Source: Geosiphon pyriformis
Lineage: Eukaryota; Glomeromycota; Glomeromycetes; Archaeosporales; Geosiphonaceae
Length of the DNA: 64,000 bases
Assembly: GCA_016748015.1 (NCBI GenBank)
Contig: JAAOMT010000786.1
Span: forward strand, 566,034 to 630,033
Reading direction: 5' to 3'
A program made the translations under genes and the position numbers. A model generated the notes under the pieces. It was not told where the DNA came from, did not search any database, and saw only the letters and a list, made by a program, of their open reading frames with translations. Numbering within the stretch: the first letter of the stretch is position 1; the number at the start of each line of letters is the position of its first letter. This document shows positions 1-64,000 of this stretch, in pieces.

Positions 1-29
1 GATTATTGAATTGTGGAAGTATCCTTTGA

Positions 30-1105
30 GATTTTTCACTCAAGTACCTTGGGATAAAGATTGGTTCTTTATCTAAAGAATTTTTACAATTACTCTCCAT
101 GACTCTTCCATCTGATTGGAATTTAGAGCTTGAGTTGGCACGCGAAATTTTGCTACCAGTGGATCAACCAAAACCTCTGGAAATTTCGACTGCAGAGAAA
201 CTTGTCATTGATGCATCAAGAGAGTTTTTTGACAATGCAACTTCAGGGAATATGCATCATGGATATATGAAGATAGCATATCAATGGTCAGAATATTTTA
301 TCCTTTCCGAGTCATTTACCACTGTATTAATTAAATCCAAATTATCTATAGCCTCCAAATTCTGCCAAAATCTGATGCCATTAAATCGGAATTGGAATTT
401 ATAGAAGCGACACACATTCTTACTGAACGAAAGATATTCTACCAGCCGGGTATACCTATTCATCCGATTCAAATCCGACTCGCTCCAAATCGTCTTGATT
501 TAATCGCACGTTTATTAAGCACAAATGAGACCGTATATCAAAATCCAGAATTAATTCTTGAATTAGCTAGGAAACTTGGTTTTCGGCAAGACAAAGTCGC
601 TGAAGTCAAAGTGATGGCAATGCTTGCTGATGCTGCATTACGTGCTACTGATTACACAACTGCCTATCAACTGTGTAATGATGTGGTGAGAGCAGCAAAG
701 AATATTGCCACAGCAAGTTCAGCCTCTACTTTTGCTATCCCTGGTACCAACTATATCGAGCAATATCCAAAAACAGATTCACTAAAATCTCGTGAAGCCA
801 ACGACGTATCATGGCGAGTTTGTTATGAAGTTGGTAAACAAGAAAATTTTCCAAATTTGGAACAACGTATGATTCTTCTAGGATATGCATTGGCTTTTTG
901 TCCAACAGAGCAAGCTATTAATATACTCAATTTATGGCGCAAACTTGAGGCAAAAAACGAAGTACATCTGAAACAAAAAGCTTCTGATTTATTGGGCACT
1001 GAAAAGGCAAGATCAGTTGTAGAAGAAATAAGCGAACTAGGAGTTTTAGGAGCGCCTATTCTAAAAATTGACCGTTTAAAAAGTCTGGTTAGTAAGTGGT
1101 TTTAA
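30..1105 (+). CDS. Sec39-domain (NBAS/Sec39-like) secretory protein, 3' part of the gene
   Basis: This is the C-terminal part of a Sec39-domain protein. The family is a subunit of the Dsl1/NRZ tethering complex at the ER, which captures Golgi-derived COPI vesicles. The reading frame is open from position 30 and probably began in an exon outside the window. A 65-nt intron (287-351, GTCAGA...CTATAG) joins the exons 30-286 and 352-1105. The spliced frame reads AYQCLQILPKSDAIKSELEF across the junction, which matches the conserved helical repeat of the domain, including the 'ILP.SDAI..ELEFI.A..IL' pattern. Without this splice the two halves fall in different frames. The stop is TAA at 1103-1105. 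I am confident of the domain and of the intron, less so of where the upstream exon joins. Position 99 has an ATG but is probably internal. Confidence 0.82.
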
Positions 1106-2033
1106 TTGGGATAATCATAACCAAATTTGGTTATTGTAATAAGACTGAAAATGAAATTTGTATAAATCCCACCATGATGCGTGGATGTACTATATTTAAT
1201 AAATAAATTTGCTTTTTAATATTTAAGACATTCATTCGAATTGATTTTCTGTTAATTAAGAACGCATCAGAATAAATAAAATTTTGAAAATACTCGTAAA
1301 GATTATATACATTTTCAATACTATCGCGATCATTTGCAATTTTTGATAAAAAACCAATTGTGATATTGCCTATTTAATCCTGGGTTCCAGGTTAACAGTA
1401 AGTGACCGTATCTCTGGGCTATTCATCAAAAACAAAAGTCCACACCAGAGTTAATTGGGCCTTTAACTTGAAACCTCTCGTAATTCAAACCTCGATGAAA
1501 AGTGTCTTCACTATGATAAAATCCGCGTCTTATAGAAATAACTTGTACAATCAGAAGTAATATAAGTGAAGAAAAATGTTTGCAGGACGCTGAAGAGAAC
1601 GCTAAAAGGTTAGCAAAGAAAGTGCAAAGTAAAGTCACGAGAGCTAACATTTAGTTAGCTAAAAGTAATTGACTGCATTGAAGATGATATGTGCTTGCCG
1701 TGCATACAAAACTGGCACTATAAGAACAACTATAGTCCTGGTAACATTAATTAAATTCTAAACACCACCTTCTTTACTTTCTTTCACAGCACAACTTGCC
1801 TATTACTTTAAAGGCCAACTTTCTTTTTTCAAATTAACATTAAAAACTCACCTTATCTACTCCGGAAACTCTTGAGTTTCCTTTCTCTGAACAATTTGAG
1901 CGCTTTGGAAGTTGAATGATTTTCCCTAGTCACTAAAAATCAAATTTCCCACAAAATCAATTTATTTTAATTGCGTTTGTCTTTTGCTAGTCAAAACGAC
2001 ACTTTCTCCACCTTTAATAAAAAGGCACCTCAA
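1106..2033. other. Intergenic region with no supported gene
   Basis: This holds the 3' flank of the Sec39-domain gene and the promoter of the F-box gene. A 74-codon minus-strand frame at 1426-1650 has no recognisable domain or splice context. A pyrimidine-rich stretch around 1770-1910 precedes the F-box start. I see no RNA gene here. Confidence 0.6.
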
Positions 2034-2924
2034 ATGACTACCAACCAACAGGCGCTCAAGTTGATCTCACTTCCGACAGAAATCCTCTTTCTTATTGTCT
2101 TTTCTATCAATAATCCTAAAGACCTGCGCTCTTTTGCTACCACCAACCGATACTTTAGAGAATTAGCAGGACCACACACGGTAACCGCGCAACTCTGGTT
2201 TGATAAGAATAGTCGTAATATTGCTTCCGAAAAGTTGTTGCGTACAGCAAACGAATGGGGGTTCCCTCTAACAATAGAACATGCGAAAAGGTTGCTCCTG
2301 TTGAATGCCCCTACCGAGCCCACATGTTTATTTATTGAGCCCCCAGGTCCTCGAAGGGCCCTGCAAAGAATCGAACGCGTTCTTCACATTGTTGAGCAAT
2401 TTGCTTTGTTCTTGCATAACATGTTGGCTGTTAATTATTATTATACCCATGACTGGGATGCATTGCAACTTATTGCTGACGAAGTGGACCAGTATCTAGA
2501 AGATTATGGTTGGGTGGAATTTTACCGTGGCCAAATGAAAAAGATTGATTCCAGGTTCCCCACGGTGAAGCCTGATGAGGAGTTTTATTCAGTTGCATTT
2601 AAGGTTTATTCCGGAAAACTGAAAAATGAGATTGCTTTGATGTCTACTATAAAAACTAGTCCAAGCAAGAAGACAAAGGCTAGCAATAGCTATGGCTATT
2701 TAGGATTATCCGAAACCGGCAAGGAAAAAGTCCAAGCTCACAGCAATGATAATGAATCTTTTGCTTCAATCTCCAGCGAAGAATTGTATTTAAAATGGAC
2801 AAGTTTAATTCAAGATCAATTGGATTTATTTTCATTGGAAAAGCATATCATGGATAAATTCAAGCCTCCTAATAAATGGCAATTGGCTGAATATTTATCG
2901 GCCGTCCTTTCTGGAAATATCTGA
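2034..2924 (+). CDS. F-box domain protein
   Basis: A single-exon gene of 296 residues. The frame is open further upstream to 1971, but the first ATG is at 2034 and gives a good start just before the domain. Residues about 10-50 form an F-box: 'LISLPTEILFLIVFSI' followed by 'DLRSFATTNRYFREL', with the usual Leu-Pro-x-Glu-Ile/Leu start and the conserved Leu and Phe later on. F-box proteins bind Skp1 and bring substrates to SCF ubiquitin ligases. The rest (residues about 60-296) is mixed helical sequence with a Ser/Lys-rich segment near residues 205-225 and no LRR, WD40 or kelch repeats that I can see, so the substrate class is unknown. Large F-box families are common in these fungi. Confidence 0.8.
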   Translation: MTTNQQALKLISLPTEILFLIVFSINNPKDLRSFATTNRYFRELAGPHTVTAQLWFDKNSRNIASEKLLRTANEWGFPLTIEHAKRLLLLNAPTEPTCLFIEPPGPRRALQRIERVLHIVEQFALFLHNMLAVNYYYTHDWDALQLIADEVDQYLEDYGWVEFYRGQMKKIDSRFPTVKPDEEFYSVAFKVYSGKLKNEIALMSTIKTSPSKKTKASNSYGYLGLSETGKEKVQAHSNDNESFASISSEELYLKWTSLIQDQLDLFSLEKHIMDKFKPPNKWQLAEYLSAVLSGNI

Positions 2925-5319
2925 TATCTGTTTTTCCATTTGATTCCTCCTTCTGCCCTCAAATATTATCCTGGGATCATTTTAGTTTTTAACGAGGAAA
3001 AAACGGGAATCTACTCAAAATTGCTATATAGCAATGAGATCCAATGTATCATCAAACAATTTTTTCTCGATATCCATCATCATAAATTGCCTCTGTTCAA
3101 ATTAAAATATTTCCACCCACAAATTAGCACACTCTTCTTGAGAGTTTTTTGAGCTTTAGCCCAAATTATTAGTTTCTTTTCGAAAGAACTCTTCAATCAG
3201 TCGAAAAGCGATTGGAAAGTGGCATCACATATGTTTATCATCACATTTCCTCTGGTCAGACGCATCTAGGTTAAATATGTATATAACTTTTTACGCATCA
3301 TCTTCAAGTTTTTATCCCACTCTTCCCTTCCGCTTCTTCGTACATATTTTTCATTCTCTTTAAATCAAAATATTAACAAATAGCCTTTAGGCTTGTCGTG
3401 CTGTGATAGACTGCTTTTACAAGAAATACTTTGAATCACTTAATATTACTGGTATTGCTGATAAATGATGATTAAATTATTCTCAATGAAAAAATAATGG
3501 GTTAAATTATTGAACCGGGGAACAAAGAATAATTGCCAGAATTAAGAGTCAAAATTCGCCTCAATCAATCTGGCCTTTCGAAAATGATTCTCCAATGCAT
3601 GGTTGTAACTCGGTGGGTGATGCATGGCCGCATCCTAATATTTACCATTGTGTTATAAATAATCAAAAAAAAAGCCTGACCACCAAAGAGGTACAGAGAT
3701 TGAATCAAAAAATTCAAGCTACTCCTTTTCGCTTATTACAATTTATGTACCTTCAGATTCTTATGTAGATAAAACTTATTTGTTGGTTGGGTACGAAAAT
3801 TTCCGCAAAACAATCAAGTGATACATTAGGCTTGATATTCGCAGCTAGTTGACCCAAGATATCCTGTAAAGTGGACAAAGGTTAAGATGCATTGATCTGA
3901 TTATAGTGCAGAACATCGAAAAATGTAATTGCTGGAATTAACCAACAGAAGATATTAAAAAGCAAATTTTGGCAAAACACAAAAAGTTAAAAATCTATAA
4001 ATCCAGAATAATCGCTTTAATATGGCTTCAATCACAAAACATTAAGCAAAAACAAACAATTTTTTTTACAAAGTGTGATTTTACTGCTATTTACTTACAT
4101 AAAACTAAACATTTTATAATAAGCACAGCTTGCACATTTATCTTTAAACCAAAAAGACCCAATGCTTCTATTTTACTCAAGTAATCTTTTAACACTTGTT
4201 TATAATAACCATGTTTATACATTTATTTTTTATTTAAAATTTAACAAAACTTTAAATATATTAACAATTAAATTAAAAATATTACCAATTTGTTTTTTTA
4301 AAAAAACATTTAAGTATTTATTGATAAATTAAAAATTATTTTATAATTAACAAAAAAATAAATTTATTAAAAAACCAATAAACTAAACAACAAATTCAAT
4401 TAACCAAACCAACTTGTACAATTAAAATTCCAAAATATTCAATTTTAATTTAATAAAAATATTAAAAACCATTACAAAATAAAAAGTTAAAGAAATAACA
4501 GCTTTAATATATAATATTAAGCCAATAAACTAAGTATTAAAATTTTTAAACTTAATTAAAAACTTAACAAAAAACTTTAATAAACCAAAAAAATTGGTTT
4601 TATAACCAAAAACTAAATAATTTAATCTTAATACTTATAATAATATTAATATTTAAAAGTTTTTTACCAAATATAACTTTTTTTAAAGTATTAATTTTAA
4701 TAATAACAATATTAAAAACATTTTTGAACTTAAAAATAACAATAATATATTTTTAATAATAATTAAATTTAATAAATTAAGAAATTAAACAATTAAATTA
4801 CCAATTTTAAAAAACAATACAGCCAAAAAAAAGTTAATTAATTTGGTTTTACAAATATTTTAAAAAACAATTATTTTTTTTAATTATTTTTTTTTTACCA
4901 AAATTAATTAACAATTAAAACAATTTCAAAAAACTTAATATAAACAAACTTTAAAAACATTTTTAATATTATTTATAAAAATATTTAAAAAACATTGTAA
5001 AAATTACAATATAAAAACAAAATTAAAAACAAAAACTACAAAAACCTTTACAACTTTAAGAATAATTAAAAATAAAAAAACATTAAATTATATATTTTAC
5101 TAATACTTAAATATAAATTAATAAAATATATAATAATATTATTAATAATTTTAATTAAATTTAAATTTTTAACAAAATTATTTGTAAATATTTTAATAAT
5201 ATTTAAATTTATTTTTTTTGATCTTTTTTTAATTACAATAAATTATTAAAACTATATATTATAAAAATACAAATTATTTTATTATTAATATTTTAATAAA
5301 GTATATTTAAAAATTATTT
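2925..5319. other. Gene-free stretch grading into AT-rich relic DNA
   Basis: From 2925 to about 4190 the base composition is ordinary, but only short frames without recognisable domains occur (for example 2940-3152 and 3969-4184). After 4190 the sequence becomes extremely AT-rich. It contains motifs that recur near 10880-11780 and 27330-27760, for example the runs around 4960-5060, so it is probably an old repeat that has lost nearly all its G and C. No gene is supported. Confidence 0.6.
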
Positions 5320-5717
5320 AATATAATATATCAAACTAAGTAATTTAAATTAGATATTAATCATGTATTTTCTATATATAACTAATTATCTAAGTCAATT
5401 AAAGCATTAATTAAGCTAAACCAAAAGAAGTTAAGAGTAAATTCTGTTTACTAAGTCTTTTAATAATATTATTCAAATTTCTAGAATTAAAAATAAATTT
5501 ACTTAAAAACAATTTATTTTTCTTAATATTATTTTTAATATTAAAACTACATATTTATCACAAAATAATTATATAATTACATATTTTTTTACTCAAAAAA
5601 CATGCTTTAGCAATACTTAAATCATTATTATTCATATTATTAAATTTAATCTCAGTTTTAAGATTTATAAAGTTTTTAAACAAACCAGCTAAAAAAAAAC
5701 AAAGCTCTAAAAAGTAT
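5320..5717 (-). mobile_element. 3' tail of a decayed LINE, cut by the LTR element
   Basis: Positions about 5330-5430 match the 3' non-coding tail of the better-preserved minus-strand LINE at 53530-53640 once C-to-T and G-to-A changes are allowed; the anchor is the 'atcatg.attttctata' block. The sequence upstream on the minus strand is too decayed to read as protein and ends at the LTR that starts at 5718. Moderate confidence that this is a LINE tail, low confidence on its limits. Confidence 0.4.
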
Positions 5718-6494
5718 TATTATTTATAAAAATTAAGAATTATAATAAATAGATAAAATGGCCAATTAGAAATAGGCATAATAAAAAAAAATTCCAGAAT
5801 TCTTTCAAAAAAATTGAAGAATTTCAAAAAATTTTATATAACATAAATTATGTATATATAGCAAAAGTATTAGAAGCAAAAAAGACAAACAATTCAGTTT
5901 AGAACAACAATACCCCTTCTTTCAAAAGATAGTTTTTTATAACTTGAAATGAAATTATACTTATATCAATAAAACATCTATTATTATTTAAATTCATATT
6001 ATTATTACTTAATTAAAAAAATATTAATCTATTTTATATTATTAATGCTTTATATTGATAAAATCTAATATTTAACTACATTGAACCAATAGCTCTTGAT
6101 TATGATTATTAATAGAATATTAATTTCTTATTTTTTTTCTTATTTTCTTTTTATTTTCTTTTATTTTGTTTTTTTTGTTGTTTACTAATTAATTAAAAGA
6201 TTAAGCACTAAGTAATTAATATTAAGAATAGTTTGGTAAAAGATCTGGAAACAAAGATAAAAATTTAAAGATAGCTTATTAGAAGAGCACAATTGCTAAA
6301 ATAAACTGGTTATTATATTGAAAAAAGAAATTCACAAAATAAAATTATCTATTAAATTTCTATTCATTATACAAAGAACTTAACCAAAACTTTTAGACTC
6401 TAAAATTTTCAAAAACTATCAATATTTTTAACTATTAAGCACCAAATTACGAGTTTGTTATTTGTTTTAACATTCCAAATAATTATCTGTAATA
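5718..6494 (+). repeat. 5' LTR of the gag-protease element
   Basis: It aligns along its length with 10071-10864, sharing for example the segments near 5735-5760 and 10084-10110 and the 'gtttgttatttgtttta' block near both 3' ends. Most differences I can see by eye are transitions. Confidence 0.8.
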
Positions 6495-6496
6495 TT

Positions 6497-6512
6497 TGGT
6501 GCTTTCTGTAAA
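6497..6512 (+). promoter_or_regulatory. Possible tRNA primer-binding site
   Basis: TGGTGCTTTCTGTA begins two bases after the 5' LTR end, where a primer-binding site starting with TGG is expected. The matching tRNA cannot be named because the site may have mutated. Confidence 0.35.
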
Positions 6513-7429
6513 ATATAATTTAACAAAAAACCAGCACTAACATTAATCATCCAAAAAAATTACAGAATTAGAAGTAATAGGAACAAATTATTTAAAATTT
6601 GCCAAATTTTTATTTTAATATTACCAAACTCATCTTGAACTAACAAGTAACTATTGGTTAGCAGAATTAGCTTTCAATTTATATGTTAACAAAAAAATTA
6701 AATTCTACTTGAGAAACCAAAAAGATCCAGAAGCCATACTTAAAATTTTTTATAGTGAATCACTCTAAAACATTATGTTTCCATAAAATTATTTGTTTAT
6801 TTTACTAATCACAAAGATAAATTGAAAAATTGAGAATTACACTCAACAGAAATTTTTTATTATCTTCACAAACAAAAATAAAGGAAAGTTACAAACTCTA
6901 ACAGAAAACCAAGAAAAATACAACCACTTACTTAAAAGAAACCAAAAGTTATTTCATCTATTTACTTATTATACTATTATATATCAAGAAGTACTATTCA
7001 TATATTATTTGGATCTGTATTATTATTAACTGTAAAAACACTATTATCTAAAATACTATTCTAAAATAATTAAAAGAAAGCCAAATTATTAGAAACCTAT
7101 GGCAATTTTTTTAAAGAATTTAAATTATAACCAACAATATTATTAAAACTTTGATTACCATTATCTCAACCAAATTTCGAATCTACTAGTAATTGGGCAG
7201 ATACCAAATCAAAAAAAAAAGAAGACAATAATCAGAAAAATAATAATCAAAACCCAATTCCAAATAACTTAAAAGTCTAAACTTTAATTGTTTTAATTTA
7301 ACAAAACCCAAACAATCTAAACCCAGCTCCTATTTTTCCACAAAACTTACCTTTAATTATCTTGATTAATCAACTGTCAGTAATACCAATTACTATTCAG
7401 TAATAACTACAACAATAACAACTTGCACA

Positions 7430-10051
7430 AATAGTATATACATTAATTGCCAAACTTAAAAAATTTACAAATGAAGAAAATAACATTTAAGTATACTTAA
7501 ATGATATGACAAAAGCCATTGCAGCCAATAAATAGAATAATGCCAAAGCATTTCAAGCCATACTATACTTTTTTTAGAATACTGCTAACTTGTAGTATTA
7601 GAGCTTAATCAATAAGTTACAAATCTTTAATGTATTTAAAACCATGTTTTTATAATATTTTAACAATCATAACAGTATTAATCAGTTATTAATTAGCTTT
7701 ACTACTATTAAACAAAACAATACTAAAACAATCACCATATATCTGAAATGTTTCTATCAAAATTTGCACCAAATCCAGACAATTAAAGCTAACTACTTTA
7801 CAACATCACAGATCTTAAATCAATTCATTCATAAATTATACAGCAACTTATTACAATGAGTATGCCTAATATACCCAAATACTTTCTAAGATATAGTTAT
7901 ATATACCAGAAATTTTGAATTGACTGAACTCAAAGCTAACTATATATAAGTCATAAATTTAGTTATAAATGAATTATTTAAATTGGATTCTAAGCTGAAA
8001 CAATTTAATAATTCAATCAACCAAAAATTAGAAAGATACTTAACTAACAATCAAGCAATCTATCAATCTCTTTAATATTGTGACAATTCAGAAAGTTTAA
8101 GTTGATTCTAAAATCAGCTGTGTCTATTATTATTATTATTATAAAATTAACTATGACAACAAAAAATGCATAATTGCTACTACTGTAATAAACAAGACTA
8201 TTTAAAAATAGATTGCTGCTTTAGATTTAATAACTCACAATTAGAAAACCAATATAGAAACTCTAATCACAGATTTCAAACCCAGAACTACACCAACAAT
8301 TTGTTATTAGAATTATACTAATCTTATTATGTACCAATAATATAATAATCTATATATATACCCTTAATATATCAAATTTTAGCACCAGTAATTTATTAAT
8401 TATAGTCACAAGTAATTTATCAACTTTAACAAATTTAAACACCATTCCAACATATTGTGCTAATATTAATTAGAAACTAAAAACTAAAAATTATGCACAT
8501 CTAATAAAACTAGAAATCAGTGATAGTAATGCACTAATCAATTATTGTAATATATAGATGCCAAAGTTAATAAACAATCTATTAAATTAATCTTTAATAA
8601 TAAATCAGCAAGCAGTATTATTACTTGACAATTTATAAACCAATTAGATTGTCAAGTTGATCATACTGCCACAGTTAAAATTATTACAACTAATGAAATA
8701 ACCAAGACTTTTATTGGTAAAATTAATGATTTCTTTTTCAAATTTAATAGCATTATTATATTTATTAAAGTTTTCATTATAAAAGTCACATAATACCAAG
8801 TTCTTATTAGTAATAACTAACTGTTCAAACTAATATTATGCTTAACTGGAATATTCAAGAGTTATAACTTAGTCAAAATAGTCAATATACTTGAATACTA
8901 GTAATTTTTAGTTATTTTAAAACAATTTAATCACAATTACTAATAGAATTTGAAAAAAAAATAAACAAACTTATCTAAAAAGCTTATCAAATATTGTGGA
9001 CTGAAGACAATCACAACAAACTATTACCAATCCTATTGTAAGATAACAAAAAAAAAAAAAAAAGAGAATAAACTGCAAGCTACTACTTTCACAAAAAAAA
9101 CAAATAATAGTTGGTATGTTCTATACTTAATAGAACCAAAAAAAACCCACTTTATATTTTATTCAGATACAAAGACTACAAGAAAAAGTTTTTATTCATA
9201 GAAGCTTAAATATTATTCAAAGAAAACTACAAAATCTGTACTTGCTTCTATTGTAAAATGGGCTACTAAAAACATTTTAGGTATTCAAAATGATAAGAAA
9301 AGTAGAACAACAAATTATGTTTCACTTGTAAAGAAACATTACTTAATAAAAGAATATGGAATGACATTCCTGGCTAAAGAAAAATGTGTGACACATCTTA
9401 TTAATACACAATTCTTATTAGTAATTGGATAAATTAAAGAATACTTTTTAATATTGTATAGAACCAAGTATTTTTGTATTTAAATAGCTATCTACATGAT
9501 GAAAATAAGATTTAAAGAATAACAATTGTTAAAATTAAAAACATTTTACCTAGTAAAATACTTATCATAAAAACCAATATATTAAAACTCATTAAAACTA
9601 TTTTTATTTCAAATTCAGACATTTTTGTCAATATTTTAAATAATTTAAAGCAATTTCACGAATATTATTAAGATCTAACACTTACTAAAGAAAAACAAGA
9701 GCAGTATTTAAAACAATTAAATACTAAACTCTGTAAACATTGTCTAATTCTTAGTGACTTTAAATATTGTGACAATTGTGATCTTATTTACAATTTATTA
9801 TTATATATTATTTATTTAATTCCCAAAGAAAAAGAACTAATTAGCAGCTGTGCTTCAAAATTAAAATTAAAATTTAATCCCAATTTAGTCTTCAATAATA
9901 ATAACAACAACAGTTTTAACTTTATCCATAATGATAATAACAATAATGATAATTTAAACTTCAATAAAAACTTCAAACAATATATTGTGTTTTCAAATCT
10001 TTTCAAGAAGCTAGAAGATTTAAAAGATTTAAAATATCTTGATGGAACTTA
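7430..10051 (+). pseudogene. gag-protease polyprotein remnant of the LTR element
   Basis: A degenerate reading, broken by many stops, follows the gag-protease layout I know from Glomeromycotina repeats. A gag block starts at about 7430 ('AQIVYTLIAKLKKFTNEE'). A CCHC knuckle lies near 8168-8210, where the reading is CYYCNKQDYLKIDC, so the zinc-binding His is Tyr. A retropepsin-like region spans about 8590-8900 ('SASSIIT.QFINQL'). Farther on, CxxC pairs occur near 9235-9370 ('LCFTCKE', 'WNDIPG.RKMCDT') and near 9720-9785 ('LCKHC', 'YCDNCDLIYN'). Stops sit where Trp or Gln would be expected (TGG to TAG, CAA/CAG to TAA/TAG). The product cannot be made as is. Confidence 0.7.
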
Positions 10052-10070
10052 ATATTAAAAAAAATAATAT

Positions 10071-10864
10071 TATTACTTATAGAAATTAGAAATTATAATA
10101 AATAGATAAAATAAACAATCAAAAATAGATATAATAAAAAGAAAAATTCCAAGATTCCTTTCAAGAAATTGCAGGATTCCAGAATTTTTTTCAAAAAAAT
10201 TAAAAAATTTCAAGAAATCTTGTATAATACAAATTATATATATATAACAAAAGTATTAGAAGCAAAAAAAACAGACAATTCAATTCAGAATAATAATACT
10301 CCTTCTTTTAAAAAATAGTTTTCTATAACTTAAAGTGAAATTATACTTATATTAATAATACATCTATTATCACTCAAATCCATATTATCATTATTTGATT
10401 AAAAAAATATTAATCTATTTTATACTATCAATACTTTATGTTGATAAAATTCAATATTTAACTATACTAAACCAATAGTTTTTGATTATAGTTATTGACA
10501 AAATACTAATTTTTTATTTTTTTTCTTATTTTTTTTATTTTGTTTTCTTTGTTGTTTACTAATTAATTAAGAAATTAAGTGCTAAATAATTAACATCAAA
10601 AATAGCCTGATAAAAAATCTGAAAACAAAGATAAAAATTTAAAAATAGCTTACCAAAAAAGCACAACTGTTAGAATAAACTAGTCATTACATTAAAAAAA
10701 ATTCACAGAATAAAACCATTAATTAAATCTTTGTCTATTATATAAAAAACTCAACCAAAATTTTTAGACTTCAAAACCTTCAAAATTACCAACATTCCCA
10801 GCTATTGAACATCAAATTACAAGTTTGTTATTTGTTTTAATACTCCAAATAATTATCTGTAATA
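10071..10864 (+). repeat. 3' LTR of the gag-protease element
   Basis: It matches 5718-6494. It starts just after an A-rich tract (10054-10067) in the position expected for the polypurine tract, and ends CTGTAATA immediately before GTAT. Confidence 0.8.
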
Positions 10865-11784
10865 GTATTAAGTATAATAAGCAAATTTTTTTCAACTTTG
10901 TGACTTTTGCACATATTGTTTAATATTAAAAAAGTAACTAAAACAACTAAAAAACTAATAAGTTCAATAATAAATTTTACTAAAACAATCAAACTTAAAA
11001 TCTAAAATTCTAAAAAATTCAATCTAGACTTAATGACAAAATCAATAATAAAAATAGCCAAAAAAACAATAAAAAAAAATTAAAAAAGCAGAAACTATAG
11101 CATAAGATATGTTATTAATAACAGAAAACATAAAAAACCAAGAGTTAACAACTGATTTTAAAGACAACTTGAAAAAAAAAGAGAAAACATCTTATAATTA
11201 ACAAACAAATGATTTAAATTTTAATATAATAGTAATAGCATTTAACAGTTTCTTATTAAATACAATATTTGTGTAAAGTATTAGTTTTTTTTATATTAAG
11301 CTTTAATATTTTTTTCTATTTAAAAGTAACAACAGCAAATGGTTAATAACAATAAGAATTTAGAAAATAAAAAATAAAACAAGTATGGCTACTAATTTAA
11401 AAAATTATATTACTAATTTTAAAAGCAGTATAGATAAAAAAAAAATTAACCAATTTGGTCTTAAAAATTTTTTTTGAGATAATAACTTTTTTTTAATTAA
11501 GAAAAAAAAAATTCAAATACTATTTTTTTTAATCTGTACAAATTAGTTATTAAAAGCAGCAGTAACAAATAAAAAGTTCTTAAAATTAATAATAATATAT
11601 TATTATAAACCAGTAAGTTTTAATTTAACAAAAATAACAATACCAAAAACACTAAAAATATTTTTAATATTATTAAAAAATATATTAAGAAAAACATTAT
11701 AAAATATAATAAAAATAAAAAAAAAGACCAGAAGCTACTACAAAAAATTTTGCAATCTTAAATATAAACAAAAAAAATAACCAC
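10865..11784. other. AT-rich relic between LTR copies
   Basis: No readable protein survives. The segment near 11560-11780 resembles 4960-5060 and 27540-27720, so it is probably the same old repeat family. No gene is supported. Confidence 0.45.
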
Positions 11785-12759
11785 TGTTACTCATAGAAAA
11801 TACAAAAAAAAAAGCTGAAAAAACAGATAAAAAAATAGACTAATAGAAGAATAATACTTAATATATAAGCACAATAATATATTGCTCAGCAATATGCATA
11901 TTGTTAGCAAATTATGACACACTGCTTAGCAATGTAAACAATGTTAGTAAATTATGGCACACTGCTCAACAATGTAAACAATATTAATAAATTAAAACAT
12001 ATTACTCAAGAAAATATGAAATTTCATAGAACAAAAAATATGTATATATAGTAAGAGTATTAGAAACAGAAAAAACAGAATTTATCCAAGAATTCAGTTC
12101 AGAATCAATACTCACAACTCATTAATTATTTTATATTTCTCTCTTTAAAAAGTAGTTTTCTATAACTTGAAACAGAATCAAATTATATATTAATAAAATA
12201 TTAATTATTACTTAAGTCTATATTATTATTGCTTGATTAAAGAAATATTAAACACTTCTACTTTATCAACACTTTATGTTGATAGAATCTAATACTTAAT
12301 TCTATTAAACCAATAACTTTTAATCATAGCTATTAACAGAATACTAATTTCTTAAATTTTTTAATTTTTTTTTATTTTTTTATCTTTTTTTACTTTCTTT
12401 TGTTTGTTTTGTTGATTTACTAACTGATTAAAAAAAATTAAGCATTGAGTATTTTAATATTAAAGATAGCTTGATAAAAGACCCAGAAATAAGTGTATAG
12501 AATTCGAAAATTAAAGATAGCTTATTAGAAGGGCATAACTGTTAAAATAAACCAGCCATTACACTAAAAAAAAATTGATGGAATAACTATTCTGAAAGAC
12601 TACTAAAACAACTATTGAATTTTTGTTCATTATACAAAAAACTCCATTAAAATCTTCAGATCATAAAAATCTTCAGATATTATCAATACCACTCAACTAT
12701 TAAACACCAAGTTATAAGTTAGTTATTTATACCAACACTCCAAATAATCACCTGTAATA
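11785..12759 (+). repeat. Solo LTR, long variant of the same family
   Basis: It begins TGTTACTCATAG and ends CTGTAATA. The 3' two thirds align with the LTRs at 5718 and 10071. The 5' part differs and contains three tandem variants of a roughly 50-bp unit (about 11870-12005) built around 'agcaatatg...ttagtaaatta', found inverted in the copy at 15716-16610. The flanks are CCAC (11781-11784) and TTAC (12760-12763), a 4-bp duplication if two C-to-T changes are allowed. No internal region or partner LTR is seen. Confidence 0.65.
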
Positions 12760-13681
12760 TTACTAATAGAAATTTTAATAACAATAACCAAAAAAGCTTT
12801 AAAAACAAAATTTATATAGAACAACTTAATATTATTTTTGGAAACCAACTTAAATCTAACAAAGCCAGACAATAAATAAAACAAAAAATTAACTAAGACC
12901 AACTTGATCTTAAAAATAAAGCCAAATATCAAAAACTATTTATTTAAAAAATTTTTAATAACTAAAAATTATTTTTCAGACATTATCAAAAACAGTACCA
13001 AAAACAAAAAAAAAGAAATTAATTTAATTTCTATTTAATTAGTTCAATTTTTAAAATCAGATAATTTAATAAATTGTTTTGTTTTTAGAACTAACAATAA
13101 TTTGCTAAAAGACACTATATTTGACAACACAATTAGTAGTTAATTTTAGTTTATTTTAAGAAACATATTATTATTAAAAACTTTTAGGCTTTTGGAAAAA
13201 ATAAAAATAATACTAGAACTAACTTGAATGTGTTTTTTAAAAAAACTTTAACTGATAAAAAATCACTAATTAAAAATAAAAAAAATGCTTTAAAAGCTGT
13301 CAAAATAACAGATATTAAGAATTTTTTTATTAACAAAAAGTATATTTAAGCCAAATTTTCTTAAAATGCACTTAAACATTAAATTTTTTTCAAATATAAT
13401 GCTCAAAAAAATATTGTTAAATAAATAGTTTTCTTATTTAGTTTTAGTAATTTTGTAGCTTATAATTGATTATTAAACACAGTTTAATTTTATGACTAAA
13501 AGTATATATCAGAAATAAGATATTATAATTAAAGAAGACTTTGATTTAAGACTAATTTGCCAAAAGACTTTACATTATCTATTTTTATATAGATTGAAAT
13601 TTTTTGAACAAATACAAGCAGAAAGCAAAATAGTTTTGGTAATTAAGTTCTTTAATATAGTAAAAATTCTTAGTTATTTAT

Positions 13682-14456
13682 TATTACTTATAAAAATTTA
13701 GGAATTCTTAATAAGAATATAAAGTAGTCAATTAGAAATAGGTATAGTAAAAGAAAAATTTTAGAATTCTAAGAATTTTAGGATTCTCGGCTAGAAAAAT
13801 TAAAGAAATCCAAAAAATTTTATATAATAGTAATTATGTATATATAACAAAAGTATTAAAAGCAAAAAAAAGAAGAATCAAATCTAATTTTCAATTAATT
13901 ATTCAATATCCCTTTCTTTAAAAGATAGAATCAAATTACATATCAATAAAATATCAATTATTATTTCAATTTATATTATTACTATTTGATTAAAAGAAAT
14001 TATAACCATTTTTATTTTATCAATACTCTATATTAATAAAATTCAATACTTAACTACACTAGACCAATAGCTTTTGATTATGGCTATTAACAAAATATTA
14101 ATTTCTTATTTTTTTTATTTTTTTTATTTTGTTTGTTGTTACTAATTGATTAAAAAATTAATACATGAAATTATTGACATTAAAAAAAACTGGTAAAAGA
14201 CTCAGAAACAAGGGTAAAAACTCAGAATTAAAAATAGCTTATCAAAAAAAACTGGCCATTAAGCTAAGAAAAAATTTACAAAATAAGCTTTTAAAAGGAT
14301 ACTGAACAACCATTGAATCTTTGTTTATTATACAAAAGACTCAACCAAAACTTTTAGATTACAAAAACATTTAGAATTACCAACAGCACCAAGTTATTAA
14401 GCACTAAGTTATGAGTTTGTTATTTATATCAACACTTCAAATAATCATTTGTAATA
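13682..14456 (+). repeat. Solo LTR inserted in the decayed LINE
   Basis: It starts TATTACTTATAA, ends GTAATA, and aligns with the LTRs at 5718 and 10071. It interrupts the LINE reading after 'ESKIVLVIKF'. The flanking tetramers are TTAT (13678-13681) and CTGT (14457-14460), which agree if transitions are allowed. Confidence 0.7.
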
Positions 14457-15715
14457 CTGTTTAAATACTGTTTTTTGAATTTGCAAATTGCAAGCTGGAT
14501 ATTAATAAACTTATTGTAATATCTAATCATATTAAAAGTTAGCTCTATAAATAATTTTTTTGTAAACATAGTAAAAATATTTTTAAACAACAAGATTTCT
14601 TTGGCAAATAATTTGCTTAATGTTTTTTGTTTTTTTGGCTGGTTTTTGATGTTTAAAATTTTGGGTAATTTTTATTATTTTGGTGTGGTTTATTCTTTAA
14701 AGTGTTTTAAAATTGTTTTATAAAACAGATTGTTAAATAAACATAGATTGGTGATAAATTAAAAGACTTTTCATTGTTAAAAAAAATTGAGTTTTAAAGA
14801 TCTAATACTATTGTGATTTGTAAAAATTTTAATCTATATAAATAATTCCTCTGTTAAAACTAATAAAATTATTTTTAGTTTGGTTGTTTAAATTTTTTGT
14901 GCTTGAAAAATTTTTCGAATATTTGGAAATATTTGCACAAACTATGAACTAAAGTAATTAATATTTATATTAATAGTTTTTTGAAAAAATTGGAAACAGC
15001 AAAGATGACTGATAGAAAAGTGGCTTATTTTTTTAATATTAAAATAAAAATAGGTATTAAAGTTTACAAATTGTTGTTTTTAATAATAATAAAACTATAG
15101 ACAATTGTTTTGGCTTTGAAATATATTCTTTTGTCTTGTTTAATAGTTTTGTAAACAAATAGTTAAGCTATTATAAATGCATATAATTTGGAGTTCAAGC
15201 AGTATTTATCAGATTTTTAGAATAAATATTGAATAAAAAGCATTATGTAACTAATTTAATTAGATTTAAGAATATTTTAATGTAATAAGTAAAAATCAAA
15301 AAACATTTAAAAAATATTAGCAATAATTGGACAAATATTCTTGCTGGTATTATGATATAATCTCATATAATTTTTCTTATTAGTGTTCACAAAAGATTTA
15401 TTATGGCTAATAATTTGGTTATTTTGGACAATATTTGTTATTTTGTTTATAATATTTATTAGATTATTTATTATACTCAATAAAAAGTGAATTTAGATTT
15501 AAGTATTATTAATAAATTATTTATTTATAAGATAAATTGGGCTTGTACTGTTAAAGTTTGGCATCCAAATTTTTATATGCTTTCTAGATTTATAAATAAA
15601 GCTTTAATAACTCTATATATATATTTGATAAAAGCAGTTTATAAAAAATTGTCAATTGTGATTAAAAAAAACTGTATAACAAAGATTATTCAAATGTTTT
15701 CTACTTGTTATATAG

Positions 15716-16610
15716 TGTTACAGATAATTATTTAGGATGTTAAAACAAATAACAAACCTGTACCTTGGTGCTTAATAGCTGTTGATGATAATAGTTTTTG
15801 AAGATTTTGAAGTCTAAAAATTTTGGTTAAGTTCTTTGTATAATGAACAAAAATTTAATTAATAGTTTTTTTTGGTAAAATTTTTTTTTAGTGTGATAAC
15901 TGGTTTATTTTGACAGTTGTGCTCTTTTAATAAGCATTTTTAAGTTTTTTATTCTTGTTTTCAGATTTTTTACCAAATTATCTTTGATATTAATTACTTA
16001 ATACTTAATTTTTTTAAGTAATTAATAAACAATAAAAAAAACAAAACCAAAGAAAATAAAAGAAAATAAAAAAATGAAATAAAAAATTAGTATTTCATTA
16101 ATAAGCATAATTAAAAACTATTGGTTTAGTATAATTAAGTATCAAATTTTATTAATATATTTGTTAATAGTATAAAAGTAATTAATATTTCTTAATTAAG
16201 CAATAATAATATAAATTTGAATAATAATAAATAATTTTATTGATAGGTATAATTTCACTTTAAGTTAATAAAAACTATTTTTTGAAAAATAAGGTATTAA
16301 GTAATTATTAATCTCTAGCTACTGTTTTTCTATTTGAATCTGTCTTTTTTGCTTTAAATACTCTTATTATATATATATAATTCTTGTTATATAAGATTTC
16401 ATACATTTCTGAACAATATGCTATGATTTTCTAATAATATATTTATTATTAAACAATATGTCATAATTTTTTAACAATGTGCTTATTGTTAAACAATATG
16501 TCCTAATTTTCTGAAAATATACTTATTTATTGAGTATTATTCTTTTATTAATTTATTTTTATTATTTGTTTTTTTTACTTCTTTCTTGTACTTTTTTTTT
16601 ATAGGTAACA
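15716..16610 (-). repeat. Solo LTR inserted in inverse orientation in the decayed LINE
   Basis: It begins TGTTACAG and ends GTAACA on the + strand, so it has perfect TGTTAC/GTAACA terminal inverted repeats. Its reverse complement matches the long LTR variant at 11785-12759, including the tandem unit (about 16420-16530). The LINE reading stops at 'MFSTCYI' before it and resumes with 'LNHVFTC' after it. The flanks ATAG (15712-15715) and GTAA (16611-16614) agree if transitions are allowed. It is the only copy here with both canonical ends. Confidence 0.75.
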
Positions 16611-17270
16611 GTAATAATATTGAACTGTTAAATCATGTTTTTACTTGTTTAAAAAATATTTTTATATGCTTTAAAATTTTATTAAATTGTGTTAAATTGT
16701 AAAAGTCTGTAATAAAAGCTTGTTTTTAATGTTTTTGGTGCTTCAGATTCTTTTATAATATATTTTGAATATAAATATCTATACAATTTTATGCAAAAGT
16801 TTTGTTTTCAAAAATTGAATTAATAAAATAGTATTGGTTTTTGGTAATAAAAAAGAAATAATTTTAATAATAATTAATTTTGTCCACTATTTATCTAAAA
16901 AACACTATAATGTATTATGATTATTTAAATCCAAATTTAGAATAAATATAAAAAAAATAGCTTGATTAATAACACAAAAATTTTATTAGATAATATATAT
17001 AGATTGTTTAATATTTTATTAAAAAAAGTGGTTTATTTGCTTAGTGTTGTTGAATTATTTGCTATTAGTTTTAATTTGTGTAGAATTTTTTTGTTTTTTT
17101 CAGATTTAGATAATAGTATAAGTATTTATATAAGTGTATAATATTGTTATAATTGGTCTAAGTGATTGATCATATATAATAAATACATAAATCATATTTA
17201 GTTGAGATTATTTAGTTTGTTTTTATATATTAAATAGTAGTTAAGTTATACTTATTAAATAATAATAAAT

Positions 17271-18490
17271 AAAATAAAATTTGGCTTAAATATTTTATAA
17301 AATTATATTATTTATAATTTTAAAAATAATTTTATTTTTATTAAAATTAAGTTGGTTTTTTTAATATAATATTTTTATATATATTTAATATCTAACTTTT
17401 TATTAATATTCTTATAAAAACTGTTTATTTTATTATTTTACAATACAAAATTTTTAAAAAACACATTAGATTTATTTATTTTTTTATTTAAATTATTAAT
17501 AAATATTTTTAATACAAATATATTAATATTTAACTTTCTGGTTTTTTTGTTAAATTTGTTAAATTTAAAATTTAATATATATTTTTTTTATATTAAAATA
17601 GGTTTATTTTTACTTTTATTTTTAGTTATATTTATAATAATTATGTTTGTTCTATTTAACTTTATAAATAAAAAAAACCAAATAAAAAATTTTTTTTTGC
17701 TTTTTTTATAATTTAAAATAAATATATAAAACAATAATATATGCTAAATTAATAAAAAATAATATTTTTTAAAAGTTTTAAAAATTTTAAAATAATTAAA
17801 ATTTGATAAATTAATAATTAAACTTGTTAAATTGGTTAAAAAAGCAACAAAAATCAGTTAAATAATTTATTTTAATTATAATAACACAATACAAAAATTA
17901 CATAAATAATATATTTAAATTAATCAAAATAAAAGTTTTTAAATAAACCAAAAAACTGTTTTTTTATAATACAATCTTTTTTAAATTATAAATTAATTTG
18001 TATTTATGTTTATATTATATAAAAAATTATTATTATTTAATTTTAATGTTATACAAATTTTATTAATATTTTATTAAATTAATAAAACATTATAATTATG
18101 TTATTTTCGAATTTAAAATTATATTAATATTAAAATATTATTTTTAATATTTAATATTTAATTATTTTAAATTATTTCAGTATTTTTTAAGTTGATTATA
18201 TAAGTTTGATAATTTGTTATTTTTTCTTAATTTTAACAAATTTTTCCAGTTTACAATTTACATATTTACAAATTATTTATTTTTTAAATTACTTAGTTTT
18301 TAAGCTATTAATTAATTTTATTTAAGATAAACCTTTTACTGAAATTAATTCAGATGAATATAATTTGCCTTTAAGTATATCAATTTTATAAAAAATATAA
18401 TTATTTTTCTACCACCTTTTTGGGTTTTGGAATTTTTAATAATAAAATTATGGAAATTGATAAAGATGAATGACTGAATTTATTCTACTT
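17271..18490. other. AT-rich relic without recognisable genes
   Basis: Long A/T runs and short imperfect inverted repeats are present, for example around 17280-17600. No protein homology survives in any frame I read. The composition becomes normal after about 18490. Confidence 0.5.
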
Positions 18491-18497
18491 TGATTTA

Positions 18498-18687
18498 ACT
18501 TTTATCTTAAAATTTATTTCAACTATTACCATTAAACCTGTTAAATCTGTTAAATTAACAAAGAAAAGCGAAGAAAATTTCCAACCAATTGAATTAACCT
18601 TTATAGTAAAGCCCGATGATTTAGAGAGCGCTCGAAGAATTCGAGAGCTTGAAGGGATAGAACAGAATACTCGATTAAAAAAGTAAA
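18498..18687 (+). pseudogene. Possible C-terminal exon or gene fragment
   Basis: On the + strand a frame ending in TAA at 18685-18687 has a coding-like composition, with acidic and basic residues ('FIVKPDDLESARRIRELEG', ending NTRLKK). It has no start codon, and an AT-rich relic lies directly upstream. It may be the last exon of a gene whose 5' part was lost. The antisense frame at 18485-18709 looks less protein-like. I recognise no family. Confidence 0.25.
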
Positions 18688-19101
18688 TTCGCCATATTTC
18701 ATCGAACAACCATCTCGGTGTGGCTTTACTTTTTTAGTTACAAAGTATTTAAGCCATTATTGACGACCTATACCAAAACATTGATTGGTGTCTCTAGAAA
18801 TATTAAAATTTCCAAAATACCACCGAGTATTACCATCCACAATTTTCACGACATGCTGTCATTTTCAATGCTAAAAATTTTAAAGTTTGTGAAACTGAAG
18901 AAGGAAAATTTTCAAGCACCGAGTTTCAAGTGATGAGTTTAACAATAATGATAGGACTTAATCAAACTAACACAACGATGTATGACGAATTTACGCGTTC
19001 CAAGATCACTGCTTGAAAAAAATGTATAAATGCATTTATACAAATTATTTCTAGCAAGCCTGTGTAGCTTACCACTTTGAAAAATATAATTTGTCACCGT
19101 C

Positions 19102-19130
19102 AACACTAATTTCTAGTGTTAATTTTTTTT
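19102..19130 (+). other. Hairpin followed by a T run
   Basis: AACACTA (19102-19108) and TAGTGTT (19114-19120) form a perfect 7-bp stem with a 5-nt loop, followed by eight T. It lies just 5' of a CT-rich tract (19131-19196) and upstream of the membrane-protein gene. No function can be assigned. Confidence 0.3.
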
Positions 19131-19371
19131 CCTCCTTCCTCCTTCCTATCTCCGCCTCCTCTTCCTTCTACTTCTCCTCCTCCTCCTCTTATACTCCTTT
19201 GGACTTTCATGAAGGATAACTTATTCTAGCTACGGTTTCGGTCGAGTCACCCTAATATAAGTCCGTTCGTGGCGGAATTGTAAAGCTGGCCTGGCTATAC
19301 TCCCTTCCCCCCCGCTTACCTTCTTTGCTTAACCTTTCCGCTGCTGCGGAAAAAACGACTTCACACAGTCG

Positions 19372-21513
19372 ATGAAACTTTTACAATTTTGTTTCATCGC
19401 TAGCTTGTTTGGGCTATTGGTGGCTAACAATAGTAAGTTTTTTAAAAGGGAAAAGAGCTTGATTTTCTTTGAAGTCTTACCTTTTCTGTCGCTACTTTAG
19501 CATTTGCCCATGCTAATGATAGGCCAAAGCCTTCCACCGCGGCTGGCTTACAGAATGGGAAACGAACAACGAACCGAATACAACGGAAAATTGCCATGTT
19601 TGGTAAATTTTATTGAAATGTTGATACATCCCTTATTCGGATATTTGGTTTCTTTATAACATCCTAAACTTCTCGGTAATCTTTTAGTTCAACAAGCCAA
19701 GCTAAATGGGCCCAAAAAGAATATCAAAAGGCCCTCTCAAGCACAAGGTGTGTTACTATTCTTTATAAAACTATATTCATGGAAAAGATTAACTTGAACC
19801 ATTTCTTTCTTTCTTTATTATACTTTGATAGAATATCAGAATTCACAGCATAGTTCTTCAAAAATCAAATCAAATAATGGCTCGGCTGGATCGAGTGCAT
19901 CAAAAGTACAAAACGCAGCCTCCATTAGTTGTAACAGTACTATCGATAAATCAAAAACATCTAATGGCAAAAAATCTTTTCAAACTCTTCAACTCAATCC
20001 TCCCGACTTATCAATTCCGAAATCAATTAATTCAGCTTCACTTACGTTAACTAGTGAAACCATTGCCGTTAGCATCAAGATAAATGCGACAGTCACTATA
20101 TCACCCACTAGATCACGACCACCCCTCAGTCAAAGTTTAACTGTGACACACACTCCTGAAACTTCCATATCTCAGACAATATCTAATCGATCTCGACCTC
20201 CACTTCCGACGATTTCTATTAATTCGAGTTCCCCTTCCAAAACTGACACTCATGGTGTTATAACTGTTAGAGGTGTAGTTAAAATCGGGGCCCCTAAAAT
20301 CAAAAATGCCAAGGAAAATGACAATGGCAATAATGGTAATAACGGCAACGGAAACAATGGAAATAACGGAAAAAATGAAAATAACGGCAACGGAAACAAT
20401 GGAAATAACGGGAAAAATGAAAATAACGGCAACGGAAACAATGGAAATAACGGGAAAAATGAAAATAACGGCAACGGAAACAATGGAAATAATGGAAACT
20501 ATGGAAATAACGGTAGCAATGGAAGTAGTGGGGGAAATAATGGAAATAACGGCAACAATGGAAGTAGTGGGGGAAATAATGGAAATAACGGCAACAATGG
20601 AAGTAGTGGGGGAAATAATGGAAATAACGGTAGCAATGGAAGTAGTGGGGGAAATAATGGAAATAACGGCAGCAATGGAAGTAGTGGGGGAAATAATGGA
20701 AATAATCCGGCTAATATTGGCGGGAATAATTCCACTAATGGTACCAATACCGGGAATAATAGTGGATCGAATGGAAACGCTGGTAGTAATAGTAGAAACA
20801 ATATTAACAATGGTAATTCTAGTGGCAAAGATTTAATAAATACAATCAATACTGGAAATAATAGTAATGAAAATAATCGTAGTAGTAATGGAAATAATGA
20901 AAATAATGGGAACGGTAATAAAGAAAGTAATAGCAATGGGCATAACGAGAATAGCGGAAATAATGAGAACACTAATGATAGCAATTCAGTAAACACTAGC
21001 AATAACAATCAACAATCTTCGTCAGATCTCACTTCTACCTCCACCGACACTTTCACCTCCACCTCCACCGATACTTCCTCGAACTCAAAAAACACTCCTC
21101 ACGATTCTCATGATCCATTATCTGCAAATAACAATTTACCTGACCTGATGGATCCTGCGACCCAAAGTTCATCAAATAAGTTGGGTTTGTTAATCGGTGG
21201 GATTTTTGGTGGAATAGCTCTGCTCGTAATTATTGGTTTACTTGTGGTTGCACGTCGATTATCATCCTCACCACAAAATCCTTATATTCCTGAAGTTTCT
21301 TGGCCAGATACACAATTCGCAATGAACCATGGAGGATTTGATGTTGCATCAAAAACCATGCTCCGTCCACAAAGTTTCCTTGAAGTTGTTAAAAATGTCG
21401 TTAGCATGTTGCCTTTGCCTCATGATGCAGCAAATCTAACCGGTGAAAGCAAATTTATTGAGAAGATGGGATCGGATATTATTGATCCCGTTAAAATCGA
21501 TCTCAGCGAATAA
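19372..21513 (+). CDS. Secreted/membrane protein with Asn-Gly tandem repeats and one transmembrane helix
   Basis: I build four exons: 19372-19432, 19501-19602, 19688-19747 and 19832-21513, all with GT-AG introns and consistent phases, giving 634 residues. Exon 1 starts MKLLQFCFIASLFGLLVA, a clear signal peptide. A basic segment follows, then a Ser/Thr-rich stretch typical of O-glycosylated fungal surface proteins, a long Asn/Gly/Ser-rich region with exact tandem repeats, a second Ser/Thr-rich part ('STSTDTFTSTSTDTSS'), one transmembrane helix at about residues 525-550 ('GLLIGGIFGGIALLVIIGLL') and a cytosolic tail of about 85 residues. The layout resembles fungal surface sensors or mucins (Wsc/Mid2/Msb2-like in shape only, not in sequence). 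No enzymatic domain is visible. The start is chosen because it supplies the signal peptide that matches the membrane anchor. Confidence 0.75.
20322..20706 (+). repeat. Coding tandem repeats: 42-bp then 39-bp units
   Basis: About three copies of a 42-bp unit encoding NNGNGNNGNNGKNE (roughly 20334-20480) run into five copies of a 39-bp unit encoding NGSSGGNNGNNG plus Ser or Asn (roughly 20510-20706). Copies are nearly identical, so they are young and likely to vary in number. Unit lengths are multiples of three, which keeps the frame. Confidence 0.9.
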
Positions 21514-22102
21514 TAAAATTTGACTATTTATTTGATTATTTAAATTTCTTGTAATGGGTAAGTTTTGTTTCTATTGTACCATAATTCTTTTTTTATTTAT
21601 ATAGAATTGACCTTTGGAAAATACGTGCGGGAGACCGTTTAAATTAAACACGAAACTAATTCTTATTTTGGCAATTTAATATCTTCCCTCAATCTCACCA
21701 CTTTACATGTTCCACCCATTTGTAGATTTTCTGTAACTAAAACATCATTGTCTCCCTCTGATTATTAGTAAAAAATTGAGCCGATTGATATGATAGTTTC
21801 ATAGTATACTAGAGGTGTGAGTGATTGTATAGACATAGAATTGGCTTTGAAGCAGTATTTAGAAAATTCCTTTATCTGGGGGTTTTTTTTCAATATTAAA
21901 AAAATGCAATCAATCTTAGACCCTTTGATGGACAATTCGATGAATGAGAAATTGATGTCGTCATAGGCTTACTGGCCTATCAGTTAGTTTCGTATTTATT
22001 TATTATCCAGGAATTCAGTAATAGTTGATAAACGTAAAATTTTTTCTGAATTTGCCCCTCGTCCCCGTATTAATTCACGTACGTCCTTTCCAACAAGCAT
22101 CT

Positions 22103-23967
<1,865 letters not shown>

Positions 23968-24729
23968 AACCGGGTTCTAATTTTTGTGTTAAACATATTC
24001 ATTTGTGGTAGCCTTTCTTGAGAAAGTAGGTAAAAATGGCATCATATTTTGAAAAAAGGTTTTTTTTTTATTGTCCTACTTCACGGTGCTTTTTAAAGTG
24101 TAGCCAGGTTTGGGTTAATAGGTTGGGAAGCCAAAAAAGATAATGCATCTCGTTCATGTTTTCAATTTTTAAACTTACTGAGCCGATTTTTTATTCCATT
24201 ATTTAGGAGTTGAGGAGATAGCAGGTATGTGAGAAAAAAACATGGAATTGAGTTCATAATTGTGTTTTGAATGATGAAAAAAATCAAGTCTTATGCACAG
24301 AGTTCAGTAGAGGACGCCTTTAATTAGGTTGAACCCACCTTTGCCCTCTTGTGTCATTATTGAAAATACTGTATACCAGTGACTGACCAAAATGCAATTG
24401 ATGAAAAGCAATTACTTGGCTCTGATCATCTTGCAGATTTCAATTTTGTTCACATGACTCTTATTTATTTCTATCGATACATAATAGGGTATTCATTCAC
24501 AATTCTCGACTACGCAAAAAGAAACCTCTCAGAATGGCTTTGTTTGAAAATATTTATCGGGACAGATTTATTGTGTATTTTACAATAAAGTCTGGAGATT
24601 TAGGAAAATTTTATTTATAGAGTTAATAAGATCCCCAAAATAATATAAGCAATTTGTTTTGAAGCTCATTCATTTGTAATTATTAATCAGATATTAAATT
24701 TTTAACGAGTCACCGCAATAATGGGATTT
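23968..24729. other. Convergent 3' flanks of RPT6 and the JmjC gene
   Basis: This is the space between two genes that end towards each other. A 69-codon frame at 24379-24588 has no recognisable domain. Nothing else is supported. Confidence 0.55.
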
Positions 24730-26237
24730 TTATTTTTTTAGCATTTCATGGGCTTGATTTATAACTTTCACTACACCGAGCACCTCAACTTCATTCTTGG
24801 GGGCATACTTCCTTAATAAAAATTCAATCGCATGAGTCTGTTCTAAAAAATCGTGAATAACGTCGCAAAGCACACGCAAAATAAAATCGATCGGAGGTTG
24901 TAAAGCAAGGGGTGGTACTTTCCATTCTTGCTTATTTTCGTGACGCTGCTCTATAGATGGTGTTATGTGCAAACAATTTTCTTTAGACGCCATGTTTAGA
25001 ATATCAAGCTCCCTCAAAAATCTACTCGAGATGCAATTAATTAATTGCCATAATATAACCCAATCCCACCCAGCATTAGCCATCAATAGTCGCTGACATG
25101 TTTCTATGAATTCAAATTTGGCCATTTCATCTTGCAAATCACGGATAGCATATTTGACCTCAAGTAAATCTGCCTTCATCCCAACATACATTATATCGAA
25201 AGCGGTCGATTGCGCCCAATTGTGATTAATGGAAATACAATCGCCTATGTTCTCAACCATGTGATACCATGATGAAGGAACAAAAAGTGTCTCTCCAGTA
25301 TGCTGATATACAACAAAGCGCCGGGCCTGTGCAAAATTTGGAAACATCTTTGAATCAACATCACGCAAGTCGTATACTATATTACCGAGGGGGTCTCTCA
25401 AAAGATGCTCTTGATCTGGAGGAAAAAGTGTCCATTTCTTTATACCGCAAATGTTTGCTGACCAAGAATAGGATCGATAAACATCACAATGAAAGGGGGT
25501 AAAGGTCCCGTGGCCTCCCATGTAAACAAATCGATAATCATCGTTGGTATGGGCGATCCAGAATTCATTCATCCAATCATCTTTACAAGACATGGAATTA
25601 CTATGGTTAGATGATATAAACAACTTTTCACCTTAAAATAACTGAATTATTGATTTAAAACACCTTGAAATATTTCTGGTGTTTCGTAAGCATAATATTC
25701 AGGAAAAGTCTGGGCAAAGTGCCAATCCTTGCAATAGAGGAAAGGTTTTATTGGCAGGGATAGATCTTTGGCAGTTATATTACTGATCTCCAAGGAAGTT
25801 TTTCGCCAGATATCAATAAACTCTTTAAATAACATTTTACTTCGAGCTTGATCCGTAAAATATTTTTTAGAACAATCAGCCACACATACCAGAGCCTCAC
25901 CAAATTGTGATCGAAGATATTCAAAATTAGGCCGAACTTTTGCCCCGAGTGCGAGGCTATTATGATTCGAAACAGGTGTGATTAAATCATCAACAGGGTT
26001 TGATGAGAAAGTCGTTATTTTTTGATTTTCATTCTCCACGTCAATCACCCATTCCTTTCTTGCCCTCCAATTCTCGGTCATAGAAGGACCAATCAATAAA
26101 GGAAAATTTGGTAACAGATGATGGTTGAAAAAGTCTTGATATGAGGGTGGTTCGACGAGATATGGAATTTCTTGTATTTGGTTATAGGATCGTGAATAAG
26201 GCAAGGTTGAAGGCATCCTTTCACGAGGATTGGCCAA
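24730..26237 (-). CDS. JMJD4: JmjC-domain protein, JMJD4-like 2-oxoglutarate oxygenase
   Basis: Two exons on the minus strand, 26237-25664 and 25580-24730, are joined by an 83-nt intron (GTGTTT...GTAAAG) and give 474 residues. The splice restores 'PEIFQ-DDWMNEFW', a conserved join in this family. The JmjC fold is clear: iron ligands His222 and Asp224 in 'TPFHCDVYRSYSWSANICG', the 'KKWTLFPP' strand, and the distal His298 in 'VPSSWYHMVEN', followed by 'SINHNW'. In mammals JMJD4 hydroxylates a lysine of the translation termination factor eRF1; the same role here is inferred from family, not shown. All three iron ligands are present, so the enzyme should be active. About 170 residues after the JmjC core are helical and less conserved. 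Confidence 0.9.
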
Positions 26238-26305
26238 AGTTCTTTAAAGCGAAGCCATTTATATAATTTAAAAAAAATACGGATTAAGAATTTAAAGAAA
26301 ATCAA

Positions 26306-28109
26306 ACAATTAATATCATCGTCTTCAAATTATAAGCTTGTGACAAACTATAAGCAGCCTCTTGAACGTTCTCGATAATCAACCTTCAAAATAAGTATCT
26401 GCCGTAATTGGCAAGTTTTCTTGTCAGCGACTTTTTTTACTTCTACCGAAGCAAAAACAAGCTTTAAAAAATTGAATCATGAATTTTTGATTAATAGAAT
26501 CAGAAAAAGTGAACAAAGAAATTTCAGCGAGCAAAAATCGGCTAACATTTTCATTTAATCATATGCTTAGATTTTTTGGAACCAATAGCAAAGCCAATAA
26601 AACCAAGTGAAGAGTAGATAATTTCAGTTTCGGAGGAGGGTAGAAGTAATAATTAAAATAAATTTGGATAAATCTACTTTCTGATTAAATAAATTATATA
26701 TTTGTTTTTTGTTAAAACTTCTTCCAATCTTTGATTTTTCTCAATCTTTTAAAAGCAAATAATGTAAAATCTCAGTTTTTTATTGTGAAATTTATTTTTA
26801 AATTTTTTAGAATTTTATGTAAAGCTTATTCTAACTTCACAATAAAATTTTTGTTAAGTTTTGCACAAAATTTAATTATAAAACTTTTTATTATGTATTA
26901 TTTAAATACATTGGCATTTTTAACCATATATTTAATTGTTATATATTTAATTGATTACAAAAGTTGATTATTAATAATAAATATTCAAACTTTTTTTTTT
27001 GTATTTTTTTATTTTTTATTTTTGTTAAATTTTTGGCTTTTAAAAATATTTTTTGTAAAAATAAAACTGTAATTAAAAAATTCAAACTTGGACATTTTTA
27101 TGTATATTTTTAATATTTTTATATGTTTTATGGTTTTAAGTCTTAAAACAATATAATATATATATTTTTATTTATTTATTTTTGTTTATAATGTAGTTTA
27201 ATTACAAATTATTTTTGTATAAACCAATTATTATATATTAAATATAAATTGTATATAATTAGCCATTTATATTTTTTAATATATAATTATAATATTTTAA
27301 TATTTTTTAATAAATAAATAAATTTAACACAAATTTTTAGACAAAAATATTTTTATAATTACAATTAAAACAAAAAACAAAAAACTTTAAGTTTTTTTTA
27401 AATAATATAAACACAAAATAGTTTTTGTATGCTAATAAAACATTTTTTTTGGCTTTAAATATGAGTTTATTCTTATTTAATATTTTTTTATGTAATATTT
27501 TTTTATTAATAAAACCAATTAACAAATAAAAACAGTTTTAATAGCTTTAAAAAATTTAAAATACATAATAATATATTGTTATAAACTAATAAATTTAACT
27601 TAATATTAAAAATATTTTTTATTTATTAAAAAAATATCTAAAAACATATTATATACAATTATAATAGTAAATTCAAAAATAAAAATAAATATTACAAAAT
27701 ATTTGACAATTTTAAAAGTAAAAAAAAATGTTTTAATAAACTTAATTTTGGCAAGAATATTTAAAAAAAACTTAAAAAACAAATTTACATAAAAAAGTAT
27801 AATATTAATTTTAATAATTAATTTTAAATTAAAATTATATTAAAAATAATTAAAAATACCAAAGTATTTTATGATTAAAAATAAATATATGTATAAATAA
27901 TATTAATTAGCAAAAAAAATTTAGTAATTAAATTATCAAAAAATTAAAATTTATTTTTATTTTAAATAAAATATAACTTATTATTATTTATTAAACAAAT
28001 ATTGTTTTAATATATTAAATCAATAATTTTTAATTATAATTATTAATAAAATATTAATTTCTTTTTTTATTATTATGTTAATTAATTAATTTATTAAAGA
28101 AATAAGTAT
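26306..28109. other. JmjC promoter region and AT-rich relic
   Basis: 26306-26700 is the upstream flank of the JmjC gene. From about 26700 the sequence is extremely AT-rich. Segments near 27330-27760 resemble 4960-5060 and 11560-11790, suggesting an old dispersed repeat. No gene is supported. Confidence 0.5.
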
Positions 28110-28127
28110 TAAATACAAATATTACAA

Positions 28128-29447
28128 AAAGTCAATTTTGTCAGAAAAATCTTTTCAGGTGTAAATGGTTTTGGAGGGGCCTCTACTCCCTCAAAATTTG
28201 GTGGAATCATTTGGACTACTTTCACTTCTGAAGAGACGATGATGACTGCAGCTAATCTGGCTAATGACCGTGGTGTTGTGGTAAACACTAATCTCAAGCA
28301 CCCTGTCAACAATCGTACAAATCGGGCAATTGTGCTGAAAGAAATTTCTGTGAGAACATCTTTGGAGGCTGTGCATGTGGCTGTAGCCGAATTTGGCTTC
28401 ATTAAGTCAATCAAAATGCAGCTGGTGGGTTTATGGCAAAAGACGATCATCGAATTGGAAGATCAAGACCAGGCTGATTTTCTGGCCTCTAAGTGGTCTA
28501 TCCTCATTGAGAAGGACATGATTCGGGTGGCCAGGACTAATATCAACAAACAATCGTGAGATGCCAGGGATAATTTTAGGGCTTTGCTATATACTCTTCC
28601 CATGGGAACCACTGCTCATGATTTGTGGGATTTTATTGGTTCTATTGATGAGAAAACCTGCTTCATCGATCGCAATCCCATCAGTTATTCTCACGTCCGC
28701 TGTGCCACTGTGTGTTTTAGCTCAGAAGAGGAATTAGTTAATGCAATGGTGACGACTTTAATTATAAAGAGCTTTGGTCTTCATTGGTCCCGTCTTTCTT
28801 TAGCTTCATGTGCAGTTTGTAAGAAATTTGGTCATACTTCTCTTGGTTGTAGAACAGTCAAGGGTGCCAGGATTGCAGGAGGCAGAAAGGCTCGCCTTTT
28901 GGTTCAGGACCAATCCAGATTGGCGAAAATTTATGCAAGGAGATCTGTACCTATCTCTCGTCCTTTGGCTTTTGGTGGTAAAACTTGGGCATTGGTGGTT
29001 AGTGCTCCCTCTGCTCCCTCTCTCTCTGGTGATAAGACAAGTTTTGGTTCCGTCGTCAATGGTAAACCTACCCCTCCTGTTGCAAAAGATCTGGAAAAAA
29101 GACTGGTCAGTATCGAAGATGGTCTTGTCAGTCTCGCAAAACAAATTGATGGGTTGGCCAAGAGGTTAGATTTGCTTGTGCTGGTGGTTCCCCAGTCTGG
29201 TCATGGATGCCGGCTGCCAGTAGTCGCCCCGCCACAGAATTCGGAAAGTGATGTGACATTAGATATAGACTTGAGTATGGCTAATGGCCATGAGTCTGCC
29301 ATGGTTGTGGACTCATCCACGTTCCCCCATGTTGTCAAGTTGGAAAATATGTTGGAGAGCCTCTCCAAATCTGTGTTGATCTTGTCCACTCATTTCGATA
29401 GTCTGGCTTTGGCTGGTGGTGCGAACTTCCAATCCCCCTTCCAATGA
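28128..29447 (+). pseudogene. LINE A ORF1 (nucleic-acid binding), one internal stop
   Basis: The partial ORF1 reads in one frame from about 28128 to the TGA at 29445-29447. A TGA at 28557-28559 interrupts it where copy C has Trp ('CETWTSRDQFRALL'), so TGG to TGA is the simple explanation. A CCHC zinc knuckle, CAVCKKFGHTSLGC, lies at about 28810-28851. ORF1 proteins of this kind bind the element's RNA. The stop of ORF1 overlaps the ORF2 start as ATGA (29444-29447). Confidence 0.8.
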
Positions 29448-32400
29448 GTGAATTAGTATGGAGAGTCACTACATGCAATATTAGAGGAATGAACAACCCT
29501 GCGAAGCAGGGTGATGTCGTTCGTTGGCATAAGGACATGGACAATTCAATTTCGATTTTTACTGAAACTAAGTTAAAAGGTAAGGTTCGGCCCTGGATCA
29601 TTAACAAGTTTGATGGGGTTTGGGTGTTTACTACTGGTTTGGATTCTGGATATCTGGGTGCTGGTGTGGTGGTGGTTATGAACTCTTTTTTGGCGAGACA
29701 TGTGTGCAAGGTGTCTGAGGTCCTGGGTTGGTTGTTGTCTATCAAGTTACTTTTCAAGAACAGGCTCTCTGTGTCAATTTTGGGACTGTACGCTGGCACT
29801 TCTTCGGCGGTCCGGTTCTCTCAGGCAGGCAAAATCAACTCTATCATCGCAAAAGCTGTTAACGAGTCCTCCTTTGTTATCCTCGGTGGCGATTTTAATG
29901 AAGACGGCTCTCATAAGTGTGCGAGTTTCAAGAAGTGCCTTGATTTGGGATTGATTAACTCTTTGGTCAGGAGCCCGGCTGTGAAAATGCCCACTTGGGA
30001 GAACTCTAGGGGTGTTAAAAGAACAATTGATTACATGTTTGTCTCTCCGAATCTGGTCAATGCGATGGTGCATCATAATGTTTCGGGTGTTAGTGAGCAC
30101 TTTGACATGGATTATCAAGCTGTCTCAGTGTCTTTGGATCTGGGTGGGCTTCTGAATATGCAATTGAGCTCTTTTCGCAAGCAAGCAAACAGAAACAGAT
30201 GGAAGTTTGATTTCAAGGGTGCTGATGAGAGTAAATAGATCAATTTTAAGTGTGCCACATTGGCTAATGCAACAATGTTCTCAGATGAGTTTGCTGTTTC
30301 TGTGAGGTTTTTGGATTTGGATGCAATGTGGGATGTTGTTCGCAGAATAATGATTCTTTCGGCTAATAAAGTGTTCAAGAAAAAGTGGTTCAAGGAATTT
30401 GATGGTGTCTTTACCAAAGAGTCATCAAGGTTCCACAAGTTGGAGCTTCTGGTTTCAAAAATTATTAAGGCTTTTCGTGTAGGGTGTGCTGTGGATTTTG
30501 CTTCTCTTATGAGATGTTGGGCTTCTCTGGACAGTGTCAAGGCTTTGGTCGTTCAGGATCTGGTGGACTCTGGTGTGGAATCTGGTCGTGTTTGTTCTGC
30601 TTTTTTTGGTACCAGAAAATCTTATCGAAAGTCCAAGCTCATTGAATCTCAGAGTACTAAAGAAGCATGCATCAGATCTGCGATAGACAAGAAGATGGAA
30701 AGCTTTGAGATAAATAAAGGTCATACAATAAGAAGTGTGTTGGAGCACCCATTTCGTAAGATTGTGCTGGATCATTTGGTGGTTGATGACGAATTGATTT
30801 TGGAACCTGAGCAGGTCAAATCCAAGGTAGATGCGATCATGGAAGGTTGGACTAGGAAGCGTTGGGTGGTCGATAATGTCTCGGATGATTGGTGCCTTCA
30901 ATATTAGCCGCTGGAGTATGTTTTTGACGAAGCTTTTTCTGGTGTCATGTGTTTGATTGGGTATGATGAGTTCTTTGGGGTGATTTCTGATCTTCCGGAG
31001 GGTAAAGCGGCTGGTTTGTCGGGTATTTCAAATGAGCTTTGGAAACATTGTGATAGGTCAGTTTTGAATATGTTGTTGGTGCTCTTGAATTCTTGTTTGT
31101 CTAGTGAGTCAGTGCCCGGCCCTTGGAAGGAAGCATGGGTCTCGATGATTCCGAAACCTTATGAGTGAGAAGGTGTTTTAACGAACACACGTCCTATTGC
31201 CTTGATCGAAACAGCTCGCAAGGTTCTTTTCAAGATACTCTCGGACAAGATTTCTTTGGCGTGCAGTACTTTTGACATGCTTTGAGGGGCTAATTTCTCA
31301 GTTTTGAAGGATATAACAACCCAGTCTCCTATTTTTGCAGTTGGTTCGGTGGTCGAAGATGCTTTGGAAAAAAACAGGGAGCTATGGCTGGTTCTGCAGA
31401 ACATGCGGAAGGCATATGACTCGGTTGGCTGGGAGCATCTCGAGAAAAGTTTGGTCAGGATTAAGATGTGTAGCAAGTTTATTCGGTTTTTTGGTGGTAT
31501 TCATAGGGATCGTACCAACTGAGTCATGACTGATTTTGGACTGACAAGCGGTTACCGTGTGCACGATGGTTTGGACCAGGGAGAGGTCTTCTTTTCTCTT
31601 CTCTGGCGCATATTTTATGATCATCTTTTGTGCGAAGTCAAAAGACAGGAGAGTGTATGTGGGTATAGGTTGAACTCTCACTTTGTTTCCAAGAATGGTC
31701 GTTCCAAATTCTAGACTGGGTTTTCTTTTTTTTTTGCCGCTGGTGCTTTTGTTGATGATACAATTTGGGTTGGTAGCAGTCAGATGGCTACTCAACATAT
31801 TCTCGATGTTGCTAGTGAATTTTTTTTTATCAATGACATTTCTATTAACAATGACAAAACGGTAGCCATTCCTATCAATAGCAGAGTCAGCAGTCCCTCC
31901 CTTTCTATCAGCGGTTTGCCCATTTCTATTGCCAAAAAGGGCAAATCTCACTGATATTTGGGCATTTTTCTATCAACTGAGGGTCTTTCAAAGCCTAACT
32001 TGGCTAAGACGCATTCGGACATTCGCTTTTTTACCAATCTGGTGTTGAGGAAGGCGGTCTCAGATAAGCAGTTTTTGTATTTGGTGTCGGCAGTTCTGCA
32101 TCCGATAGTCAGCTATAGAACTCAGTTCAGTTTTATTCCTGTTGGTGTGTGCGGGAAGTGGGATGCTCTGATTCGTAAAGGTTTGAAGCTCAAGTCTGGT
32201 TTGCCACTCAATTTCCCCAATAATATGGTTTACCACCCTTCGTTTTATGGTTTGAAGTTATTTTCTCAAGTTCAATCTGAAAGCAAGATTGTTTTCCTTG
32301 TCAGTTTTGCGAACTCTGGTGGTATCTTGGGTCGTTTGTTTTCCCACAGGTCTCATGACTTGCAAGTTTTGTGTTGGCACCCTGTTCATCCATTGTGTTC

Positions 32401-34132
32401 TCCTGTTCGTATTTGTGTCAGTGCTTCTAATAACTTTCTGGCAGGCATGGTTCGTGTTCTTGTCGATTGCAATGTGTCTCTGGGTGGCTCTTTGGTTAGT
32501 TTCTTTTGGTCTTATGGCGGAGTGCCTATGTCTGAGGTTCTGGGCGAGTCAAGGTTTCTCAAGTTTCTCCCTTCCCTCCAGCGGTATGGTATTGTCTTTG
32601 TGAATCAACTTTGTGACCATTATGGTGCTGTCTATGATTGGTACACTTTCAAGCGGTGGAAGAGATTGGACCCCCATGGCCCAGTTCCTGAGTGGTTCAA
32701 GCATTCTGTTTTGTTTCTCAATAGTGTGAGATCTTTTCGCGATCAGTCTCTAGTTTTGGAAGATGGTAGTCCTTCGAACATTCTTGAGTCTGGTGATTTT
32801 GTGTCTATTCATGATTGTCTCTTGGTGACCGGTGCTAGCAGTCTGTCAGTGTATACGGATGGATCTCTTAGTGGTCTTGGCATGGTTGGCTGTAGAGCTG
32901 GTGCTGCTGTTTTTTTTGAGGACATTGGTTTGGGTTTGGGCGTAAGGGTTTCGGGTTTGATGTCATCTACTTTGGCGGAATTGCAGGCTGTTGCTTTAGC
33001 TCTGGAGTGTGTTCCCCCATCAAGCTCTGTTTGTCTGTTCTCAGATAGTCAATCGGCGTTGAATGCTTGCAGGTCAGAGTTAGATCTGGTGTGTCCTGAT
33101 TTTCGTAATCAGTATTGGGTCAAACGTCATCATATTGTCAACGTAATTTGTAGTAAGAAGTTAAGGGTTAGCTTTTGCAAGGTGAAAGGTCATTTTGGTG
33201 TTCCGAGAAATGAGCGTGCTGATGCGATCGCTGGTGCCGCTTCTCTCTCCAATTGGTATCTTCCCCCTTGCTTGAGTGAGCACTTCTTGGCAGCTGATGG
33301 TGATGTTGTTTCTGGAAATTCGAGGCATTTTGTTCGTGATATTTATTGTTCTATTTGTCGTGTGCGGTGGGAGGTTGGTTCTGGTTCTGGGGTTTTGGCT
33401 GGCAGTTTGTCTTCTGAGGTTGATTGGCCCTGTTCGTTGTTGGTGTGTCATCCTGATTTGCACATGGCTGCAGGATTCACCAGCAGGTATTTGTCCAGTA
33501 TGTGTACTTATTTTATAAAGTCTTTGCACCATCGGCTGCCAGTTGCTGTTCGAAAGCGCCTCTATGATAAACGTTATCCTAACGTGTTGTGCTTGTATTG
33601 TGATGAGGTGAAAGTGTCGGATCATGTATTCTCTTGCAAGGTTGACAAGTCTGTTTGGCGCCAGTTGTTGAATTCTCATGTTGGGTTCTGGAAGGTGCTT
33701 TCTGGCTTCTCTCACTCCTCCTCGGGTATATTACAGCTGTTGTCATCCAGTATTTCTGATTCCTCTGTGTCTATGGCTCTTTTTAAGGGCTTTGTTTTCA
33801 ATGGATGGTTTAGCGAGGCTGTTTCCATTTTTCACGACCCCAAGATTGCTGTTTTGGAAATCGTCAAGTTTGTGCACTCTCTTGGTCTTGCTTTCAGGAA
33901 GGATGTCTGGTCGATTCGTGCTAAGCATCGTGCGTATATGGAGAAGAATGGACTGATCCCGCTAGATGGTTCAGCCATCGTCTCAGTTCATGGTTTGGCT
34001 TCGAGGTTCTCTGCAGGGGTGGTTAAGTTACTTGGCATTACTAGTGCTTTAGGTGTTCATTTTGGTTTTCACAAGACTTGCTTGTTTTTTTCAGGTATAG
34101 GTGAATCAGTGTCAGTTCATATAGCTGTGTAG
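29444..34132 (+). pseudogene. LINE A ORF2: endonuclease, reverse transcriptase, RNase H, seven stops
   Basis: One frame of 1,563 codons, broken by seven stops at 30236, 30905, 31166, 31283, 31520, 31712 and 31952. Order of domains: APE-type endonuclease (about 29450-30140, 'GGDFNEDGS', 'RTIDYMF'), reverse transcriptase with 'AFVDDTIW' at about 31745, RNase H (about 32850-33240: 'SVYTDGSLSG', 'LAELQAVALALE', 'LFSDSQSALNAC', 'KGHFGVPRNERADAIAG'), and a zinc finger 'CLYCDEVKVSDHVFSC' at about 33592-33640. The endonuclease C-terminal motif reads DMDYQAV where copy C has NTDHKAV, so the catalytic His is replaced by Tyr. The part from 31955 on is an intact 700-codon frame. Confidence 0.9.
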
Positions 34133-34375
34133 TGTTGTTCTGATCAGCCCGAGTGGTTGGTCATGTGTAGAAAGTGCATGATTCATGCCTAGTTTAGATC
34201 AATTCCTTGATGTATAGTGCTAGGTAGTGTTTGGACCTCACTCGTTAAGCGAAAAAAAAAAAATTACAAATAGTTTAATAAAAACTACATATTATATATA
34301 ATTAAATTATTAAAGTTTAATAATTTATCAAAAAAATAATTAAATACCAAAATATTTTTTTATTATTAATGCATT

Positions 34376-36625
34376 TAATAAGTGTAGCCCAATCACTATC
34401 TAGTACATAGAGCCAAACTAAGAGGCTCAAACTAAATGCAACTCATGTACTCTCTACATGTGGCTAGCCATTCAGGCCAGACAAGACTATACTACACACT
34501 TATATTAACCCGCACACTGCCACCCAGACCAGAAAAGAAACAAAATGGCCTTTGATGACCAAAGCTAACAGCAAAAGAATTGGCCACATCAAGCAATCTT
34601 ACAATGCCATCAGAAACAACACCACCATCACAAACCAGACCAGCCTTCTCTATAACCACCCAGAGGCTGGACCTAACCAACCACACCTTAGCACGATGTA
34701 ACCTAACAACAAATCTGACATAATCAACAATCTGAGCAGCAGCCACCTTTCTATCCTCGAAAACACTGCAAGCCTCCTCAAACCATTCCCTCAGCACAAA
34801 TTCTTTGCAAACTAAAGAATACAACCTGACATCAATAAAACATTGAGACAAAACTCACAACATGGCGGAAGTAAGAGAACCACCAGCCAAAACTAACCAA
34901 TGGGCAGAAGTCTCAGCCAAGATCTCACCATGAATGCCAACCTCATGAACACAAATAAAAACATGGTCAGAGAATTTCATCCCACTGCACAATAAACACA
35001 ACACATTAGGGTAGCACCTATCATACAATCTTTTTTATACCACCACTGGCAATTTCTTGTGTACAGCCTTCATAAGATAAGTGCGGAGCATTGAGGACTT
35101 ATGACTAGTAAACCCAGCGAGCATATAAGAATCAGGATGCCATACTTTTGCAGTGACAACCCAGTCTATGCAACCAATTATCACGTCTGAAACCACATCA
35201 CAACCAGGACCAGCTTTTCAACAAGCACAACAAATAGACTGAAAAATATTCCTAACAAAATAATGGATATTGCCAGAGATAGCAACATTCTCAGCAACCA
35301 AAAAATGTTCACGCATATTGGCAAAAAGAGAAAAGGGGGATCCAGAGGCAGCCCCAGCTGCCAAGTCAGCTTCCACATTTTCAGGAATCTCAGAGTAATC
35401 CTTTACCTTAACTCAACTTACACTAAGATCTTTATCTCTGACCAAATTAAAAATATGCCACTTCTCCAGCCAGCATTGGTTATGGAAATCGGAGGTAGCC
35501 AAAAACATCTTAGACACACATACATCAATAGCAGCCTGACTGTCAAGATACAACACCACAGTACTTGAAGAAAAAACACACACCAGAGACAAAGCAACAG
35601 TCTGTAATTTGGCTATAGTAGATGACAAAAGACCACGAACAGTAATACTAATGCTCTTATCCAAGACTAGAAAGTATGCAGCAGCACCACAGGTAACCTC
35701 AGCAGAGCCTGCATTCCTTAAAGACCCATCCATAAAAACTTTAAAAGAGCCTGACCAAATGTCATGCAAACCATCTTTCACTACAGAAAATTCCCTAGAC
35801 CCCAAAATGTCCAAACCAAGCTTCTCCATAGAGCTAACAGGACCAGAAAATGGATAACCCTGATCCTTCAAAAACTCAGAAGAAACCATGAACCAATGAG
35901 ACACAGGACCATGCAGATCCAATTTTTTCCAATGACAAAAAGTTTTTCAATCCAACAAGACACCTTTCTTATCAAAAAGCCAATCACTAAAAGCGACATC
36001 AAAGCATTTAAGAGATTTGACTGAATCAAAATACAGAGACTTTCCAAGAATAGAGGACAATAGAAAATGACCAGGATTACAAAATGCAGTAGGGAAGTTG
36101 TTCACCAAAAACAACTTATTGCCCAAAAAAATCTTTACCATCTCAGCCAAAAAATTGTTCACTGGATTAATATGCAACCTAACCGGAAACTGCAACGGAT
36201 CCAAAGGAATCCAACCAAAAACCTGTAGATCCAAAAACCTATAACAAAACAAAAGTCCAAGAATACTAAGGGCATTAGAGAACATTATCAGAGCAGCAAC
36301 CTTTCCTTCTAATTGCACCTGCTCAAAAGGCTTCAGGCCATATAATGAAGGATGATACAAAGCAGCATCAGGAAAATCATGGAAAAGACAAGCCTTAGAC
36401 CTGAGACCTTTTCTAACCAAGACATCTCACTTGCGACAGACATTAAAAGAGACAAAACTGAACTGAATACGATAACTAACAATAGGCTGCAAAACAGCCA
36501 AAACCAGATAGGAGAATTGTTTATCTGTGATAGCCTTCCTGAGCACAACATTGACGAAGAAACGTACATTTACATGAGTCTTGGCAACACTCAGCTTGGA
36601 AAGCTCCTCAGTTCCAAAATAAATT
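34376..36625 (-). mobile_element. LINE copy B, 5'-truncated, tail to tail with copy A
   Basis: The minus strand reads from about 36620 ('ELSKLSVAKTHVNVRFFVNV', just after the reverse transcriptase core) through 'YHPSLYGLKPFEQVQ', RNase H ('VFMDGSLRNAG') and the C-terminal 'FCFFSGLGGSVRVNISV' at 34493, followed by the shared 3' tail (about 34380-34490). In RNase H the conserved 'LAELQ' reads 'IAKLQ' (about 35602-35622), so the catalytic Glu is Lys. Several stops interrupt the frames. About 110 bp separate its 3' end from that of copy A. Confidence 0.85.
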
Positions 36626-36639
36626 TGTTAAAAAAAAAA

Positions 36640-37740
36640 CAAAAAACATTAAAAATATTATTATAATAATTAAATTTCTGTTTTTTTATAAAAAAAACTT
36701 TACAATAAAATTTTTAAATTTATTATATATATAATAGCATTAAATTATAAAAATTTATTCAAAAACAATATTTATAAAAATATTATTAAAATTAATAATA
36801 TTTTTAAAAAACAAAAAAAAAATATATTTTGGTATATATTTTATTAACTTAATTTATAAAATTAAATAATTTAATAAATTAATTAGTGTAAATTATAATT
36901 AGAAACATAACTTGTTTTGTATTTAAAACTAATAATATACAATTAAAATTTAACATATTAAGCAACTTAATTATATGTTATAATTATTATTATTATTAAA
37001 ACAAAAAAAAATATTATTTATAACCAAAATATTATAATTAATACAGTTATAACAAAATTAATAAAAACATTAAAAAATCAAAAAAGTTAATGTTTTATTT
37101 TTACAAAAAAAAAAGATAAATCTTAAATCAAAAATAATAATTTTAGAAAATATTAAAAAAAATAGTTTTTTTAAGAAAAATAAAGGTTGTTTTTTTGGTT
37201 TTTTTTAGTTATTTAAAAAAAAGTTAATAAATAAAAAAGTAACTTTGTTAACAGTTTGCTGTTAAAAAATTTTGAATTTTATAGTAGTAATAGTTTTTAT
37301 TTGATTACTTGAAAAAAACTTTCTACTTACAACTGAAAAAAAGTTGGGTTTTTAATGATCAAAAACTGTTTTGTGTATCTTTATTATTTAGAAAAAGCAC
37401 TTTAAAAAATACTGTTTAATTGGTTTTATTTTAAAAAAAACTTTTTGAGTATTAAAACTATTAAAAATAATAGAAAAATAAAAAGTTGTTTTTTTATTAC
37501 TTTTTGCTTTAAATATTATTGTAAAAACATAAAGTATTATAAATTATATGACAATACATATTAATATTATAATATGTATTTTTTATTGTCAAATATTACA
37601 AATATTTGATAATTCAAGTATTTTAAAATAAATTTGGGTATCAACTTCAAAATAATTATTAAAAATAAAAATTTCATTTAATTAGTAAAAATTCAATAAA
37701 ACTGATTTTTTCTGAAAATTGAATTAATTAATACATATTA
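36640..37740. other. AT-rich relic between LINE B and the Ras gene
   Basis: A/T runs dominate, with no readable proteins. Normal composition returns at about 37745 and leads into the Ras promoter. A minus-strand frame at 37947-38204 lies in that promoter region and has no recognisable domain. Confidence 0.5.
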
Positions 37741-38271
37741 ATTTGAACATTGAACAACGCTTTTCCAAAAAAAGTTTCCCCGACCGCCGTAGCACTGAGA
37801 TGATCCGGAGAATAACCGGAACTTTATGAAGAGAGTTAGGCCATTTGAGTTAATAATGTTTGGCCAATCTTTGCCGCTAAGGAAAAATATGGGTGGCATA
37901 AGCAAGAATATACCGACGTTTCATTTTTACATTTCGTGTAATACTATCAACTATTCTGTGTTCTTCCAATAACTCTACGTAGTAAGTCTCCATCTTCTCG
38001 TTGGTTTATACAACAGAACGAAACCCTTAGAGAAAATTTTTGACCGTACAGAGTGTCTGTCACCAGCTTGCTACTCTTTGTGCCCGTTCTTATTGTCAAC
38101 TTAAAACGTGTTCTTTCTCCTGGCACTTGTTGATATATATTGCACTTTTGGTAAACCGTACTCCCTGTTTTGAACAGGAGTTTAGCCTCTTTGTTCGTTC
38201 CCATAACTTACCCCCATAGACCTAATCATCCCTCGTAGCCTTATTTTTGAAAAAAAGCTTTTTGATTCGAG

Positions 38272-39598
38272 ATGATGCTATACAAGCTCGTTGTACTTGG
38301 GGATGGAGGTGTTGGCAAGGTATGGAAACTAGAGCTGCAAGCAAACTCTGCGTTTTTGTATAATTAAACATTTTTAGTTCCTCTTAACAAAAAAATTTTT
38401 CTTACCTTAGACAGCACTCACAATTCAGGTTAGCGAAGTTTACTCTTTTATAAGATTGCTATTTTGGTTTTGTTTCCTGTTCAAGTCAGGGTTTTATTTA
38501 ATTAACTAAAATTTATATATATTTATTTTATAGTTATGCTTGAATCATTTTGTTGGTAGGTATAGATGGAATCTCGCAAAATATTCACAATACAAATGCT
38601 CTCTATCGAGGCCAAATCTTAATTAATTTTCCATCCCCAATTTATCTATTCTCCTGAAAAATATTTTTCAATATTGTCTATAATTCACTTCACATGAAAT
38701 ATGGACATTAATAGAGGTCTGTAGAAATTATTTTTTAATTCCTATCAATTGTCTATAAATATATTCTGTATCTCTGTATGTTCTAAAATTTTCACAATTT
38801 TCATTATTAGACCTACGATCCCACAATTGAAGATTCATATCGAAAACAAGTAGTCATTGACGACCAACCATGTGTACTTGAAGTACTTGATACGGCCGGG
38901 CAAGGTAAGACTTAAAAAATTTTATTTATCCTAAAATCCATGAAATTCTTTTAGGTAATAAGGGAAGTTGAATACCTCTATTTATAATGGGACCAGGCGA
39001 AATTAAGATTACAAAATTAAATTTTGAAACAAAATAATTTCTATTACGGAATATCCTTTATTTCATAAGAAGGTTCTCTTAAACATCAAAGATTTTTAAT
39101 TTTTATATATATTATTCGCAAATATAGAGGAATACACGGCATTACGTGATCAATGGATCAGGTAATTTCGAATTGAAAATATTATTTTACATAATTAAAT
39201 TCTTGGTAACTCTTTTAACTTTACATTTACTTATGATTATAAAAAATAAACATAGAGACGGGGAAGGTTTCCTGTTAGTTTATTCTATATCCTCACGTTC
39301 AACTTTTGACCGTGTACGACGATATCGTGATCAGATGATTCGTGTCAAAGACTCTGATATGGTACCACTTATGCTCGTTGGAAACAAGTGTGACAAAATT
39401 ACGGAGAGAGAGGTCTCACGGGAAGAAGGAATAAACATGGCACGAAGTCTTGGATGCGAATTTATTGAAAGCTCAGCAAAAACCTGTGTTAACGTGGAAA
39501 GAGCATTCTATACAGTTGTAAGAATGATACGAGCCGGCCGAGAAGGCGGGAAAGAACACAAGAAAAATAAGAGAAAGGCCAAGTGTTTAATTTTATAG
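38272..39598 (+). CDS. Ras-family small GTPase with a C-terminal CaaX box
   Basis: Exons 38272-38319, 38411-38428 (only 18 nt), 38534-38555, 38811-38904, 39128-39161 and 39256-39598 encode a Ras of about 186 residues. Motifs: P-loop GDGGVGKT (residues 10-17), switch [10 protein letters not shown], switch II LDTAGQEEY, NKCD, ESSAKT, a basic tail and the CaaX box CLIL. Ras1-type proteins act at the plasma membrane upstream of cAMP/PKA and MAPK signalling; a final Leu favours geranylgeranylation. Two bases are missing between the exons ending 38555 and starting 38811. An AG at 38715-38716, flanked by ATAG and GTCTGT, could be a 2-nt micro-exon restoring the 'VETY' expected from the family. Alternatively, the intron starts at 38552 (GTTGGT) and two residues are lost. 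Confidence 0.88.
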
Positions 39599-41388
39599 AT
39601 TCTATTTTTTAATATTTGGTAATTCTTGGGTTAGGATCGAAGTTAGTTGGGAGGTGGGGGGAGTGATATTGAAATTGTAGATAGAGCCTATGGTTGGAGA
39701 TTGGAGGTGGGAGGTGAGAGGTGTGTGAGAGGTTAGGAAAAAAAGGCCGTAATTGAGAAATGGGAATGCATCGGTTTATTATTATTAACCTATTTTTTAT
39801 ATATGTGCAACGCGTGAAACCGTCAAATACACCTACTTTTTTATAAGTTGATTTTTAGCACAAGCCCTTCTTTTTTGCTCTAACTACAGCCATCATTAGC
39901 ATGATGTTTCTCGCTCTTTCTTGATCCTGTTTATTAGTCTAGAAAACCTTTACTTAGAATGGTTTCACCGTTTATAAATTTGATCTCTTTTCTATAATCA
40001 TCCTCTTATTTTATTCCGAAAAACGACACATTCTTGACGTAATTTGATCGCATTACCACTTTATACCTCGTCTTTTCAATTATAATTAAGTATTTTTTAT
40101 TTTGAAAAAAAGAACTTCAAATTCACCTTTGTTTGTAGTACATGCAAATACCTATGCAAAAATATTTAGCGATCAAATCACCACATGACCATTAATATAT
40201 CATTTATTAGTATAGATCCTTTGGTTTTGAGGCTTCTTGTGGTCGATACCCCATCCCTCCCTCCCCCCCTCCTTTTATCCTTGATCCTAAAGAATCTTTG
40301 TTTCCTTTATTTGTAATACAAATACGGTGATGACATCTTATTCACTTATCCCAGTTATATCACTCAAATAAATATTGTTATCACCATTTTAATTAATAAT
40401 CACTTATGTTCTATTGGGTCACAATTTTCTTACTATCATACTAGATACAGTTTTTATGCCATTATTTTAAGCTAGGTTATTTGATTCTTGAAATTAATTT
40501 TTAAATTCTCTTCTTTTTATCATTGTCTTATTTATATTTTACATTGTTTGTTCAAATCAACTTAAAAAAAATTAATTTATACAAAATATATTCAAATTGT
40601 GATATAAAAAAAAAATAAACGAATTTGATAATTATTCAGTTTGGGAATAAATTTTTTATTCAAAAATCAGACATCAAAAAAATAAAAATAAAAATAATAA
40701 TAATTTCCAATTTATTTTGCCTTTTTATTTTATTAAAAATCTTTTTTATTATTAATATAACATATATATATATATGTTATATATGTATTATAAAAATGAA
40801 TATTTATTTGATAATAAAAATTTTTTTTTATCACAAAAATATATTGTATTGTATTATATTATATTGTATTGTATTGTATTGTATTGTATTGTATTGTATT
40901 ATAGAACAAAATAATAATTTTTTATTATGTTCAATCTTTTTTTTTATACCCGATTCTGAAACCAGACTAGATTTTTGGTAACCTGGAATTGTACGTCCTC
41001 ATGTTCCCATATGAAATTGCTGAGCCCACCTCTAAATACACATATTGGGGTTAACAAGATCATGTTTATCAAAAAATTTTGTGAGAAAAAGGTCAAAAAT
41101 CATAGATCGCCTTTCTTGATTACAACCAAATATTAAAAAAATTCACAAAGGTATTGATATTCAGGGTACACTATTACCCATTATTCTACTTTTAAATCTA
41201 ATAAATCTAGTGAACGGCAATTTCTCTATTAACTCTGACGTGAAAATGCACAAAAAAGAAAAGAAATTAAATTACATGGGGAGGAAATATTGGGGTAACA
41301 TTGAAAAATCTTTTTTTGGAATTCAAATGGAAATATTCAAAAAATCCAGTTTTTTTAATAATATACTAGGGCATATTCTGCTAGTAAA
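39599..41388. other. 3' flank of Ras and a low-complexity intergenic region
   Basis: A G-rich stretch (39640-39740) and AT-rich DNA (40500-40920) occur, with no recognisable gene. A pentanucleotide microsatellite lies at 40843-40902. The frame at 41210-41632 is antisense to the wall-protein gene. Confidence 0.6.
40843..40902 (+). repeat. (TTGTA)n microsatellite
   Basis: About eleven near-perfect pentamer units, with two TTATA variants near the start and one at the end. Confidence 0.95.
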
Positions 41389-42283
41389 CTATATCAATCG
41401 AGCTAGAAAAACCGCTAGGAATAAAATAGCAAATCCCATCATGCCATTTAATGAGGATGGTTTGGATCCTTGTACTCCCGTGCCAGATACCAAATTCTCG
41501 CAACTGCATTTATTCGAATTTGTGATAAATTTTCGACCATCCTGTGAACACTTTTCCCGAATCATATTACAATTTGCCGTTGCTACGACAACCACTGTGC
41601 TTGCTATAGGAATAATTAAGTTGAATTACTAAATGTGTAATTTAGGGCGTCATTCTAACATGTAAAAATAATTTTAAAGTTCTCTTTCTTACTTGTTGGA
41701 GGATTTGTGGTAGTAGTCTCAACAGTTTGAGAAGTAGTCGTGGTCTTTACAGCGGTATTGTTATTAGCGATAATACGAAAATTTGGCCCATCAAATTTAT
41801 CAAGAAATAAATCAAATGGATCTTTACGAAGTTTCTATTTAAAAGAGAAAATATTAAGCAAAAAAGTAAAAATTATTTTAAATCAGATGAATTTAAACTA
41901 ACCTGTATCCTAACGAAATAATTATTAGCAGTTTCCGGTGAACTGACCACCATCCAACTCACATTTCGATTAATTGATGGTACTGAACCAGCGATTGTCG
42001 AAATCAATTTACCCCCATTTCCGAAAGGCGAGTTCGAGGATTGATACAACTCTAATTTTAATTGATTCTGGTTATCATCTGAATCTGTCGAATTAAAGTC
42101 CCAAGTTATAATAACTTGTTGTCCGACGAACCAGTCAGTAGTAGTATTTGGGTTTGTGATTATGTACTTGGTGTCCCCATATATTGGTTTTATTAAAGTA
42201 ATGGTAATTAAGAAAAATAATGTTATGAAATAATTTAGAAAGATTGACTGTTGGGATAATTTTGAAAATGTACTATAAAACAT
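41389..42283 (-). CDS. Kre9/Knh1-type cell-wall protein, probably GPI-anchored
   Basis: Three minus-strand exons, 42283-41903, 41834-41693 and 41603-41389, with introns of 68 and 89 nt, join in phase to 245 residues. The N-terminus has a hydrophobic signal segment (residues about 15-36). Residues about 37-130 match the N-terminal domain of the Ser-Thr-rich GPI-anchored membrane family seen in Kre9/Knh1 ('GQQVIITWDFN', 'LELYQSSNS', 'SIAGSV'-like strand, 'NNYFVRIQ'). A Thr-rich linker follows ('VKTTTTSQTVETTTTNPPT'), then a short Cys-containing segment ('CNMIREKCSQDG', 'NKCSCEN') and a hydrophobic C-terminus ('GFAILFLAVFLARLI') typical of a GPI signal. The family acts in beta-1,6-glucan or wall assembly; the role here is inferred. 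Confidence 0.8.
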
Positions 42284-42290
42284 GACAAAA

Positions 42291-42334
42291 GTTTGGTTTG
42301 GTTTGGTTTGGTTTGGTTTGATTTGATTTGATTT
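42291..42334 (+). repeat. (GTTTG)n microsatellite in the wall-protein promoter
   Basis: About nine pentamer units, the last few changed to ATTTG, starting 8 bp upstream of the wall-protein start codon. Confidence 0.9.
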
Positions 42335-42968
42335 AGTTTTGAGAATAATGAAAATATTACAAAAAAAATAGAAAAAGAGAAAGGAAAATCCTATTTACAA
42401 AAAGTAAAGGTTTTAATGCCTATCAAAGGCTATTTATATATATAATTCAATAATAATAATAAAGAAAGAAAGAAAGAACTTCCCAATACTTGAAAGGGAA
42501 AAGTAGGATGTTAAAGAAACTAGAGAAGAAAGAGGGAAGGTTGAATAAATGACCAGCAAGTAAAATTCAACAAGGAGAATGAAAATTAGAAATCTTTTAA
42601 CACGCGCATTTTATATAGATTCTCGTTTTTTTTTTCTACGCGTGATATCAATAATAAAAATTAATTAAACCCCAACAACTCCCTATTTATACTCAAAGGC
42701 TTCCCAAACAGGCAAAGATCGTGGATTATGCTCAAATTAGAAACTATTCAAACTTCGAGGATAGTTGTTGGTTTAACTGAGGCCGAACTCTACATAACTC
42801 TCAACCGGACTTTGCCACAATCATCACTTTCTTTCCTCTTTTGTACCCATATCGATATGGTTTGAAACATTTTAATCTCGGGGTGCGTGGCAAAAACTGA
42901 GAAATGTGCCACGAGCCGTTTTTTTATCTGATCTCTAATATTGAAAATTGATGAACGGTAACACTATA

Positions 42969-42969
42969 T

Positions 42970-43000
<31 letters not shown>

Positions 43001-43035
43001 ACACACACACACACATACACACACATACACACACA
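42969..43035 (+). repeat. (CA)n microsatellite
   Basis: About 30 CA dinucleotides with several CATA interruptions. Confidence 0.95.
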
Positions 43036-43300
43036 ATTAACAAAGTCTGAAAAAAGCCGAATCAAAAATAAAGAAATCCGAATATTTTTTTCGATTGGAC
43101 ATTTACTTTTTAATCCTGAAATTTTTTCGGCTCTAATGTAGAAATTTACAAATCCTGAAAAATTTTCGATCCAACACATTATTAAAAAAAGAAAAAAGAA
43201 ATATCAACTTTTAAGTCATCAATTGTGATGGCCCAATGCGCAGGACACTTTAATTTTCATGATCCTCATTCTCGCATCATTATTTATTGTTATTCCCCAT

Positions 43301-43302
<2 letters not shown>

Positions 43303-43340
<38 letters not shown>
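43303..43340 (+). repeat. Poly(A) run of 38
   Basis: An uninterrupted A run not joined to a recognisable retroelement tail. Confidence 0.9.
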
Positions 43341-43342
<2 letters not shown>

Positions 43343-43513
43343 TTAAGCAAGGTATATCGAAAAAGTCAAAATTGACCATAACTTTTAAAAGTAAAACAAA
43401 ACTAATTTTATAATATTGAAAGCCTGCTATTTGTGTGATAAATGCTTTCACACATTCAGTCGTAGTGAATAAAAAATCACTTTATAAAAGATGGGTATAA
43501 ATTTGGGAAAGTA

Positions 43514-43575
43514 TGGAGTTGGAGTTAGAGTTAGGGTTGGGGTTGGAGTTGGAGTTGGAGTTGGAGTTGGGGTTC
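43514..43575 (+). repeat. (GGAGTT)n microsatellite with GGGGTT and AGAGTT variants
   Basis: About ten hexamer units lying between the poly(A) run and the 3' end of the zinc-finger gene. Confidence 0.9.
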
Positions 43576-43840
43576 AAATTAAAATATTTTACAATAGAAA
43601 TTTTGAAAGCCGGAAAAGGCCGGATCAGTTGATGGTTGATTAGGGCCGTGGGATGAGTGTATTTTTAAGATTTCTCAAAACTAATTACAGTTCTATAATA
43701 TGAATGATGGCTTTTGTACGGAGATTAACCAATCCTGGCTGGCTGAGCAAAGTCTTTATAGATTGAAAATCAATCAAAATGACTTTGGTCTAAATATCCC
43801 CCGTCATCATCATGATATTTCGATTAAGGTTGATAATCCC

Positions 43841-46205
43841 TTAAATACTTTCATCATCTTTATGATGTTTTTGTGGGTTTCCATGTTCAATTGATGTCGC
43901 TTTACGTTTCTTTTCATTTGAAATGGTAGGCGGGGAGGATGGGTTGTTACGGTCAAGTATCATTGACTTTAAAAGTTTTTTCTTTAAACAAAAACAGAAA
44001 CAAAAAAAAATATTAATTTGTTAAAATTGTTTACCCCACCTGATAACTATTCAGAAAATATGTTCAAATTGAACGTACCTCTATCTCGAGCTCAGTAATT
44101 CGTTGAGCAAGCTCTCTACGTTCCTGAGCTAATTCATTTTCCAATTCAAGTACACGATTTTCAAGGAAAGCATTACGTTCTCTCAATTCTAGTTCGGACT
44201 TTACAGGAATTCGTTCTCTCAATTCCACCAATTCGGTTTTCACAGGAACTCGCTCTACTCTAAATTCCACTTCTGTTTTCAGAGGAATTGAATGGGAAGT
44301 TTTTCTTTGATCTTGTTCCGTAGAGGATGATGGAATATGAGGAGAGACATTGGTATATTCCATTGGAACTGCAGAGCCTGGTGTGTATCGCAGGTGGTGA
44401 TAGTGACTAGATTGATTTTGGGTTGCGGATGGTGTACTACCAGAGCTTGAAGGATTGTCTACCGCAGAGAAGCCCAATTGAGATGAGGTAATGGGAAGCG
44501 AAGAATTATTGGGAATGATCAGATTAGGAAGAACCGGTTTCACCATATTATTCTGAGATTGAGAATTTACAGCAACTGATTGTTGGGTGTGCTGTGAATT
44601 AACCTGAGATGGAGGATGAGGATGAGGATGAGGAGGATGAGGAGGAGGAGGAGGCAGAGGAGGAGTAGATCCATTATTCAGCGTGATTAATGATGGTGTT
44701 ATCGGCATTTGAATTTGTGGTGGCGGTTGATGTGATGGTTGGGGTGATAGACTTTGAAGTGAAGACCATTGCTTATATTGATCTTGGGATTGAGCTTGAT
44801 AATGTGGTCGCTGTTTCAAAGTTTCCGATTGATGTAAATGAGACTCGTTACTGGTCAAAGGTGTGGCTGGAGCACTAGGAAGTTGTTTATGGGTTGACTC
44901 GGACTGTGGGACAGTTAAAACGCCATTTGAAATTTGTTGCTTTTGCGATAATGATTTTGATCCTAAAGGTGCAGGGGATGGTAATGATGGTGGGTTTTGT
45001 TGAATTACTGGGGACATTGTTGGAGTTTGGTTTGAAATTTGTGGGACGTGTGATGGTGATGAGGCAAAACCTGATTGTGGCCCCTGGGGTGATGGTGGCA
45101 AGGGTTGAAGTTCTACTTTTGGTTTGAGATCGGATGAAGATTGTGGTGATTGTCCGGTGGGAGAATTTTGGTATAATTTCTTTTGAGGACCACCACAAAA
45201 GCTTTCTGCTCTGAGATGTCTATTCAACGCATCCAATCTTGCAAACTTTCTATTACAATGGGGACAAGAATAAGGTTTCTCGCCAGTATGTAATTTGGTG
45301 TGACGCTTTAAATCATGTTGACGTCTGAATAAATGTTGACAGGTGGTACATTGAAATGGTTTATCTTGAGAATGAGTTAAAGCGTGAGATTTTAAATTGT
45401 GTTGACGACTAAAGGTCTGATTACATTGTTGACAAGTATACGGTTTAGTTTTATTAGAAGGAGTTGGACTTTTAGCTTCTACGCTTCCCGGACTTTTTTT
45501 TCCTTGAGGATTTACAGAAAACAAATTATAAGATCCACCAGAAGATGAAGGACCCATCGGTGTAGAAGGAGAAGAGAAAGTTAAAGAATCTGGAGTGTAT
45601 TGAACCGGAGAAGGGCTATTAGATAATCCATTGTTATTTCTAAGGGTGTGAGGTGAAGTTGTTAAAAGCATCATATCAGTTGAATTATTATAATTGTTTG
45701 CTTGAGTCAAGGTGAGGGGAGTCAAATTATGAGGAGAAACTTGTTGTTGTTGTTGTTGTTGTTTGGGTGTTGATGGGTGTGTGATTATTACTTCCTTTTC
45801 TATTAAGAGAGAACTTTCTGAGTCAGTGGTACTTTGACGTTCTGTTGAATCATGAGTGGAAGTTGAAATAGGAACTAGTAAATCATTAGAATTACTAGTA
45901 TTCTTTGGTGAATGAAGAAGGTTAGAAGTTAACTGAGTTGAAGAAGATCCAGGGGAAGCATTTTGATGGTGAGTTAAGTTAGCCGGTTTTATATTTTGGG
46001 AAGTAGAGGAGGAGGAGGAGGCAGCGGAGGAGGAGGAAGAGGAGACCACAGAGTTGGATGTAGGGGTAAGTGGTTTGAGAGGTGACGAAGAAAGTTCCGT
46101 TTTCGAGTCATTAAGAGTTTTGGAGGAGGTTAGTGAAGTTGAAGTGTTGGAAGTAGTAGTATTGCTGGTGGTATTGTTTTTGTTGTTCCTTACTTCAACG
46201 TCCAT
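43841..46205 (-). CDS. C2H2 zinc-finger transcription factor, Crz1-like
   Basis: Two minus-strand exons, 46205-44079 and 43981-43841, are joined by a 97-nt intron with a strong donor (GTACGT) and acceptor (TTTAAAG), giving 755 residues. Without the splice the frame ends eight codons after the donor. Three fingers lie at about residues 253-337: two C2H2 with recognition-helix parts 'QHNLKSH' and 'QHDLKRH', and a third ('CPHC...DALNRHLRAESFC') with Cys as last ligand. This NLKSH/D-KRH/DAL-RH series resembles Crz1, the calcineurin-activated factor for calcium and wall stress. Long Ser/Thr/Gln/Pro-rich disordered regions flank the fingers, with a Q run near residue 150 and a Pro/His stretch. A coiled coil ('ENRVLELENELAQERRELAQ') ends exon 1, and exon 2 adds a basic KKRK segment. 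Crz1 orthology is likely but not proven. Confidence 0.85.
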
Positions 46206-46890
46206 ATCTCCGCGATACTAGAGTGAGGGGTTTTTTTTGTTGTGTTGTTGGGTTTGGGTGTGGCTGGAACAAAAAAAAGTGTGGGTGAGTTGTTGAGTGA
46301 CAAGCAAGGTGACCAAGAGGAGGCAAAAAAAGAGCCGCTTCCTTTTAGTATTTTTTTTTTTTTTTTTGAGAGAGGCTAAGTGAAGATGATAGATCCGAAG
46401 AGTGACTGATCACAGTAATGAAATTTTTGTGTATTACTGGGCAAAGAAACAAAACAGGACAAGCAAAGCAGTATAGGACTTAAAGGAGTGGCGTTGCAGG
46501 AATTTTGAGTGAATATAAATTTAAAAAAAGGCTAGAATAAAAAAGGAATAAAACGGAAAATGTTTAATCCTTTTTTAGGTAATCAAGGCTGGATGGCTGG
46601 GTGATGTTGATGAAATCAGCTGTATAAATCATGAGATGTAGTAAAAATGTGCAGAAAATTAGTAATTTTTATTTTATTTTTTCAAGAGTCAAAGAATGAA
46701 TTACCTTAAAAAGCAAAAGAAGATTTGGGTTCCCTCTTTATTTTTTTTATTTCTTCTTTGTTTCTTCTTTGTTCCTTCTTTGTTTCTTTTAAACGAATTC
46801 AATTTTGAAAAAGTCAATGTGTTATTTAAGATATTTTTTCGATGAGATTGTGGTAACAAAGCCTCTCAACACAGCCTCAAAGACTTGCCT
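46206..46890. other. 5' flank of the zinc-finger gene
   Basis: Promoter and untranslated region with poly-purine and poly-T runs (for example 46351-46367) and CTTTGTTTCTTCTTTGTTCC-type repeats at 46745-46790. No gene is supported. Confidence 0.5.
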
Positions 46891-46900
46891 TATATGTATA

Positions 46901-46913
46901 TTATTATTATTTA

Positions 46914-46991
<78 letters not shown>

Positions 46992-46992
46992 T
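46901..46992 (+). repeat. (TTA)n microsatellite
   Basis: About 30 trinucleotide units with a few interruptions. The short frame at 46805-47011 that reads through it is simply translated repeat. Confidence 0.95.
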
Positions 46993-47381
46993 CATTAGTA
47001 TTTATAGCTGATTTTCATAATCCCGAGAATTGGTTTTATTTGGTAAGGGAGGAGTAAGAGTAGAAGTAGTAATAAAAATGTAAGAATAGGAGGAGGAGAA
47101 GAAGAAGAAGAAAGAGAAAAGGATTAACATTTTCTATACTCTATAAAGATAGATATGTTGAATGAAAATGTTGAATAGCCATCTTGAATCTGTTAAATTA
47201 TCAGTTTTCTACCTGGAGTTAATAGCTTTTTATTCCTTGTTGACTTTTCATTAAGTATTTGGGTACTCCTTGTAACTTTTTAAATTGTAACAAGCCTCAA
47301 TAAAAAGATATTTACTTGCCATGTGGCTAAGATAAAATAAATTGATTTTTTCTCGAATATTTCAATTAATAATAACATTTT

Positions 47382-47487
47382 TGAGTGAGTGAGTGAGTGA
47401 GTAAGTGAGTGAGTGAATAAATGAGTGAGTGAGTAAGTGAGTGAGAGGGTGAGTGGTTGGTTGGTTGGTTGGTTGGTTGGTTGGTTG
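47382..47487 (+). repeat. (GAGT)n followed by (GGTT)n microsatellites
   Basis: About 18 GAGT-type tetramers with AAGT and AAAT variants run directly into eight GGTT units. Confidence 0.95.
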
Positions 47488-49535
47488 CTATAGCAAATTG
47501 ACGTTCATCTTTGTAACATTTTACTAGTAAATATTGCGTCTAATTGTTTATTCCCCATTTTTATTGAAAGAATTTATCATTAATACTTTTTACTGTCCAT
47601 TTGTTCATATTAATTAATTAATTAATTAATTAATAATTATTTTTTTTAATCTATTATCAACTATTGAAATTTGACAGGTTAAAAACGCCAATTTTTGTTT
47701 TTTACAAAAAATTTACACTTACGAAAAAGGGGTTTCTCAAGATTGTTTCGTGACAAAGCAAGTAAATAACAAAAAATGTGGCTCCTTCAATAAAGCCTCA
47801 TTTTATATAAAAGCTAAATCATCAGCCATAAAGAATTATATACATGTTTGGTAATCAATACTTACAGCCAACAAACCTGTTATTAACACCATTTTTCAAG
47901 ACGGTACTATCGTGCCACAACCGTTTTTTTTTTTTTTGAATGATCAAAAGCCAATCGAGTAACGGATTACAGGAGATGATCCAGTTTTACTAATCAAGTA
48001 TCCCATTCTGAAGGCTGCAAAAGAAAGTTATGACGGAATTCACTGGTCGAAACTTTTTTTTTAAAAAAAGTTTGTGAAAATTCCACTTTAATCATGTGAT
48101 TAAATACATGCAATGAATTACAATAAATTTAGAAGATTCTGAAATGGATGATATGGGTGATCTGTTTTACTGCTGTGTGTCGTTTCCCCCACCAGATGCA
48201 GCAAGAATCAAAGTTTGGCGTTGAGCAAACCATAAATTCAGAAATTTTTCATCTTTTGTTATAATAATAAAAAATAAACTTCTTATATTACCTTTTAAAG
48301 CCATTTTTTTATTCTTGCCAATAAAGTATAATCAAATCAAAAAATAATGATTTTACTTTATATATATATATATATATATATTAATTGATTGATTTTTTTT
48401 ATATTTTTTAATTTTTAAATATTCTTTAATATATTTTTTTATATTATTAAACCAAGTTTTTTGTTTAAATATGTTATTTATTAACAAAAATGAAATAAAA
48501 TAAAATAAAATAAAATAAAATAAAATAAATAAAAACTAATTTTTTTTATTCTAAATTTTTTAAAAAAAATCTTTTTTTTTAAAAAAAGTTTTTTTGTTTA
48601 ATAAATTGCAATATTAAAAAGTAAACAAAAAATATTAACACTAATAATATATGACTAAATTAAATTATATAAACAAAAAAAAATATTTAGTAAATTAAAT
48701 ATTATAAAAAAAAAGAGTTTTTTTTTTGAAAAATAATTTTTTTTTTTAAAATTTAATATATTAATTAATTAATTAATTATTAATTTAATAATAATTTAAT
48801 TAATTTTAATTTAAATAAAAAATATTTTTTTATATTTTTTGTTTTATATTATTAAATAGTCTATAATTGAAATTTCTTATAGAAAAATTTATTTTTAAAT
48901 ATAATTTGTTATTAAATATAATTTGTTTTTAAATATTAAAAAAAAGTTTATTGTAACAAATAATATTAAATATTTAATAATACTTATTATTTTATTAAAA
49001 CTTTATATAATATTATTAATTATTTTTAATAAAATATTTTTAGTTTTAAATTTGATTTTATTAATCAAAAAACAATTAATTTAAAACTATATTTAATAAA
49101 AATTTTATATAAAAAATTATTATTAATATATAATATTATTTATTTAATTATTAATTATATTAAATATAAAAAAAAATTTAATTATATGTTTTTTATAAAT
49201 TTAATTTAAATAATAAATTATTTGTTCTTAATAAATAAATATATATATATATATTTGAAAAATTTTATTTAAAATTTTAATTCTTTTTGTTTTAAATATT
49301 ATAATTATTAATTTAAATTTAAAAATAATAATAATAATTTTGTAATTTTAATTATTGTTAAAAAATTATATGTTTTTTGTTTTAAGTAAAAATTTTATTA
49401 ATTTATTTATATTATTTAATATTATTTTATTAATTAATAATAATATTTAATGGTTTTTAATATTACTTATTTTTTAATTTTAAAAAATATAATTTTTTTT
49501 AATAATATAAACCAAATAAAATTTAGTTTTTAATA

Positions 49536-49566
<31 letters not shown>

Positions 49567-50464
49567 TATTAAATTATTTAATAATTTTTTAAATTTGTAA
49601 ATTTTTAATATAAAATCTAATAAAAAAAAAATACTAAACTATAATTAAATAAGTTGTTTAAAAATAATACAACTTTAAAAAATAAATAAATAAATAAATA
49701 AATAAATACAAAAAAACTATTATTAATACTTTATTTAATATAAAATATATATATGTTAAATATATTTAAAATAGTAATTGGAATATACTTTGTTAAAATA
49801 AAAATAATAATCAATTATGTATAAAAATTTATTTAATCTAAATGATAAATAATTTTAAAATTGACTTAATACATTAAAAAAATAAGTATATTTTTTGTTT
49901 GCAAGTATAAAATTTGTTGATTTAATTGAAAGTTCGTAACGTCGGTATTTATTAATGTTTTGAACACATTATTAAACCTCATTAACAAAATAAGCTTTTG
50001 TTCAGTTTTAAATAATGTTTATTATTTTTTTATTGCCTTTTTTTGAAATATTTCTATCATTATTTTTCAGACTATCAATTTTTTCCGTTGTTTAAAAAAT
50101 GATGTTAAAAAATAATGAAAATTACTTTTACCATCAAAAATTATGAATTTGTAATCAAATCTTTTTAATAAAGTATAACATATGACTGATAATATGTCAT
50201 TTAATATAGTATTTATTTGAAAAAAAAAATAACAGCCATTTTAATAAAATTTTCTGTTCTAAGAATTTTGGGATTTTATTAATTGATTGATTTTCCACGT
50301 TCAAATTCAGTGAATTCTTCTCTATTGAAAATTAAAAATTAGCTATTCGTAAATTAGTTTTTGCCAACTGTGTCACTATGTTACTATTTAGGGATCGATA
50401 AATAGAAATTAACAATCTCTTCATTATAAAGCGCCCAGTGACTTTTTTCCATCTTCATTATTAA
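47488..50464. other. Gene-free region, mostly AT-rich, with simple repeats
   Basis: 47490-48280 has ordinary composition but no recognisable gene. From 48280 to about 49900 the sequence is nearly all A/T, with (TA)n near 48359-48380, (TAAAA)n at 48493-48527, (AAT)n at 49540-49566 and (AAAT)n at 49680-49707. 49900-50464 returns to ordinary composition as the 3' flank of the kinase gene. Confidence 0.6.
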
Positions 50465-51741
50465 TTAAACTTTTGTAAAACAATTATAGTATATTAATGC
50501 GGTAGTGATAAATGATAGAACGATAAACTTGACTTGCTGGGAATTCAAACATGTACATATTGGGGGGCAATTAGTATTGATTTCAAAACCGTTCTTCCAC
50601 AAATCTTCGCGTAAAGGCATTGACGCACATTTTTCAATCGTATCCAGTGATGCTTGAATAATTTGCTCATGGAGTTCAGATTTAGATTGACGCGCGTCTA
50701 AAACCTATATATAAATAAATAAATGAAATTGTCATTTATGAAACAAGTAAATCTGTTATTAACGAAATCCCATATAGAAAATTTTACCTTCCAAGAAGGA
50801 TCTTGTAGCTTCATGAACATGGTTCTAACTTTTTCCTGAAAAGCTTGTTTTTCGTATCTTTCCTCCCCAAATCCACTTCGTTTCATGGCCTCCTCAGAAC
50901 TTAAATCCATGAAGAAAACAAGATCTGGCTGAATGAGGCCAACATCAGGTGATTTGCACCAATCGATATCGATCCCCTAGAGAAAGGTTTAAAATGAAAG
51001 AAATTTCTGAAAATTGGAATATCCAAATATATATCATTATTAATATATAAGGATGTCTATTAATTTTGAATATAATTACCTTCGCAGCAGAATATGCTAC
51101 ACCTGAATACGCATAGCGATCCATTATGACAGTCGTTCCACTCAAAAGTATATTTTTGATGGACGTCCTGTAAGGCAAGTCATTTGGTCATCAAAGAATG
51201 AATATTTTTTTGGCCATTTTAAAAAGAAATGAAGAAATATATTTTCATAATTACAGAACGTTTATAAATAATCATATATTAAATACTTACATACACTCCC
51301 AACGATTAGCTGAAAAAAGTAGATGTATGGAACGATCATCCAAATCTTTGCATTTGAGATAGTCGTTGATTATTAGTCCAATTGGAGTTGTACGGTCTTT
51401 CAACAATCATAAAAAAATTAAGAAACATGAAATATTTCCTCATGACTGTGTTTGAAACAAAACATAAAAAGAAAACAAGTTTAAATAAAACGTGTTGTCG
51501 GCACCGTACCAGGGAACTTCCATAGTCGCACAGGCTCAATGGCATTATTATTTTCCAATTTATTATCACCAAGACCAATACGTGAATACTTTTGCTTTAT
51601 GTACTCAACAAGTTTGGCAGCCTGTGTCGATTTTCCAGCTCTATCACAACCTTCAAAAATTATGAGCGCCCCACGTCCTATTTGCTTTGTGGCCGTCGCT
51701 GCGACAGCAAGGTTTGAGGATGGTTTGCTGAGAAGAGCCAT
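50465..51741 (-). CDS. CDC8: Thymidylate kinase (dTMP kinase)
   Basis: Five minus-strand exons, 51741-51510, 51396-51291, 51167-51080, 50976-50788 and 50704-50465, all GT-AG and in phase, give 284 residues. The enzyme phosphorylates dTMP to dTDP for DNA synthesis. Visible motifs: P-loop [11 protein letters not shown] (residues 29-39), 'WKFPDRTTPIG', 'LLFSANRWE', the DRY motif in '[16 protein letters not shown]', '[10 protein letters not shown]', and the LID '[10 protein letters not shown]'. Known enzymes are about 210-220 residues and often end near 'LWK'. Here the last exon runs on for about 40 residues, Cys-rich and then hydrophobic, to the TAA at 50465-50467, so either the protein has a tail or the final exon is spliced differently. 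The gene is head to head with the REV1-like gene. Confidence 0.9.
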
Positions 51742-51903
51742 TGGGGGTGGAAATGATTAACAACTCGCGATTGACGCGTCAAAATTCAGCTTGTAACTCC
51801 ATTGGCTAGATGATTTACAATAATATTTGATCACCTCTGGGAAAAAACTTTAGCTTTTTCTGTAATTCTTTCATATCTTTTAATATTTATAGACAAATTT
51901 GTA
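51742..51903. promoter_or_regulatory. Bidirectional promoter of thymidylate kinase and REV1-like genes
   Basis: Only 162 bp separate the two divergent start codons (51741 on minus, 51904 on plus). The palindrome GACGCGTC at 51773-51780 contains ACGCGT, the MluI cell-cycle box bound by MBF in yeasts. TCGCGA at 51765-51770 is E2F-like. In budding yeast MCB elements drive CDC8 at G1/S, so the site fits the neighbouring kinase gene. Confidence 0.6.
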
Positions 51904-53093
51904 ATGGAAATTCCAAGAAACAAAAATTCCTCCAAAGATCAACAAACATCAAAAAGCTCAAATAAACAGCAAAAAAACCGGTCCAATTTATTTTCAACCA
52001 GCAACACAAGTATTCCTAATATACAAAGTAAAAAAAGAAAGGTTACGACAACTTTTAATGGTGTCCTGCTAGAGATAGCAAAACCTTCTCTCAAACCAAA
52101 AGATCCAGGAGTATCAGCCCCCCAAAAACTCCCACCAAATGCAACAACGAATAGTTTCCAATTATCAGTGCCCAACATTAGTTCGCAAACTGAAATCAAA
52201 GATGACTTGCCTCCAGGACCAGTTGAGAATGAGTTGCTACCTTTTATTCCTACAGAACAAAAATTAACAGATAATTCAGTGTTACCATCACGAACGCCAA
52301 CAAGCTTTAAATCATACCTTCAGTCACGATATCGAAAATTGAAAGACCAAAAACCCAGAGAGGCACGAATCTTTTCATAATATAAAAAATTGATATTTTT
52401 TTGTCGAAATATGTTTATATAAGTGTGTGTTAATGTTTGTATTGATCTTTGGGGTACTGGTCTAACACCTCAGTTATCAAAACTATTCAATGGAATAGTT
52501 GTCTACATCAATGGTAAATAACGAACAAAAAATCCATTGGGATTTCCTTCCATTCTAATGCTACATCCTATTAAGGGATTCCTTTAATTTACAAACAATC
52601 TTAGGCTTCACTGGGAAAATTAATGATCTTGAGGTGAAGAGATTGATAAAGGCACACGGTGGTGAAGTCAGGTACCAAAATCTTATAACCCTGTCTTTCA
52701 GTAATTTTTATTTTTAGTCTTCTTATACCATCACCGAATAACCCTAGCATGCTTGCATAATTCGGCTTCAACCAAGTTACACATTTAGCACAATTAAATG
52801 CACACATGTGGTTACCGCTATGCCCCTAAATGGTTCAAAAAATCATCAATACCTTACAGCAAAGACATCACGTATAAAGATTGTTACACCTGAATGGGTG
52901 TCTCAAAGCGTAGAAGCTGGAAAGCGCTTGAATGAGGCTCGGTTTCGAGTTGTTCAGGATGAGGTTAGGCAATGATTATGTTGATAATTAAACATTTCTA
53001 TAATGAGCTTACAAGCTTTTGTTTCAATAGACCCAAAAAAGTGTAGTAGAATTTATGTTCAATAAGTCACAAAGTGCGGCTAGGAATATTTGA
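51904..53093 (+). CDS. REV1: REV1-like protein, N-terminus and BRCT domain only
   Basis: Exons 51904-52362, 52474-52513, 52605-52671, 52789-52963 and 53031-53093 join in phase to 267 residues. REV1 is a Y-family polymerase that scaffolds translesion synthesis. The start contains a basic, disordered segment and 'SFKSYLQSRYRKLKDQ', which resembles the motif before the REV1 BRCT domain. The BRCT reads 'LFNGIVVYINGFTGKINDLE', 'RLIKAHGGEV', 'THVVTAMPLNGS' and 'IKIVTPEWVSQSVEAGKRL'. The first intron (52363-52473) has no GT donor in a usable place; a GC donor (GAGAG|GCACGA) gives the correct phase. The frame ends about 20 residues after BRCT and no polymerase domain follows in the window. Either the 3' part was lost next to the LINE at 53520, or the gene model misses distant exons. 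Confidence 0.7.
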
Positions 53094-53519
53094 ATTTTAA
53101 GGAAGCAATGTGCTAAATAGCCATCATATAGGGTGCAATTAATTGCATTTATATAATTTGGAGTTATTAGAAAATTAAAAATCAATGGTTATTAAATATC
53201 AATATTACTATATTTTATTTTGATATATATTTTTTGACAAAGTTTTTGATTTGAATTTTATTTATATCAAACATACAATTTAATCAATCATAGTTATGTT
53301 AAGAAATAAACATTATTATCAATTAAATTAAAGATTTTTTAGTTTTGTATTATTAAATTAAACTTCATTATTTTTACTATTAATATTTAATAATAATATA
53401 ATTTTAATTTTTTTACAAACATTACAATATTATATAAATTATATATATACATATATTAAACTTAAAAACCAATTTTTTTAATTTAAAATATGTTATAAAA
53501 TAATTTTGTTTTTTTATTG
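53094..53519. other. AT-rich spacer between the REV1-like gene and LINE C
   Basis: A/T-dominated sequence without recognisable genes. It is the flank into which the LINE C 3' end was inserted. Confidence 0.55.
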
Positions 53520-53647
53520 TTTTTTTTTATTGTTTAATGAGTGAAATCCAAACATTACTTAGTACAATACATCATAAGAGATCTAAACTAGGCATGAATC
53601 ATGCATTTTCTATACGTGACCAGCCACTCAGGCCAATCAAAACTACA

Positions 53648-56600
53648 CTAAGCATCTATAATAACCAACACAGAATCCCCAATACCTGAAAAAAATAAAC
53701 AAGGTACATGAAAGCCAAAGCTAATGCCAAAAGCCTCTGCAATACCCAACATCTTTATTACTTCCACAAAAAATAATGAAGAAAGACCACACACTAGGCC
53801 AGAAACAAAGCCATCTTTAGGAATCAGGCCACGCTTTTCCATTAAAGCATGGTGACTCACACGAACCAGCCAAACCTCATTCCTAAAAGCAAGACAAAAA
53901 TTTCGCACAAATTCCACCACTCTTTGACAACCAATCTTCGAGTCCCTGAAAACTGAAACTGCTTTCTGAAAACAAAGTTTGAACATAAAGCCCTTACAAA
54001 ATGCCAAACACAACAAAGTATCAAAAATGCAAGAGAGCATAAGCTGTATAAGTTGTGATGATAACTGGGGTAAACTGGAGAGTGCTTCTCAGATAGCCGC
54101 ATACATGTCCAACAGCTGAGCATGGATAGCAGTATCAAAACCACAAGAGAAAACATGATCGGAAACTTTGACTTCACCACAATACAAGCATAAAACACTG
54201 GGATAAGATCTACTATAAAGGCACTTGCAGACAGCAACAGGCAGTTGATGATGTAAAGCCTTCATGAAGTAAGTACAAACACCGGCAGAACATTTATCAG
54301 TGGAACCAGCAGCCATATGCATATCAGGATGCCACACGAGAGAAGACCTACACCAGTCCACATCATCATGCAAACTGGTGACCAAGACCCTAGAACCCAA
54401 ACCAATCTCCCATTGAATACGATGAACACAATGGAAAATATCATGAACAAAATGTCTAGAATTCCCAGAAACAGCCACACCACCTGCCAAAATATAGCAT
54501 GCATTCACATGCAAAGAAAGAGAATGTTCAGACATAGCAGCAGCTGTAGCAAGAGCATCTGCATGCTTATTACCCACAACACCAGAATGTCCTTTGACTT
54601 TAAATCAACAGATGTTCAGATTTTTATTATGAATCAAATTGTAAATGTGACAGTATTCTAACCAGCATCAATTTTGAAAGTCCAGAACCACCAGACCCAG
54701 CTTAGATTTGCATGCATTCAAAGCTGCCTGATTGTCAGAGAACAAATGAACAGAACTAAAGGGGGAAACACACTCAAGAGAAGACACCAAACCAGAGACT
54801 TCAACACCCAAACCCAAATCAACACCATCAAAAAAAATGGCAGCACCAGCCTGCATGCCAACAGTACCCAAACCAGCCAAAGAATCATCAGTATAAACCA
54901 AAATACTATCAGTATTAACACCAAGTAGACAATCGCAAATTGTAGCAAAATCAATCAAATCTAGAACATTTCAAGGGACAACCCCACCAACAGCAGAAGA
55001 CGTGACAGAAATGAGAGCCACTATGTTGATAAAAGAAACTGAAAGATCAAACCAGACAGGAACTGGCCCACATGAGTCCAACCACTTCCAACATTTAAAG
55101 GTTGTCCAAGTAAAAGCAGTCCCACTGCGGTTTTGAAGTTGGTCCACAAAAGCAACACCATAACACCGAAGAGACAAAAGACATCTGACAAATCTAGACT
55201 TACTAAGAACAGATATCATAGAGGTCCCTTTTTGAAAACAAAAAGCATTGGCTCCAATGCCACTCAGAGAAAGATTATAATTATGAAATATATAAACCAA
55301 GCCTGCCAAAAAATTATCAGAAGCACTAACACTAATACGAGTAGGAAAATCCAAAGGATGGATCAAATGCCAACACAAAACTTACAAGTCATAAGATCTG
55401 TAAGCAAACAAATGACCCAAAATACCAACTGAATTTGCAAAACAAACAACAGACACCACTTTGTGTTCAGTCTGGATTTGTTCAAAAGTTTTCAAGCCAT
55501 ACAATGAGAGGTGATGTAATGCATTATTGGAAAAATCCAAAGGCAGACCAGATTTTGATTTCAAACTCTTGCGAATTATAGTATCCCATTTGTTGTACAT
55601 ACTAGGAGAAACAAAGCTGAACTGAGTTCTGTAATTCACAATAGGGTGAAGGACTGAAGACACCAAATACAAAAATTGTTTATTAGAGATGGCCTTTTTT
55701 AACACAAGATTAGCAAAAAACTTGATGTCCAAGTAAGCTTTAGCAAGACTGAGTTTAGAAAAGCCTTCAGTGAACAAAAAGATACCCAAATACCAATAAG
55801 ATTCCCTCTTTTTGGCCACAGATATAGGCATCTCACTTATTAAAAGAGAGAGATTTGCAATCCAGCAGTTGATAGGAATGGTCACGGTCTTATTATTGTT
55901 AATTGAAATGTTATTAATCTTAAAAAATTCACTAGTAACATCTAAAATGTGTTGTGTCACCACTTAACTACTACCAACCCAGATTGTATCATCCACAAAA
56001 GCGCCAGCAGCAAGAAATGAAGTTAACCCAGCTTGAGATTCCACACAACCAGTCCTAGAAATGAAATGAGAATTCAACCTATACCCACATACACTCTCCT
56101 GTCTCTTAACCTCACACAGAAGAGGATCATAAAATATCTGCCAAAGAAGAGATGAGAAAACCTCTCCTTGGTCCAAGCCATCATGCACATGATAACCACT
56201 TGTTAGTCCAAAATTGGTCATAATCCGGTTGGTATGACTACCATAAACACCCCCAAAAAATTGGATAAACTTGCTACACATTTTGATCCTAACCAGACTA
56301 TTTCTGAGATGTTTCCAACCAACAGAATCATAAGTCTTTTGCATGTCCTACAAAACCAGCCAGAGCTCCCAGTTCTTTTCTATAGCATTCTTGATCACTG
56401 AACCAACCACAAAAATGGGGAACTGAGTCGTAGTACCCTTTAAAACTAAAAAATTGTCATCATAAAGAACGTCGTACTTGCTGCACACCAATGAGATCCT
56501 GTCAGAAAGAATTTTGGAGAGAATCTTGCAAGCTGTCTTAATCAAAGCTATAAGATGAGTATTAGTGAGCATGTCTTTTCATTCATAAGACTTAGGAATC

Positions 56601-58177
56601 ATCGAAACCCAAGCCTCCCTCCAAACACCAGGAATTGATTCATCAGAAAGACAAGAATTGATGAGCACCAAAAGCATATTAAGAGCTAAACCATCACAAT
56701 GCTTCCAGAGTTTGTTGGAAATGTCCAAAAGACCAGCAGCTTTTCCATCAGACAGATTGGAGATCACACCAAATAATTCAACAAAACTAACACAGTCTAT
56801 AACATTGGAAAAGGCACCATCAAAAACATGTTCTAGAGGCTAATACTGACAAGACCAATCCTTAGGCACATCATGAACCATACCTTGCTTCTGTGTCTAA
56901 TCCTCCATTATCTTATCTACTTTATCTTTAACATGATCAGGCTCCAAGATCAGCTTTTCACCCACCACCAAATGATCTAAAATGACTTTGCAAAAGGGCC
57001 ACTCTAAGACACTCCTGATAGTGTAACCTTTGTTTGACTCAAAGCTCTCCATCCTTCTATTAATAGCAGACTTGATATAAGAATTCTCAGCACATTTCAA
57101 CTCTAACAACTTAGAAGCATGATAAAATTTCCTGATCTTTGAAAGAACAGATTGTATATCATTCAAAGGAGAGCCTAAGAGAAAAAGAGATTTCACCAAC
57201 AAAGCATTAACAGAATTAAGCAGAATCCAAGTTTCCAGCAGTGAAGTGAATACATCATGATCAATCAACCGGGAAGCTTTAACCAATTTAGACACCAGCA
57301 GCTCTAATCTATAAAACCTGGATGAGGTTTTGGTAAAAACTCCATCATATTCCTTGAACCATTTTTTTTTGAAAACCACATTTGCCAAAAAACACAATGT
57401 CTTATGAACAGCATCCCACATAGCATCCAGATCCGAATGCATTTTGGCATTCAAGAAATTATCAAAGAGCATGGCAGCATTAACTGCCATTTCATCCTTA
57501 AACTTTGACCATAAAGCATCATCAGCATCTTTAAAATTGTACTTCCAACAATCCTTATTTGCCTGTTTATGCAATGAGTTTAATTGCACATCCAGCAAAC
57601 TGCTAAGACCCACAGAAACAAAAACAGCCTTATGATCAGTATTGAAAAACTTCTCAACACCAGTCACACCACGATCTAAAATCGCATTAACTAGATTCAA
57701 TGACACAAACACATAGTCAATAGTTTTGGCAACTCCCCAAGAATTATTCCACATAGCTTCTTTTCCATATGAGCTCCCACCCAAAGAGTTAACCAAACCT
57801 AAATCAAAACACCTTTTGAAACTTGCACATTTGTAAGAACCATCTTCATTGAAATCGCCACCCAAGATGATGAAAGAAGACTCATTTACTGCCCTTGCAA
57901 TTAAAGAATTAACATTATCTGTCTGAGAGAAACGAACTGCCAGAGAAGCTCCAGCATACAGCTCCAAAACTGAGACAGAAAGATTATTTTTGAAAAAGAG
58001 CCTGAGAGAAAAAAACTGGCCAGAAATATCCAAAACTTTGCATACATGCCGAGCCAAAAAATTGTTTATAATAATCACAATCCCAGAACTCAGGTGACCA
58101 GAATCCAAACCAGAAGTAAAAACCCAAACACCATTAAACTTGTTCATGATCCAAGAACAAAGAATTTGAATTTGCAA
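53648..58177 (-). pseudogene. LINE C ORF2: truncated endonuclease, reverse transcriptase, RNase H
   Basis: A single frame from 58177 to 53648, broken by at least eight stops and no frameshifts that I can find. Endonuclease: 'GGDFNEDGS' (about 57850), 'KTIDYVFVS' and the intact 'NTDHKAV' (about 57635); the first 40-50 residues are missing. Reverse transcriptase: 'GAFVDDTIWVGSS' (about 55970-56015). RNase H: 'LVYTDDSLAGLG' (about 54890, where copy A has YTDGS), with a shortened 'VSGLVSSLECVSP' lacking the 'LAELQ' segment. C-terminal zinc finger: 'CLYCGEVKVSDHVFSC' (about 54140-54190). Two stops (56840-56842 and 56579-56581) fall at the same positions as stops in copy A. Confidence 0.85.
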
Positions 58178-58199
58178 CCATAGACAAAACTAAAGCAAG

Positions 58200-59840
58200 A
58201 GGTTGAGAGACAGACATAGCAGGGGTTTTATTTGAAACAGACACCAAAAACACCAACTTGGCACCATTTAGGCATTTTAGTATACATAATACTTGGTCCA
58301 ACAGGAGTTTCAAAGATTATTCTAAAGACAACAAGCATTCATTCAAAGCAGAGTTAAGTGTGAAAGTAGAAGGAGGCAGACCACCAGAACCTGGACCACC
58401 AAAGGAAAAGAAACTTGAATCAGAACCAACAAAAAAACTAGAAGACGTAAATGCAAAAGAAATAACTTAAGCCTATAATTTACTGCCAAAGGCAGTTGGG
58501 CGAAAGATGGGAACACTTTTTTTTGCATACAACTTGGCAAGTTGGAGGCAATTCTCATCCAAAATGACCCGCTTTATAAATGATTTTGGAGGCTTGGGAG
58601 TGGAAGCAATCTCAGCATCACACTCCAAAACTAAATGACCAAGTTTCCCACACTTATCACACCAAACAAGACCCAATCTAACCCAAGAAAGCTTCACTCC
58701 ACCAAGAATTGGAACTGTGCAAAAAGCTGACTCCAACATTTCGTTAGACTCAAAGCCGACCACAGCACAGCGAGTCCTATTGCCACTTTCTAATGACTAA
58801 TTAATAACACACATCTTCTCACCAGCCCCTTCCAAAAGATTTCCAAGATCATGTGCAGTTGTACCCACAGGCAAAGTAAACAAAAGCGCTCTGAACTGAT
58901 CTCTTGATGTCCATGTCTCACAATTCCCCACAGCTTTGGCCACTTGCACTGAATCTTTCCCGATCAAGAATGACCACTTAGCTGCCAACAGATCTACTTG
59001 GCTCAATTTGGCAAACTCTACCACAGCCTTCTGCTACAGCCCAATGAGTTACAATCGGATCGACACTACCTGACCAAACTCAGAAAGAGCAGCAACAATC
59101 ATTCTCTTTGGTGTATCCATGGGAATTTTCTTTATTATTATGGCCCAATCTGAACAAATTCCTTGTTTCTTAAGATTGATGTTTACGGTGATCCCCTCTT
59201 TTTTGGCCAATGATGTGGCCTTTTCCATGCTGATCTCTAAAGTGAAGGTAGATCTGATAATCTCTTCAAATTTTGAGGAGGTAGTGGTCTCCCCAAAACC
59301 ATTAATTTTCGAAAATAATTTTCTGATGACCTGAATTTTAGCTGTAGCCAATTTGTTTTTCACAGCTAAAAAATTAATGTCCAGAGCAAAAAATTTTTTC
59401 ACAGCAACTTCCACTTGAGTTTTGACTATTTTGGGATTTAACTACTTTCTTTCCAAAGAAATACCAAGAGGGGAAGGGAGGAAACCACCATTGTCGTCAT
59501 CTATGTCATAATCCAGAGAACCAAAAGGGGAACCACAAGCCAAATCATTTTTAACTCTCTTTGCTCTAGGAGTTGTAGCAGCTGAACCAAGAAAAGACTT
59601 ATTATTGTTACCGACCAGAATGTCATTAACAATACTACTACTAGAATCACTTTCCATATCAGAGTACATGCTTCTATCAGAATGAAATTTGGCCAAAGAA
59701 ACACCACCTTTAATACCAGAATGCTTGACATTGCAAAGAGAAATCCTTTTTTTTTGTGAAAAAGAGCCACCAGCAGGACCAAAGGAAGCACTCAAGGAGG
59801 CCTTCGAACTTGACAAACTGCCACTAGAGACAGCCTCCAT
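58200..59840 (-). pseudogene. LINE C ORF1, interrupted by stops
   Basis: ORF1 probably starts at the ATG at 59840 ('MEAVSSGSLSSSKASLSA'), which is followed by a Ser-rich N-terminus. Segments 59840-59442, 59414-59049, 59024-58797 and 58763-58473 lie in one frame and are separated only by stops. A CCHC knuckle, CDKCGKLGHLVLEC, lies at about 58620-58662. After 58473 the frame continues through further stops to about 58200 ('TLNSALNE', 'PAMSVSQPLALV'). Confidence 0.8.
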
Positions 59841-59960
59841 ATCCACAACAAATGGGTTATGTGTAAAAAAAATAGTGAAATAAAACAGATAGAAAAAACA
59901 AAAAACTTCTTTCAAAATTGTGCTCTTTGGGGAATTTGGGATGTATGAGAGAAAAAAGTT

Positions 59961-60445
59961 TTTATTTTGTTTTATTAAAAAAAAATTATAAATTTAAATT
60001 AAATTAAAAAATTTTAAATAAATATTATTTTAATTAAAACTAAAAATAATATAAAATTATTTTATTTAATTTAACATTATATTATTTTATAATTTTATTA
60101 TTTAATTATTAATTATATAATTTATTTATATATAATAATTATATAATTTACATATTAAAAAATTAAATTAATAATTAGTTTTATTTTATTTTTAAAACTT
60201 ATTAAATTGTTTTTAAATTAGTTTTTTACTAATTTTAATTATGTTAATTAATAAAATTAAATTAACTGTAAATAATAATTATATAATTAATTATATAAAT
60301 TACATTTATTTTAAAGTTTTTATTATATTATAATAATTAATAATTAAATTATACTTATTAATAATAAATATAATAATAATAATAATAATATATATTTTTA
60401 TTATTATTCTATTATTTAATGTAATTATTTTAGTCAATAGTTTTT
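59961..60445. other. AT-rich spacer between LINE copies C and D
   Basis: A/T-only runs and an (AAT)n tract near 60372-60390. No gene is supported. Confidence 0.6.
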
Positions 60446-60995
60446 TTTTTTTTTTAATTGCTTAACGAGTGAGGTCCAAACACTACCTAGTGCTATACAT
60501 CAAAGAAATGATCTAAACTAGATGTGAATCATGCATTTTCTACACACAACCAGCCACTTGGGCTGATCAGAACAACATTACGCAGCTATGTGAATTGAAA
60601 CCAAGTCATTTACACCAGAAAAAAACAAACAAGGTTTGTGAAAGCCAAAACGAACACCAAAAGCATCAATAATGCCAAGCAATTTGACCATCCTGGCTGA
60701 CAACCCTGAGATCAAACCAGAAACCGAGACAGGAACTGAGCCATTAAATAAAATTAGCCCATTTTTTTCCATATAGGCACAATGTTTAACATGAACTGAC
60801 CAGACTTCACTTCTAAAAGCAAAATTAAGAGAGTGTGTAAATTTGACAATCTCCAAACTAGCAACTTTGGAGTTATGAAAGATGGAAACTGCCTTACGAA
60901 ACCAATCATTAAAAAAACCCTTATAAAAAGCCATAAACAAAGACAAGTCAGAAACACAGGATGACAACAGTTGTAATAATAGTTTTTATTATAAA
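60446..60995 (-). mobile_element. LINE copy D, short 5'-truncated
   Basis: The minus strand encodes only the C-terminal end of ORF2 (60967-60578: 'FRKAVSIFHNSKVASLEIVK' and 'GFHKPCLFFSGVNDLVSIHIA'), followed by the shared 3' tail (60455-60577) and a T run on the + strand (60445-60460), its poly(A). About 550 bp survives. The reading frame is intact over this part, so the copy is relatively young. Confidence 0.85.
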
Positions 60996-61074
60996 GCAAA
61001 ACAAATTATATTAATATATAATATTACTTATTTTAAAAATTTAAATTAATTTATAAAAAATTTTTTATTTTTAT

Positions 61075-64000
61075 TAAGTTTTACAAATGCAGTCCAATTA
61101 CTACCTAAAAATATGCAATCAAAAAAAATTCTAAATTAAATATAATTTATGCTTTTTTTATATGTAACTAGCTATTTAAACCAATTAAAACAATATTATA
61201 TATTTATACTACTTATTACAGAAAAGTCTTACATAAAACCAAAATACAAATTAGTCAAAAAAAAGTATAATTTAAAACAAATATATATATTTAACTTAAT
61301 ATTAAAATTATAAATTATCTTGAAAGTTCACAAGAATGATAATTTTAAAATAAATAAAATAACCAATTCATTACAAGACAGAAAATCATGCTTTTTATAA
61401 TATGCTTTTAGTTATGTATTTGACAATTAAATAATAGTTTTATGACTTTTAGCAAAACTCCAGACCAAATCAATAATTATTACACTACTATCAGATCTAG
61501 TACCCAATAAGTACACCATTTTAGCCACCTATTTTTCCAATACAAAGTCTTTAACCAACAACATATATAAGCAATTAAAAGATTTAACTTTATAAAGATT
61601 AAATTATTTTACAATCAGTAGTACAAACATCCAACAAATTAATTCACTTGTGAATGATGTTTGAAATTAGGTTTTTTCTAGTGCAATTATCATAAATACA
61701 TGAAAATATATAATCAGAGTTTTCAATTAGCTCATATTAAATGTATAATATGCTAAAATAATTTAATTTATATAGTTTTTTTCTTTTGGTCATAGACAAA
61801 TAGCAGTGCAAGACTTTTATAAAATAAGATTAAAGTACTACAGAAACAAAGCTAATAAAACCAAATTTAATATAATCATCAAGATTTCATATGCTAAAAT
61901 TTCTATGCATATTAAAGAAATTACAAAGTATTATATTCATAGTACTATCAGTGTATTTGGATTTTTAACTAATAAAATTAATAGTTTTAAATAACTATCT
62001 AACAAAGTAATGAACATTCTCAGAAACAGGTTTTCTTTCAATGGCAAAAAAATAGTATAATATTCAAACAGGTATTGTAAAACTAGATGTAGTGGCAGTA
62101 TTAGTAAAAAAAGTCTGCTTATTTATTATTAATAATTCCAGAATAATCTTTAACCTTATTCTAATTAACTGATAAATTTTTTTACATAATAGTTTAACAA
62201 ATATGTTTTCTCTCAATTCAGTATTTATTATCAAAATTGGGCCTAATGTACTCCTTATTTAAAACACAAACATTCAATAATATTTGATTATCTGTAAACA
62301 ATATAATTAAGTTAAACATAAGAATACATTTCAATATAAGTACAATAATCTATAATTCTATTAGAATTAAAGAAAACAAGTTACTTATCTTAATTTAAAC
62401 ACTTGTTTTAATATCCAAAAAATATACAGCCATATCATTATAAGCACTTACAGAATCAAGATTCTTGATTAAACTATTAGTATAGACAATTATCTCTCTT
62501 GCTTTATTTTTTAGCAAATACTTTTTGGCAAATTCAAAGTTGTATAATTGGCCAACAGATATGAGATGAGAAGTCAAAGCACTATAGCTAACTAGGCCAT
62601 CTTTCTCAATAAACATGACAAGTAAGCTAAACCAATCAGAAACAAGATCTCTAGAATCAAGTCTTTTTTATCTGTAAAATGTGTTCTATATAAAGCAAAC
62701 TTTATAATAGTCCAGAAGTTGGTCAGCAAAAACAATGTTAAATCTTTTCAAAAATTTTATCATGCTAATATAACAATCTAAACTTAAGACATCAACAATA
62801 GCAATATTACTACCAGCCCAAAAAACATTTGGAGGATTGTTCTCTAAAAACAAACTACATAATATTAAAGTATTAGTTCTGCTTTTCAGAAAACAGTTTA
62901 TCAGATTAATTGACAACAAAACTGGAAAACTAAGAAGATGCTAAAACATCTAGCTAATGGCCTGTAAATCTATAACTCTATGTTTAAATAATCTGCTAAG
63001 AATTTCTTTCTTCTGAATTAGCAAAAGTAACCAAATTAACTGTTAGATTTTTAGTTTATATCTGCTTAAAAAACTTGAGACCATATAATTTAGAATAGAA
63101 AATAGCTTTATTAGAAAAGTTTTTAGACAAATTGGTCTTAAGTTTCAATGTTTTTCTTAGTATTTTGTCTTGTTTTTTATACATATTCATTAATGTATAA
63201 TTAAATTATAGTCTATAATTAACAATAGACTGGAGAATTGCAAACACCAAATATAAAAATTGCTTGTTTAAAATAGCTTTTTTCAAACCAAATTTGTGAA
63301 AAACTTAACATTTGAATAAGTTTTGACAAGACTTGGTTTAAAAAAACCATTTGTGGACAAAAAAATACCCAAGTATCTATAAGACTTACTCTTTTTTGTT
63401 ATCAAAATATTAGATCTACTTATTAACAAATGGGAAACTTCTACTTTTTAATTGATAAGTATGATAATTGTTTTCTCAGTGTTAATTGAAATATTATTAA
63501 TTTTGAAAAATTTACTAACAATTTCTAAGATGCATTAAATAGCAAACATGCTATTTTCATTCCAAATTATATTATTTACAAAGATCTTTGCTGCCAAAAA
63601 AAATTTTTTGTCATCTTTAAAATCTTGTTTGCCAGTTTTTATAATAAATTTCAAATTCAATCTATAGCCAAATAAACTAATATATTTTTTAATCTTACAA
63701 AGCAAAAGATCATAAAAAATTTTCTATAGCAGTAGTAAAAAAATTTCCTTCTAATTTAAACTATTATGTACAGTATATCTATTCATAAGCCCAAAATCTG
63801 TTATTACTTAATTAATTTTATTATTGTAAATGCTTTCAAAAAACTTAATAAAATAGAGACATATTTTAATCTTAATTAGATTGTTCTATAAATAGTACTA
63901 CTTAACAGAATTATATGTTTTATACATGTCTTAAAGAACCAATTATAACTTTCTGCTCTTTTTTAATACATCTTTAATCATAAAACCAATGATAAAAATT
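61075..64000 (-). mobile_element. LINE copy E, heavily decayed, running off the window
   Basis: The 3' tail at about 61080-61205 matches the other tails after C-to-T and G-to-A change. Upstream on the minus strand, fragments of ORF2 read through stops: 'FFSGSN'-type sequences are lost, but RNase H ('EIIVYTNSLIKNLDSVSAYN', about 62430-62500), 'LKRFNIVFADQLLDYYKV' (62686-62750), 'YRYLGIFLSTNGFFKPSLVK' (about 63310-63390) and the reverse transcriptase core 'KIFVNNIIWNEN' (about 63550-63585) remain. Catalytic Asp-Asp is Asn-Asn, and YTDGS is YTNSL. The G/C content is much lower than in copies A-D. Confidence 0.75.

Follow-up and report, generated by a model that had tools for sequence, protein, structure and literature searches.

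Three unrelated kinds of transposon in this genome (a LINE, a Ty3-type family and DDE_1 DNA transposons) differ among their copies almost only by C>T changes. The reading favoured here, at a probability of roughly 0.6, is that a chronic, mitotic-RIP-like C>T mutator, tied to silenced and probably cytosine-methylated transposon chromatin, is at work or was until lately. The signal is best classed with RIP-like mutation linked to methylation and kept apart from RIP proper.

LINE A and its stop codons

The window (the whole stretch of DNA analysed, 64,000 nucleotides) contains a non-LTR retrotransposon copy, LINE A, and an older LINE copy, copy C, with the following features:

28126..34263, forward strand: LINE A, a 5′-truncated non-LTR retrotransposon copy with a terminal run of 12 A; the stretch is that common to the sister copies, up to about 34263
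28126..29447, forward strand: ORF1 of LINE A, cut at its 5′ end, with an internal TGA stop at 28557-28559; the pieces 28113-28559 and 28560-29447 lie in one frame
29444..34132, forward strand: ORF2 of LINE A, 1563 codons, with internal stops at 30236, 30905, 31166, 31283, 31520, 31712 and 31952 and no frame shift
29471..30085, forward strand: endonuclease domain of ORF2, a weak match (PF03372, E = 3.7e-4; PF14529, E = 1.7e-4; both below the Pfam cut-off)
32840..33241, forward strand: RNase H domain of ORF2, a clear match (PF00075, E = 2.8e-13)
53580..59993, reverse strand: copy C, part of which is 71% alike to LINE A; its CpG observed/expected ratio is 0.20 over 53580-59000

LINE A was considered 5′-truncated because all 11 sister copies examined share upstream sequence (0.86-0.94 identity to sister L005) that the window copy does not, its identity there being 0.26. 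The eight letters TACAAATA occur near both ends of LINE A (28105-28125 and 34264-34285), perhaps as part of a target-site duplication.

The first-pass annotation had described seven stops in ORF2 and a frame kept over all 1563 codons, and both were recovered at the positions listed above. Its claim that every stop lies one transition from sense also held: for each of the seven, between 5 and 14 of the 14 close sisters have a sense codon that a single G:C>A:T change would turn into the stop (Trp twice, Gln twice and Arg three times). Only the Trp it had placed opposite 31952 needed amending; Trp is what the distant copy C reads, but closer sisters carry an Arg codon (five) or its G:C>A:T-changed form (seven). 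The stop in ORF1, the eighth in LINE A, corresponds to a Trp codon in 10 of 15 copies. The single changes able to create a stop in ORF2 number 538, made up of 98 G:C>A:T transitions and 440 transversions, so that seven of seven stops by G:C>A:T would have a chance of 6.7e-6 if all 538 were equally likely. Over the 30 ORF2 copies fetched, 188 of 193 internal stops could be reached by G:C>A:T alone from the sense codon of another copy, while five could not. Internal stops averaged 4.9 per copy in 15 copies, where the context rates (see below) alone predict 5.8. The ORF2 stops would be a by-product of the C>T mutator.

Spectrum, strands and context of the changes among LINE copies

The assembly searched comprises 124.7 Mb in 406 contigs. 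A search at the DNA level with ORF2 as query, in which 31 of 3729 first-look candidates were scored, gave a list of 34 matches, and 30 copies were fetched. The 14 closest sisters among the matches listed (L002-L015) were 93-94% identical to LINE A, from which each differed by 261-319 transitions and 6-20 transversions; none had more than one indel relative to LINE A, and six had one. Over the 105 pairs that can be formed from the 15 copies, 31067 transitions were counted versus 1526 transversions (243-331 versus 1-26 per pair), the closest pair differing by 243 transitions and a single transversion. Mean transition/transversion ratios against a consensus are given as 1.2 for Arabidopsis transposons and as 2 to 25.7 for RIP-bearing or biased fungal genomes in the data of PMC4352252, and the ratio seen here lies within the range of the RIP-bearing genomes. 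Changes were then polarised by taking the commonest letter in each column as the reference, and counted in cells, a cell being one copy at one site. G:C>A:T changes were present in 2533 of 32849 G:C cells and A:T>G:C changes in 210 of 37322 A:T cells, and transversions in 135 cells (99 at A:T and 36 at G:C). The C>T load was even between copies (mean 206, variance 160; 14 copies, the shorter L003 being left out), and mutation rates were similar along the first 6 kb of the LINE. The matches listed for the ORF2 search included neither a nearly un-mutated copy nor a freshly changed one; an un-mutated copy, it is inferred, would have outranked the best sister (94%).

An artefact of sequencing or assembly might arise where long-read base callers make errors at modified cytosines, as some of them do. 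Such an origin is scarcely credible: up to a fifth of the CpG cells of a copy are changed, some changes are common to subfamilies and indels are nearly absent; moreover, the changed sites vary between copies, and the pattern is missing from gene copies in this assembly. Sequencing error is thus an unlikely source of the stops.

The two strands of LINE A were affected almost equally (C>T 0.075 and G>A 0.069 per site). No strand runs were detected in it, 509 of 1003 neighbouring changes being alike versus 503.5 expected (s.d. 15.5), a result that speaks against bursts each affecting a single strand. Both strands were changed at 44 of 3941 CpG sites, versus 193 if the two changes were independent and ∼61 if the second occurred at the CpA rate, an expectation that rests on one rounded rate. 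The small number of doubly changed sites implies that the partner was no longer a CpG target once the CpG of one strand had been lost, and that the changes came singly, with replication between them. The mixture of strands, the single CpG changes and the even load fit a chronic process linked to the maintenance of methylation more readily than a small number of bursts. They weigh against canonical RIP, in which duplicates would be recognised by homology before meiosis and mutated from C to T in bursts by a RID-type enzyme, even though G:C>A:T changes nearly alone, confined to repeats and in the ratio given above, are what that process would leave. The symmetry of the strands and the lack of runs also speak against AID/APOBEC-like editing of retroelement cDNA during retrotransposition. 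This would account for an excess of C>T in retroelements, but the DDE_1 DNA transposon is affected too, which nearly refutes it; on these two grounds this very remote explanation was dropped.

The changes depended strongly on sequence context. In the LINE set, CpG cells were changed at 0.225 and other cytosines at about 0.04. Among the latter the rate was 0.054-0.062 where the preceding base was C or T, but 0.026-0.027 where it was A or G, a roughly twofold preference for a preceding pyrimidine. This preference at non-CpG cytosines was found in all four transposon sets (95% ranges of the ratio 1.89-2.47, 1.63-2.13, 1.72-4.25 and 1.53-2.69), while copies of Sel1-type genes showed no clear one (0.64-1.92). 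For the base before CpG, in contrast, the pyrimidine/purine ratio was 0.81-0.99 in LINE A, 0.78-1.10 in an older LINE group and 0.97-1.97 in the Ty3-type family. Since CpG is nearly indifferent to the preceding base and non-CpG cytosines prefer a pyrimidine there, the context seems to have two parts, CpG and pyrimidine-C. The mark of 5-methyl-CpG deamination is present, CpG being the most mutable site and its partners changing one after the other, but non-CpG cytosines are not at background: they account for 1158 of the 2533 G:C>A:T changes, in 26743 cells, versus 36 transversions at G:C and 210 A:T>G:C changes. CpG decay is therefore insufficient as the sole cause. Rates differed little between codon positions 1, 2 and 3 (non-CpG 0.045, 0.042 and 0.043; CpG 0.219, 0.209 and 0.248), which fits changes made after insertion under little selection. 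No preference for CpA was detected among non-CpG sites (CpA 0.039, CpC 0.058, CpT 0.040), and this rules out RIP as recognised by its CpA mark.

The pyrimidine preference, which APOBEC-type and UV-type contexts resemble, could also point to deaminase action or faulty repair limited to heterochromatin and not involving cytosine methylation. However, the CpG part exceeds the rest about fivefold and shows no such preference in LINE A, and the CpG partners behave as one target, which argues for methylation in at least the CpG part. An explanation without methylation is thus unlikely.

Other transposon families and gene copies

The Ty3-type family, identified by its reverse transcriptase and RT RNase H domains, was analysed over 1 kb, with nine of its 40 listed matches as the copies compared. 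Its 36 pairs yielded 1450 transitions, 16 transversions and no gap; when polarised, changes were present in 187 of 3492 G:C cells and 12 of 5490 A:T cells, with two transversions. For the DDE_1 DNA transposons, 16 pieces of 0.5 kb were sampled from 150 matches listed. Fourteen of them form one cluster, with 361 G:C>A:T changes, 113 A:T>G:C changes and nine transversions; the family is older, and much of the 113 probably reflects a mutated letter taken as the reference. The two pieces outside the cluster (L060 and L063; 18 transitions, four transversions) were set aside. For MULE transposons there were just 18 matches, 17 of them interrupted by stops, and these were left out of the analysis. 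Some DDE_1 matches are unlike most in lying in stop-free frames of 163 codons (G000:C327:118960, C283:616775, C346:1615426, C262:479182 and C366:816213), a group that perhaps evaded mutation or has been co-opted by the host. A further match, G000:C85:136265-136552, lies within a stop-free open frame of 3109 codons, an exceptional length, and is perhaps a fused or host gene.

Older repeats occur in the window itself:

4001..18000, no strand assigned: AT-rich block that includes five or more decayed copies of a repeat; 18% G+C, seven CpG in 14 kb, CpG observed/expected 0.06

These copies, with 1.18-5.08 transitions per transversion, are too old for a clean ratio, and are probably older victims of the same C>T process.

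Two sets of gene copies served as controls. The first was a Sel1-type family, represented by five copies of about 0.8 kb and 83-88% identity (the query plus its four top matches among 140 listed, a number in which overlapping pieces count separately). Its 10 pairs showed 0.73-1.55 transitions per transversion, and the changes comprised 74 G:C>A:T, 73 A:T>G:C and 140 transversions; codon-position figures were discarded because the reference copy, L041, changes frame. The second was a duplicated cytosine methylase gene on contig C318, whose copies are about 90% identical and differ by 50 transitions versus 25 transversions, with five gap openings. The C>T pattern is absent from the Sel1 copies and weak in the methylase duplicate, where the ratio of 50:25 is itself above 1. 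Alignment of copies, the check suggested in the first-pass annotation, thus gave, for three transposon classes, a large surplus of transitions with a constant context, and for two gene controls an absent or weak pattern. These controls, one family and one duplicate, are short, older or more diverged than the transposon copies and possibly under selection, and a small C>T effect in genes may therefore exist. That Sel1 copies and the methylase duplicate are unaffected, or hardly affected, is a further point against canonical RIP, although the length and identity of the Sel1 copies are presumably near the limits for that process. Together with the burst and CpA results this leaves canonical RIP quite improbable. 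The transition mutator that had been proposed from LINE A, RIP-like or acting through methyl-C, is supported by spectrum and context; strict RIP, with CpA not preferred and gene duplicates apparently spared, gains no support.

Methylase genes and comparison with known systems

A search for DNA methyltransferase genes of RID/Dim-2 type had been suggested; DNMT1-type and BAH-plus-methylase-type genes are present. A DNMT1-like gene lies on contig C96, and genes with BAH and methylase pieces on C355 and C327, the BAH match of C327 being below the cut-off. The duplicated gene of C318 (G000:C318) encodes a short cytosine methylase (L031/L033, near 788280), with a damaged-looking duplicate (L035, near 820713) about 32 kb away on the opposite strand. 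No BAH match was found in the pieces of the short methylase that were scanned, which would favour canonical RIP, but its ENV motif is one that we take to be unlike that of RID. By their motif, the genes on C307 and C346 are presumably DNMT2. Two methylase matches contain stops, which introns may explain.

Since their insertion, the transposon copies have accumulated G:C>A:T changes on either strand and few of any other kind, reaching about 0.2 of CpG cells and, in the two younger families, 0.02-0.06 of the remaining cytosines. Under the chronic, methylation-tied mutator, the CpG part would come from deamination of 5-methyl-CpG maintained by the DNMT1-type enzyme, and the pyrimidine-C part from non-CpG methylation or direct deamination by a BAH-containing methylase, or from another deaminase, the resulting mismatches being poorly repaired in transposon chromatin. 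These particular families are probably methylated; in Rhizophagus irregularis, methylated CpG is described at transposon loci (PMC8647823).

Parts of this pattern are known from other fungi. In Zymoseptoria tritici, Dim2 is described as causing mitotic C>T changes in methylated transposons, >98% of them at CpA and with CpG spared (PMC8016269). The present case resembles that mutator in its nearly pure C>T changes in transposons, gradual, on both strands and explainable without meiosis, and in the presence of BAH methylases; it differs in that CpG is the most affected site, the rest being pyrimidine-C, and the CpA context is not seen. A CpG-type C>T bias in transposons has been linked to Masc2/DNMT1-type enzymes, for instance in Microbotryum (PMC4352252; PMC5381629), with which this genome shares CpG transitions in transposons, a DNMT1-type gene and no preference for CpA. 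However, the target described for Microbotryum is TpCpG, whereas in the present genome the base preceding CpG has little influence and there is the additional non-CpG part noted above. With canonical RIP as described for Neurospora and relatives the likeness is that repeats carry G:C>A:T transitions which cut their reading frames short (PMC13297926, PMC7862722); unlike it, the present changes show neither CpA preference nor signs of bursts, gene duplicates are apparently spared, and none of the methylase genes listed above is clearly of RID type.

Accounts of RIP in Gigaspora margarita give it as lacking or undetected (PMC7082362, PMC8647823), and a search of titles and abstracts in the open-access literature found, among the papers listed, no report of C>T transposon mutation in Glomeromycotina. 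A screen of 1,239 genomes, comparing k-mers in repeats with those in other non-coding DNA, is reported to have detected RIP-like signatures enriched in repeats in ascomycetes and hardly anywhere else (PMC12543289). Such a screen would probably register little here, with a LINE of 44% G+C beside blocks of 11-18%, although C>T accounts for most changes among the copies. Screens based on composition would probably miss the process because the transposons are richer in G+C than the surrounding non-coding DNA. Alignment of copies family by family could test for the process in other early-diverging fungi with existing genomes. If the organism is an arbuscular mycorrhizal fungus, a group long thought asexual, transposon-directed mutation would be separated from meiosis and from RID, and pyrimidine-C would be a second context to trace to an enzyme. 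The fuller proposal, of a two-part (CpG plus pyrimidine-C) transposon-directed C>T defence outside the Dikarya, operating in an arbuscular mycorrhizal fungus without CpA targeting or homology search and perhaps without sex, is offered tentatively and at less than even odds.

With respect to the identity of the organism, no match to the ACP domain of fatty-acid synthase alpha was found in the assembly, a result that is weak evidence because the 14 control genomes were all prokaryotic; loss of fatty-acid synthase is described for Glomeromycotina (PMC10234402). Taken with a large Sel1-type family, a Kre9/KNH domain and AT-rich intergenic DNA in this genome, it gives a hint, short of proof, of an arbuscular mycorrhizal fungus. 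A universal small-subunit rRNA 16-mer had no exact match in the assembly; since the rRNA genes thus seem to be missing from it, the absence of the AML2 primer site is uninformative. Elsewhere in the window, a gene at 19825-21513 (forward strand) encodes an Asn/Gly-rich repeat protein that has no Pfam match and, towards its C terminus, a hydrophobic segment of membrane-like character.
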